A DNA stretch of 37,354 nucleotides from positions 1 through 37,354 of the forward strand of contig JAJZCM010000015.1 in assembly GCA_021846045.1 (NCBI GenBank), read 5' to 3'. The position numbers were made by a program, and so were the translations under genes. Positions 1 through 37,354 of this stretch are shown here, piece after piece. Below the pieces are notes generated by a model. It was not told where the DNA came from and made no database searches. It worked only from the letters and a program-made list of their open reading frames with translations. This DNA is from a bacterium. Lineage in GTDB: Bacteria > Elusimicrobiota > Elusimicrobia > UBA1565 > UBA9628. The number at the start of each line of letters is the position of its first letter. Position 1 is the first letter of the stretch.

Positions 1-73
1 CTTCCAAGACCACGCGGGCTTTGAAGTCCGCACTATACTGTTTCTGCAGTTTTCGCATCTTTTTGCTCCCCAT
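1..73 (-). CDS. IS3-family transposase OrfA, N-terminal fragment (cut by window edge)
   Basis: Twenty-four codons are visible, starting at the ATG at 73 and reading leftward. The peptide contains KQYSADFKARVVLE, the typical opening of IS3-family OrfA (InsE-like) proteins, which carry a helix-turn-helix that binds the element's terminal repeats. The rest of the protein, and any OrfB integrase, is outside the window, so intactness cannot be judged. An internal ATG six codons in is an alternative start. Confidence 0.7.
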   Translation of the reverse strand, partial: MGSKKMRKLQKQYSADFKARVVLE

Positions 74-95
74 TTAAGGTCATTTTACCACCTCA
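1..95 (-). mobile_element. IS3-family insertion sequence, terminal fragment
   Basis: The first bases carry, on the minus strand, the start of an IS3-type orfA that runs off the left edge. The sequence upstream of its start codon reads TGAGGTGGTAAAATGACC on the minus strand and could be the element's terminal repeat, because IS3-family ends normally begin with TG. I place the boundary near base 95, where sequence that reads as an M3 peptidase begins. The other end, and so any target duplication, lies outside the window. The family follows from the transposase N-terminus; the exact boundary is inferred. Confidence 0.6.
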
Positions 96-259
96 GCGCC
101 TGGTCCGAATTCTTGGGAGCGCCTCACCCCCAGGTCGGAATGGATTACCGCAAAAAAATCCTCGAACAGGGGAGCGAACGTCCCGAGATGGAGTCTCTCA
201 GAGACTTTCTAGGCCGAGAACCCGATAACAAGGCCTTCATCGAAAAACTCTCCCGCTAA
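96..259 (+). pseudogene. M3-family oligopeptidase (thimet oligopeptidase-like), 3' remnant
   Basis: The + frame ending at the TAA at 257-259 encodes MDYRKKILEQ...ESLRDFLGREPDNKAFI. This matches the conserved C-terminus of M3 metallopeptidases (thimet oligopeptidase, oligopeptidase A, Dcp), where RDFLGREP followed by an Ala-Phe pair is near-invariant. Upstream, the frame is soon replaced by IS3-like sequence on the opposite strand. About 50 codons of the peptidase remain and the HExxH zinc site is absent. The preceding WSE is compatible with the conserved tyrosine/tryptophan-rich segment, but the expected residues between it and the C-terminus look shortened. I read it as a gene interrupted by the insertion element. 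A complete 5' part beyond the window on the far side of the element remains possible. Confidence 0.6.
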
Positions 260-308
260 AATTTTTCGCGGACCAAAATACCCATGCGGCTTCTAGGCCT
301 AAAGACCC

Positions 309-337
309 TTCACACACAAGAAGAGTTCTCCTACAAT
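309..337 (+). promoter_or_regulatory. Sigma70-type promoter for the C1B protease gene
   Basis: TTCACA (309-314) and TACAAT (332-337) are separated by exactly 17 bases, each one mismatch from the consensus. A transcript starting near 344 would have a leader of about 30 bases before the ATG at 373. Confidence 0.55.
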
Positions 338-362
338 ATCGCAGAAGGGAAAATGATCGTTT

Positions 363-366
363 GGAG
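363..366 (+). promoter_or_regulatory. Ribosome binding site that decides the start of the C1B protease
   Basis: GGAG sits six bases before the ATG at 373. The ORF track begins at a TTG (361) that lies upstream of this site, so 373 is the better start. It also places the signal peptide at the very N-terminus. Confidence 0.6.
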
Positions 367-372
367 ATTTCA

Positions 373-2286
373 ATGAAAAAAATATCGAGCCCTGAATTCA
401 ATTCCTGGACCAGACTTGCCCTCATCGCTTCTTCTCTCACCCTGCAAGCCTTGACTCCGGTTTTCGCCATTGAATTAGCGGAGAAGCCGGCTGCCATCGA
501 GACTCTGCCCTCTGGAATCGGGCAAAATACGTTCGATCCCGCGATTGGGATGGGTATTGAAGACCCTCTAAAAACTCCCCTTCCGCTTCCTCTTAATGTT
601 TCGGCGCCTCTCAGGGAAGATTCTTTACCTGTAACTACTTCCGTCACCCCGACGAAAGTCGGGGTCCAGAGCAGCAATCTTCTGGATTCCGGCTTTCGCC
701 GGAATGACGAACCTGAGCAGTTACCTTCCCCTGCATCTCAAAACAACGCCCTGACAAGTTCAAACATCCGGAGCGGCGTCAAGGCCTCCCGCAAAAGAAA
801 ATCCGCCCTCAGAAAAAAATTTGCTTCCAAGAATATCGCCCTTGGCCAATTAAAAGAAATGCTGAAAGTCACCAAGGAACGCAAAGACATCCCTTCTGAT
901 TGGATTAAAAAGATGCAAGAAGAAAATGCCAAGGCGGCTCCTGAGGTTCAACGGCTCAGGGACGCGGTCGAAAACCTCGGCTTTGACAAGGTCGCCCTCA
1001 ACCGAAAAATCGTCGCTGAGCACAATGATCATTACACTGTCAAAGTCCCGGACGGACTCATCACGGATCAAGCTCAGTCTGGAAGGTGCTGGATATTCGC
1101 TGGCCTCAACGCGATTCGTTCCCATCTTTTGGTCGAGAAAAAACTGCCAAAAGATTTTGAGTTTTCCGAAAACTACATTTATTTTTTCAGCATGCTGGAG
1201 CAGTCAAACAGCTACATGGAAAAAACTCTTCGCCTAACCCTTGCCCAAATGGCCGGCGCCGATATTCCGGAACAAACATTTCGAGGGCTGATAACGCCGA
1301 TGGATAAAATCGGAGACGGCGGCTGGTTTAACTGGTTTCAGTTTCTAGTCTCCAAATACGGGCTCATCCCGAAACGCATGATGTCAAACACCGCAAGCTC
1401 TCAAAACAGCGCCCGTTTAGGAAGCGAGCTTCAGTCCTCTCTTTCACTCTACGCCTCGGAACTAATGAATTTAATGCGCCAAAAGCCGTCTGTAGATACG
1501 GCCAAAAAGGCCGCTGAGATCAAGGAGCGCGCCCGGACGCGAATTTGGAAAATTCTCTCGACCCATTTGGGAACGCCTCCGAAAGAATTTGAATTCCGCC
1601 AAGACGCGAAAGTAGAAAAACCGGAGGAAGTCTCTAAAATTCCCGCGACAATCACCCGCTATACGCCGCTGGAATTCTCGAAAGACTTTATTCAATTTAA
1701 TCCTGCGGACTACGTCACCGCGACCAATTATTCGCGAAAGGAAAACGGCAAGGTCTATGAAGTTGAAAATTCCGCTATCGGATTCTCAGAGCCAGGAGAA
1801 CCCGCCTTTAATCACCGCTTCATTCAAACCGGAGCCGAGCGCATGGCGGAACTAGTCGCCGCCTCCATTAACGCGGGCCATCCGGTCTGGTTCGGATCTC
1901 AGATGGGCCGGGACACCGACAACGCGACGGGAATCATGCACCCAGACATTTACGACCGCAAAAACGTCTATGGATTTTCCGATGCCGAGAAAAAAGAAAC
2001 AATATCTCGAGACGCAGCGACCTATCTTGGGCTCAGGGAACTTAATCATGCGATGGCCTTTACGGGATATGACCGTCCGGATGAAAAAGCGCCCCTAGTC
2101 AAATTCAGGGTGGAAAATTCCTGGGGAGACACGGTCGGAACGAAGGGCATTTACCATATGTATCTGGACTGGTTTAAAGAGAACGTCTATCAAGTCATCG
2201 TGCACAAAAAATTCTTGAGCAATTTCGAGAAAAAAGCCTGGGATGGGAAAGCCAAGAAGCTCAAAGATTGGGACGACGTTCTTTAG
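373..2286 (+). CDS. Exported C1B-family cysteine protease (bleomycin hydrolase/aminopeptidase C-like)
   Basis: This 637-residue protein is predicted to be a papain-fold peptidase. The active-site residues are visible. Gln233 and Cys239 lie in DQAQSGRCWIFA, His559 in LNHAMAFTGYD, and Asn582 in VENSWGD, all in the order and context of bleomycin hydrolase (Peptidase_C1_2). The family is usually about 450 residues and cytosolic. Here an N-terminal signal-peptide-like segment (residues 1-33, ending PVFA) and a low-complexity linker to about residue 150 are added, suggesting export. The linker contains a translated 96-bp palindromic repeat. The catalytic Cys appears to be the only cysteine in the chain. 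A good promoter and RBS lie directly upstream, so it is probably monocistronic. The 3' end faces the lipoprotein gene 12 bases away with no obvious terminator. Family assignment is strong; substrate and exact location are unknown. Confidence 0.88.
   Translation: MKKISSPEFNSWTRLALIASSLTLQALTPVFAIELAEKPAAIETLPSGIGQNTFDPAIGMGIEDPLKTPLPLPLNVSAPLREDSLPVTTSVTPTKVGVQSSNLLDSGFRRNDEPEQLPSPASQNNALTSSNIRSGVKASRKRKSALRKKFASKNIALGQLKEMLKVTKERKDIPSDWIKKMQEENAKAAPEVQRLRDAVENLGFDKVALNRKIVAEHNDHYTVKVPDGLITDQAQSGRCWIFAGLNAIRSHLLVEKKLPKDFEFSENYIYFFSMLEQSNSYMEKTLRLTLAQMAGADIPEQTFRGLITPMDKIGDGGWFNWFQFLVSKYGLIPKRMMSNTASSQNSARLGSELQSSLSLYASELMNLMRQKPSVDTAKKAAEIKERARTRIWKILSTHLGTPPKEFEFRQDAKVEKPEEVSKIPATITRYTPLEFSKDFIQFNPADYVTATNYSRKENGKVYEVENSAIGFSEPGEPAFNHRFIQTGAERMAELVAASINAGHPVWFGSQMGRDTDNATGIMHPDIYDRKNVYGFSDAEKKETISRDAATYLGLRELNHAMAFTGYDRPDEKAPLVKFRVENSWGDTVGTKGIYHMYLDWFKENVYQVIVHKKFLSNFEKKAWDGKAKKLKDWDDVL
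631..726 (+). repeat. 96-bp double-hairpin repeat, copy A, inside the C1B protease gene
   Basis: The unit contains hairpin 1 (CACCCCGAC-GAAA-GTCGGGGTC), hairpin 2 (ATTCCGGC-TTTC-GCCGGAAT) and an outer inverted pair GTAACT...AGTTAC. It is exactly 32 codons long and is read as VTTSVTPTKVGVQ...RRNDEPEQLP. TTACCT occurs both directly before it and at its end, which could be a target duplication or chance. It is nearly identical to the intergenic copy at 24298-24393. Confidence 0.85.
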
Positions 2287-2298
2287 TTTAGGTTGACC

Positions 2299-2784
2299 TT
2301 ACTGCGCGCCGGATTGCTGGTACCAATATTTAGGAGCGTGAGGATTAAGAGGATAGCGGAGAGGCGCAGTCGAATCCACAAAAGCGATTACTTGATGCCC
2401 TCGGATCACATAGCCCCAGCCGCCGGTGTTTTTAATCTTTCCGCCGTCAACCCTGCCATTTCTTAGAATAGTCGACGGGTAAACCGTGACGAGGCGGGCG
2501 TTTCGGTAGCCCGGAATCCCCAATTCGACGATTGGAATTTCAAATAAATATTTAGGAACCAAGGATTGAATGTCGCGCGGGATTGCGCCGTTGTCATGGT
2601 AGTAGGCGGCTATCGCGGAGTTGATATTGCCCAAAGACGAAAGAGTCTGGGATTCATCCGCTTGGACTTGGACCTTTAAAGCCTCCCTATCCATCGCGCG
2701 AGAGGTGGAGTCATCAAAAAGTTTCGTTGAAGACGCGCAGGCGGCAAAAGACAGCAGAGCTGATAAGAGAAAAAACTTTTTCAC
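2299..2784 (-). CDS. Lipoprotein with pilin-like (type II secretion G-like) domain
   Basis: This 161-residue protein begins with a lipoprotein signal peptide ending ...LSFAAC, so Cys16 would be the lipidated residue. The mature part contains a segment running NINSAIAAYYHDNGAIPRD followed by LVPKYL. That resembles the helix-plus-loop of T2SS pseudopilin G proteins, in which a long helix leads into 'Y...G..P..L..L'. No prepilin peptidase motif is present, so it is more likely an envelope lipoprotein using that fold than a secreted pilin. Its ATG overlaps the mnmA stop as ATGA, so it is translationally coupled as the last gene of the string. No terminator is visible in the 12 bases before the convergent protease gene. 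Function is not known. Confidence 0.7.
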   Translation of the reverse strand: MKKFFLLSALLSFAACASSTKLFDDSTSRAMDREALKVQVQADESQTLSSLGNINSAIAAYYHDNGAIPRDIQSLVPKYLFEIPIVELGIPGYRNARLVTVYPSTILRNGRVDGGKIKNTGGWGYVIRGHQVIAFVDSTAPLRYPLNPHAPKYWYQQSGAQ

Positions 2785-3854
2785 CGTAAAACCTCCCTGA
2801 TTGTTCCTCCTCCGACGACTTGCGCGCCACGGTAAAAAACCGCCGATTGCCCCGGCGTTATCGCTCTCTGAGGAGAATCAAAATGAACGCGAATACGCCC
2901 GTTTTCCATCGAAAAAAACTCCGAAGACGCGGGCGCGTGGCGGTGACGAATGCGAACTTCTGCGAAACCTTGAGCAACAGGACCTCCCCCGGTCCAGCTC
3001 ATGTCGGAAACTTCGCAGGAAGACGCCATCGTCTCCTCTTTTTCTCCGACAATCACCGTCTGACTTTGAGGCTCCAATCGCACGACGTATTTCGGCTCGG
3101 CCGTCCCCGACACCAAGCCTTTTCTTTGTCCGATCGTATAACCCGCAGTTCCTTGATGACGCCCCAATTCACGGCCTGAAACGTCCTTAATCGGGCCGGA
3201 TTTAAGCGCGGGTTGAATTTCCGAACTTAAGGGATGAGATTTGACAAATCCGCGATAATCTCCGTTGGGAACGAAACAAATTTCTTGACTCTCGGGTTTG
3301 TCCGCCGTCTCAAGCCCAAGACGCCTTGCATAGTCCCTCACCTCGGGTTTCGAGAGTTCCCCAACGGGGAAAATCAATCGGGATAATTCGCGCGAACCCA
3401 AATTGTAGAGAAAATAGGTCTGGTCCTTGTTCTCATCCCGTGCCCGGTAAAGTTTCCCGTCTTGAACCCGCGCGTAATGACCGGTGGCCAAAAACCGGGC
3501 GTTCCAAGCCTCGGACAGGCCCAACAGATGCCCAAATTTGACGAAGCGGTTGCAGAGAGCGCAGGGGTTGGGCGTATCCCCGTGAAGATACGACTCGACA
3601 AAAGGACGAATGACCTTGTCTTCAAAAAGCTCATCGGCCGTAATCACATAATGCGGAATATTGAGGTGAGACGCGACCGCTTTCGCATCCGCGATATCGG
3701 CCGGCGAACCGCAGCATCCAAAGCCCGTCGGAGCGCCGGGTAAAAGCTGGAGGGTAACGCCAATCGTCTCAAAACCTTGCTCGACAAGCAGAGCGGCCGC
3801 CACCGAGCTGTCCACGCCGCCCGACATCGCGACAATCGCCCGTTCTTTATTCAT
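2781..3854 (-). CDS. mnmA: tRNA-specific 2-thiouridylase MnmA
   Basis: MnmA adenylates and then thiolates U34 at C2 in the tRNAs for Lys, Glu and Gln. The 357-residue length is normal. The PP-loop SGGVDSS is at residues 11-17. The catalytic cysteine Cys101 lies in CALCNRF and the second, persulfide-bearing cysteine Cys193 in QEICFVP. YTIGQRKG, the conserved motif of the central domain, is also present, so the enzyme looks intact. It overlaps the upstream cysteine desulfurase by ATGA. This puts the sulfur donor and the thiolase in one operon, and the desulfurase probably supplies the persulfide directly or through a relay. The downstream lipoprotein overlaps its stop in the same way. Identification is certain from motifs and length. 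Confidence 0.97.
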   Translation of the reverse strand: MNKERAIVAMSGGVDSSVAAALLVEQGFETIGVTLQLLPGAPTGFGCCGSPADIADAKAVASHLNIPHYVITADELFEDKVIRPFVESYLHGDTPNPCALCNRFVKFGHLLGLSEAWNARFLATGHYARVQDGKLYRARDENKDQTYFLYNLGSRELSRLIFPVGELSKPEVRDYARRLGLETADKPESQEICFVPNGDYRGFVKSHPLSSEIQPALKSGPIKDVSGRELGRHQGTAGYTIGQRKGLVSGTAEPKYVVRLEPQSQTVIVGEKEETMASSCEVSDMSWTGGGPVAQGFAEVRIRHRHAPASSEFFSMENGRIRVHFDSPQRAITPGQSAVFYRGAQVVGGGTIREVLR

Positions 3855-5008
3855 GCCGCAACCAAACGGACTGAACGCATTTTTTTAACCACGTCCGGAA
3901 AAAGTTGAATAAACCGGTCGACTTCTTCTTGTTTTGTTCTCCAGCCGGTTGAAACGCGCAAAGCGCCCTTGATCAAATTTTTGGGAAGCCCCATCGCTTT
4001 CAACACATGGGAGGGACTTGAAAGCCCAGACTGGCAGGCCGATCCGCTTGAAACTAAAACCCCCTCCAAATCAAGCGCGATGGATAAGGAATGACCATCT
4101 AAGCCTTCAATTGAGAAATTGGAAGTGTTCGGCAGACGCTTGGCCCCGCCGCCATTTAAGAAAACGCCCTCAACTGAAAGGCACGCCTTCTCAATTTGTT
4201 TTTGCCAAACCGAATATTGAACGGAGTTGGGCAATTCCGCCAAGGCCAATTTCGCGGCTTCTCCAAAACTGACAATTCCAACGACGTTCTCCGTTCCACC
4301 CCTGCGTCTTTTTTCTTGAAGCCCGGCGATGAGCGGAAAAAGTTTGACCCCGTCGCGAATATAAAGCGCTCCCGCGCCTTTAAGCGCGCCCAATTTGTGC
4401 CCTGACACGGACAATAAATCCGCGCCCCAAGTTGAGGCCGTAATTTCAATTTTGCCGGCGGACTGAACTGCGTCGGAATGGAATAAAACGCCTTTTTCTC
4501 GGCAATAAGCCGCTATTTTTTCAATGGGCTCAATGGTCCCGGTCTCGTTATTGGCCTGCATAACCGAAACCAAGGCCGTCTCCTCGTCAATGGCGTCAAA
4601 GAGAGAATCGCAGTCGATAAGTCCATCCGAGCGAACTTGCGCTTCGTAGATTCTAAATCCTTGACTCGACAAAACCGGCAACATCTCCCGAACGCTGTCG
4701 TGTTCAATGGAACTCACAATGATTTTTTTTCTGCCGCTCTGTTGAAGAGAATGCCAAGCCGCCCCGTAAAGCGCGGCGGAATTGGCTTCCGAGCCGGAAG
4801 AGGTAAAAACGATTTCCCGCGAGCTTTTCGCCCCTAAAAGGCGCGCAACACTCTCTCGGGCAGATTCAACGGCGCGCCGCACTTCTTGGCCAATACGGTA
4901 CGGACTATTGGGATTGGCAAAGCCGTCTCTTAAATAAGGCGCGACCGCTTGCGCCGCCTCTGGGCGGATAGGGGCCGTCGCGTTATAATCGAGGTAAGCG
5001 GGTTCCAT
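3851..5008 (-). CDS. Cysteine desulfurase (NifS/IscS family)
   Basis: This PLP enzyme of aminotransferase class V converts L-cysteine to alanine and an enzyme-bound persulfide. I start at the ATG at 5008 (385 residues), where the family's opening, AYLDYNATAP, begins. The longer ORF in the track is the preceding gene's sequence read in another frame. The PLP lysine Lys205 is in SVSGHKLG, His104 is in SIEHDSV, and the persulfide cysteine Cys325 is in SSGSACQSG. The loop after Cys325 is of the longer IscS/NifS group rather than the SufS group. No scaffold gene (iscU or nifU) is adjacent. Instead mnmA follows with an ATGA overlap, so the likely job is sulfur supply for tRNA thiolation, with a wider Fe-S role possible. 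The stop of the upstream lipoprotein gene is one base away. Confidence 0.93.
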   Translation of the reverse strand: MEPAYLDYNATAPIRPEAAQAVAPYLRDGFANPNSPYRIGQEVRRAVESARESVARLLGAKSSREIVFTSSGSEANSAALYGAAWHSLQQSGRKKIIVSSIEHDSVREMLPVLSSQGFRIYEAQVRSDGLIDCDSLFDAIDEETALVSVMQANNETGTIEPIEKIAAYCREKGVLFHSDAVQSAGKIEITASTWGADLLSVSGHKLGALKGAGALYIRDGVKLFPLIAGLQEKRRRGGTENVVGIVSFGEAAKLALAELPNSVQYSVWQKQIEKACLSVEGVFLNGGGAKRLPNTSNFSIEGLDGHSLSIALDLEGVLVSSGSACQSGLSSPSHVLKAMGLPKNLIKGALRVSTGWRTKQEEVDRFIQLFPDVVKKMRSVRLVAA

Positions 5009-5009
5009 G

Positions 5010-5750
5010 TCAAGGACCGAAACCAAAGCCCTTGAAGAGATTATCTTCCGACTGCGCCGAGGGAGCGGCGTTTTCTTTTTTCTTCTTCGGAGAAGCGGGC
5101 GAGGAAGCGGGAGGCAATGTTCCCGGCAAAGGGGCGGCGGCCGTACTGCCGGCAAGGCTTTGAACTGGAGCTACGATCACTTTGCGGATTCCTTCCGCGA
5201 AAACAATCATCCCGGTCTTTTCCTTGTAATAGAGCCTAAAGGGACTCTGCTTCATCTGCGGCTCATAAGCTTTTCCGAGATTGGATTTTTCTTCCTCCCA
5301 TCCCGGGTTATACGCCAATTTTCCCCTAACATCGACGATCCCATCGACAATCGGCAAAGAGAAACGAATTCGGTAAAAACCGTTGGAATCGCTAACCCCC
5401 GGATCAAAAGAACTGACGGCCAAGGCTTTTTCCCCGGTGTCGAATTGATCTTGACTTTCCTGGCCTTCGGCGGAAGCCACCGCGCGCACCACCACTCCTT
5501 GAATCGGGTTATCGGCATAATCGGTCACTACCCCTTGAATGTAGCCATCCAGAAACTGGCTTTTCTTCGGAAGAGAGAAGAATATGTAGTCATTGACGCC
5601 CGTCAATTTTTCAGTGATGGATAAATCGACGACCCGGCCCTCGGCAAAATCCAAAACGACAATTTTTCGAGGGGCCCCGCCGCAACCCCAAAACGTAAGC
5701 CCCACCAGAAAAAACAGTCCCGCCCAACTGTGGGTTTTCATTTTTTTCAT
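5010..5750 (-). CDS. Lipoprotein with carboxypeptidase-regulatory-like (Ig-fold) domain
   Basis: The product is about 246 residues. The chosen ATG at 5750 overlaps the stop of the upstream gene as ATGA, and a second ATG at 5741 is possible. A hydrophobic segment ending TFWGCGG forms a plausible lipobox, anchoring the mature protein by its single cysteine. The middle (residues about 70-150) contains GYIQGVVTDYADNPIQGVVV and, later, DSNGFYRIRFSLP. This is the pattern of CarboxypepD_reg-like/transthyretin-like beta domains common on bacterial surface proteins. The last 50 residues are Pro/Ala/Ser/Lys-rich and probably disordered. It lies between a secreted 391-residue protein and the desulfurase. 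No enzymatic role is suggested. The fold call is moderately confident and the function unknown. Confidence 0.65.
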   Translation of the reverse strand: MKKMKTHSWAGLFFLVGLTFWGCGGAPRKIVVLDFAEGRVVDLSITEKLTGVNDYIFFSLPKKSQFLDGYIQGVVTDYADNPIQGVVVRAVASAEGQESQDQFDTGEKALAVSSFDPGVSDSNGFYRIRFSLPIVDGIVDVRGKLAYNPGWEEEKSNLGKAYEPQMKQSPFRLYYKEKTGMIVFAEGIRKVIVAPVQSLAGSTAAAPLPGTLPPASSPASPKKKKENAAPSAQSEDNLFKGFGFGP

Positions 5751-6922
5751 AAAAAAGAGCGGCGGAACACAAAAGCCGCAATCAGAATCGGGAACAGGCT
5801 CAAGGAAAGCCACCATTTTGCCGCATTGTCAGAACCGGAAAGGGGCGGCAGTTCCGCAAGCGGAACATCGCTTAGTTTAGCTTGAGAAACGTTTGTCTCA
5901 AAAACGGATGAAAACGGAATGAAGAAATTCCATTTTGAATTAAGATTGGAAGAAGCATCCGAACTTAAACTTTGATAGACCCCTCCCACCTTACGGAAGA
6001 GGGAAAAATCTAAAATCCGCCTTGAGACGGTCATGACAATTAAGACCGGAAATCGGCCCGCAAAGGAAACTCCCGAAAGCAAATCTTCACCAAGACCGCC
6101 GCCGGAATCGGAAGATTGAGACAGCGCCGTCCATGAGCGCAACAAAATCTCATTAGTCGAGTCTCCCGGGGAGGGAATTTCTCCGACTGGAGAAACGGAC
6201 GGGTCTCGCCCCGAGGAAACCGATGCCGCATAACCGCCATTTGGTAATTGCTCAGGTTCGTCATTCCAACGCAAACCGGAATTCGGAAAATTGCCGCTCT
6301 GGACCCCGGCTTGCGTCGGGGTGACGTGAGTAATTACGCCATTTGGGTCATTCAGGACAGTCCCCAATTCTCTTTTGGATAAATGCCGCTTTGAGCGCTC
6401 TTGAGATTTCCCTTGCGATAAAAGCCGCCACAATTCATCGCTGATTTTGCGCCCCTTTTCGGCCGATTTTCTCGCGTCGTTTTCCCAAGTCTTCAGATTT
6501 TGAAGGGGCTCCTTAAGTTCGATTTCACGACGCCGAATGTCTTTTGAGAAAGGCAAATTTTGGTCTCGCGGTAAAGGAATGGAATCGCCGGGCGCCGCGA
6601 TAGGCCCAACATTGTTGGTCAACGGGTGAACTGCAGACGAACTCATGGGAGAATTGGGGCTGACGGGCAACGCTGAAAAAACTCCCAAGGGAATCGCTTG
6701 AGGAAGAGCGGTTTGAGGAGCCGTCCAAGTCAAAGTCAAGGGCGCGCCGAATCCGGAAGGCAAACCCGCATTTTGAGGCAAAGTTTCCAAACTCGCGCCC
6801 CCCGAAAAAGCCAGCGGCATGGCGCCGTTTCCGCCGACAATATTGCGTGAAAAAGCGCCGGCATGAAGATTTCCCGCCAGGCAAAGAACCAAGGCAAGAA
6901 GCGCCAGTATTTTCGTATTCAT
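5747..6922 (-). CDS. Exported protein of unknown function with C-terminal membrane anchor
   Basis: This 391-residue protein starts at the ATG at 6922, ten bases after the stop of the giant gene; the track's longer ORF runs back into that gene. It has a clear signal peptide (MNTKILALLALVLCLAG, cleavage near AGA), a long Pro/Ser/Asn-rich region, and a short Lys/Arg-rich helical stretch (residues about 135-180). A translated copy of the 96-bp repeat follows near residues 195-227. At the C-terminus is one hydrophobic helix, LSLSLFPILIAAFVFRR, followed by basic residues, much like an anchor or sorting segment. I recognise no domain. The layout (signal, linker, repeat, C-terminal hydrophobic plus basic tail) resembles a small version of its giant neighbour, which also ends in a membrane helix and a basic tail. 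They may share a location. Confidence 0.6.
   Translation of the reverse strand: MNTKILALLALVLCLAGNLHAGAFSRNIVGGNGAMPLAFSGGASLETLPQNAGLPSGFGAPLTLTWTAPQTALPQAIPLGVFSALPVSPNSPMSSSAVHPLTNNVGPIAAPGDSIPLPRDQNLPFSKDIRRREIELKEPLQNLKTWENDARKSAEKGRKISDELWRLLSQGKSQERSKRHLSKRELGTVLNDPNGVITHVTPTQAGVQSGNFPNSGLRWNDEPEQLPNGGYAASVSSGRDPSVSPVGEIPSPGDSTNEILLRSWTALSQSSDSGGGLGEDLLSGVSFAGRFPVLIVMTVSRRILDFSLFRKVGGVYQSLSSDASSNLNSKWNFFIPFSSVFETNVSQAKLSDVPLAELPPLSGSDNAAKWWLSLSLFPILIAAFVFRRSFL
6242..6337 (-). repeat. 96-bp double-hairpin repeat, copy B, inside the 391-aa protein gene
   Basis: On the minus strand it reads GTAATT... CACCCCGAC-GCAA-GCCGGGGTC ...GAATGACGAACCTGAGCAATTAC. Length and order match copy A. Both outer arms changed together (GTAACT/AGTTAC in A and D, GTAATT/AATTAC here), which keeps the outer stem paired. 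Hairpin 2 is weakened (ATTCCGG...TTGGAAT) but can still form G-U pairs in RNA. It is translated in the same frame as copy A (VTPTQAGVQS...RWNDEPEQLP). Confidence 0.8.
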
Positions 6923-6932
6923 TCCTATAGAA

Positions 6933-9900
6933 TTATAGAACATTCTTTCTTCGCTTTTTCTTCTTAAAAATCGCGGCAAAAATCCCCGCCGCGGTTCCGA
7001 AGAAAAGCGCTATTTTGGCGGCATAGGATAAAATCCTACCTTTAAGCGACAGCGCCGCATGAGGCGTAAAGGAAACCATAAGGGCGGGCTCTAATTCTTC
7101 CAAGCGGCGAATATAACGTTTCCACCAAGAAACTTGGCGAGTCAAAACCTGTTCGCGCGCCCGATCGGCCTTAAGGCGAGATTCAATTTCTTGCTGAGAA
7201 AGGACCCTGATCTCCCGCCCATAGACGTCTTCATGGAGCCGATCCGCCGCGACTTTGGAGCCGGAATCCAACGCCTCGTTTTCCTTTCTCATCCGTTCGA
7301 TCTCGATCTTTCTTTTTTTCAGGCTCGCCAAATCGCTTTTCCTTGCCGGGAGGTCCTTTTCTATTTGGTCGACATATCCGCGAGCTTCCTTGGAATCAGA
7401 TTGATATTCCTTGGCGCCGGCATCTATTTGAACCGTTTTCTGGGTGCGGTTGACCCAAATATCCTCGGGCTTGCCCGAAAAGACGGTCTTCCCCGAACCG
7501 TCCGCATTAGGAGACAAGCCCAGCTCCTTGTCGCTTAAAGCCTTGGCTAACGCTTTTTCCCCAACCGCTCCATTCTTTTGAGATTCCTCGTAAGGTTTAT
7601 CCCGTCCCTGCATTTCATTGATGACAACCTCGGACACCCCGCCGCGGAAATGGGCCAAGGTTCTTAATCTCGCGGCATTAATGTCTTCCTGATAGTAGCG
7701 AAGTAGACGCTCCAAAAATTGAGCTCCAAAATGAATATCCTTGTCTTTATACCGCCCGCTTAAAGACGCTTCGCTGTCTCCAGGCATGAGCGTCGATTGT
7801 CCCACGCGCAAATCGGGCGGAAATTGGCTTAAGTCATAATAGGGAGTGACCGGGTCCGGAAGGAAATTAAGAACATCGAGAGCCCCGGCGACATTGCGGA
7901 AAAAACCATGATGTTCCGTCGCCCCGCCTTCGGTCTTATACATAGCGACGCGCCCAAGATAATGACTAAATCTAGGATCTCGCCCCGCCCATTCCGCGGG
8001 GAAACCCACGATTTCGCGCGGAACCTCCATCATCAAGCTTCCCCAACGCCACGGCATCACGCCCCAGTATTTTTTGAAGGGAAGATGGAAGGATACGTTT
8101 TTGGCGCTCTTTTCCAAGTATCTCTGATTTAAAAGGACGGGATAGTTTTTTCCGTCGATCAAGGCCTCGTAATGGCTGACGCGCAAGGCCGGGTTGATCT
8201 GGTTCTTGGATTCAAACACGTTTTTCTCGCCCTTAATCGTCTTTGATTTCAATGTCCAGGACTTCGCCGCTTTTTCCATTTCCGAGGCGCTGTCATAGTG
8301 ATCGACCAAGCGCCCTTCAGAATCCATGATGGCGGCATAAATCGGCCCGCGCACGTACACGGCGGCTTTCCGTGACGACAAGCGGTCATCGAGAACGGAG
8401 CGTCCGTAAACCGGGGAAGCCTGGGCGTGGAGAAGCGTTTTATCCGAAGCAAAGCCCAGAATCAAATCGCGACTGCGGTAGAGGCTCCACGTCTTCGAAT
8501 GCCGTTTAATTTTGAACGCATCCTCCACCTGTTTTTTGGCGTCCGTAAACACCGCGGATTGAAGTTTCAAATCATCGCGAGCCGTATTCAATTTCTTGGA
8601 AAGCGAGTTGACATATTTTTGCTCGCCCTTATATTTTCCATTCGAGGCCAATTCTTTTTTAATCTGCTCATCCAGCCGCTGAGCGTAATCTTTATCTGAT
8701 TCCTTGTCTTTTTTAGGATACTGATCATGAGTATCCGCTTTGATTTTTTCCGACATCTCATTAGAAACTCGAACGCCGTCCAGCATCGCTTTCTCGGCTT
8801 CTTTTTCTTTTTTCTCGGACTCCCCTTGAGCTTGTTGGGCTTTAATTAATTTCAGTTGCGCGACCTTAAGCCCCGCATCCGCGTCCGACAGGGCCTTTTT
8901 AGCCGCGTCAAAATCATCCCGGTTTAAATAAATTTCCGCAACTTCTCCTCTCTCATTTCTCATAAAACCGTATCCGGCCAATTTCAGCTCCACGTATCCG
9001 GCCCGAAGTTCCGCCCGACGCCGAGAATCGAAGAAATCCGCCAAATTCGCGGCTCCTTTTTTAGAGAGATAAATCCGGCTGAAATCTCCCTTCATGGAAG
9101 AAGCCTTGAGAGATTCGAGGGTCTCGAATTTATCCGAGGGGAAAGCCGCTTTCCCCGTATAGACATAGACTTCGTATCGGTCCGGAGACCTGGCCCAAGC
9201 CGCCAAGGCCGGCAGTCGGTAATGCAAGCGCCCTGCATCTTTCGGATCGGGAGCCTCAAAGAAAAGGACTTTCCCTTGGCTTAAAAGACCGTGGGAACCG
9301 AAAAGTTCTTGGACGGAATAGCCGTTTTTGCCGTCGTCTGCGACGAAATCATGCCGGCCAAGGCGTTCCGCCAAATCAATGACGTGAGAATCTCCCTTGA
9401 TGCCGTTTTGCGTTTCAGATTTTTGCCGCTCAAAAGCGTCCGAACCTCCGACAAACTCGACGTTCGGATTCGCTTCGAGGAAATAGCGTCCGTTAATTTT
9501 AACGATTTCGTCTTTGCTTTTGTTTTTAGGATTCATGCGGTCTTTAATCTCATCGAGACTGAGCCAACGCTTGACCGTCCACAAACGGCGGCCGTCCTTA
9601 TCCATCTGGGTCTCGGCGTAAAGGGGATAAAGTTTTGATCCATGGCTGAGCCAAGAGGCCTTCTTGTCTTCCAGTTGCGCGATTTTAAGCGCGACGGCGT
9701 TGATGGACTGTTCCGATCGCCCCTCCCATCTCTCGGCAAAGAGCCGGGATTTTTCAAGCATAATCAAGGCGTCCAAGGCGAGAATCCCTCGCCCGGATTC
9801 CTTAAAATCAATTTGGCGGTTGAGACTCTTTCTGGCGTCATAGAGAGCATCCAGCGTGCGCATGAGCTCCACGTTTCCTTGGACCTCTTTTAGGTCCAAG

Positions 9901-12900
9901 GTTCGGACCAAATCTTCGTCAAAAACTTGCTGAGCCTTGAGATAGTTGTCCAAAAGCCCGTCTTTTAGGATAAATTCGTCGTTTTTCAAGGGCGAGGCGA
10001 AATAAGAATCAATCAATGCGTCTTTGGCCAAAATCAATTCTTGGCGATCCGCTTCAAGGGCTTTAAAGGCGGCTTCCGATCGAGGAGAAACCGAGACCGC
10101 GTTCCAATACGCATCACGAAGGTCCAAGGCGGCTTGGGAATATTCTGTCCGCTTTTGATCGCTTGAACTCAATTCTTCTTCCAAATCCTGGCGCAAAAAC
10201 GCTAATTGCGGGTCCTTTTTTAAGATTTCGGTCTTGAGCGCTTCAAGGCCAAACATCAGGAGATTTCTCTTCCCGCGCGCGTCATTTTTCGCCAAGAGGC
10301 GCAGTCTTTCATCCGACGAGAAATTTTCCGCTGTCGCATCCTTGGAGTCGCGGATCGCGGCGCTGTAAAGGCGAGCCACTGAATCGACGGAATCAATCAT
10401 CTGCCGGGAAATTCCCCATTTTTCAAGATAATGATCTTGGCGGAGGATAAAGTTCGGGTCTTCCATGCGATCCGCCCAATAGCCCAAAAGCCCGCGATCC
10501 GATGGATTTTTGGGCAAACCATGGTTTTCCAAAACGCGCTGGTCCCCCAAGCTCAGATTCTTAAGCAAGGGATTCGGCGCCGAGGAGTTTTCTTTCCGCC
10601 CCAAGGCTTTGAGTTCCGACACCAAGGAAATAAAATTGGATTTCAAATCCGCCGACTGAGTGATCAACTTTTCCCAAGTTTGAACTAAATTTTTCCTTGC
10701 CTCCAAGAAATCTTGCTGAGCCTTGGGCGATTCCGGATTATGATTGGCGGTCCACTCTTTCTGCTTTAAGTCGCTGGCCGCCTCATCCAACAAACGGCTG
10801 TCGGCCTGAACTTCCTTCATTCCACCGGAAACGCGGGCCATTTGAGTATAGAGAACTATTTCAAGTTTTTTAAACTGCCCCTGGGCCTTCAACTGCTCGC
10901 GAATGGAGTTGGATAAAATATCGGTCAACCCGCGTTCAATTTCCTGCGGGTCGGGGGCTTCTAAAAATCCGCCGAAAATAGGGGTTCCGCGGAAAATTCC
11001 AAAGGCGGCAATCGGCGTAATCCCCTGATAACTCATGTGTTCAGCCAGCACATCGGCGCGAATTTGGTTCATGAAAATGTCTTTCTCGTTCTGAGGCCCA
11101 AAAGCCTCTAAACCCAACATTCGAGCAATGCGCGCTTTACCCGCCGGAGAATTAATTTCTTCAACCAGATAAGGTAAATCGCCGGAGGAGTCAGTTCCCT
11201 TAAATTCCGGAACAAGATTCGATAAGAGGCGCAAACGCTCTTCCATCGTCTGCCCCTGAGCCCGCGAGAGCCCCAACAACGCCCAGATCTCTTCCGATTG
11301 AGAGAGCGTTTTTTGGCGAACGGAATTAATCATATCCGCCCAATCAGTTCCGACTTCTTTCCCATGATGCAATTGAATCCAGTTAAGAAAACGGACATTC
11401 TCCGTGAAATCGGCCAACTCCGAATCGGCCAACGCCGCCGAGCGCTCACGGGCAATTTTGTCCAAACGCTCGGCCTTATCCTGGGACAATTTGGCCAAGG
11501 CGATTAAATCCGGAGCCGGGGTGTCCTTGTTTTTGAGGCGCAACTCGATCCAGGGCTCCAAAAATCCGCGATTAATCGGAGTTTCATCCAAGGTCTGCCG
11601 GGCGTAAAAATAGCGCATGAACATTTCCGCCGGAGCCTTATCAAATCCTGGAGCGGGAATCGGGGGCAAGGAATCCAAACGGGGAGTGCGGGTCACCTTT
11701 TCTTCTCCATCGATCAGACGGCGCCGAAGTTCCGCAAAATTGGCGGGCAGGGAAGCGGAATTGTCCTGTACGGAGGAATTTCCCTCAAGACTGAGAAGAG
11801 AGGCTTGAATGGCGGCCTTGTCTCCTTTTAATTTTTCCACCTTGGCGAAATCAAGCGAATCCCCCTTTGCCGACAATCTTTGAATCTCGGAATCGATCAT
11901 TTGAAGGCTGACCTGGCTGCGCGCTTGAAGATTCGCTAAATGAGCATCGAAGGAATCTTTCTGCCTTTCTTCCATTAAAAGTCTCAGGCGCGCGGCCATC
12001 ACCTTATCGGCGCGGCCCGAGTCTTCCGCCGACAAGGCGCTAATTAATCGCCCGATCGTCCGCGCCGCCAGCGAAATCGGATCGGCTGAAACATCCTGAA
12101 CCTTCAGATTTCTATCAACCATCTCTTGATAAGCCCTGGCCACTTGAACGCGAGCCGCGAAAATAGTCTTTTGGGCCGCAACCAGATTCTGATCCTTGAG
12201 AACTCCTTGAAGTTGTTGATAAGCCTTCTCCGGAGAGATGTCGATGGACAGCACGGAATCCGCCGGACGCCCCATCAAGACGTTGAGAGCTGAATGAGCC
12301 TCGTCGTTAGTCAAAACCATCTGAGCGCGCCACAGTTTCGCGTTGAAGATTTCCTTTTGGATTTTGTCGGCTTTTGCGCGGTCGCCTAAAGACCGGGCTT
12401 GGGAGAGCTTTTGCTCAAGGCCGGGAAGAACTTCTTGATCCACCTGGGCGATGACCGACTGAGCGGCTTTGGCTTGAACGATATCTTGATACATTTGAAG
12501 AGCCGTCTCGACCTTGAGTTTCGTCTCCAAAGCCCCGTAATAGGCGGATTTGCCCTTGTCGGCTTTGACTTGCAACTCTTTAAGCTCTCCCGGCTGAAAG
12601 TGCGCTCCCGGAATCGGTAAAATCGGAAATCCGGTAAAGCCAAAAGAAGGCAAGAACCCGGCGCCGGTGGCGGTTAAATCCGCTCCGATCATGAGGTTAA
12701 TCCAGAATTTTTGTGTGATGTGATTGTCGGCTTTCGCCAAAGCCTGGAACTCTTCTTGATGAAGGGCCAAGGCTTCCAAGGACGAATTTTGAAACGCAGT
12801 TTGAACGGCGCCCTTTAAGTCTGAAACGCTGAAAGGCGGCGAATCCGAAACATTTTTTCCGCCGACCGCCTCATCCATCTTGGCCCAGGCGCCGGACGCA

Positions 12901-15900
12901 GCGGCGAGGGACTCTGAATTTACGGTCGCCTGGGCGTTCAAGTCCCACAGGTTAATGGCCTGCCTAAGCTCGTTTCTTGAAATCAAGCCGTTGCGATAGG
13001 CCTTAAAGGCAAACTCTAATTCGTTGCTGGTCCGCGGAAGAGCCGCAGTCATTTCCTCGGCCGTCTGCCCCCAGACAGCGGCTTCTTGGCGCTCATTATT
13101 GGCTAAAAGACGGTATTGAGAATGGATGTCCTCCATTTCCCTGAGATCAGCCTCTTTTTTAAACAAATAGCTCTTATTTTTATCCTTGGACGACGGATCA
13201 TAGAAAGGAAGGCGCAAGGTTCCACCGACGCCGAAAATCTGTCCCGCCATTAAATCCTGGATTTGAGTTCCAATGCCGAAAGTAAATTGATCGACAAATG
13301 AAATCCAGTCCATGATGTTAAAGCGATCTTCTCCGATGCGGTCCTCAAGAGAAGTCTTGTCCAAGGACGCGAGAATTTTCTTCAAACGGTCGGGGGCGGA
13401 CACAAACGAGTGGATTTCCTTGACTAAATTTTGAACGTCCGCAAGATTGAGATCGTCAAACGGCGTTGGGGAATCCGGATTTTTTCCGGCCATGATGTTA
13501 TAGCGCACGCGCGCCTCGCTTAATTTTTCAAGCGCCTCCGCCAGCCGCGCGTTGGCCTTGCCCTTTTCGATGACGGAAGCGGCGTTTTGGCTCAAAAACA
13601 CCGCGCGCTGGGCGGCAAGCCGAGCCTTGACAATTTGAAGAGCGTTTTCCTCCCAATCCTTCGTTAATTGAACCAACCGCGATTGGAGCAAAAGACCGTT
13701 CTTGTAGAGAGAGACGACCTTGCCGTCCAAAAGCTCCTTCTGAGTCTTTGAGAGAGTCACCATGGTCTCGGTGCCGCTCATGAAGCCTCCGGTGGCGGCC
13801 AATTCTGCCGGATTATTTGAAACCGGGCCTGAAACAAAGCCAGCGTCTCCCACCACCTTGACGTTATCTAAAATCGCACCCGCCGCTCTTAAATCCTTGA
13901 TATCGTGGTCCAAGGTTCCAATTTTTTGTTCAATCAGCCTTCTTCCGACGTCCTTGGCGAAGACCGCTTTAAGTTGGTTAATATCTTTTTGGCCTTTTTG
14001 GGGCTTGAGAAAACCCGTCATTCGCTTTTGATAGTCCTTGAGGGCTTTCCCCCCGTTTAAATCATTGGAGGCGCTGTGGGTCACATCATTCCAAAGCTGA
14101 GAAAGACTGGCCGAGGTGTTGACCATCAAAGACAGGCGGTTATTGTAGCCGACAAAGGGAGAACCGTATCCAACTGACACATCAGTTCTCTTGGTCAATT
14201 GCTTGCCAATCTGCGCGTAGTAGGCGTCCGCCGACCCCAACATCTGCCATTGGGCGCTGAAAACAATTCCGTTTTGGGGAAGTTTCACCGACAACTGATC
14301 AATGGCGATATTATACTGTTGCCCCAACTCTCCGGTCGCGGTGTTGGTGATATCAATCAAGGGGTGTTTCGCATCGTCATAAATGGTAAAGCCTTTGAGA
14401 ATGGTCGCCCCCAAGGTCTGCTGGGCAATGTCGTAAGTGCCGGCGTAATTGGCGTAATAAAGGTCCACGGTAAATGGATTTTCGTCATTTTTAGAAACTA
14501 TTCCCGCTTGTTTGAGAAGAGACGCCACGTCGAATTTAGGTCCGACCTTTGTTTCATAAAAGTTTGCGCTCGCCCCATGCGCGGCGATATCGAAGGTTTG
14601 GTTGAGGCTCGGGTCAAGACCGGTGAAGTCGAGATTGGCGGTTTCAAAAAACTGCCGCGGATCTTTTGCGAACAAAGCCTGCTGGTCGGCATCCAAGCTC
14701 ATGACAGGGGTCAATTTAATTGAAGTCTTGGCGTTCGCCCCGTAGTAATAAGGCTGATTGGCAGAATTTTGCGCCGCCGCGTCTCCAAAACCCGTCAAGC
14801 CGACGTAAAGCTTTCCGTTCATCAAAAGCATCGCGTAATCATCAAAGATAAGAAGACGCGACTCATTGGCTTGGGACCCAAACGACATATTCGGAGGAAC
14901 GTCCAAAATATCGTGATGGATGATCGCCTCGAAATAATTAACGTCATTTTTGCGCAAGGTCTCAACTTGAACACCGATACCCTTGTCTCCCCAAGGGGCA
15001 TTGGAAGCTCCGCCGGTTTCCGGTGGAGAATAGGTGTCATACGCCGTCACGCTCAAATTGCTGCCCATCACATGGGCAACATTCCCCAAGGTCACTTGAT
15101 TGGTCGAACTGAGTCCGTAAGGAACGCCAAACCCGGTTTGATAAACCAAATAGAAGCCGTCTTCGGAATCCCCCAGATTCATAATCTGCGCTCCGGGAAT
15201 CAGTTGGGAGATGTTTTGGGGATTGGAGAGAATGCTTTGCGCCAAGGATCCGATATCGGCCGAGGAAGCGTTTTGCCCGCCGGAAAGGCTTGAAAGAATA
15301 TTATGGACAAAATCAGGGAAGCTCGATTTTTTAATCACTAAGGCCGAGGCCCCGGAAGAGGAGTTAAGCCCCATCCCCCATCCCGAGTCGCTTAAGTGAA
15401 GGGAAGCAATCTCTTGCTTAATATGATTGGGCAATCGATCCCATCCGTCATCCTTTAACTTATCAAGCAGATGAGTCAACCGGTCCTGCTTATCCTGAAC
15501 CAAATCCATATCCGCCTTGAGGATTCTGTCGGTTCGAGAAAGCTGGTCCTTTGATTGAGTCCACAGATGGTTGGATTCAAGAACCTTGCGGGTGTCATCC
15601 TGAATCGAGGAAATCGCCTCCGAAGTTCTTCTCAACGCGCTGTCATAAGGGCTGTTGAGTTGCCCCATCCAGGACAAGAGTTGCGATTTCGTGCTATTGA
15701 GGCTGCTCATCGTATTTTGAAGCGCCGTCATCATCGAATTCATCGCCGACAAGTCGCCCTGGTCAACCGTGACCCCCGAGCCGTAAACCTGGTTAGCCAT
15801 GGCCTGATAATAGGTGGAAAGCAAATTGACCGTCCCCAACGACCCGGGATCGTATTGATTGATTTTGAGATTGTAAAAATTGATTCCTTCTTGGAGAACG

Positions 15901-18900
15901 GACTGAAGGGAATTGAGCATCGCGATTTGATTGGCGTAAACTGTCGCGGTCGGAGGGCTGTTGCCGCCTGAATTGACGTAGGCCTGGTCCTGTTTTAATT
16001 GCGCCTGAGCTTTGTTTAAGGCGGCAGTCGCATCATTTAAGAATTTTTCGACCTGGGGAATTTCAGTTGTGAGTTCCTGCTGGGAACTTTGAACCGTCGA
16101 AAAGGAATAGAGAAAGCGCGCGATGGAATAAGAAATGGAAGGAGAATTAGCGCTGCTTCCGGCCGATGGCGCCAAGATTTTTGTCGCGTCCAAGGCTAAG
16201 AGGGCCAATTGTTGCGAATTAGAAACCGTCGGAGAGGGCTGATGCCCGGTTTGAACCGCAAGGCCGCCTCCCCCGCCCACATTGATAGGAGATCCGAAAC
16301 CCGCTTGACCCGCGATATTTTTCAACTCGGAAACCAAACCCATCAAATTCCCATTATTAGTCACGGAGAGAGAATAAATCTGGTTATATCCCGCTTGACT
16401 TGCCGCGACGTTAGTCGGCAGTTGATAGGACGACAGATTGTATTTCCCCCCTGACAGGGTCTGGATTTTCGTCAAAATTTGGTTGAGTTGCGCGTCCTGA
16501 TTGTTGATTTCCTTGACGCGCTGATCCATTTCAGTCGTGTAAAGAGTGGTTTTTTTCGGAAGGCTGTACGGCCCGCCGCCGGGATAATTGCTGTCTTTTA
16601 AATAATCCACGGTCTCGTTTCCGTTAAAATTCGGGTCTTTTCTTTCATTGACCTGGGTTAGATTTGTTGAAACCGTCTGTTGAAGGTTGGTGAAATTGTT
16701 CTGCCAGGACTGCAAACTCGAAGCGGCATTTTTGGAATTGCCGCCCAAAGAAATGAGCCCCCCGGGAATGGTCTTATCATTGAGCTGCTGGGTCTGGGTA
16801 ATGAGAGAATTTTCGGCGCTGAAAAGTTCCTGATAGGTTCCATTCTGGGATACTTGCTGAACGGAAGACTCTTGGTAGGGAATGAGGGTATTTTCCAAGC
16901 CGCCTTGAATGGCGGTCAAGGGAGCGATGACGTCGTTTTGAAGCAAGTTTTCCTTGCGGTTAATGAGCGCCTGCACCGCGTTGGTCGGGGGATTGGAGTT
17001 GGCATTGGGATATTGCGCCACGAAGGTCTGATCAGACTGCACATCATTGAGAATGTTTTGCACCATGTTGACCGCTTGCTTCATGGCCGACTGGGCCTGA
17101 GGGACGGTGTTTTGAAGCGCGCTTTGAATGGTGGTCACAGTCGTCTGGGCTTCGCTTCCCTGAATGACCAGCCAAGCTGCCTGCGGCAAGAGGGAAGCGA
17201 TTTTTACCAAATCGAGGGAAGCCTGGAAAGATTGGGGCGTCCCGTTATTGGGAATCTGGACGTTTTCAATATCTGCGCCGTAATTGGCAATTGTGGTCTG
17301 AAGCTGGGTCATCGAAAGTCCTGAAAGCTGGGGCAAGGCCGTGCCGCCGGCCTGGGTGATCTGAGAGGACAGTTGATCCATTTTAGCGATGATGGGGTTG
17401 AGGGATGTTTTCGCTTGGCTTAAGGTTTGGCCGGCCTGGGCTTCCCACGCCGGCAAAGATTGCGGATGGGATCTCCCAAACTCATCGGTCACGGTAATTT
17501 GATTATTCGGATCCAACATGGCCTCAACCGAGTTAAGATCTTGTTGAAAGGTATGAAGCTGTCCTTGCCAGTAAGTCTTGCGCGCGCTTAAAATCTCGGA
17601 GAAGCTCATTGAATTCGAAATGCCCGGGCCTCCCGGAACGTCCTTGATGATCATCGGCCAGGCTTGAGTGGGCGCTGTCTTAAGCTCGTTCAGTCCATTC
17701 TGGGCCGATTGGAGATTAGTCTGAACCTCGCTGAGGATGATTTTAAATTCTCTCAGGGAAAAAGCCGACGGGTCGTTGGGGTTTCCGTTGGTTCGCCATT
17801 GGGACACCTGCCCCAGCTCTTGCTCGCGAAGTTGGAACTTGCTTTCTAAAGCCTGCGCCTCGGAATCAAAACTCCCGGTTTTGACTCCCTCATGGGATGC
17901 AATCGTCGCCATCACGGAGGGAAGCACGCTTTGAACGGCGGTGAAAACTTGAACTGCGGAAGAAGCCTCGTTAAAGTCGGAAGTTAATTGACTTTGCTGG
18001 GTCTGATCGGCCTGGGTCTGCTGAACCGTCTCCTGTTTCCATTGAGGGAGATTGGACTCCGCCTGTTGAGCCGCCGCTTCGTTTTGCTGGGACAAGGTCT
18101 GGGACTGAGTGATACTTTGGATATTCGTGTTTAAAAGATTCTCCATTCCGCCGATGGCATTTTCCGCCGCATTGATTTCACGAAGCCCCAAGGCAAAATC
18201 CATGACTGCCGAAACCTGGGAAAGGCTCTGGATGAAATTCATCATGTCATTCCCGTTTCGGCGATTATTCAAGGCCTGATCCCGCGCCTTGGACACCACT
18301 TCAAGCGTTTTTCTAGTTGCATCTCTCATCTTCATCTGCGCTGAGGCATTGGCCCTCAAAGCTCTAATTTCCTTAACCAGGCTTTCGATTTCTTTTTGAG
18401 TTTCCGGATTGACCGGCGCGATATCGGCCCGCGAGTTTTTATCATCAATTCCGATTTTTTGGTCCAAACTGCTCAAAACCGATTTCAACATCCCGGGGCG
18501 AATCCCCTTATCCTCGGCGTATCCGATGCGATCTTCCGCTCCCCTAGGCACAAGGGTCTTCAATTTATTTTTTAGCTGATGGAGACGTTCGTCGGAATTG
18601 CGGTCGTGGCGGCTTAAATCGCGGCTTTCCGAAAGCTTTGAGCGAACATAGCGCTCGTTTTGGGCTTGCCTTAATTTAGCTAACTGGGCTTTATAGGCCC
18701 TGAGCTCGCCGGGGGTCAAAGGCCGGTTTTGGGTCTTTAGCGCCGCTTCGTTTTTTTGGACCGAGGCCAAGTCTTTTTGAAGCTTAAGTTCTTGCGCGCG
18801 CGCGGCCTTCATCTCCTCGCTAAAATTCCCCGCCGACTTTTCAAGCTCTTTAAGGCGCGCCGCCCTTTCCTTCGGGGTCTTTTTGTAAAGATCGGGATCG

Positions 18901-20927
18901 AAAGGAATCGGCTTATTGGGAGCGGATGCCGTCGTCGTTAAGCCTATGGCGGAAACGCCGGCAGTGTGGGAATTCAAAGTGTGCATTACCGCATCGGATA
19001 AGTTAAATCCCGAAGCCGATTCGGCTTTGTAGAGAAGAATGTTTCCCCAGGTGATCGCGCCGCCCCAAGGAACAAGGCTTTGTCCCTTCGGAGCCTCAAA
19101 GGCCGAGAAAAGCCCGTGAAGGCCGTGAAAATCATGCCCCGTTACGACATGCCAGGCTGGGCTGAGACCCGTGTCAATCTGGGTTCCGTAGGAAAGAATC
19201 CCTTGGATTTCAGAGCCGACGGTCAATAATCCTAGGAAAAATTTGAGGTCCTGCCAAATAAAGAACTTCCAGAATTCACGGGCAAAAATGGCCGAGGCCA
19301 CGGTCTGAGTCCAACCGACGGAATCCGATGGATGTTCCGCTTCAAGCCGGCGGCGATGCTGATCCAGCGACTGGGGCAAGGTAAAAATGGTTGAGAGAAT
19401 GAAGGTGTTTAAGATCGGGCCGAGAACCAAATCCTTCATCAGTGCCTGAGTGGCGGCGGCTACGACTGGAGCAAAAATCCCACCCATCCAGGGAATACCG
19501 GAAATAAAAACAGGAAGGCTGTTGGCGCCCGCAACCAGAAGCGGCCCTATCACGGGAGCTGACAAGAGACTTAAGTGAAGAATCGCAACTCCCGGGGCCA
19601 AGGCGCCCAAAATTCCCATCGCCACCGCTGAGGCCACCGCCATGATAAGCCGCCGCCTTAGAAAAGCGAGAAGCGGCAGGGGAGCAACATGGCCGAACAT
19701 TCTCACTGCGCGGCCAAGTCCGGTCGCGAGAAAACGCGAGGCCAAGGTTTCGCCTGCGCCCGATATCGCGGTTTCGCGCAAAACGCGGCGGAAAAATTTT
19801 TCGGCGTTCTGGGTCTCTACGACTAGCCCACCCTCGGCATCGGCCAGGCTTAAGAAATCCTCGGTTGAATGGGCGAAAGTATAGCTGGCGTTTTGCCGGA
19901 AATAACCCAGGACGAAAACGTCGAACAAATGATAGGGAAAACGGACAAAAAAGCCCAGCAGGTGCTTCTGTATCTCGAAGCTTCGCTCAATCCGGCCCTT
20001 CCACCCGTCTTCATAATGCAAATTCGCCAACTTTTGGAATCCAACATGGTATTTCTGCGCGTCGAAATGTTGGAAGCGCTGGGCATTAAGCCTTTGAAGC
20101 CCTAAATAAACGGAGTCCCATTCGGCATTGGAGGAGCTTTCTTTAAGCCCGACCTTGGAAGCAAGTTTTATAACGCGCGCGCGCGGTATATGGAACTGGC
20201 GGGAAATTTGATCGATGATTTGGGAAGTCTTGGCATTCAAGGGCAGGCGGGAAAGTCCGGAGTCATACTTCAAGCCGGCGACTTTTCGGTAGCCGAGCAT
20301 ATTCTCATAGAAAATTGAAACGCCCGGAGGGCCTTTGGAAGATTTCGGAGGCAACGCCCCTCCAAAGTCGCCCGGAGGCGGCCCTAGCGGCGGCCCTCCG
20401 TCTCCAATTCTCCCCGCACCATCAAAAAGCGCGTTGCTTGCCAAGGCCGCAGACTCGGGAGACCCCGGAGAAGGCGAGTCAGCATTATCGTCATTCCGGC
20501 GACCGAGCATCGGCGAGGAAGCGCCGCTTCCGAGTTTGTTGGAAAGCGGCTGAAAGCCGGAATCCGACCGAGCGATAACGCGAGGAAGCGCCGTTTCCAG
20601 ATTCCGAAGGGGAACGGCCGGACCACCGCGAACGGACTGGACCCCGGCTTTCGTCGGGGTGACGATGGGGGAGTTAGGGACTCCTAACTCGCGTTCGCGG
20701 GAAGGGAGCACCGCGTTCGAAGGAGGAATTTCAGCGCCAAATTGAGACGCCGCAGACGGATCCAAGGATTGTTCAGGAAGAGAGATGGCGTTTCCCAGCG
20801 GATCGGAAGAGTCTTCTTTGGGGGCGTCAGCGGCTAAAACCGTGTAAAAACGGGCGCCCGGAGACAATAAGATCAAGCTGAGCGCCAAAAAGGCCGAGAG
20901 AAACCGCTTGAACTCTTTTTTTATCAT
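6933..20927 (-). CDS. Giant exported protein (4664 aa) with coiled-coil and TolC-like segments
   Basis: One uninterrupted frame encodes about 510 kDa. Visible regions in order: a signal peptide (residues 1-33); a Pro/Ser linker with a rearranged palindromic repeat (about 85-150); a hydrophobic zone with several possible membrane helices (about 425-560); charged coiled coil (about 675-780); a Gln/Asn/Ser-rich helical stretch (about 930-1850); a beta-rich part (about 1950-2270); segments resembling TolC-family outer-membrane factors (about 2380-2700 and 2720-2900, with LNVLMGRPADS, the 'L..L.G.P' signature); long Lys/Glu-rich helical repeats; and a C-terminal helix IALFFGTAAGIFAAIF followed by KKKKRRKN. 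I found no cysteine in the whole chain. The ATG overlaps the upstream PQ-loop gene as ATGA and lacks a good RBS, so translation is probably coupled. A surface or envelope-spanning role is inferred. The gene is surely real; the domain calls are tentative and function is unknown. Confidence 0.9.
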   Translation of the reverse strand: MIKKEFKRFLSAFLALSLILLSPGARFYTVLAADAPKEDSSDPLGNAISLPEQSLDPSAASQFGAEIPPSNAVLPSRERELGVPNSPIVTPTKAGVQSVRGGPAVPLRNLETALPRVIARSDSGFQPLSNKLGSGASSPMLGRRNDDNADSPSPGSPESAALASNALFDGAGRIGDGGPPLGPPPGDFGGALPPKSSKGPPGVSIFYENMLGYRKVAGLKYDSGLSRLPLNAKTSQIIDQISRQFHIPRARVIKLASKVGLKESSSNAEWDSVYLGLQRLNAQRFQHFDAQKYHVGFQKLANLHYEDGWKGRIERSFEIQKHLLGFFVRFPYHLFDVFVLGYFRQNASYTFAHSTEDFLSLADAEGGLVVETQNAEKFFRRVLRETAISGAGETLASRFLATGLGRAVRMFGHVAPLPLLAFLRRRLIMAVASAVAMGILGALAPGVAILHLSLLSAPVIGPLLVAGANSLPVFISGIPWMGGIFAPVVAAATQALMKDLVLGPILNTFILSTIFTLPQSLDQHRRRLEAEHPSDSVGWTQTVASAIFAREFWKFFIWQDLKFFLGLLTVGSEIQGILSYGTQIDTGLSPAWHVVTGHDFHGLHGLFSAFEAPKGQSLVPWGGAITWGNILLYKAESASGFNLSDAVMHTLNSHTAGVSAIGLTTTASAPNKPIPFDPDLYKKTPKERAARLKELEKSAGNFSEEMKAARAQELKLQKDLASVQKNEAALKTQNRPLTPGELRAYKAQLAKLRQAQNERYVRSKLSESRDLSRHDRNSDERLHQLKNKLKTLVPRGAEDRIGYAEDKGIRPGMLKSVLSSLDQKIGIDDKNSRADIAPVNPETQKEIESLVKEIRALRANASAQMKMRDATRKTLEVVSKARDQALNNRRNGNDMMNFIQSLSQVSAVMDFALGLREINAAENAIGGMENLLNTNIQSITQSQTLSQQNEAAAQQAESNLPQWKQETVQQTQADQTQQSQLTSDFNEASSAVQVFTAVQSVLPSVMATIASHEGVKTGSFDSEAQALESKFQLREQELGQVSQWRTNGNPNDPSAFSLREFKIILSEVQTNLQSAQNGLNELKTAPTQAWPMIIKDVPGGPGISNSMSFSEILSARKTYWQGQLHTFQQDLNSVEAMLDPNNQITVTDEFGRSHPQSLPAWEAQAGQTLSQAKTSLNPIIAKMDQLSSQITQAGGTALPQLSGLSMTQLQTTIANYGADIENVQIPNNGTPQSFQASLDLVKIASLLPQAAWLVIQGSEAQTTVTTIQSALQNTVPQAQSAMKQAVNMVQNILNDVQSDQTFVAQYPNANSNPPTNAVQALINRKENLLQNDVIAPLTAIQGGLENTLIPYQESSVQQVSQNGTYQELFSAENSLITQTQQLNDKTIPGGLISLGGNSKNAASSLQSWQNNFTNLQQTVSTNLTQVNERKDPNFNGNETVDYLKDSNYPGGGPYSLPKKTTLYTTEMDQRVKEINNQDAQLNQILTKIQTLSGGKYNLSSYQLPTNVAASQAGYNQIYSLSVTNNGNLMGLVSELKNIAGQAGFGSPINVGGGGGLAVQTGHQPSPTVSNSQQLALLALDATKILAPSAGSSANSPSISYSIARFLYSFSTVQSSQQELTTEIPQVEKFLNDATAALNKAQAQLKQDQAYVNSGGNSPPTATVYANQIAMLNSLQSVLQEGINFYNLKINQYDPGSLGTVNLLSTYYQAMANQVYGSGVTVDQGDLSAMNSMMTALQNTMSSLNSTKSQLLSWMGQLNSPYDSALRRTSEAISSIQDDTRKVLESNHLWTQSKDQLSRTDRILKADMDLVQDKQDRLTHLLDKLKDDGWDRLPNHIKQEIASLHLSDSGWGMGLNSSSGASALVIKKSSFPDFVHNILSSLSGGQNASSADIGSLAQSILSNPQNISQLIPGAQIMNLGDSEDGFYLVYQTGFGVPYGLSSTNQVTLGNVAHVMGSNLSVTAYDTYSPPETGGASNAPWGDKGIGVQVETLRKNDVNYFEAIIHHDILDVPPNMSFGSQANESRLLIFDDYAMLLMNGKLYVGLTGFGDAAAQNSANQPYYYGANAKTSIKLTPVMSLDADQQALFAKDPRQFFETANLDFTGLDPSLNQTFDIAAHGASANFYETKVGPKFDVASLLKQAGIVSKNDENPFTVDLYYANYAGTYDIAQQTLGATILKGFTIYDDAKHPLIDITNTATGELGQQYNIAIDQLSVKLPQNGIVFSAQWQMLGSADAYYAQIGKQLTKRTDVSVGYGSPFVGYNNRLSLMVNTSASLSQLWNDVTHSASNDLNGGKALKDYQKRMTGFLKPQKGQKDINQLKAVFAKDVGRRLIEQKIGTLDHDIKDLRAAGAILDNVKVVGDAGFVSGPVSNNPAELAATGGFMSGTETMVTLSKTQKELLDGKVVSLYKNGLLLQSRLVQLTKDWEENALQIVKARLAAQRAVFLSQNAASVIEKGKANARLAEALEKLSEARVRYNIMAGKNPDSPTPFDDLNLADVQNLVKEIHSFVSAPDRLKKILASLDKTSLEDRIGEDRFNIMDWISFVDQFTFGIGTQIQDLMAGQIFGVGGTLRLPFYDPSSKDKNKSYLFKKEADLREMEDIHSQYRLLANNERQEAAVWGQTAEEMTAALPRTSNELEFAFKAYRNGLISRNELRQAINLWDLNAQATVNSESLAAASGAWAKMDEAVGGKNVSDSPPFSVSDLKGAVQTAFQNSSLEALALHQEEFQALAKADNHITQKFWINLMIGADLTATGAGFLPSFGFTGFPILPIPGAHFQPGELKELQVKADKGKSAYYGALETKLKVETALQMYQDIVQAKAAQSVIAQVDQEVLPGLEQKLSQARSLGDRAKADKIQKEIFNAKLWRAQMVLTNDEAHSALNVLMGRPADSVLSIDISPEKAYQQLQGVLKDQNLVAAQKTIFAARVQVARAYQEMVDRNLKVQDVSADPISLAARTIGRLISALSAEDSGRADKVMAARLRLLMEERQKDSFDAHLANLQARSQVSLQMIDSEIQRLSAKGDSLDFAKVEKLKGDKAAIQASLLSLEGNSSVQDNSASLPANFAELRRRLIDGEEKVTRTPRLDSLPPIPAPGFDKAPAEMFMRYFYARQTLDETPINRGFLEPWIELRLKNKDTPAPDLIALAKLSQDKAERLDKIARERSAALADSELADFTENVRFLNWIQLHHGKEVGTDWADMINSVRQKTLSQSEEIWALLGLSRAQGQTMEERLRLLSNLVPEFKGTDSSGDLPYLVEEINSPAGKARIARMLGLEAFGPQNEKDIFMNQIRADVLAEHMSYQGITPIAAFGIFRGTPIFGGFLEAPDPQEIERGLTDILSNSIREQLKAQGQFKKLEIVLYTQMARVSGGMKEVQADSRLLDEAASDLKQKEWTANHNPESPKAQQDFLEARKNLVQTWEKLITQSADLKSNFISLVSELKALGRKENSSAPNPLLKNLSLGDQRVLENHGLPKNPSDRGLLGYWADRMEDPNFILRQDHYLEKWGISRQMIDSVDSVARLYSAAIRDSKDATAENFSSDERLRLLAKNDARGKRNLLMFGLEALKTEILKKDPQLAFLRQDLEEELSSSDQKRTEYSQAALDLRDAYWNAVSVSPRSEAAFKALEADRQELILAKDALIDSYFASPLKNDEFILKDGLLDNYLKAQQVFDEDLVRTLDLKEVQGNVELMRTLDALYDARKSLNRQIDFKESGRGILALDALIMLEKSRLFAERWEGRSEQSINAVALKIAQLEDKKASWLSHGSKLYPLYAETQMDKDGRRLWTVKRWLSLDEIKDRMNPKNKSKDEIVKINGRYFLEANPNVEFVGGSDAFERQKSETQNGIKGDSHVIDLAERLGRHDFVADDGKNGYSVQELFGSHGLLSQGKVLFFEAPDPKDAGRLHYRLPALAAWARSPDRYEVYVYTGKAAFPSDKFETLESLKASSMKGDFSRIYLSKKGAANLADFFDSRRRAELRAGYVELKLAGYGFMRNERGEVAEIYLNRDDFDAAKKALSDADAGLKVAQLKLIKAQQAQGESEKKEKEAEKAMLDGVRVSNEMSEKIKADTHDQYPKKDKESDKDYAQRLDEQIKKELASNGKYKGEQKYVNSLSKKLNTARDDLKLQSAVFTDAKKQVEDAFKIKRHSKTWSLYRSRDLILGFASDKTLLHAQASPVYGRSVLDDRLSSRKAAVYVRGPIYAAIMDSEGRLVDHYDSASEMEKAAKSWTLKSKTIKGEKNVFESKNQINPALRVSHYEALIDGKNYPVLLNQRYLEKSAKNVSFHLPFKKYWGVMPWRWGSLMMEVPREIVGFPAEWAGRDPRFSHYLGRVAMYKTEGGATEHHGFFRNVAGALDVLNFLPDPVTPYYDLSQFPPDLRVGQSTLMPGDSEASLSGRYKDKDIHFGAQFLERLLRYYQEDINAARLRTLAHFRGGVSEVVINEMQGRDKPYEESQKNGAVGEKALAKALSDKELGLSPNADGSGKTVFSGKPEDIWVNRTQKTVQIDAGAKEYQSDSKEARGYVDQIEKDLPARKSDLASLKKRKIEIERMRKENEALDSGSKVAADRLHEDVYGREIRVLSQQEIESRLKADRAREQVLTRQVSWWKRYIRRLEELEPALMVSFTPHAALSLKGRILSYAAKIALFFGTAAGIFAAIFKKKKRRKNVL
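20490..20665 (-). repeat. Rearranged double-hairpin repeat, copy C, inside the giant gene
   Basis: Hairpin 1 (GTCACCCCGACGAAAGCCGGGGTCCAG region, near 20637-20665) is intact. Hairpin 2 is split: GGATTCCGGCTTTC near 20554-20567 and GCCGGAATGACGA near 20488-20500 are separated by about 55 bases of other sequence. A 19-base direct repeat with one mismatch (GCGAGGAAGCGCCGCTTCC, 20513-20531 and 20580-20598) lies inside and beside the split. The frame is the same as in copies A and B (VTPTKAGVQS ... GRRNDD), so the linker grew without a frameshift. Confidence 0.65.
20671..20690. repeat. Short perfect inverted repeat beside repeat copy C
   Basis: GAGTTAGG-GACT-CCTAACTC is an 8-bp perfect stem with a 4-base loop. 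It lies a few bases from hairpin 1 of copy C in the giant gene's linker-coding region, and it may be a worn outer arm of the element or an independent palindrome. Confidence 0.5.
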
Positions 20928-22453
20928 GCGTAGCAGGAAACCGAGACAAGGCCGCCTTTAAAAACTCCTTGGATATTTTGAGTCAATCGGGGATCAGGGG
21001 CGGGCTTTGAGCCTGAGTCCGGGCGTTTAAGCGCGCGATAGGTGATGAAAGAAAACAAGAATTGCAAGACGTTCGATGCCGCGACGAGAATCAGATCGAT
21101 GTGCTGGGCCGGATTTTGCCAAGCCTGGGTTCCCCCCCAGACGACAAAACACGCGGCGATGAGGCAGAAAATTAAAACAAAGCCGGGGGCAAAACTATTC
21201 GGTTTTTCTCCTCGACGAATGGTCAGCAGATCCGGGACAAACAAGGATAAATAAAATCCTTGGACCAATATTTGGATCCCAACGCTGATTAAGGGCAATG
21301 GAATGGGCAAGAAAGACGCGATCAAAGAAGGCATGAAAGCGGCCCAGCCGAAATACATTCCAAAGCCCGCGGCGATGAGAAGAGGCGCCGTGGCCAAGGT
21401 GATTTGAAGAGAGCGGTCCGTCTTGAGACTGTTAAACCATTTTCTAATCCAAGAGCCGTCATGGGAAGGGACGCTTCCCTGCGATTTCTCTTTCGGGAGA
21501 AATTTCGCCAGCATGATTCCCACGGCCAAAACGGCGGAAACCGACAAGGACTCCGAACCCCATAAAAATTTATCAGCCGCGGTTTGGGCCGGAGCGACGA
21601 CAAGCCCAACCATAAGATTTGCCGCAATCACCCCGTAAGTTCTCCAATCGTATTTCCTATTTTTGATCAAATCGCGAAGCTCCGGAATCGCCATCACAAA
21701 ACCCGAAGCCATGCTGACCCAATACGCTCCCCGCGCAAAGAGAGGCCAAGCCGCCGCCAAAAAGGCCAAGCTCCCATGAGCCGCTGAAGCGTTATGAAGG
21801 GCCTGGGCATAAGCAGGGACCGCCACCGCCGCCGAAACGCCCACGGCGCCCGCAGCCACCGAGGATTTTTTAAGCCCCGAGCGCAAGAACCACGGGATTT
21901 TCCCGGTTGATACATCCCCCGCAGGCAACGCTTGGAAGGGAGAGTCTTCTCCGTCATAAAGCCGCCTTATCGCTTGTAAACGATGAGAAAAAAAGCCGGA
22001 AGCTGAGCTCTTATTTTTCCCGAACACGCGAGAGCCTAAGCGTCCTAAAATCGAGTTTTTCGCTTGCGTCTTGGTTTCCGACCCAAGACTTCTCTGAGCC
22101 GGCAAGCCGCTTTCACTATTGCCGCTTTCGCCTAGAGGACGGACGGCTCCGGCTTCTTCTGGAACTCTTGATTCCGTCTTCAACTGAAACGGCAAAGACC
22201 TAACCCCTTCCATCTTAACCGACGGGGTCAAGGGCGCCAAGAGAGTGGATTTAAACCCTGTCTCAGATACGTCCGGCAGAGAAGGAACCTCCGAGTTTAA
22301 GCCGCCGGAAAGAACCGGCACGGGTTCGACCGCGGAGTCCGCCTGCTGTCCGATATCCTTGGCAAGAGCTTGATAGCTCTCCCCCGGCCACAAAAGCCCT
22401 AGGCAAAGGGCAAGAATAAAGGCCAATCCCCGCTTAATTAACTTCTCTTTCAT
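20924..22453 (-). CDS. Multi-pass membrane protein with PQ-loop-like repeats and exported N-terminal linker
   Basis: I start at the ATG at 22453 (509 residues). The track's earlier start lies in the repeat-rich intergenic region and would precede the signal peptide (MKEKLIKRGLAFILALCLGL). After a Pro/Ser/Glu-rich linker (to about residue 180) come about eight hydrophobic helices. Two segments have the PQ-loop/SWEET style of a helix ending in a proline and followed by a basic loop: FVMAIPELRDLIKNRKYDW and YLSLFVPDLLTIRRGEKPNS. That fold is used by small-solute transporters and receptors, but here the canonical PQ is not kept, so the call is by resemblance. Its stop overlaps the giant gene's start, and it heads the envelope gene string. 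It may help insert or supply the giant protein. The function is inferred only from linkage. Confidence 0.6.
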   Translation of the reverse strand: MKEKLIKRGLAFILALCLGLLWPGESYQALAKDIGQQADSAVEPVPVLSGGLNSEVPSLPDVSETGFKSTLLAPLTPSVKMEGVRSLPFQLKTESRVPEEAGAVRPLGESGNSESGLPAQRSLGSETKTQAKNSILGRLGSRVFGKNKSSASGFFSHRLQAIRRLYDGEDSPFQALPAGDVSTGKIPWFLRSGLKKSSVAAGAVGVSAAVAVPAYAQALHNASAAHGSLAFLAAAWPLFARGAYWVSMASGFVMAIPELRDLIKNRKYDWRTYGVIAANLMVGLVVAPAQTAADKFLWGSESLSVSAVLAVGIMLAKFLPKEKSQGSVPSHDGSWIRKWFNSLKTDRSLQITLATAPLLIAAGFGMYFGWAAFMPSLIASFLPIPLPLISVGIQILVQGFYLSLFVPDLLTIRRGEKPNSFAPGFVLIFCLIAACFVVWGGTQAWQNPAQHIDLILVAASNVLQFLFSFITYRALKRPDSGSKPAPDPRLTQNIQGVFKGGLVSVSCYA

Positions 22454-22574
22454 ATTCCTAGGATAGGTTATTTTCATCTTCAAGACATGGGCCAAAGGTC
22501 CTAGAGAAGCCCCCGCCAAAGGACCTAGGCATTTTATGCCTTTTTTTGGTTTTTTGGGGGCCTAGGATAGATTA
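22454..22574 (-). promoter_or_regulatory. Repeat-rich leader upstream of the giant-protein operon
   Basis: This 118-bp gap, with the last codon of the epimerase gene, carries two pairs of direct repeats. One pair is CCTAGGATAGGTTA (22457-22470) and CCTAGGATAGATTA (22561-22574). The other is GCCAAAGGTCCTAG (22491-22504) and GCCAAAGGACCTAG (22515-22528). The palindrome CCTAGG occurs three times. Such spacing is compatible with operator sites or with an RNA leader structure ahead of a 20-kb gene string. I do not see a convincing -35/-10 pair. Confidence 0.4.
22527..22547 (+). terminator. Intrinsic-terminator-like hairpin facing rightward
   Basis: AGGCAT-TTT-ATGCCT followed by a run of seven T residues has the shape of a Rho-independent terminator on the + strand. 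No + strand gene lies upstream, so it would only stop antisense transcription coming from the giant gene. It may instead be part of the repeat-rich leader. Confidence 0.35.
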
Positions 22575-23465
22575 ATGCCTGTTTAAGGCAAAGTCAAGGG
22601 CTGAAGAGAGGTCTTCAAACCGGAATTTAAAACCCGCGGCTTCCAGTTTTCCAGGGAACGCCCTCTGACTAGACAAAAGAACGGCGGAAACCTCGCCTAA
22701 ACCCAAGCCGAGGGCCCAACGAGGAACGAAGGTCCAGGCCGGTCTCTTGAGCATTCCCGCAAGAAGAGACGCAAAATCGCTGTTGCGAACGGGTTGAGGA
22801 GATACCGCATTGACCGGCCCAAAAACCTGGGAATCAATCAAGAAAAGAATCATTGAGATCAAATCCTCAAGAACAATCCAGCTCATCCATTGCCGGCCGC
22901 TTCCCAAACGCCCGCCGATGCCCAGTCGAAAAGGAAACGCCAAATGCCGCAAGGCCCCGCCCTCACGGGACAAGACGATGCCCATTCGCAAGGAAATCGT
23001 CCGAACCCCTAAATTTTGGGCGATCGAAGCTTCCCGCTCCCAATCAACGCACAATTTTCCGAGAAAGTCATCTCCCGGCTTGGAAGATTCGCTCAACTCC
23101 TCATCATCACGGTCTCCATAAAAGCCGCAAGCCGAAGCGTTGATCAAGACCTTTGGTTTTTCCTTTGCCTGAGAAAGAGCCGCGACTAGGGCGCGAGTCG
23201 GAAGAATTCGGCTGTCGTAAATTTGTTTTTTTCGGCGCATATCCCAGCGCCCGTTAATAATGGACTCTCCGCATAAATTGATGACCGCGTCCGCGCCTTC
23301 AATTGCGGACTGCCATTCGCCGGAGCTTTTTCCGTCCCAAACGACCGAAGGAAATTCCTGGTAAGGCTTCCGGGATAAAACCACGACTTCATGGCCCTTG
23401 GAAAACAAAGTTTTTCGCAGTTGTCCCCCAATAAAACCCGTTCCTCCGGCAATCACGATCTTCAT
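22572..23465 (-). CDS. TIGR01777-family NAD(P)-dependent epimerase/dehydratase-like protein (YfcH-like)
   Basis: The product is 297 residues, the usual size of this family. Translation starts at the ATG at 23465, giving MKIVIAGGTGFIGGQL, the Rossmann glycine motif at the very N-terminus. Family hallmarks follow: INLCGESI, the SACGFYGDR segment with the SDR-type tyrosine region, LRMGIVLSREGG, and a C-terminal segment ending in the FRFEDLSSALDF pattern. Members are extended short-chain dehydrogenase-like proteins whose substrate is mostly unknown; some relatives act in plastid or cell-division processes. The start overlaps the stop of the upstream RDD gene as TAATG, so the two are co-translated. 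The stop codon is part of a CCTAGGATAGATTA repeat. Confidence 0.88.
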   Translation of the reverse strand: MKIVIAGGTGFIGGQLRKTLFSKGHEVVVLSRKPYQEFPSVVWDGKSSGEWQSAIEGADAVINLCGESIINGRWDMRRKKQIYDSRILPTRALVAALSQAKEKPKVLINASACGFYGDRDDEELSESSKPGDDFLGKLCVDWEREASIAQNLGVRTISLRMGIVLSREGGALRHLAFPFRLGIGGRLGSGRQWMSWIVLEDLISMILFLIDSQVFGPVNAVSPQPVRNSDFASLLAGMLKRPAWTFVPRWALGLGLGEVSAVLLSSQRAFPGKLEAAGFKFRFEDLSSALDFALNRH

Positions 23466-24283
23466 TAGCGGTGAACCCGTGGAGGAGGGCCCTCCACAAT
23501 CAGGCGCGTATGCCTTTTGTCCAGGCAAACTGCGGAAATCCAATAGACATTCGTTCCCGCGCGCATCTGAAAAAGATTGGGGTCAAACATCTGTCTTAAC
23601 GCGCCTCTAAATTCCACAGCGTTTCCGCTCGCCTCGGCCAAATCAGCCAAGGAATCGGTATAGGTTCCATGCCGGGCTTTGTAAGCGTTTTCAATTTTTG
23701 CAAGCAAATAAAGGGCATCGGCGGACTTCTTGATTTTTACTTGGTCGCCAAAACCGGATGCGGAAAAAAGCCCGTGAACCAGAAACCCGTAGATAAAAAC
23801 AAGAACGCAAACCGCGGCAACAAAAAGCATATTGGACTCCGCCCGGCTTTTTGGGCGCTCTTGAACTACGGTCGTCCCGGACATCAAATCATGAAGAGTT
23901 CTTGAGTCCGCGCGAAAAAACGCGAACCAGAAGCCGAAATTAAAAAAAACCGAGCTCAAAATTTGCCCGGCCGCCCGAATTAAGGACTGCAAAAAACCGG
24001 GATGGCGGCCGTTCCCGTCGACGACGACGATTCCCATCAGCCTCTTGCCGACCGTCCCGCCTTTGTGAACTCCGATAGACTGGTAGACCCCGTAAAGAAA
24101 TATCCAAAAAACCGAAACAAGCAGCGGCGTCAAGAAAATCGGCCAAGAATAAGAATGAGCCATCGCCCACAAACTCAGCGTCAACCCGGCCACGAAGGGG
24201 GTCAAATCCAAAACATAAGCGATAAACCGCTCGTTAATCGTCGCCGGCGTCAAAACCCGGTCTTGAGGAATCCCTTGTTCCAT
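23465..24283 (-). CDS. RDD-family membrane protein with C-terminal pilin-like segment
   Basis: This 272-residue protein has an RDD domain in residues about 15-140. Arg and Asp occur in NERFIAYVLDLTP, the basic GGTVGKRLMGI loop lies between two membrane helices, and RTLHDLMSGTTVV follows after the last helix, all typical of the family. A further helix (FVAAVCVLVFIYGFLVHGLF) precedes an external tail. In the tail, LAKIENAYKARHGTYTDSL looks like the helix-plus-loop of type IV pilin-like proteins, similar in style to the lipoprotein at 2299-2784. RDD proteins are often ion-transport or membrane-assembly factors of poorly known role. The gene is first in a two-gene unit with the epimerase. The region before the start holds palindromic repeat copy D, and no RBS is evident. 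Confidence 0.8.
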   Translation of the reverse strand: MEQGIPQDRVLTPATINERFIAYVLDLTPFVAGLTLSLWAMAHSYSWPIFLTPLLVSVFWIFLYGVYQSIGVHKGGTVGKRLMGIVVVDGNGRHPGFLQSLIRAAGQILSSVFFNFGFWFAFFRADSRTLHDLMSGTTVVQERPKSRAESNMLFVAAVCVLVFIYGFLVHGLFSASGFGDQVKIKKSADALYLLAKIENAYKARHGTYTDSLADLAEASGNAVEFRGALRQMFDPNLFQMRAGTNVYWISAVCLDKRHTRLIVEGPPPRVHR

Positions 24284-24297
24284 AACTGTTCGCTTCT

Positions 24298-24393
24298 GTA
24301 ACTACTCGCGTCACCCCGACGAAAGTCGGGGTCCAGAGCAACAATTTTCTGGATTCCGGCTTTCGCCGGAATGACGAACCTGAGCAGTTACTT
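24298..24393 (+). repeat. 96-bp double-hairpin repeat, copy D, intergenic
   Basis: GTAACTACTCGCG-TCACCCC... to ...GAGCAGTTACTT is the same length and nearly the same sequence as copy A, with both hairpins perfect. It lies between the divergent RDD and ACT-protein genes. GCTTCT occurs directly before it (24292-24297) and directly after it (24394-24399), so a 6-bp target duplication is possible. Confidence 0.85.
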
Positions 24394-24402
24394 GCTTCTT
24401 AA

Positions 24403-24411
24403 TGATAGAAT
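24403..24411 (+). promoter_or_regulatory. Extended -10 element for the ACT-domain gene
   Basis: TG-A-TAGAAT ends seven bases before the ATG at 24419 and no Shine-Dalgarno lies between. Transcription would begin at or next to the start codon, so the mRNA may be leaderless. No good -35 is seen. Confidence 0.4.
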
Positions 24412-24418
24412 AAAAATT

Positions 24419-24829
24419 ATGAGAATCGAACTCCTTAAGCAATTCAGCATCTTTATGCCGAACCGGCCCGGATCCTTGGCCGCGATGACGCGGCTATTCG
24501 CCAACCAAGGGGTCAACCTCATCGGTATCGCTTCCGAAATCTCGAATGATTCGGGCTTAGTCCGGGTCGCGGTTCCGGAAGGAACGGATGTTTCGGGAAT
24601 TCTCACCCAGGCTGGATTTGCCAGCGTGGAAACAAATCTTCTCTCCATCGAACTGGCCGACAAACCGGGAGAACTTTCAAGAATCACAAAGGCCTTAGCC
24701 GACAATCACGTGAATATCACTACCATCTACGGAACCGCTGTCGGCGGAAATCAAACCCGCATTCTCATCGCGGCGGAAAACACGCCCAAGGCCAAGAGCG
24801 TTTTGGAAAGCCTTACATTCGACGTTTAA
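24419..24829 (+). CDS. Tandem ACT-domain protein
   Basis: The 136-residue product consists of two ACT-like domains, at residues about 6-68 and 70-134. The first opens IFMPNRPGSLAAMTRLFANQ and the second IELADKPGELSRITKALADN, both with the RPG/KPG ligand-binding turn. ACT domains bind amino acids as regulatory ligands, and stand-alone double-ACT proteins of this size are widespread with mostly unknown partners. I use the ATG at 24419. The track's earlier ATG lies in the palindromic repeat and would prepend repeat-encoded residues. The 3' end overlaps the convergent htpX gene by 17 bases, so neither gene has room for a private terminator. No metabolic enzyme is adjacent to suggest the ligand. 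Confidence 0.85.
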   Translation: MRIELLKQFSIFMPNRPGSLAAMTRLFANQGVNLIGIASEISNDSGLVRVAVPEGTDVSGILTQAGFASVETNLLSIELADKPGELSRITKALADNHVNITTIYGTAVGGNQTRILIAAENTPKAKSVLESLTFDV

Positions 24830-25715
24830 GGGCTTCTATTCTAGCGTCCAGCGGCGGGTGACTGGCAAAAAGCGCGGCGATGAGCCCCCGGCCGTGCCCG
24901 TTGATTTTGAAAGTTGAAAGAGCCGGGGCGCGATTGTCTTGACCTGACAGCGTGGTCTGAAGAGACTCAAGAGCGTGAATCATGGTCTGCGGACTCGTCA
25001 GATGGGCCGAGCTGGAATCGGCGGCGTATTCCCTCCGACGCGAAAACCAATAGATGATGGGGGAAGCCAAAATAAACAAGACCGTTTCCAAGGCGTTGAT
25101 CAAAAGAAACTGCGCGATAAAGCCGAGCCCGCCGCGCTCATCCTCTCCTTTCTGCATCGCGTTTTCAATCAAAAAGGCCAGAACTTGCGCGGCAAAAATA
25201 ACGAAGGTGTTGACGACGCCTTGCAAAAGCGTCATCGTCACCATATCGCCGTTGACGATGTGGGATATTTCGTGACCGATGACGCCGTCAACGGCGCTTG
25301 AATCCATGTTTTCCAAAAGCGAGCTGGAAATCGCCAAAAGCGCGCGGCGGCGGCTGGGGCCCGTGGCGAAAGCATTGATCTCGGGGCTCTGGTAAATCCC
25401 AATTTCCGGCACGGTCTCAAGCCCCGCGCGCTGGCAAAGACTTTGCACCTTGGCCACGACTTGAGTTTCCAAATCTCCTCGCGGATTCGCCGCGTCAATG
25501 ACCTGAACCCCCAAAGACATTTTCGCCATCCAGCGGGACAGCTGAAGCGAAATAAAAGCGCCGCCGAATCCAAAAAGAGCGCACATGACGAGAAGGGACT
25601 GGTAGTTGATTCCCCGCGATCCCAACCAAGGCTGAAGCCCCAACAGGCTGATAACGGAAGAGATGACCAAAAGGACCAACAAATTGACGGCGATAAAGAG
25701 AACGATGCGCTTCAT
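24813..25715 (-). CDS. htpX: Membrane zinc metalloprotease HtpX (M48B)
   Basis: HtpX is an inner-membrane endopeptidase of envelope quality control, with its catalytic site on the cytoplasmic side. The 300-residue length is typical. The zinc site HEISH is at residues 148-152, and the third ligand, glutamate, is in RRREYAADSSS near residue 229. Membrane helices are at the N-terminus (two) and flanking the zinc region (two). SPEINAFATGPSRRRALLA is a family motif. A strong RBS (AGGAGG) sits five bases before the ATG, and a TATAAT -10 box lies upstream. It is the last core-type gene before the restriction island, and its promoter region is shared divergently with hsdM. Confidence 0.95.
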   Translation of the reverse strand: MKRIVLFIAVNLLVLLVISSVISLLGLQPWLGSRGINYQSLLVMCALFGFGGAFISLQLSRWMAKMSLGVQVIDAANPRGDLETQVVAKVQSLCQRAGLETVPEIGIYQSPEINAFATGPSRRRALLAISSSLLENMDSSAVDGVIGHEISHIVNGDMVTMTLLQGVVNTFVIFAAQVLAFLIENAMQKGEDERGGLGFIAQFLLINALETVLFILASPIIYWFSRRREYAADSSSAHLTSPQTMIHALESLQTTLSGQDNRAPALSTFKINGHGRGLIAALFASHPPLDARIEALKRRM

Positions 25716-25720
25716 AAAAA

Positions 25721-25726
25721 CCTCCT
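25721..25726 (-). promoter_or_regulatory. Strong ribosome binding site of htpX
   Basis: AGGAGG, a perfect Shine-Dalgarno, lies five bases upstream of the htpX ATG (minus strand). It shows that the organism uses canonical SD initiation, in contrast to the SD-less starts of nearby genes. Confidence 0.8.
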
Positions 25727-25776
25727 AAGACTGCGACCAATCAGGGCCTTAATTCTCAAATTACGACCCTAGCTTG

Positions 25777-25782
25777 ATTATA
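25777..25782 (-). promoter_or_regulatory. -10 box of the htpX promoter
   Basis: The minus strand reads TATAAT here, about 60 bases before the htpX start. At 17-base spacing the -35 would be AATATT, a poor match, so only the -10 is supported. Confidence 0.4.
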
Positions 25783-25828
25783 CAATTTTACCTCAATTCA
25801 ATATTCCGCAGCCCGTGGTGATGAGCCA

Positions 25829-25837
25829 TGGTATACT
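25829..25837 (+). promoter_or_regulatory. Extended -10 promoter of hsdM
   Basis: TG-G-TATACT ends ten bases before the hsdM ATG (25848). No Shine-Dalgarno lies between, so transcription should start within a few bases of the ATG and give a nearly leaderless mRNA. Confidence 0.5.
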
Positions 25838-25847
25838 ATTTGTGTCT

Positions 25848-27332
25848 ATGACGAAACTCGATCTCGAAACGCTCAAGAGTCACTTGTGGGAATCGGCGAA
25901 TATTCTCAGAGGCAGCATTGACGCTTCCGACTACAAGAACTATATCTTCGGCCTGCTGTTTCTCAAAAGGCTGTCCGATGTTTTTGATGAGGAAGCCGAA
26001 AAGTTGATCAAGGAGGGCAAGAGCAAGAAAATCGCCTTCGAGGAAGAGGACGAGCACGAATTTTTTGTTCCTGCGAAGGCTCACTGGAAGCATCTCACCA
26101 CGCTAACCCAGAATCTTGGTGACGCCCTCAACAAGGCCAACGACCAGCTTGAAGAGCATAACCGATCTCTCGAGGGCGTTCTCTCGGCTACCGACTTTAA
26201 CGACAAGGACCGGCTTCCCGATAGCGCTCTCTCAAGACTGATCGTTCATTTTTCAAACATTAATCTTCGCAATGAAAATCTTGCCGAGCCGGACATGCTT
26301 GGCCGCGCCTATGAGTATTTAATCGCGCAATTTGCCGATGACGCGGGTAAAAAGGGCGGCGAGTTCTACACTCCAAAAGAAGTTGTCAGCTTACTGGTTG
26401 ATATCCTTGATCCCCAAGAAGGCATGTATGTTTGCGATCCGGCTTGCGGTTCAGGCGGTATGCTGGTTCAGGCCGTGCATCATCTAAAATCCCTTCATCA
26501 GAACGCGAAAAACATCGTGCTTCACGGCCAAGAGAAAAATATCGGCACCTGGGCCATCTGCAAGATGAATATGCTCCTTCATGGAATTTCAGGGGCGCGA
26601 ATCGAGAAGGGCGACACCATCCGGGAGCCAAAGCTTCTTCAGAAGGGGAAACTCGTCGAGTACGACATCGTCATCGCGAACCCTCCCTTTTCGCTTAAGA
26701 ACTGGGGCGTTGAGTCCGCCGAAAACGACGCCTTTGGCCGCTTCAGATACGGATTGCCGCCGCAGAGTTACGGCGACTTCGCCTTTGTCCAGCACATGAT
26801 CGCGACCTTAAAGCCCTTTGGCCGCGCCGGCATCGTCTTGCCGCATGGCGTACTCTTTCGCGGCGGGGCCGAAGGCAAGATCAGGCAGGGCCTCATTGAG
26901 GAAGATTTGATCGAGGCGGTGATCGGCCTGCCCTCGAATATATTTTCCGGAGCCGGTATCCCGGTCTGTCTATTCATCTTGAACAAGAAAAAACCGGCGC
27001 AGAGAAAAGGCAAGGTTTTCTTTCTGTATGGGGCGCGAGACTTTAAGCAACTTAAGAGCAAAAACGAGTTAAGGCCGGAGGATATCGATAAGATCGTCAA
27101 GGCCTATCGCTCTTGCGGAACCGCTGAGAAATATTCGAGGCCGGTCAGCTTGGATGAAATTCGCCGCAATGACTATAACCTCAACATTCCTCGCTACGTT
27201 GATATCACGGAAGACGAAGCGCCGATTGATGTCCAGCAAACAATCAACGATTTGATCGTGTTGAAAAAAGAGCGCGCGCAGGCCGAGGAAAAAGTCGAGG
27301 GGTATCTTAAGGAGCTGGGGTACAAGGCATGA
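25848..27332 (+). CDS. hsdM: Type I restriction-modification methyltransferase subunit HsdM
   Basis: HsdM is the N6-adenine methyltransferase that acts with HsdS. It is 494 residues, with an HsdM_N helical domain (about 1-130) and then the N6_Mtase domain. SAM-binding motif I reads CDPACGSGGML (residues about 196-206) and catalytic motif IV is NPPF (about 278-281). GGEFYTPKEVV just before motif I is a family hallmark. I start at the ATG at 25848, which opens with the conserved LDLETLKSHLWESANILRG. The longer track ORF begins at a GTG inside the promoter region. It is the first gene of the island and is transcribed divergently from htpX. hsdS and hsdR lie 2.7 and 7.8 kb downstream, an unusually wide separation. 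Confidence 0.96.
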   Translation: MTKLDLETLKSHLWESANILRGSIDASDYKNYIFGLLFLKRLSDVFDEEAEKLIKEGKSKKIAFEEEDEHEFFVPAKAHWKHLTTLTQNLGDALNKANDQLEEHNRSLEGVLSATDFNDKDRLPDSALSRLIVHFSNINLRNENLAEPDMLGRAYEYLIAQFADDAGKKGGEFYTPKEVVSLLVDILDPQEGMYVCDPACGSGGMLVQAVHHLKSLHQNAKNIVLHGQEKNIGTWAICKMNMLLHGISGARIEKGDTIREPKLLQKGKLVEYDIVIANPPFSLKNWGVESAENDAFGRFRYGLPPQSYGDFAFVQHMIATLKPFGRAGIVLPHGVLFRGGAEGKIRQGLIEEDLIEAVIGLPSNIFSGAGIPVCLFILNKKKPAQRKGKVFFLYGARDFKQLKSKNELRPEDIDKIVKAYRSCGTAEKYSRPVSLDEIRRNDYNLNIPRYVDITEDEAPIDVQQTINDLIVLKKERAQAEEKVEGYLKELGYKA

Positions 27333-27341
27333 GGAAGAAGC

Positions 27342-28145
27342 ATGTTATTTTTTATTGACGAAAGCTGGCAGCTGTCGGCTGACAAAAAGCACAAAGCGGG
27401 AGTTTTGTGCGCGATTCCCATTGACAGCCAGAATTTCAACGACTTTTCAGTCCAATTATTCAATCTCAAGAAAAAACATCTTGGATTTGAGGGCGGCAAC
27501 TTGGAAATCAAAGGGCACAAATTATTACAGCGTTACTACTTTAAGTTAGAGAAAAAATTTCAGGATAAAAGCGTCCAGCTCAACCTAGCGCGGGACATAT
27601 TGTCTCTGTGCGAAAAGAGCGGCCTCAAGGCTTTTGCGACCGTTACTTTTCCTAAAGAAGAGTTGGATTTGGCCTGCGCTAACCCAAACCAATTGGAGAG
27701 GCCATTTTTCTTTCTATTCGAGCGGATTAATCAATTCATGAGGGAAAATCACACCGACATGATTGCCAAACTGGTCTTCGATGATCGCGACGTTAAAACG
27801 AACAATCGCATATCGGCCAGCGTTAGTAATTTCCTTCACAAATCGCATGTAGGGAAATCGTTCGATCGCATATTGAAGGTCCCATTATTCGCCATTTCGA
27901 AGGAAAATGCGGGAATTCAGATGGCGGACATTTGCGGCTATATTATCGGCAGATGGTTTACGGGGGACAATGGTGAGATTTCCCAATTTTTCCGAAGGGT
28001 TGAATCTTTTCAATATGTGAGCGCGGAATTGGTCGGCAAGTTGCCCAACGGCGATCCCTGTCCTTTAAAAGGAATAAAAGTGATCAAAAAAGAACGGGCC
28101 GATCGTAAAAACATACCAATCGGCCCGGATTCTGATGAAGACTAA
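27342..28145 (+). CDS. DUF3800-family protein (RNase H-like fold), first copy
   Basis: This 267-residue protein shows the DUF3800 pattern. FFIDESW is at the N-terminus (Asp6, Glu7), a second acidic strand LVFDDRD lies near residue 145, and GIQMADICGY near residue 191 supplies the 'Q.AD' motif. The family is predicted to adopt an RNase H-like/integrase fold with clustered acidic residues. It is often found in mobile elements and near defence genes, but its activity is not settled. A GAGG motif upstream gives a plausible RBS, and the gap to hsdM is nine bases, so it is co-transcribed with the methyltransferase. The last 11 bases overlap a small basic ORF. A second, divergent DUF3800 gene sits before hsdR. 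Confidence 0.8.
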   Translation: MLFFIDESWQLSADKKHKAGVLCAIPIDSQNFNDFSVQLFNLKKKHLGFEGGNLEIKGHKLLQRYYFKLEKKFQDKSVQLNLARDILSLCEKSGLKAFATVTFPKEELDLACANPNQLERPFFFLFERINQFMRENHTDMIAKLVFDDRDVKTNNRISASVSNFLHKSHVGKSFDRILKVPLFAISKENAGIQMADICGYIIGRWFTGDNGEISQFFRRVESFQYVSAELVGKLPNGDPCPLKGIKVIKKERADRKNIPIGPDSDED

Positions 28146-28299
28146 AATAGAGCTGGCAGTTCAACGCGCCCAGATGGGTCAACGTTCAACTTATCGCAAG
28201 GCCAGAGGGCCCCACACCAACCCTGACAAGATTATAGCAGACCTTGGACAATCCGTCAATAGAAAGAAACGATCGGGGTACATAGGGAAGAAAAAATGA
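28135..28299 (+). CDS. Small basic protein, 54 aa, unknown
   Basis: This ORF is below the track's length cut-off. It starts at an ATG inside the 3' end of the DUF3800 gene (11-base overlap) and ends in a TGA overlapping the ATG of the next gene as ATGA. The peptide, starting MKTKIELAVQRAQMGQRS and ending in RKKRSGYIGKKK, is rich in Lys and Arg and has no hydrophobic segment. The tight overlaps on both sides, and the fact that it fills the otherwise empty 150 bases between two genes, argue that it is translated and couples the two. I recognise no family. A small nucleic-acid-binding partner is a guess from charge alone, and chance coding cannot be excluded. Confidence 0.45.
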   Translation: MKTKIELAVQRAQMGQRSTYRKARGPHTNPDKIIADLGQSVNRKKRSGYIGKKK

Positions 28300-29816
28300 C
28301 GAAAAAATATGCGCATCCCCTTGAGGAGAATCCATTATTCGGATCATTGCCGATCGAGCTTTCAGAAAACATCCGTTCCATAAATCCCTGGTGGAGAAAC
28401 GAGCCATTTCCTGATTTGCCGAAATTTCATCGTTGGGTATTCAAGCGATTAAAGCATCTGCTTGATCAAGGCATGACCCCGGCTACGGTTTTGCGCGGGC
28501 CGCGCCGAGTTGGGAAAACCATATTGATCAAGCAAATCATTCAGGACCTTCTCGACGCCGGGGTCCCGTCCGGCCATATCCTTTATGTCCCATTTGATGA
28601 GCTTCCATCCCTCCAAGGAATCCAAGAACCGGTGTTGGCGGTGGCGCGCTGGTTTGAAAGGGAGATTATAAAATCTTCCTTCAACGCTATCGGCAAGACC
28701 GCGCAGCCGGCGTATCTTTTTTTCGACGAAGTTCAAAATTTGGAATCTTGGGCGCCCCAAATAAAAAATCTTGTGGACAATCACTCAATCCGCGCCCTCA
28801 TTACCGGCAGCTCGTCTTTGCATATCGAAGCGGGCCGCGACAGTTTGGCCGGACGCATCACGACCGTTGATTTGGGCCCGCTGTTTCTTCGGGAGATTGC
28901 CGAGCTTAGATTCGGGGAAGCGACCGGCCCATTTTGGGGCGACAACGGGTTGGACAAGATCGTCCAGCGCGATTTCTGGATGCAGGCCAAGGAGCGGGCC
29001 AAGCAGGAGACGAGCCTACGAACGCAATCCTTTGCCGCTTTTTCCGAACGCGGCGCCTATCCTATCGCGCATGAGAAAGCGAACACTCCCTGGCCGGAAG
29101 TCGCCGATTATCTAAACGAAACCGTCATCCAACGGGCTATTCAGCATGACCTGCGCATAGGAAGCAGGGGACAGAAGCGGGATGAGAAACTTCTGGAAGA
29201 AGTCTTCCGTCTGTGCTGCCGCTACGCCGGACAAGCCACGGGGCAAAGGGCGTTTGTTCCAGAAATTCGTCAAGCGTTGTCCGGCAATATCGGCTGGAAT
29301 CGGGTTCTTAACTATTTGCGTTTCCTCGATGGGACGCTGCTGATTCGCTTGATTAAGCCGCTAGAACTTCGACTGAAAAAACAGAAATCGCCGCCTAAAA
29401 TCTGCCTTTGCGATCATGCTCTGCGGGCAAGCTGGCTTCAGGAAGTCGTGCCCTTAGATCCAACCGGATTGTCTCAGAATCCGCATCTGACGGACTTGGC
29501 CGGCCACTTGGCCGAGAGCGCCTTGGGTTATTTCCTGGCTTCCATCCCGAACTTGGATACGGCCTATTTCCCGGCCCGCGCCGCCGAGCCGGAGGTGGAC
29601 TTCGTCCTGACGGTGGGGACCAAGCGCATTCCCGTCGAGGTGAAGTATCGCAAGCGCATCGATCCCCACGATGACACCGTGGGTTTGCGGGCGTTTCTTG
29701 AGAAGTCCGCCTATAATGCGCCGTTCGGCCTTCTTGTGACCTTGGATGATGATGTTGCCGTGTTGGACCCGAGGATTATTCCAATTTCGCTTTCTTCGCT
29801 ACTGTGGTTGAAATAG
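28296..29816 (+). CDS. AAA+ ATPase with DUF4143 and nuclease-like C-terminal domain
   Basis: The protein has 506 residues. Walker A is RGPRRVGKT (about 66-74) and Walker B LFFDEVQN (about 140-147), followed by a sensor-like ITGSSSL. DUF4143 follows at about 290-430. The C-terminus has EPEVDFVL and then IPVEVKYR, a D-x(n)-E-x-K arrangement seen in PD-(D/E)xK nuclease folds and common in this ATPase family. Such ATPases are abundant in bacteria and archaea, and their function is largely unknown; some sit in defence or toxin-antitoxin-like settings. Here the gene is embedded between hsdM and hsdS, which is not a standard type I subunit position. The start overlaps the preceding small ORF as ATGA, and a GGGAAG motif provides an RBS. 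Confidence 0.85.
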   Translation: MTKKYAHPLEENPLFGSLPIELSENIRSINPWWRNEPFPDLPKFHRWVFKRLKHLLDQGMTPATVLRGPRRVGKTILIKQIIQDLLDAGVPSGHILYVPFDELPSLQGIQEPVLAVARWFEREIIKSSFNAIGKTAQPAYLFFDEVQNLESWAPQIKNLVDNHSIRALITGSSSLHIEAGRDSLAGRITTVDLGPLFLREIAELRFGEATGPFWGDNGLDKIVQRDFWMQAKERAKQETSLRTQSFAAFSERGAYPIAHEKANTPWPEVADYLNETVIQRAIQHDLRIGSRGQKRDEKLLEEVFRLCCRYAGQATGQRAFVPEIRQALSGNIGWNRVLNYLRFLDGTLLIRLIKPLELRLKKQKSPPKICLCDHALRASWLQEVVPLDPTGLSQNPHLTDLAGHLAESALGYFLASIPNLDTAYFPARAAEPEVDFVLTVGTKRIPVEVKYRKRIDPHDDTVGLRAFLEKSAYNAPFGLLVTLDDDVAVLDPRIIPISLSSLLWLK

Positions 29817-29823
29817 AAAACGT

Positions 29824-30027
29824 ATGACGCTTCAAGAATTTCGAGAATCACTGCTCGACCAAACCCTGACCTTTCTCTGGCGGCAATGCTCGGCTTTGGA
29901 AATGAGTCGCTATGAGCCCAGGCTTTCGACCGCAGGACTCCCGTCCGATCTGCAACAAAAGACCGCGCTAAAACTGTTGAGCAACATTTTTGGATTAGAA
30001 TATGGCGAACCAAGTCACCACGCTTAA
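29824..30027 (+). CDS. Small ORF, 67 aa, between ATPase and hsdS
   Basis: The ORF begins seven bases after the ATPase stop and overlaps the hsdS start by 26 bases, so it fits the packed gene order. The opening, MTLQEFRESLLDQTLTFLWRQ, reminds me of the N-terminus of AbiEi-like/nucleotidyltransferase-partner proteins, in which a 'WRQW.ALG' motif leads into a longer protein. After residue 25 I see no such continuation, so this may be the stub of a truncated gene rather than an intact small protein. No convincing RBS. The resemblance is from memory and weak. Confidence 0.35.
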   Translation: MTLQEFRESLLDQTLTFLWRQCSALEMSRYEPRLSTAGLPSDLQQKTALKLLSNIFGLEYGEPSHHA

Positions 30028-31249
30028 GATGGAGCAAAAGTTCAAGAAAACTCCCGCCGGGGAGATTCCGATGGATTGGGATGTCGTCAAATTGGGTGAT
30101 ATATCAATTCAACCGGAAGAGCGATTTGTCCCTGTCCCGGGAGATGCCCGTCCTTACATTGGCCTCGAACATATTGGTAGTGGTACCGGACGTCTATTAT
30201 CCACTGGAACCTCCACGACGGTATCAAGTCTGAAGTCAATTTTTCGGGCAGGAGACATTCTTTTTGGAAAATTGCGCCCAAATCTGAAAAAGGTTGTCAT
30301 GCCTCCGTTTGCTGGAGTATGTTCCACTGACATTATGGTCATCCGACCCAAGGATGGATTCTCCCGATCTTTCATGTTCTACCGTCTTCAATCCGCAACA
30401 GCGTTCGATTTTGCCGTAGGAACATCGGGCGGCACTAAGATGCCACGGACATCTTGGCCGCTTTTTAGAAATTATGCCTTCCCCTGTCCACATTTAGCCG
30501 AGCAGAAAAAGATCGCCGAGATTCTTTCTACTGTTGATGACGCCATTGAGAAAACCCGCGCCGGCATTGAAAAAAGCAATCAGCTCAAAAAAGGCCTGAT
30601 GCAAACCCTCCTCACCCGCGGCATCGGGCATAAAAAGTTTAAGAAGAGTCCCGCTGGGGAGATTCCGGTGGAGTGGGAACTATTGACCCTTGGGAAAATC
30701 TCTGAGATACGGAGAGGGGCCTCTCCACGGCCAATTGGAGATCCGAAGTTTTTTGGAAATGGACGGGGATGGGTCAGAATTGCAGATGTTACCAGAAGCA
30801 CGAAATTCCTCCGAACAACCGAACAGCAGCTTTCCCATCTTGGTGAAGCTGGCAGCGTAAAAGTGGATCACGGCGACATCATCATGAGCATATGCGCAAC
30901 AATAGGGAAACCTATAATTGTGGATATGGAGGCGTGTATCCATGACGGTTTCGTCCTCTTCGAAAAATTATCGCCACGAATCCTCAAGGAGTTTCTCTAC
31001 TACTTCCTGCAATGGAAAGAGAACTACTTAGCAGGCAAAGGCCAGCCAGGCGCTCAAAAGAACCTGAACACAACAATCGTGGGAGAAACGGAAATACCTC
31101 TTCCTCCTATCAGTCAACAGAAGTATATCGCCGAGATTTTGTCCGCAGTGGATATGGAAATCGAAAAACAAGAATCGGCGCGTATAATACTTCAGAGGCT
31201 TAAAAAGAGCTTGATGCAAGTGCTTTTAACTGGCAGATTACGGATATAA
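30002..31249 (+). CDS. hsdS: Type I restriction-modification specificity subunit HsdS
   Basis: HsdS (415 residues) carries two target-recognition domains that read the two halves of a bipartite DNA site. TRD1 spans about 20-165 and TRD2 about 220-365. Each begins with nearly the same sequence, KFKKTPAGEIPMDWD and KFKKSPAGEIPVEWE, and ends in the conserved coiled-coil spacer EQKKIAEILSTVDDAIEKT or QQKYIAEILSAVDMEIEKQ. The protein is therefore an intact two-domain subunit with strong internal repeats that favour domain shuffling. The ATG at 30002 and one at 30029 are both possible; the latter opens directly with the TRD1 leader. The start overlaps the small upstream ORF, suggesting coupled translation. 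The recognised sequence cannot be predicted from reading. Confidence 0.95.
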   Translation: MANQVTTLKMEQKFKKTPAGEIPMDWDVVKLGDISIQPEERFVPVPGDARPYIGLEHIGSGTGRLLSTGTSTTVSSLKSIFRAGDILFGKLRPNLKKVVMPPFAGVCSTDIMVIRPKDGFSRSFMFYRLQSATAFDFAVGTSGGTKMPRTSWPLFRNYAFPCPHLAEQKKIAEILSTVDDAIEKTRAGIEKSNQLKKGLMQTLLTRGIGHKKFKKSPAGEIPVEWELLTLGKISEIRRGASPRPIGDPKFFGNGRGWVRIADVTRSTKFLRTTEQQLSHLGEAGSVKVDHGDIIMSICATIGKPIIVDMEACIHDGFVLFEKLSPRILKEFLYYFLQWKENYLAGKGQPGAQKNLNTTIVGETEIPLPPISQQKYIAEILSAVDMEIEKQESARIILQRLKKSLMQVLLTGRLRI

Positions 31250-31250
31250 T
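31245..31250 (+). promoter_or_regulatory. -10 box for the DUF3644 gene
   Basis: A perfect TATAAT overlaps the hsdS stop codon and ends ten bases before the next ATG (31261). There is no Shine-Dalgarno, the same geometry as at hsdM. It suggests that the accessory module can be transcribed independently. No good -35 is present at 17 bases. Confidence 0.4.
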
Positions 31251-31260
31251 TAGAAAATAA

Positions 31261-32277
31261 ATGAAGAAACGCTGGGAGTATCTTCGCCTCCTCGAAATAT
31301 CCTTGCACGCCATACGTTCGGCAATTGACTGCTTTAACCGTGTCTACGATCCCTATAAAATTGAGACGTGCCTGATCCTCATGACGAATGCCTGGGAATT
31401 GTTGGGGAAAGCTATCCTTGTCAAGACAAGAGGTAAGAAAAGTATTCAAAAAGATCGCCACGGCAATACCCTCCCGGCGGAGCAAATAGTCACTAAACTC
31501 CGAAGTTTTGAATTTTTAGATGAGAATCAAGAGCACTGCCTTCAACAAGTTATTTCACTCAGAAACCACGCATCTCATCATCTTCTTCCCGCAATCCCGG
31601 ACGAGGTGCTTCATCACTTGTTTTATTTTGGATGCAAGTTTTATAAAGATTTAGTCGTCAAACAATTTCCAAGACAGCCCAATATACCGAAACAAAACTT
31701 CCTGTCAATCTCATTTGATAATCTAACAACGTATGCAGAAAAGGTCCAGTCGCTCGTTGGAAGGATGAAAAGAAGCAAACAAGATATGCAACTTGTGTGG
31801 CTACTTGAAAGAGGTGTGTGCTTTGATGGCGTGAAATACATTTCGCAGGATCAATTCGAACGGCAATATAAAAATAAACGCAAAGTTTTGCCGCACCTCC
31901 AGGTAGGCAAATTCTTAAAGGACTCTGAGATGATCAGGGTTGTCCTAATTCAAGCCCCTAAAAACTTTACGGCAGACATAACTCTACGCAAGGGGAAACC
32001 AACTGAGTCGGCTCTGCCTGTTGCCATCAAGAAAACTGACTTGGAGAAAGATTACCCATATCTGACCGTAGAAATGGCCAGCAAACTTGGCAAAAGCCAA
32101 AACTATGTAGCCTATACGCTTAAAAAGCTGAATTACAAAGAGGATTCCCGCTATCACCAATCCGTGCGGTCTTCAAAAAGTGGCACTGTCAACCGTTATT
32201 CAGAAAGCGCATTGAATGACCTTAAGAAATTTCTGGATGGAAATCCTGGATTTAATCCTTATGCAAATGAACCCTAG
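31261..32277 (+). CDS. DUF3644-family protein (HEPN-like) with C-terminal helix-turn-helix-like region
   Basis: The protein has 338 residues. The N-terminal half has the DUF3644 signature: LILMTNAWELLGKAIL (about 37-52), then LRNHASHH with Arg101 and His106. This forms the R-x4-H motif that in HEPN proteins is the metal-independent RNase site. HEPN families frequently act as abortive-infection or toxin ribonucleases, and DUF3644 genes often accompany restriction systems. The C-terminal region contains LTVEMASKLGKSQNYVAYTLKKL, which looks like a helix-turn-helix. The gene begins 11 bases after hsdS and overlaps the next gene by 11 bases. The sequence looks more AT-rich than the core genes. RNase activity is inferred from the motif only. 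Confidence 0.72.
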   Translation: MKKRWEYLRLLEISLHAIRSAIDCFNRVYDPYKIETCLILMTNAWELLGKAILVKTRGKKSIQKDRHGNTLPAEQIVTKLRSFEFLDENQEHCLQQVISLRNHASHHLLPAIPDEVLHHLFYFGCKFYKDLVVKQFPRQPNIPKQNFLSISFDNLTTYAEKVQSLVGRMKRSKQDMQLVWLLERGVCFDGVKYISQDQFERQYKNKRKVLPHLQVGKFLKDSEMIRVVLIQAPKNFTADITLRKGKPTESALPVAIKKTDLEKDYPYLTVEMASKLGKSQNYVAYTLKKLNYKEDSRYHQSVRSSKSGTVNRYSESALNDLKKFLDGNPGFNPYANEP

Positions 32278-32950
32278 ACCTAATTTTAACGAATCCACTC
32301 TCTCTGAAAAACCCGCGATCGAGCAATTGGTCGGCATGGGTTACGCATTCATCCCGGGTGACAAGCTCGACCCGGAGGCAACACGATCCACGCTCGATAA
32401 AGCTGTCCGCCGAACTTTGCAGGGGTGCGTAGCGGCAATCGCTTTCTTGACCGTGTTAGTGGTTTCAGCACGAGCAAACTCTCCCAAGCCAGCTGGTCTC
32501 AGAAACACGACAGAACGCCACACTATTCAAAATCCTACTATGCCGAGCGCATTTGCCCAGAAAAAGGATATACCCGTCAGTCGGGATTCGGCGAACTCAT
32601 CAGCAGAAAAATCCAGCGTTTATGAGACCCTTTTACTCGCCCTCTCCGCGATGGAAGGTATTCTGTTTGCAATGTTGGGTGTTATTGTCCAAGTCGATTC
32701 CGCTCGCTCCCTAAGAATGGGTTCCAAAGTGTTCCCGATTATTCCATACGTATCTTTTGCACTAACAGCCTTCTGGCTCCAAGCATTGTTTCTCATTCCG
32801 TTTGACATCGGACGTCTTAAGCCAGTGTGTGCTTATGCCATATTTACCGTCAGCGTCATCGCAATCGGAGCAATCGCGGTTCGGGCCATCCGCGCACTCG
32901 ATCCTAACCATGTGGTTGACCGAACACTGGATTGGTATTTCAATGAGTAG
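32267..32950 (+). CDS. Chimeric membrane protein: HsdR N-terminus fused to a four-helix membrane domain
   Basis: I start at the ATG at 32267 (227 residues); an ATG at 32261 is equally placed. Residues about 8-49 (NESTLSEKPAIEQLVGMGYA... to LDKAVRR) are nearly identical to the N-terminus of HsdR at 35107, minus 29 residues. The rest is unrelated: a membrane helix (CVAAIAFLTVLVVSA), a polar Ser/Thr/Asn-rich stretch, then three helices (YETLLLALSAMEGILFAML; IIPYVSFALTAFWLQALFL; YAIFTVSVIAIGAIAV). I recognise no family in the membrane part. It overlaps the DUF3644 gene by 11 bases and the next gene by 8. It may be a genuine fusion that brings restriction-complex contacts to the membrane, or a recombination scar joined by chance to a membrane gene whose own start was lost. 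Confidence 0.6.
   Translation: MNPRPNFNESTLSEKPAIEQLVGMGYAFIPGDKLDPEATRSTLDKAVRRTLQGCVAAIAFLTVLVVSARANSPKPAGLRNTTERHTIQNPTMPSAFAQKKDIPVSRDSANSSAEKSSVYETLLLALSAMEGILFAMLGVIVQVDSARSLRMGSKVFPIIPYVSFALTAFWLQALFLIPFDIGRLKPVCAYAIFTVSVIAIGAIAVRAIRALDPNHVVDRTLDWYFNE
32286..32412 (+). repeat. Duplicate of the hsdR 5' coding region (left copy)
   Basis: Two blocks match hsdR. Block 32286-32374 equals 35114-35202 with 4 differences in 89 bases, all at third codon positions and synonymous. Block 32375-32412 equals 35290-35327 with mostly synonymous changes and one replaced codon. The 87 bases between them in hsdR (29 codons) are absent here. Confidence 0.9.
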
Positions 32951-34247
32951 CATTGTAGCAACCAGCCGAAAAAGTCAAGCGGCGGATTCTCTAGTAGACT
33001 TGCTCATTCAACTTGCTGTTGGTCGAGAATATCGCACACTGAGGTACTTCTCCGATTCTCTCCTTCGTCGAGTTGAGAATCTTCCAGCAGATCGGGTTAA
33101 AAGAAAAGCCGATCCGCTTATTTTTGCCTTTTCTCAATTTATTCTGGACCCGATGTTCGATGATGAACAGGCTCGACGAACGGTTAATGATCTGTTTGGT
33201 TGCCTTGTCGAGCATCGTGTTGGTCGGATTCCCCAAGGGCTAGATGACATCGACAGGCTGGTATTTAACGGTCTAATTCCTCGGTTCATGATGGCTTCCA
33301 AGACGGGCGACTCCAAAACCATAACTCGCGCGGCCGAGGGCGTTGTCGAGCTTCCACGAATACTTTCCGGTTTCATTATCGCCTCCGATTTGGAAAGATT
33401 TAGAAAGTTGGCCGATTTGTTGCCAGCCCTCTTTCACGACGAACTTAAGAATCGGAGCTACGTCCAATTTCAACTGGCCTCGGCAAATCTCATAGACGCG
33501 CTGTCTGCCTGGCAGCGGATGGAAAACTCAAAAGCTGAATTTACGCCGCATGTTGAGCAATTGCTTCGCGCCATGATCGCCGTCCAGAAAATTTTATTGG
33601 AGAACTCGAATGGCCCCGAAGTAGTAGGGCCTCTGGCGGACAATATTCTTGCGGTTATGCGCGCGCTCATCAAAATAGAGTACGAGGAGAAAATGTTCCC
33701 AGTCGCACTGAACGCCCTTAAATCCGAGTGTGACGCGATCGACAAATACCCCAGTCTAAGACCGCATCTCTTTGCCGATCTTGAGAATCATGCGTCCCTA
33801 GCGGCACAATATGCCGATCCGAAAGACTTCCGATCAGTTCTTCAATATTGGTCTCTTGCAATGAGGGATGGCTTCCCGCAAGATTTGTACTCGAGATTTG
33901 TGGGTCTAGTCGCGCAACATTGCGACAAACAAAGAATTCTTGATGTCGCAATCCAATTCGCATCGAAAGAATTCCATTTTCTTGTTACTGAACCTGCCCA
34001 AAAAATTTATCCTCAATTTTACCAATACCCCTTGTTTGTTGCCGCCTTGGGAATCGAAAGCAAAGCGACATTCCCTGAAGATTTCAGCAAATTGACCAGA
34101 GCTATTATGGAGCGCCTGCAGGGTCTGGAAAGGACCACACAAGAGGCTGTTCGGAAGAATATCCGGACACTTTGGCGTGAAATGGTCAATGCGGACATGA
34201 GCGATGAGGACTACGATCGGGTATGGGAAAAGCTTCTCGCAATTTAA
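32943..34247 (+). CDS. All-helical protein of unknown function
   Basis: I start at the ATG at 32943 (434 residues), which overlaps the membrane-protein stop by 8 bases; the longer track ORF begins inside that gene in another frame. The sequence is soluble and mostly alpha-helical with no signal peptide: evenly spaced Leu/Ala-rich helices such as RFRKLADLLPALF and NILAVMRALIKIEYEEKMF, like a helical-repeat (HEAT/TPR-style) scaffold. I see no catalytic motif and recognise no family. Its start overlaps the membrane protein's 3' end and its stop overlaps the DUF3800 start as TAATG, so the three are one translational unit. A partner of the membrane protein is a reasonable inference; anything more specific is not supported. 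Confidence 0.65.
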   Translation: MSSIVATSRKSQAADSLVDLLIQLAVGREYRTLRYFSDSLLRRVENLPADRVKRKADPLIFAFSQFILDPMFDDEQARRTVNDLFGCLVEHRVGRIPQGLDDIDRLVFNGLIPRFMMASKTGDSKTITRAAEGVVELPRILSGFIIASDLERFRKLADLLPALFHDELKNRSYVQFQLASANLIDALSAWQRMENSKAEFTPHVEQLLRAMIAVQKILLENSNGPEVVGPLADNILAVMRALIKIEYEEKMFPVALNALKSECDAIDKYPSLRPHLFADLENHASLAAQYADPKDFRSVLQYWSLAMRDGFPQDLYSRFVGLVAQHCDKQRILDVAIQFASKEFHFLVTEPAQKIYPQFYQYPLFVAALGIESKATFPEDFSKLTRAIMERLQGLERTTQEAVRKNIRTLWREMVNADMSDEDYDRVWEKLLAI

Positions 34248-34978
34248 TGTTTCAGAATAATTTGGATTCGCCACTCTCTGACCTGAATAAAAACGAAAAA
34301 ACAGGGGGAACTTCGGCTTATCGCTACATTTTCTTGGATGAGGGCGGCAATCTTGATTTTTCTCCAAGCGGAACAAAATATTTTACGCTGACGACTATCA
34401 CGACAAGTCGGCCGTTTTTGCTCTATGGGCCGCTGTCGGACCTGCGCTACGATTTAATAGAGTTTGGGCTCGATATTGAGCATTTTCATGCCGCAGAAGA
34501 CAGGCAAGCCGTTAGGGATAAGGTTTTCGCCGAAATCACCAAGGCCATGCCCGACCTTAGGATCGACTCCCTTATCGTTGAAAAAAGCAAGACCGTCCCG
34601 GCGTTGCGCACGGTTGAGCAATTTTATCCAGGGATGCTGGGATATTTGCTGAGGTATTTGTTCAGGGGGAAGGCGATAGGGAATTGCGATAAGGTCATCG
34701 TCATTACTGATTCCTTGCCGGTGAACAAAAAGCGCCAAACTATAGAAAAGACCGTCAAAATAACCTTGGAAAGGATGTTGCCGGCGCAAACTCCTTTCTA
34801 CCTGTTGCACCATGCTTCAAAGGCTTGTCTCTACCTGCAAGTCGTCGACTATATCAACTGGGCCATTTTCCGCAAGTGGGAAGGAAGCGACCGGCGTAGC
34901 TATGACTTGATCTCCGGAGGGATACAAAGCGAATATGATATTTTTAAGAAGGGAACGACCTATTACTACAAAAAGTGA
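34247..34978 (+). CDS. DUF3800-family protein, second copy
   Basis: The chosen ATG at 34247 overlaps the preceding stop as TAATG (243 residues); an upstream in-frame ATG at 34223 lies inside the previous gene. The family pattern is present: YIFLDEGGN near residue 30, a second acidic strand VIVITDS near 153, and YLQVVDYINWA near 200 in the position of the 'Q.AD' motif, with Val replacing Ala. It is only distantly similar to the DUF3800 protein at 27342, so it is not a recent tandem duplicate. It is the last gene of the accessory module before hsdR. The activity of the family is unproven; an RNase H-like fold is expected. Confidence 0.7.
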   Translation: MFQNNLDSPLSDLNKNEKTGGTSAYRYIFLDEGGNLDFSPSGTKYFTLTTITTSRPFLLYGPLSDLRYDLIEFGLDIEHFHAAEDRQAVRDKVFAEITKAMPDLRIDSLIVEKSKTVPALRTVEQFYPGMLGYLLRYLFRGKAIGNCDKVIVITDSLPVNKKRQTIEKTVKITLERMLPAQTPFYLLHHASKACLYLQVVDYINWAIFRKWEGSDRRSYDLISGGIQSEYDIFKKGTTYYYKK

Positions 34979-34990
34979 CCGCCCCGGCTA

Positions 34991-35019
34991 CTCCTTGCGG
35001 AGAGAGCCCCGTGGGCTCT
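34991..35019 (+). other. Tandem hairpins before hsdR
   Basis: CTCC-TTGC-GGAG (34991-35002) is followed at once by AGAGCCC-CGT-GGGCTCT (35003-35019). The second stem is seven perfect base pairs, mostly G-C at its centre. There is no T-run, so this is not a clear intrinsic terminator. It could slow or end transcription from the module or structure the hsdR leader. Confidence 0.4.
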
Positions 35020-35044
35020 TGTCACCAGAGCGGAACCTTTATCT

Positions 35045-35064
35045 CTACTATAGTAGGGTAGTAG
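35045..35064. promoter_or_regulatory. Palindrome upstream of hsdR, possible operator
   Basis: CTACTATAGTAG is a perfect 12-base palindrome, followed after GG by TAGTAG, repeating its right arm. It lies about 45 bases before the hsdR ATG, in the only sizeable non-coding gap of the island, where a repressor or controller site would be expected. No C-protein-like regulator gene was seen. Confidence 0.35.
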
Positions 35065-35106
35065 AAAATCCGGTTTTTGTCAATAGAAATTTTTCGGCAA
35101 TAGCGC

Positions 35107-37354
35107 ATGAATCTTAACGAATCCACCCTCTCCGAAAAGCCTGCGATCGAGCAATTGGTCGGCATGGGTTACGCATTCATCCCGGGTGACAAGCTCGACC
35201 CGCAGGAAACTGAGAGTCCCGAGCGCAACTCCCGTCGCGATGTTGTTCTAGTGGACAGGCTTCGTCGAAAACTTGCCGAGCTTAACCCTGAGGCGACCTC
35301 GTCCACGCTCGACAAAGCTGTCCGCCGCGTCACAAATATTGTGGGCACGGATATTCTCGATGAGAATAAGAGCTTTCATAAGGACCTGATCTCGAATGTG
35401 ACTATTGAGCAGGAAACCAACGGCCGCCCTTTCCGGCGAGAGGAGAATGATCCGCGCCTTCAAGGACAGGGGCCCCTTGGCCCCCGGCGAGGCCAGACCG
35501 TTCAATTCATCGACTTTGATAACCCGGAGAAAAATGAGTTTCTGGTTGTGAGCCAGTTCTGGGTCAAGGGACCTCGGCTTTCAGATCGGCCTGATATCGT
35601 GATCTTTGTCAATGGAATCCCGCTGGCCGTCATTGAATGCAAAAGCCCGATTGCGAAAGAGACGGGCATTATTGACGCCCTAGAACAGCTTGCGCGCTAC
35701 CAGCGGGAAATTCCGGCGCTTTTTCGCACGAATCAGCTTCTCATCGGCGCGAACCTCTTTGGCGCCAAATACGGAGTCGTGGGCGCGAGCCCCGATAATT
35801 TCCACGAATGGAAAGAAAAGCCGGAAGAAAAGTTGCCGAACTTGAGCGAGCATCCATCGGTTAAGGAGATGCTGGCGCTTAAGCTAATCAAGAAGGGTGA
35901 CTTGCCCAAGACGCCGGCGGCCCAAGACGTTCTCATCGCGGTTCTCTTTAACAAGCGGAACCTCTTGGACATTATCCGCAACTTCATCGTTTTCGACATG
36001 GACGAAGGAAAAATTCGGAAGAAAATTTGCCGCTATCAGCAGTTTACAGCCGTGCAAAAAATAGTTCATCGCGTCCTTGATGAAAAAGAGAAAAAAGGCA
36101 TCGTCTGGCATTGGCAGGGATCTGGGAAATCTCTCACCATGCTCTTTGCCGCCTTGAAGCTCCGGCGAGAAGAGGCGCGGCTCAAAAACCCTTGCTTTCT
36201 CGTGGTCACGGATAGGCGAGACTTGGATAAGCAGATTTCGGACAACTTTCGCGACTGCGGCTTTCCCAATCCCATCCGCGCGGAAAATTCGCGTGAGCTT
36301 TACGCGATGCTTTCCAATGGCGTCGGCCAAACGATCATGACGACGGTGCAGAAGTTTAGAACGCCGCTCAACAAGCCGCTCTCGGAAGCCAAGAATATCA
36401 TCGTTTTGACCGATGAGGCGCACCGGACCCAATACGGCAATTTCGCTCTTAATCTCAGAAAGGCCCTGCCCAACGCCTCCTTTTTCGCCTTCACCGGAAC
36501 GCCGCTGGATAAGCGCTACCGCAACACCTATCGGCTTTTTAGCCCCGAGGGCGAGAGATACCTCGACAAGTACGGTATCATTGAAGCCGAGAAAGATCAG
36601 GCGACTGTCCCCATCAAATACATGAGCCGCCTGGTCAATCTTCAACTCGTTGGCGCGTCTTTAGATTCATTGCTTGCGGGACTTTTCCCCGGTAAAAATA
36701 AGAAGGAGCTGGTGGAGATTAAACGGCAGTACGCAACGCCCGACGTTTTGGCCAGCGCTCCCCAACGCATCAATCGGATCGCCATGGATATTGTTGAGCA
36801 TTACAGCCAGGCGATTAAGCCGAACGGATTTAAGGCGATGATTGTCGTTGAAACCCGGGAGGCGGCTGATTTATACAAAAAGGCCCTGGATCGGCTCATC
36901 AACCCCAGTCTCTCCGCAGTTGTCATGACCGTCAACCGTGGCGAAGAATGGGCCGAGAAGTACGCCCTATCGGATGTTGAAGAAAGCGCTATCAAGGACC
37001 GCTTTAACGATCCCAAGAGCAGTCTCAATTTTCTAATCGTCTGCGACAAGCTTTTGACCGGCTTTGACGCCCCCATTCTTCAAGCGATGTATCTGGACAA
37101 GCGCTTAAAAGAGCATACCTTGCTTCAGGCGGTAGCGCGGACCAACAGAACGTATCCGAGGAAAAATTTCGGCCTGATCATTGATTACGCCGGGCTTGGC
37201 AAAGAATTGGCCGACACGCTCAAAGAATTCAGCGCCGAGGATATTGAGGGACTTTTCCGGACCGACGACGTCGAGCGCGAGTTAAGCGATCTCGGCGATT
37301 ATCACAGGGAAGCTGTAAAATTTTTTTCGGGCATTTCGCTGGATGGAGAGCCAA
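35107..37354 (+). CDS. hsdR: Type I restriction endonuclease subunit HsdR (3' end outside window)
   Basis: The frame is open from the ATG at 35107 to the window end (about 749 codons) and is missing from the ORF track because it has no stop. HsdR translocates DNA with an SF2 motor and cleaves it. The nuclease motif is present: Asp163 in RPDIVIF and Glu177-Cys-Lys179 in AVIECKSP. Walker A is WQGSGKS (about 337-343), the DEAH box is TDEAHRTQYG (near 435), motif III is FFAFTGTPL, and the motif VI region is LLQAVARTNRTYP. All visible motor and nuclease residues are intact. The usual length is about 1000 residues, so roughly the last quarter is missing. It is separated from hsdS by 3.9 kb of accessory genes, and its 5' end is duplicated at 32286. 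No clear RBS. Confidence 0.95.
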   Translation, partial: MNLNESTLSEKPAIEQLVGMGYAFIPGDKLDPQETESPERNSRRDVVLVDRLRRKLAELNPEATSSTLDKAVRRVTNIVGTDILDENKSFHKDLISNVTIEQETNGRPFRREENDPRLQGQGPLGPRRGQTVQFIDFDNPEKNEFLVVSQFWVKGPRLSDRPDIVIFVNGIPLAVIECKSPIAKETGIIDALEQLARYQREIPALFRTNQLLIGANLFGAKYGVVGASPDNFHEWKEKPEEKLPNLSEHPSVKEMLALKLIKKGDLPKTPAAQDVLIAVLFNKRNLLDIIRNFIVFDMDEGKIRKKICRYQQFTAVQKIVHRVLDEKEKKGIVWHWQGSGKSLTMLFAALKLRREEARLKNPCFLVVTDRRDLDKQISDNFRDCGFPNPIRAENSRELYAMLSNGVGQTIMTTVQKFRTPLNKPLSEAKNIIVLTDEAHRTQYGNFALNLRKALPNASFFAFTGTPLDKRYRNTYRLFSPEGERYLDKYGIIEAEKDQATVPIKYMSRLVNLQLVGASLDSLLAGLFPGKNKKELVEIKRQYATPDVLASAPQRINRIAMDIVEHYSQAIKPNGFKAMIVVETREAADLYKKALDRLINPSLSAVVMTVNRGEEWAEKYALSDVEESAIKDRFNDPKSSLNFLIVCDKLLTGFDAPILQAMYLDKRLKEHTLLQAVARTNRTYPRKNFGLIIDYAGLGKELADTLKEFSAEDIEGLFRTDDVERELSDLGDYHREAVKFFSGISLDGEP
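35114..35327 (+). repeat. hsdR 5' coding region matching the left duplicate (right copy)
   Basis: Bases 35114-35202 and 35290-35327 are the counterparts of 32286-32374 and 32375-32412. The 87 bases in between (encoding QETESPERN...AELNP) are present only here. This is taken as the ancestral arrangement because it continues into a full hsdR. Confidence 0.9.

Follow-up and report, generated by a model that had tools for sequence, protein, structure and literature searches.

The window analysed here, a 37,354-nt stretch of DNA, is contig C79 of a 2.0-Mb bacterial genome assembled in 93 contigs. It carries a very large gene for an exported protein, hereafter the giant gene, whose features are collected in Table 1 together with its immediate neighbours. 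A sequence-only reading of the window had described the protein as free of cysteine, with several TolC-like units mid-chain, a beta-rich region, and a C-terminal membrane helix followed by a basic tail; each of these descriptions was borne out, as detailed below.

Table 1. Features of the giant gene and of the genes adjoining it (positions are those of the window; AF2, AlphaFold2; percentages are profile-profile probabilities)
Feature	Residues	Position	Strand	Basis or remark
Downstream gene, exported low-complexity protein		5747..6979	-	C-terminal TM helix and basic tail; likely ATG near 6922
Giant gene	1-4664	6933..20927	-	4664 aa, exported, cysteine-free; ATG start, no internal stop
C-terminal membrane helix and basic tail	4628-4664	6936..7046	-	
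Conserved C-terminal region	3470-4620	7068..10520	-	Motifs MPWxWG, TEGGxTEHHGFF, DLSQFP/DPSQFP
Half-unit 6, putative: hairpin and long helix pair, weakly like OEP C-half	3226-3441	10605..11252	-	AF2; 36%
Half-unit 5, putative: hairpin and helix pair	3057-3225	11253..11759	-	AF2 only
Half-unit 4, putative, degenerate: helix pair without beta-hairpin	2901-3056	11760..12227	-	AF2 only
Half-unit 3, like OEP N-half	2697-2900	12228..12839	-	AF2; 97%, E 1.5e-10
Half-unit 2, like OEP C-half	2491-2696	12840..13457	-	AF2; 91%
Half-unit 1, like OEP N-half	2300-2490	13458..14030	-	AF2; 57%
Beta domain of ~20 strands, predicted outer-membrane beta-barrel	1926-2274	14106..15152	-	AF2, PDB matches, alternation
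Helical Q/N/S-rich coiled-coil region	690-1840	15408..18860	-	AF2 all-helical for 1131-1830
Conserved N-terminal domain, putative inner-membrane anchor	200-640	19008..20330	-	
Four hydrophobic segments	425-520	19368-19655	-	Inside N-terminal domain
Palindromic-repeat copy, in frame, interrupted by further sequence	89-148	20484..20663	-	Linker after signal peptide
Sec-type signal peptide (MIKKEFKRFLSAFLALSLILLSPGARFYTVLAA)	1-33	20829..20927	-	Sequence; probable cleavage site
Upstream gene, 531 aa		20924..22519	-	Signal peptide and membrane segments; ATGA overlap with giant's start codon

The giant gene, its relatives and its neighbours

Homologues of the giant protein measure 3.7-5.6 kaa and are colinear with it over almost their full length. 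They were found in 34 of the 44 genomes of the window's own bacterial family and, with a profile of the best-conserved part, in 42 of 285 Elusimicrobiota genomes; the latter take in the greater part of that family, further families from its order, and a small number of families elsewhere in the class. When one genome per GTDB species was scanned, 52 loci were returned, and every record that named an organism belonged to Elusimicrobia/Elusimicrobiota. Comparison with the gene of a congener (L045) allowed 4,624 codons to be aligned, and the values obtained (dN 0.106, dS 0.953, dN/dS ~0.11) show by computation that the giant gene is under purifying selection. Since the homologues are colinear and dN/dS is this low, the gene is real and conserved, and an assembly artefact or a pseudogene was ruled out as its explanation. 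Two loci carry the giant in pieces: in one it is split into two overlapping ORFs of 1010 and 3663 aa (L046:1742-15762), and in the other (G013, contig C1, ~2547253-2554223) its sequence is shared by two ORFs, a single TGA lying within a stretch that matches.

The N-termini of the homologues are similar in sequence to the signal-peptide region of the window protein, and a signal peptide for export, which an outer-membrane beta-barrel protein needs, is present in both. At the other end, the window protein closes with a hydrophobic helix (4632-4650) and the tail KKKKRRKNVL, and most relatives likewise end with a hydrophobic helix and a basic tail. Pfam searches of all relatives assigned neither the N-terminal domain nor the C-terminal region to a known family, giving weak, scattered and inconsistent matches. 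Since shorter paralogues (~3.7-3.9 kaa) occur without the N-terminal TM domain, inner-membrane anchoring by that domain is not general. The coiled-coil region carries a tandem duplication, 1113-1446 / 1405-1778 (self-profile match 97.7%).

Sequence similar to the 531-aa upstream gene sits inside the giant ORF in three relatives (L052, L093, and L122), which, together with the ATGA overlap, points to a linked function. Downstream of the giant, several relatives have similarly built genes for exported, anchored low-complexity proteins, and a dCache-HAMP-PAS sensor protein is encoded next in some of the relatives. Neither the window nor the relatives' loci examined showed a recognisable pump, ATPase or adaptor gene next to the giant.

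Other features of these loci were also recorded. At least nine relatives, but not the window, have upstream of the giant a gene for a Y1_Tnp (IS200-like) transposase with a weak DnaA-type helix-turn-helix match; Pfam identified it in two of these (L048:3710-4624 and L056:867-1760), and the upstream genes of seven others (L050, L051, L052, L057, L058, L060, and L065) share N-terminal sequence with it. With up to 3 mismatches allowed, a genome-wide interspersed palindromic repeat (GTCACCCCGACG[A/C]AAG[T/C]CGGGGTCCAG...) was matched 96 times in the genome, compared to 0 for the reversed control. Its window copies lie at 643-669 (+), 6299-6325 (-), 20637-20663 (-), and 24310-24336 (+), and three of the four are in frame inside genes for exported proteins, the giant included. 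An exported C1 peptidase of bleomycin-hydrolase type, with one cysteine in 641 aa, is encoded at 361-2286 (+); used as a query against viral contigs, it found no relative. A type I restriction-modification cluster occupies 25815-37353 (+). Pfam identified HsdM (25815-27332), while the genes at 30002 and 35107 are HsdS-like and HsdR-like, respectively, by the appearance of their sequence alone; between these hsd-type genes lie several ORFs, of which the one at 28296 encodes an AAA_14/DUF4143 ATPase.

Cysteine depletion across the family

A count by program found no cysteine in the 4664 residues, as the sequence-only reading had stated. In sampled contigs of the same genome, cysteine makes up 1.11% of proteins without a signal peptide or TM segment, 0.78% of signal-peptide proteins, and 0.67% of the latter after residue 25. 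At the rate of exported proteins, ~36 cysteines would be expected in the giant, and the Poisson probability of finding none is ~2e-16. However, genuine OEP proteins of the same bacterial family are themselves cysteine-poor (44 in ~15,900 aa, 0.28%), and therefore ~13 cysteines is a fairer expectation for an outer-membrane protein (P of zero ~2e-6). Part of the depletion, which the sequence-only reading had linked to export of the chain in unfolded form, is thus ordinary for residence in the outer membrane, but zero in 4664 residues is still far out even against this expectation. The depletion is, moreover, a property of the whole family and extends beyond the window protein: 29 aligned members contain 55 cysteines in 132,484 aa (0.042%), 10 of the 29 have none, and several of the remaining cysteines sit in or near the signal peptide. 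Near-absence across ~130,000 aligned residues constitutes an unusually clean avoidance of one residue in an envelope protein.

TolC-like half-units and a predicted beta-barrel

We compared windows of a family profile with OEP/TolC proteins of the same and related genomes, using reversed OEP profiles as decoys. Results showed a match to OEP confined to residues ~2400-2900, at 93% with a set of 7 OEP sequences and up to 96.4% with 33 OEP proteins; reversed profiles gave at most 2.6%. Other coiled-coil regions reached no more than 2.4% for OEP, except for a weak 14% at 3354-3434. In a unit-by-unit comparison (Table 1), the highest reversed decoy scored 13.9%, and half-units 4 and 5 gave no sequence match to OEP. 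OEP profiles run in windows, a check that the sequence-only reading had proposed, thus matched beyond generic coiled coil, at 93-97% and with low decoys. The motif that it had singled out, LNVLMGRPADS, lies at about residues 2880-2890, in half-unit 3, and half-unit 2 holds the FGVGGTLRLPFYDP strand and the AYRNGLISRNELRQA helix turn. Comparison of the profile with itself, which is independent of OEP, revealed an internal repeat of the TolC period (~405 aa; 2406-2517 / 2811-2918). Pfam gave no useful match on the window protein itself, which stayed below the curated OEP (PF02321) cut-off of 22 bits; this cut-off was exceeded at the equivalent place in three relatives, L046 (28.4) and L054 (27.7) at the counterpart of half-unit 2 and L071 (31.7) at that of half-unit 3. 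A sequence-profile search of the PDB with the alignment of the TolC part found no match.

AlphaFold2 modelling of residues 2281-3470 (47 sequences, pLDDT 73, pTM 0.72) predicted five strand pairs; a helix of 50-70 aa and then one of 24-41 aa come after each pair, and one further helix pair has no strands. By DSSP of the model and by Foldseek, the predicted structure shows the hairpins alternating with long helical pairs that characterise the TolC fold. The best 42 PDB matches were all channels of the TolC/OprM family (TolC, OprM, CusC and kin), with at best E 8.8e-5, probability 1.00, and TM 0.61 by target length, and the several TolC-like units of the sequence-only reading accordingly find a counterpart here: three half-units are backed by sequence, a fourth weakly so, and two by the model only. 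A generic coiled coil whose resemblance to TolC is driven by composition would agree with the silence of Pfam on the window protein and of the PDB sequence profiles. This reading is scarcely credible, however, since it is already contradicted by the specificity of the match to one stretch, the low decoys, the OEP cut-off passed in relatives, and the structural matches. OEP homology is therefore established by computation, and OEP-type modules in a conserved, exported, cysteine-free giant chain are well supported. Elsewhere in the same bacterial family, OEP domains occur in unusually long frames (G035:C300, 1531 aa; G001:C35, 1263 aa; G002:C4, 1063 aa).

Ahead of the half-units, the beta-rich region turned out to be a predicted outer-membrane beta-barrel of its own, which the sequence-only reading had not suspected. 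AlphaFold2 modelling of residues 1131-2330 (52 sequences, pLDDT 74, pTM 0.41, with a wide spread among the five models) gave helices to ~1830, followed at 1926-2274 by ~20 strands in succession, for which pLDDT was mostly 75-92 and lower in some stretches. The run of amphipathic strands typical of an outer-membrane barrel is thus present in a predicted structure of low pTM, and hydrophobicity alternates along the strands at 2.2, compared to 0.95 in control windows. No other part of the family alignment is as well conserved as this domain. No Pfam family fits it, and a sequence-profile search of the PDB with its alignment found no match. Among the structural matches listed, 50 of 50 were outer-membrane barrels; they come from many families, with PfeA, OmpG, AlgE, and BcsC among them, and their TM-scores are low (0.17-0.50). 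A soluble all-beta domain, either a sandwich or a propeller, would be in keeping with the pTM, the modest TM-scores and the lack of a Pfam family, but the uniformity of these matches across families, the strong in/out alternation, and the adjoining outer membrane factor (OMF) units make it quite improbable. A second outer-membrane barrel is therefore predicted on the same chain as the TolC-like units. The hairpin at 2248-2274 was considered as a sixth TolC hairpin and set aside, as its strands are those with which the separate beta domain ends in the model.

Proposed architecture and comparison with known systems

We propose, with a probability of about two in three, that the giant spans the envelope, is attached to the inner membrane, and has its own outer-membrane barrel and a TolC-like duct on one chain. 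Sec would export the protein, and its four-segment N-terminal domain would fix it in the inner membrane; the helical stalk (~690-1840) would cross the periplasm to the predicted barrel; and the tandem half-units of residues 2300-3441, which TolC takes from separate identical subunits, would build a duct of the TolC/OprM type. From the anchors at the two ends we infer that the C-terminal third returns from the outer to the inner membrane, where it would end in the membrane helix with its basic tail in the cytoplasm. The giant may then work as a tether and as a permanent exit duct across the envelope, one chain doing what TolC plus adaptors do in other Gram-negatives, and cysteine may be avoided since folding would take place in the periplasm and outer membrane. 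Two barrel-type regions on a single chain are unusual, which counts against this proposal, as do the moderate TM-scores of both parts, the low pTM of the barrel model, the lack of sequence support for half-units 4 and 5, and the shorter paralogues without the N-terminal TM domain. Moreover, nothing known would power transport, as the chain has neither an ATPase or RND domain nor a transporter domain of another kind.

How the half-units combine could be explained in more than one way. Their order is N-C-N-?-?-C, which keeps the phase for three protomers and thus suggests that three TolC protomers, i.e., a whole duct, may lie in one chain; since half-unit 4 has no hairpin, 10 instead of 12 duct strands are predicted. 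Such a duct of three protomer equivalents is the mechanism we favour. In its full form, a monomeric TolC in which six fused half-units replace the homotrimer and which, with a porin-like barrel, the stalk, and two inner-membrane anchors, bridges both membranes, it is held tentatively, at somewhat less than even odds. Canonical outer membrane factors are trimers, and several giants (e.g., three) might instead assemble into a duct to which each chain contributes units 1-2 or 2-3, with units 4-6 decayed or serving as scaffold. The clear OEP sequence signal in units 1-3 only and the missing hairpin of unit 4 would fit such a multi-chain duct, and an internal repeat of the OMF protomer has been described (PMC8277102). 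However, in the model the hairpins and helix pairs of units 5 and 6 are still there and conserved, relatives have the entire block in colinear form, and the order is in phase for three protomers, and we consider assembly from several chains a serious but rather doubtful alternative. A third explanation dispenses with the channel: the giant could be a periplasmic/outer-membrane scaffold or surface-layer-type protein that recruited OEP helices structurally and acts as a tether. The lack of a transporter domain, the extent of coiled coil in the chain, and the low-complexity anchored proteins encoded downstream are compatible with this, but the beta-barrel domain is the best conserved and the membrane-type hairpins are conserved, which renders it unlikely. 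Thus, a single-chain duct, with a function in export or as a tether, is what we infer for the giant.

With outer membrane factors (TolC, OprM, CusC; PF02321) the giant shares half-units of hairpin, long helix and helix, the order of N-half and C-half, and the motifs Y-x-x-G-L and L-x-x-L-x-G-R-P. TolC, however, is a homotrimer of ~430-490-aa subunits with two half-units each, whereas the giant has up to six half-units on a 4.7-kaa chain and, unlike TolC, an extra barrel, a stalk, and membrane anchors. A chain of 4664 aa with three to six half-units is therefore better regarded as a relative with OEP modules than as a standard outer membrane factor. Single-chain outer-membrane barrels (PfeA, OmpG, AlgE, BcsC) resemble its beta domain in the ~20 predicted amphipathic strands and are among the fold matches listed, but the giant matches no sequence family of theirs, and its barrel stands mid-chain and is followed by TolC modules. 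Like tripartite efflux pumps and type 1 secretion systems, it would bridge both membranes with an OMF-type duct, although no pump, ATPase or adaptor domain was recognised and the bridging parts lie on one chain.

TolC-type ducts have been described as homotrimers that assemble with separate pumps and adaptors. If the proposal is true, tandem TolC half-units on a conserved chain would mean that ducts can be covalently fused and desymmetrised, with their units free to evolve apart. In the open literature, we found no report of a natural single-chain TolC or of the giant's architecture. Elusimicrobiota are enriched in proteins >5000 aa without COG assignment, according to the available part of a survey of huge proteins (PMC11573180), which in that part assigns them no architecture or function; for one family of very large proteins from this phylum, with some members >5000 aa, an architecture is now proposed. 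It joins in one chain a barrel and TolC-type modules; other known bacteria have such parts as separate proteins of small size.

Follow-up and report, generated by a model that had tools for sequence, protein, structure and literature searches.

Truncated hsdR copies in a cargo-bearing type I restriction operon of an Elusimicrobiota genome suggest serial gene accretion

The hsdMSR operon of an Elusimicrobiota genome is split by accessory genes in both of its gaps, between hsdM and hsdS (M-S) and between hsdS and hsdR (S-R), and its S-R gap holds a broken copy of the 5' end of hsdR. Together with similar copies at other loci, this suggests that cargo probably accreted serially at the hsdR start by hsdR-anchored recombination, with old 5' ends left as scars.

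The window, meaning the whole stretch of DNA analysed (37,354 nt), constituted a whole contig, and all features below are on the + strand. hsdM encoded a type I methyltransferase (25848..27332; Pfam N6_Mtase 1e-106, HsdM_N) with a frame open from 25815 and orthologues 85-88% identical in three relatives. hsdS (30002..31249) contained two stretches of Pfam Methylase_S. hsdR (35107..37354; TIGR00348 hsdR 9e-167) lost its 3' part at the contig end, so that HsdR stops at residue 749 of ~1015; no other part of the assembly yielded the remaining C-terminus. The three genes encoded together make up a type I restriction-modification gene set, which a sequence-only reading of this DNA had called standard; all three are indeed present but hsdR is incomplete. 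That reading also listed eight accessory genes, and the ORF list and Pfam placed the genes where it had put them. These are built into the operon as it proposed, with defence-type genes lying between type I core genes. The junctions it described as overlapping or short were tight except the last, where 128 nt with a conserved structured element separated the second DUF3800 gene (DUF3800b) from hsdR. The eight ORFs are real, but one of 67 aa is a deletion remnant and the N-terminus of the membrane ORF is a copy of the hsdR 5' end, which makes scars, in whole or in part, of two of the eight.

The M-S slot began with DUF3800a (27342..28145; Pfam DUF3800 4e-12), which matched PADLOC PDC-M04A weakly (3e-6) and had a 66% identical counterpart in the M-S slot of locus L038. 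The 54-aa ORF accompanying it (28135..28299) was conserved after DUF3800a in L038 as well (57% over 30 aa, E 8e-7). The AAA_14/DUF4143 ATPase that followed (28296..29816; Pfam AAA_14 3e-27, DUF4143 3e-12) corresponded to PADLOC PDC-S01 (6e-33). Its gene also occupied the M-S slot of L042 (76% identical) and of L011 and L012 (48% identical), the latter two with a different hsdM family. The protein would probably act as an ATPase-nuclease and a separate defence module. Alignment with intact copies identified the 67-aa ORF (29824..30027) as the remnant of a ~357-aa gene after two in-frame deletions, and the gene was intact at this position in three relatives. A six-sequence model of the ~357-aa product had a pLDDT of 70 and no significant match in a PDB search; winged-helix regulators appeared only among its weak PDB matches.

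In the S-R slot, the DUF3644 gene (31261..32277; Pfam DUF3644 2e-20, PDC-S19 2e-23) encoded a member of a HEPN family (PMC3710099), and we read the HEPN Rx4H motif, as the sequence-only reading had implied, at R101-N-H-A-S-H106. DUF3644 was also found between hsdS and hsdR in L187, L188 and L066. A HEPN-type nuclease gene within a type I operon is known from PrrC in EcoprrI (PMC12707154), and DUF3644 resembles it in setting and in the catalytic HEPN motif, which in PrrC/RloC anticodon nucleases takes the form Rx4-6H. Unlike PrrC, the protein had no ABC-ATPase domain fused to its HEPN domain (Pfam found DUF3644 alone), so it is not a PrrC and is at most PrrC-like in action. It could be a PrrC-like back-up nuclease. 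It would probably be an RNase and a separate module, possibly firing when restriction is blocked, as PrrC does. The membrane ORF (32413..32950), cargo of the putative later insertion, continued in frame from the hsdR stub and had no Pfam, PADLOC or NCBIfam match. Next came an all-helical orphan protein (32943..34247; predicted model with a pLDDT of only 58), which had no relatives in 294 genomes of the phylum, plasmids or viral contigs and no PDC profile match in PADLOC. We rejected it as a conserved defence gene, no homologue having been found; the low-confidence model was too poor for searching. Across this locus and the cargo of relatives, PDC matches comprised PDC-S01, S19, S04, S05 and M04A.

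DUF3800b (34247..34978; Pfam DUF3800 3e-7) had a 73% identical counterpart in L085 of the same genus, upstream of another hsdR family. DUF3800 has been noted for an ncRNA link and an RNase H fold (PMC10910872). Directly 3' of the gene was a conserved element (34979..35040) of 19 pairs, 93% paired, with both-sided changes at 7 pairs across 8 homologues. A covarying structure in this position is the arrangement by which DUF3800 structured RNAs are recognised, as in the Rfam family DUF3800-V (RF02964), whose element likewise lies directly downstream of a DUF3800 gene. Although it covaries, the DUF3800b element matched no Rfam family at E<=1, whereas DUF3800-V did match the distant relatives L200, L202 and L204. 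Promoter and terminator scans were only slightly above shuffles and do not enter the interpretation. DUF3800b would probably be a nuclease of RNase H fold, accompanied by the structured element, and again a separate defence module.

The hsdR stub (32264..32412) began within the 3' end of the DUF3644 gene and covered codons 1 to ~75, from which an internal 84 nt had been deleted. It matched the hsdR 5' end at 93% over 101 nt (E 5e-33) and, beyond the deletion, at 80% over 54 nt, which bears out the description of the membrane protein as chimeric, its N-terminal part being a partial, broken copy of hsdR's own start. Stub and hsdR shared one identical 60-nt block. Within their first 33 nt there were five differences, four of them synonymous, which suggests that stub and hsdR were once two functional alleles. 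A second possible stub before DUF3800b did not reach significance.

We scanned other loci by comparing the first 300 nt of each hsdR with its own S-R gap (coding strand, E<=1e-5), with later hsdR windows as the control. Of about 83 Elusimicrobiota loci, nine distinct ones had a stub; the loci counted are not fully independent, and many of the genomes are metagenome-derived drafts. In the four remaining 300-nt windows there was one match at this threshold besides an extension of the L057 stub. Omnitrophota contributed two stub loci, L174 (E 2e-40) and L175 (E 1e-6). In all, the present genome and about ten others carry such a stub. All stubs were on the same strand, began at or near codon 1 and lay upstream of cargo, with lengths of 11 codons up to 136 codons (L057). 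L046 and L057 had two stubs apiece. Stub-bearing loci spanned several unrelated hsdR families, and their cargo, always between stub and hsdR, was unrelated from locus to locus. Most stub start codons overlapped or closely trailed the stop of the preceding gene, like real hsdR starts, and the L042 stub began at the S-R junction, the point at which hsdR starts in L041, an empty locus. hsdS 5' stubs were found in 0/47 M-S gaps.

From the stub, the remnant, the mixed cargo and the recurrence across loci, we infer an order of insertion and a recombination route. Both gaps would serve as cargo ports to which genes are added serially and from which they are swapped or lost independently, probably acting as separate defence modules. 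At the S-R port, incoming DNA would consist of cargo plus an hsdR 5' end. Recombination would pair the hsdR part with the resident gene, and the opposite end of the incoming DNA would be joined within that gene's first codons. This would rebuild hsdR on the downstream side of the cargo and leave its former 5' end upstream as a decaying stub. Here, DUF3644 would originally have adjoined hsdR, and the membrane-helical-DUF3800b insertion would have followed. Among the loci compared we saw no recombination intermediate or strain pair. Cargo-bearing loci were mostly without a detectable stub (about 46/56 in Elusimicrobiota and 20/22 in Omnitrophota), so the route may apply to only some of them, and the presence of DUF3800b beside two hsdR families without homology means that part of the capture must have happened in a different way. 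On plasmids of other phyla, 0/9 cargo-bearing loci had a stub, and a single N-terminal query returned hardly any second hsdR copies.

A bolder form of this history is possible though unlikely. The hsdR start may be a dedicated, recurrent landing pad for cassettes that end in an hsdR 5' end and perhaps excise and re-integrate via direct repeats, which would make these operons integrase-free cassette arrays whose stubs record acquisition order across phyla. Hallmarks of an integron-like cassette array were absent, as inspection found no integrase among the ORFs of 22000-37354 and no repeated attC-like site at cassette ends; only the DUF3800b element was structured, and it was not repeated between cargo genes.

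Local tandem duplication by replication slippage or template switching, with cargo inserted later into or beside the copy, could also yield direct repeats such as the identical block seen here. However, the constant position of cargo between stub and hsdR, the recurrence of stubs with unrelated cargo and the mostly synonymous early differences make it improbable. It is still harder to argue that stubs were retained for a function, such as coupling the translation start of cargo to the upstream gene. Stubs were fused in frame to cargo here and in L085, and cargo starts had ATGA or TAATG overlaps in L042 and L174, but some stubs contained stop codons (L038, L046) and lengths varied widely. In most, amino-acid identity was also lower than nucleotide identity, the reverse of functional hsdR pairs; the L174 and L057 stubs did not follow this pattern, so decay was not uniform.

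Relatives with 78-88% identical HsdM/HsdR had different genes in both slots, and accessory genes occurred in mixed combinations, the outcome that the earlier reading had set as refuting one system in favour of a cargo hotspot. The conserved co-occurrence of DUF3644, the helical protein and DUF3800 in hsdMSR loci that the earlier reading proposed to look for did not appear; the same set and order with hsdMSR was not found in other hosts. Its single composite system, staging restriction and then an abortive response, fits the tight, often overlapping junctions and the ATPase, HEPN, nuclease-like and membrane proteins (several of them PADLOC candidate defence families), but is very improbable and largely refuted by this non-co-occurrence, given hsdMSR with other cargo in relatives, a dead 67-aa remnant, a helical gene found only here and DUF3800b homologues found outside this gene set.

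These comparisons make the locus a cargo port whose contents turn over, of a kind that others have described (PMC12255303, citing Payne et al. 2024). DarTG2 between hsdS and hsdR is one case of defence genes embedded in a type I operon (PMC12255303), and the Payne et al. 2024 preprint, as cited there, concerns such embedded genes. Like embedded PDC-type genes, the cargo here consists of unrelated defence-type genes between hsd genes, several matching PDC models. Unlike the DarTG2 and PDC cases, there is more cargo per operon, an M-S gene remnant and hsdR 5' stubs. In T6SS effector-immunity arrays and Rhs/CDI orphan tips, homology-anchored insertion leaves truncated anchor-gene copies in strings, with homology-facilitated illegitimate recombination as the proposed route of sequential displacement (PMC5361080). 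The hsdR stubs resemble these in being truncated anchor copies beside displaced modules, in strings in L046 and L057. They differ in polarity, as 5' rather than 3' ends remain, and in residing in a restriction operon. While embedded type I cargo is already known, we found no earlier description of hsdR 5' stubs in open PMC papers, bioRxiv preprints being outside the scope of the search.

Defence genes are increasingly found inside restriction operons. To our knowledge, how they enter without breaking these operons is unexplained. The hsdR 5' stubs would be a physical record of cargo entry, predicting the place of the next cargo, the order of arrival and a testable recombination route. They would also provide a sequence signature by which to find embedded defence genes overlooked in profile searches.

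The window comprises the full 37,354-nt contig C79, from a genome assembly of 93 contigs that is 97% complete. ORF calling recovered all of the ORFs named in the sequence-only reading. Pfam matched hsdM, hsdS, both DUF3800 genes, AAA_14/DUF4143, and DUF3644, while the membrane and helical ORFs had no family match in Pfam, PADLOC, or NCBIfam. HsdR relatives were found in Elusimicrobia MAGs, which identifies the host as a member of the Elusimicrobiota. The window hsdR (from 35107) breaks off where the contig ends, and the C-terminal part was absent from the rest of the assembly. Another type I locus, from a different family, lies elsewhere in this genome (L117 on contig C91) and has a 6-kb gap between hsdS and hsdR.

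Compared across loci, the accessory cargo occurs in mixed combinations with no fixed set. Within the same hsdM/hsdR family, the gap between hsdM and hsdS (slot 1) held a nucleotidyltransferase-like gene and a ~357-aa gene in genomes G003, G004, and G006 and loci L041 and L043; DUF3800a, a 54-aa-like ORF, and a ~358-aa gene in L038; and AAA/DUF4143 with a 351-aa gene in L042. The window had DUF3800a (27342-28145), the 54-aa ORF, AAA/DUF4143, and a 67-aa remnant together. The slot between hsdS and hsdR (S-R) was empty in L041 and L043, and contained a 295-aa gene in G006, 306- and 616-aa genes in G003, three genes including a Schlafen AlbA_2 in G004, ORF6N plus Fic in L042, and a 196-aa ORF, an AbiU2-HEPN gene, and an ORF6N-like gene in L038. 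DUF3644 also lay between hsdS and hsdR in L187, L188, and L066. DUF3800b (34247-34978) was 73% identical to an L085 gene that, within the same genus, precedes an hsdR of another family, and had homologues away from hsd genes (L181, L182). In other phyla, 9/14 plasmid type I loci had unrelated S-R cargo (SIR2, DarT, DUF4268, TIGR04141, Abi, and others). The proposal of a single composite system fails because relatives of the same hsdM/hsdR family carry other cargo and the helical protein had no relative in 294 phylum genomes, plasmids, or viral contigs. That defence genes can sit between hsdS and hsdR is already established (PMC12255303), and PADLOC lists several of the cargo families here as candidates; the locus is of a known kind, wrongly taken for one system. 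Flanking genes included one for a protein of 2086 aa that weakly matched NACHT/AAA, directly downstream of the G006 hsd operon (L034 2712-8972, minus strand). Many type I loci from different phyla had a YgjP/SprT-like metalloprotease gene immediately beside hsdR, mostly downstream (L034, L126, L129, L131, L132, L133, L134, L137).

The eight accessory genes exist as ORFs, but the 67-aa ORF and the start of the "chimeric" membrane ORF are scars. The 67-aa ORF aligned with the two termini and a short internal segment of the ~357-aa protein, whose gene was intact at exactly this place, between the nucleotidyltransferase-like gene and hsdS, in three closely related genomes (HsdM 85-88% identical to that of the window). 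Two in-frame internal deletions gave rise to the ORF. The membrane ORF opens with a copy of the window hsdR 5' end: 101 nt at 93% identity are followed by an 84-nt deletion and a further 54 nt at 80%. The ATG of this stub overlaps the DUF3644 stop, as would be expected of a translationally coupled hsdR start. Between 32302-32381 within the stub and 35130-35209 within hsdR, ~60 nt were identical with divergence on either side, possibly a recombination or conversion tract.

After orienting ~85 hsdR loci, we searched the DNA upstream of each hsdR for matches to the beginning of that same gene. Elusimicrobiota stubs occurred in the window, L038, L042 (=L104), L046 (two), L047 (=L048), L057 (two), L085, L095, and L101; the L062 stub was weaker. 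They belonged to several unrelated hsdR families, lay on the coding strand, spanned 14-136 codons, and started within the first ~10 codons of hsdR. Using 300-nt hsdR windows at E<=1e-4, the first window had 14 coding-strand matches and the next four had three in total, one an extension of an L057 stub; the opposite strand had one match altogether. At E<=1e-5, the first window matched in 9/83 distinct loci, which are not fully independent, vs 1/332 window tests. In a second phylum, Omnitrophota, L174 had a 66-codon stub (E 2e-40), L175 an 11-codon stub flanked by an ATPase-type and a RhuM-like gene (E 1e-6), and L153 a weak stub. The L175 stretch (9735-12998, hsdR-oriented) encodes a protein of 738 aa that begins with an ABC/RloC-like ATP-binding region, followed by the stub and RhuM-like gene. 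The same Abi_C-type 266-aa cargo directly preceded a stub in two different genomes (L046 7876-8676 and L101 10973-11773, hsdR-oriented).

Most stubs began at the hsdS stop codon or that of an earlier cargo gene, and the L042 stub began at the position of the hsdR start in the empty locus L041. Some contained stop codons. Amino-acid identity was often below nucleotide identity in stubs, while functional hsdR pairs nearly always showed the reverse; the stubs of L174 and L057 departed from this pattern, as did the conserved beginning of the window stub.

Cargo roles are predicted from family membership. DUF3644 is a HEPN family (PMC3710099) and the window copy has R101-x4-H106, making a back-up RNase plausible, with PrrC as precedent (PMC12707154). 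For DUF3800, an RNase H fold is predicted and a link to ncRNAs has been noted (PMC10910872). Directly 3' of DUF3800b was a conserved three-helix structured element of ~60 nt (34979-35040), also found after DUF3800b homologues in L190, L191, L193, L194, L206, L207, and L085 in unrelated contexts, including Roseobacter-group plasmids. Its 19 pairs were paired in 93% of cases, and both sides had changed in 7 of them, a result equalled in 0-2/500 shuffles. An Rfam search with the window element returned no family match, and Rfam DUF3800-V matched at more distant DUF3800 genes in the compared loci. Distant DUF3800 genes (L195 through L205, each about 20-38% identical) also had sequence rich in stems immediately beyond the stop codon. 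The DUF3800-V match was on the strand opposite the DUF3800 gene in L200 and L204, so this stem-rich sequence may belong to either strand and be RNA or DNA.

The stubs and their recurrence, the remnant, and the mixed cargo are observed; in the most likely capture route, incoming cargo would bring an hsdR 5' end and recombine within hsdR. The other junction would form inside the first codons of the resident hsdR, and the old 5' end would stay behind as a stub. Restriction would be kept only in events regenerating hsdR, which would account for the similarity of the scars. In the window, S-DUF3644-hsdR would have come first and membrane-helical-DUF3800b later. Sequential displacement in T6SS arrays leaves 3' ends, attributed to homology-facilitated illegitimate recombination (PMC5361080); the hsdR route would be its mirror image, leaving 5' ends. 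Searches of open PMC papers turned up no description of hsdR 5' stubs. The stubs look like an unreported, recurrent signature of cargo capture.
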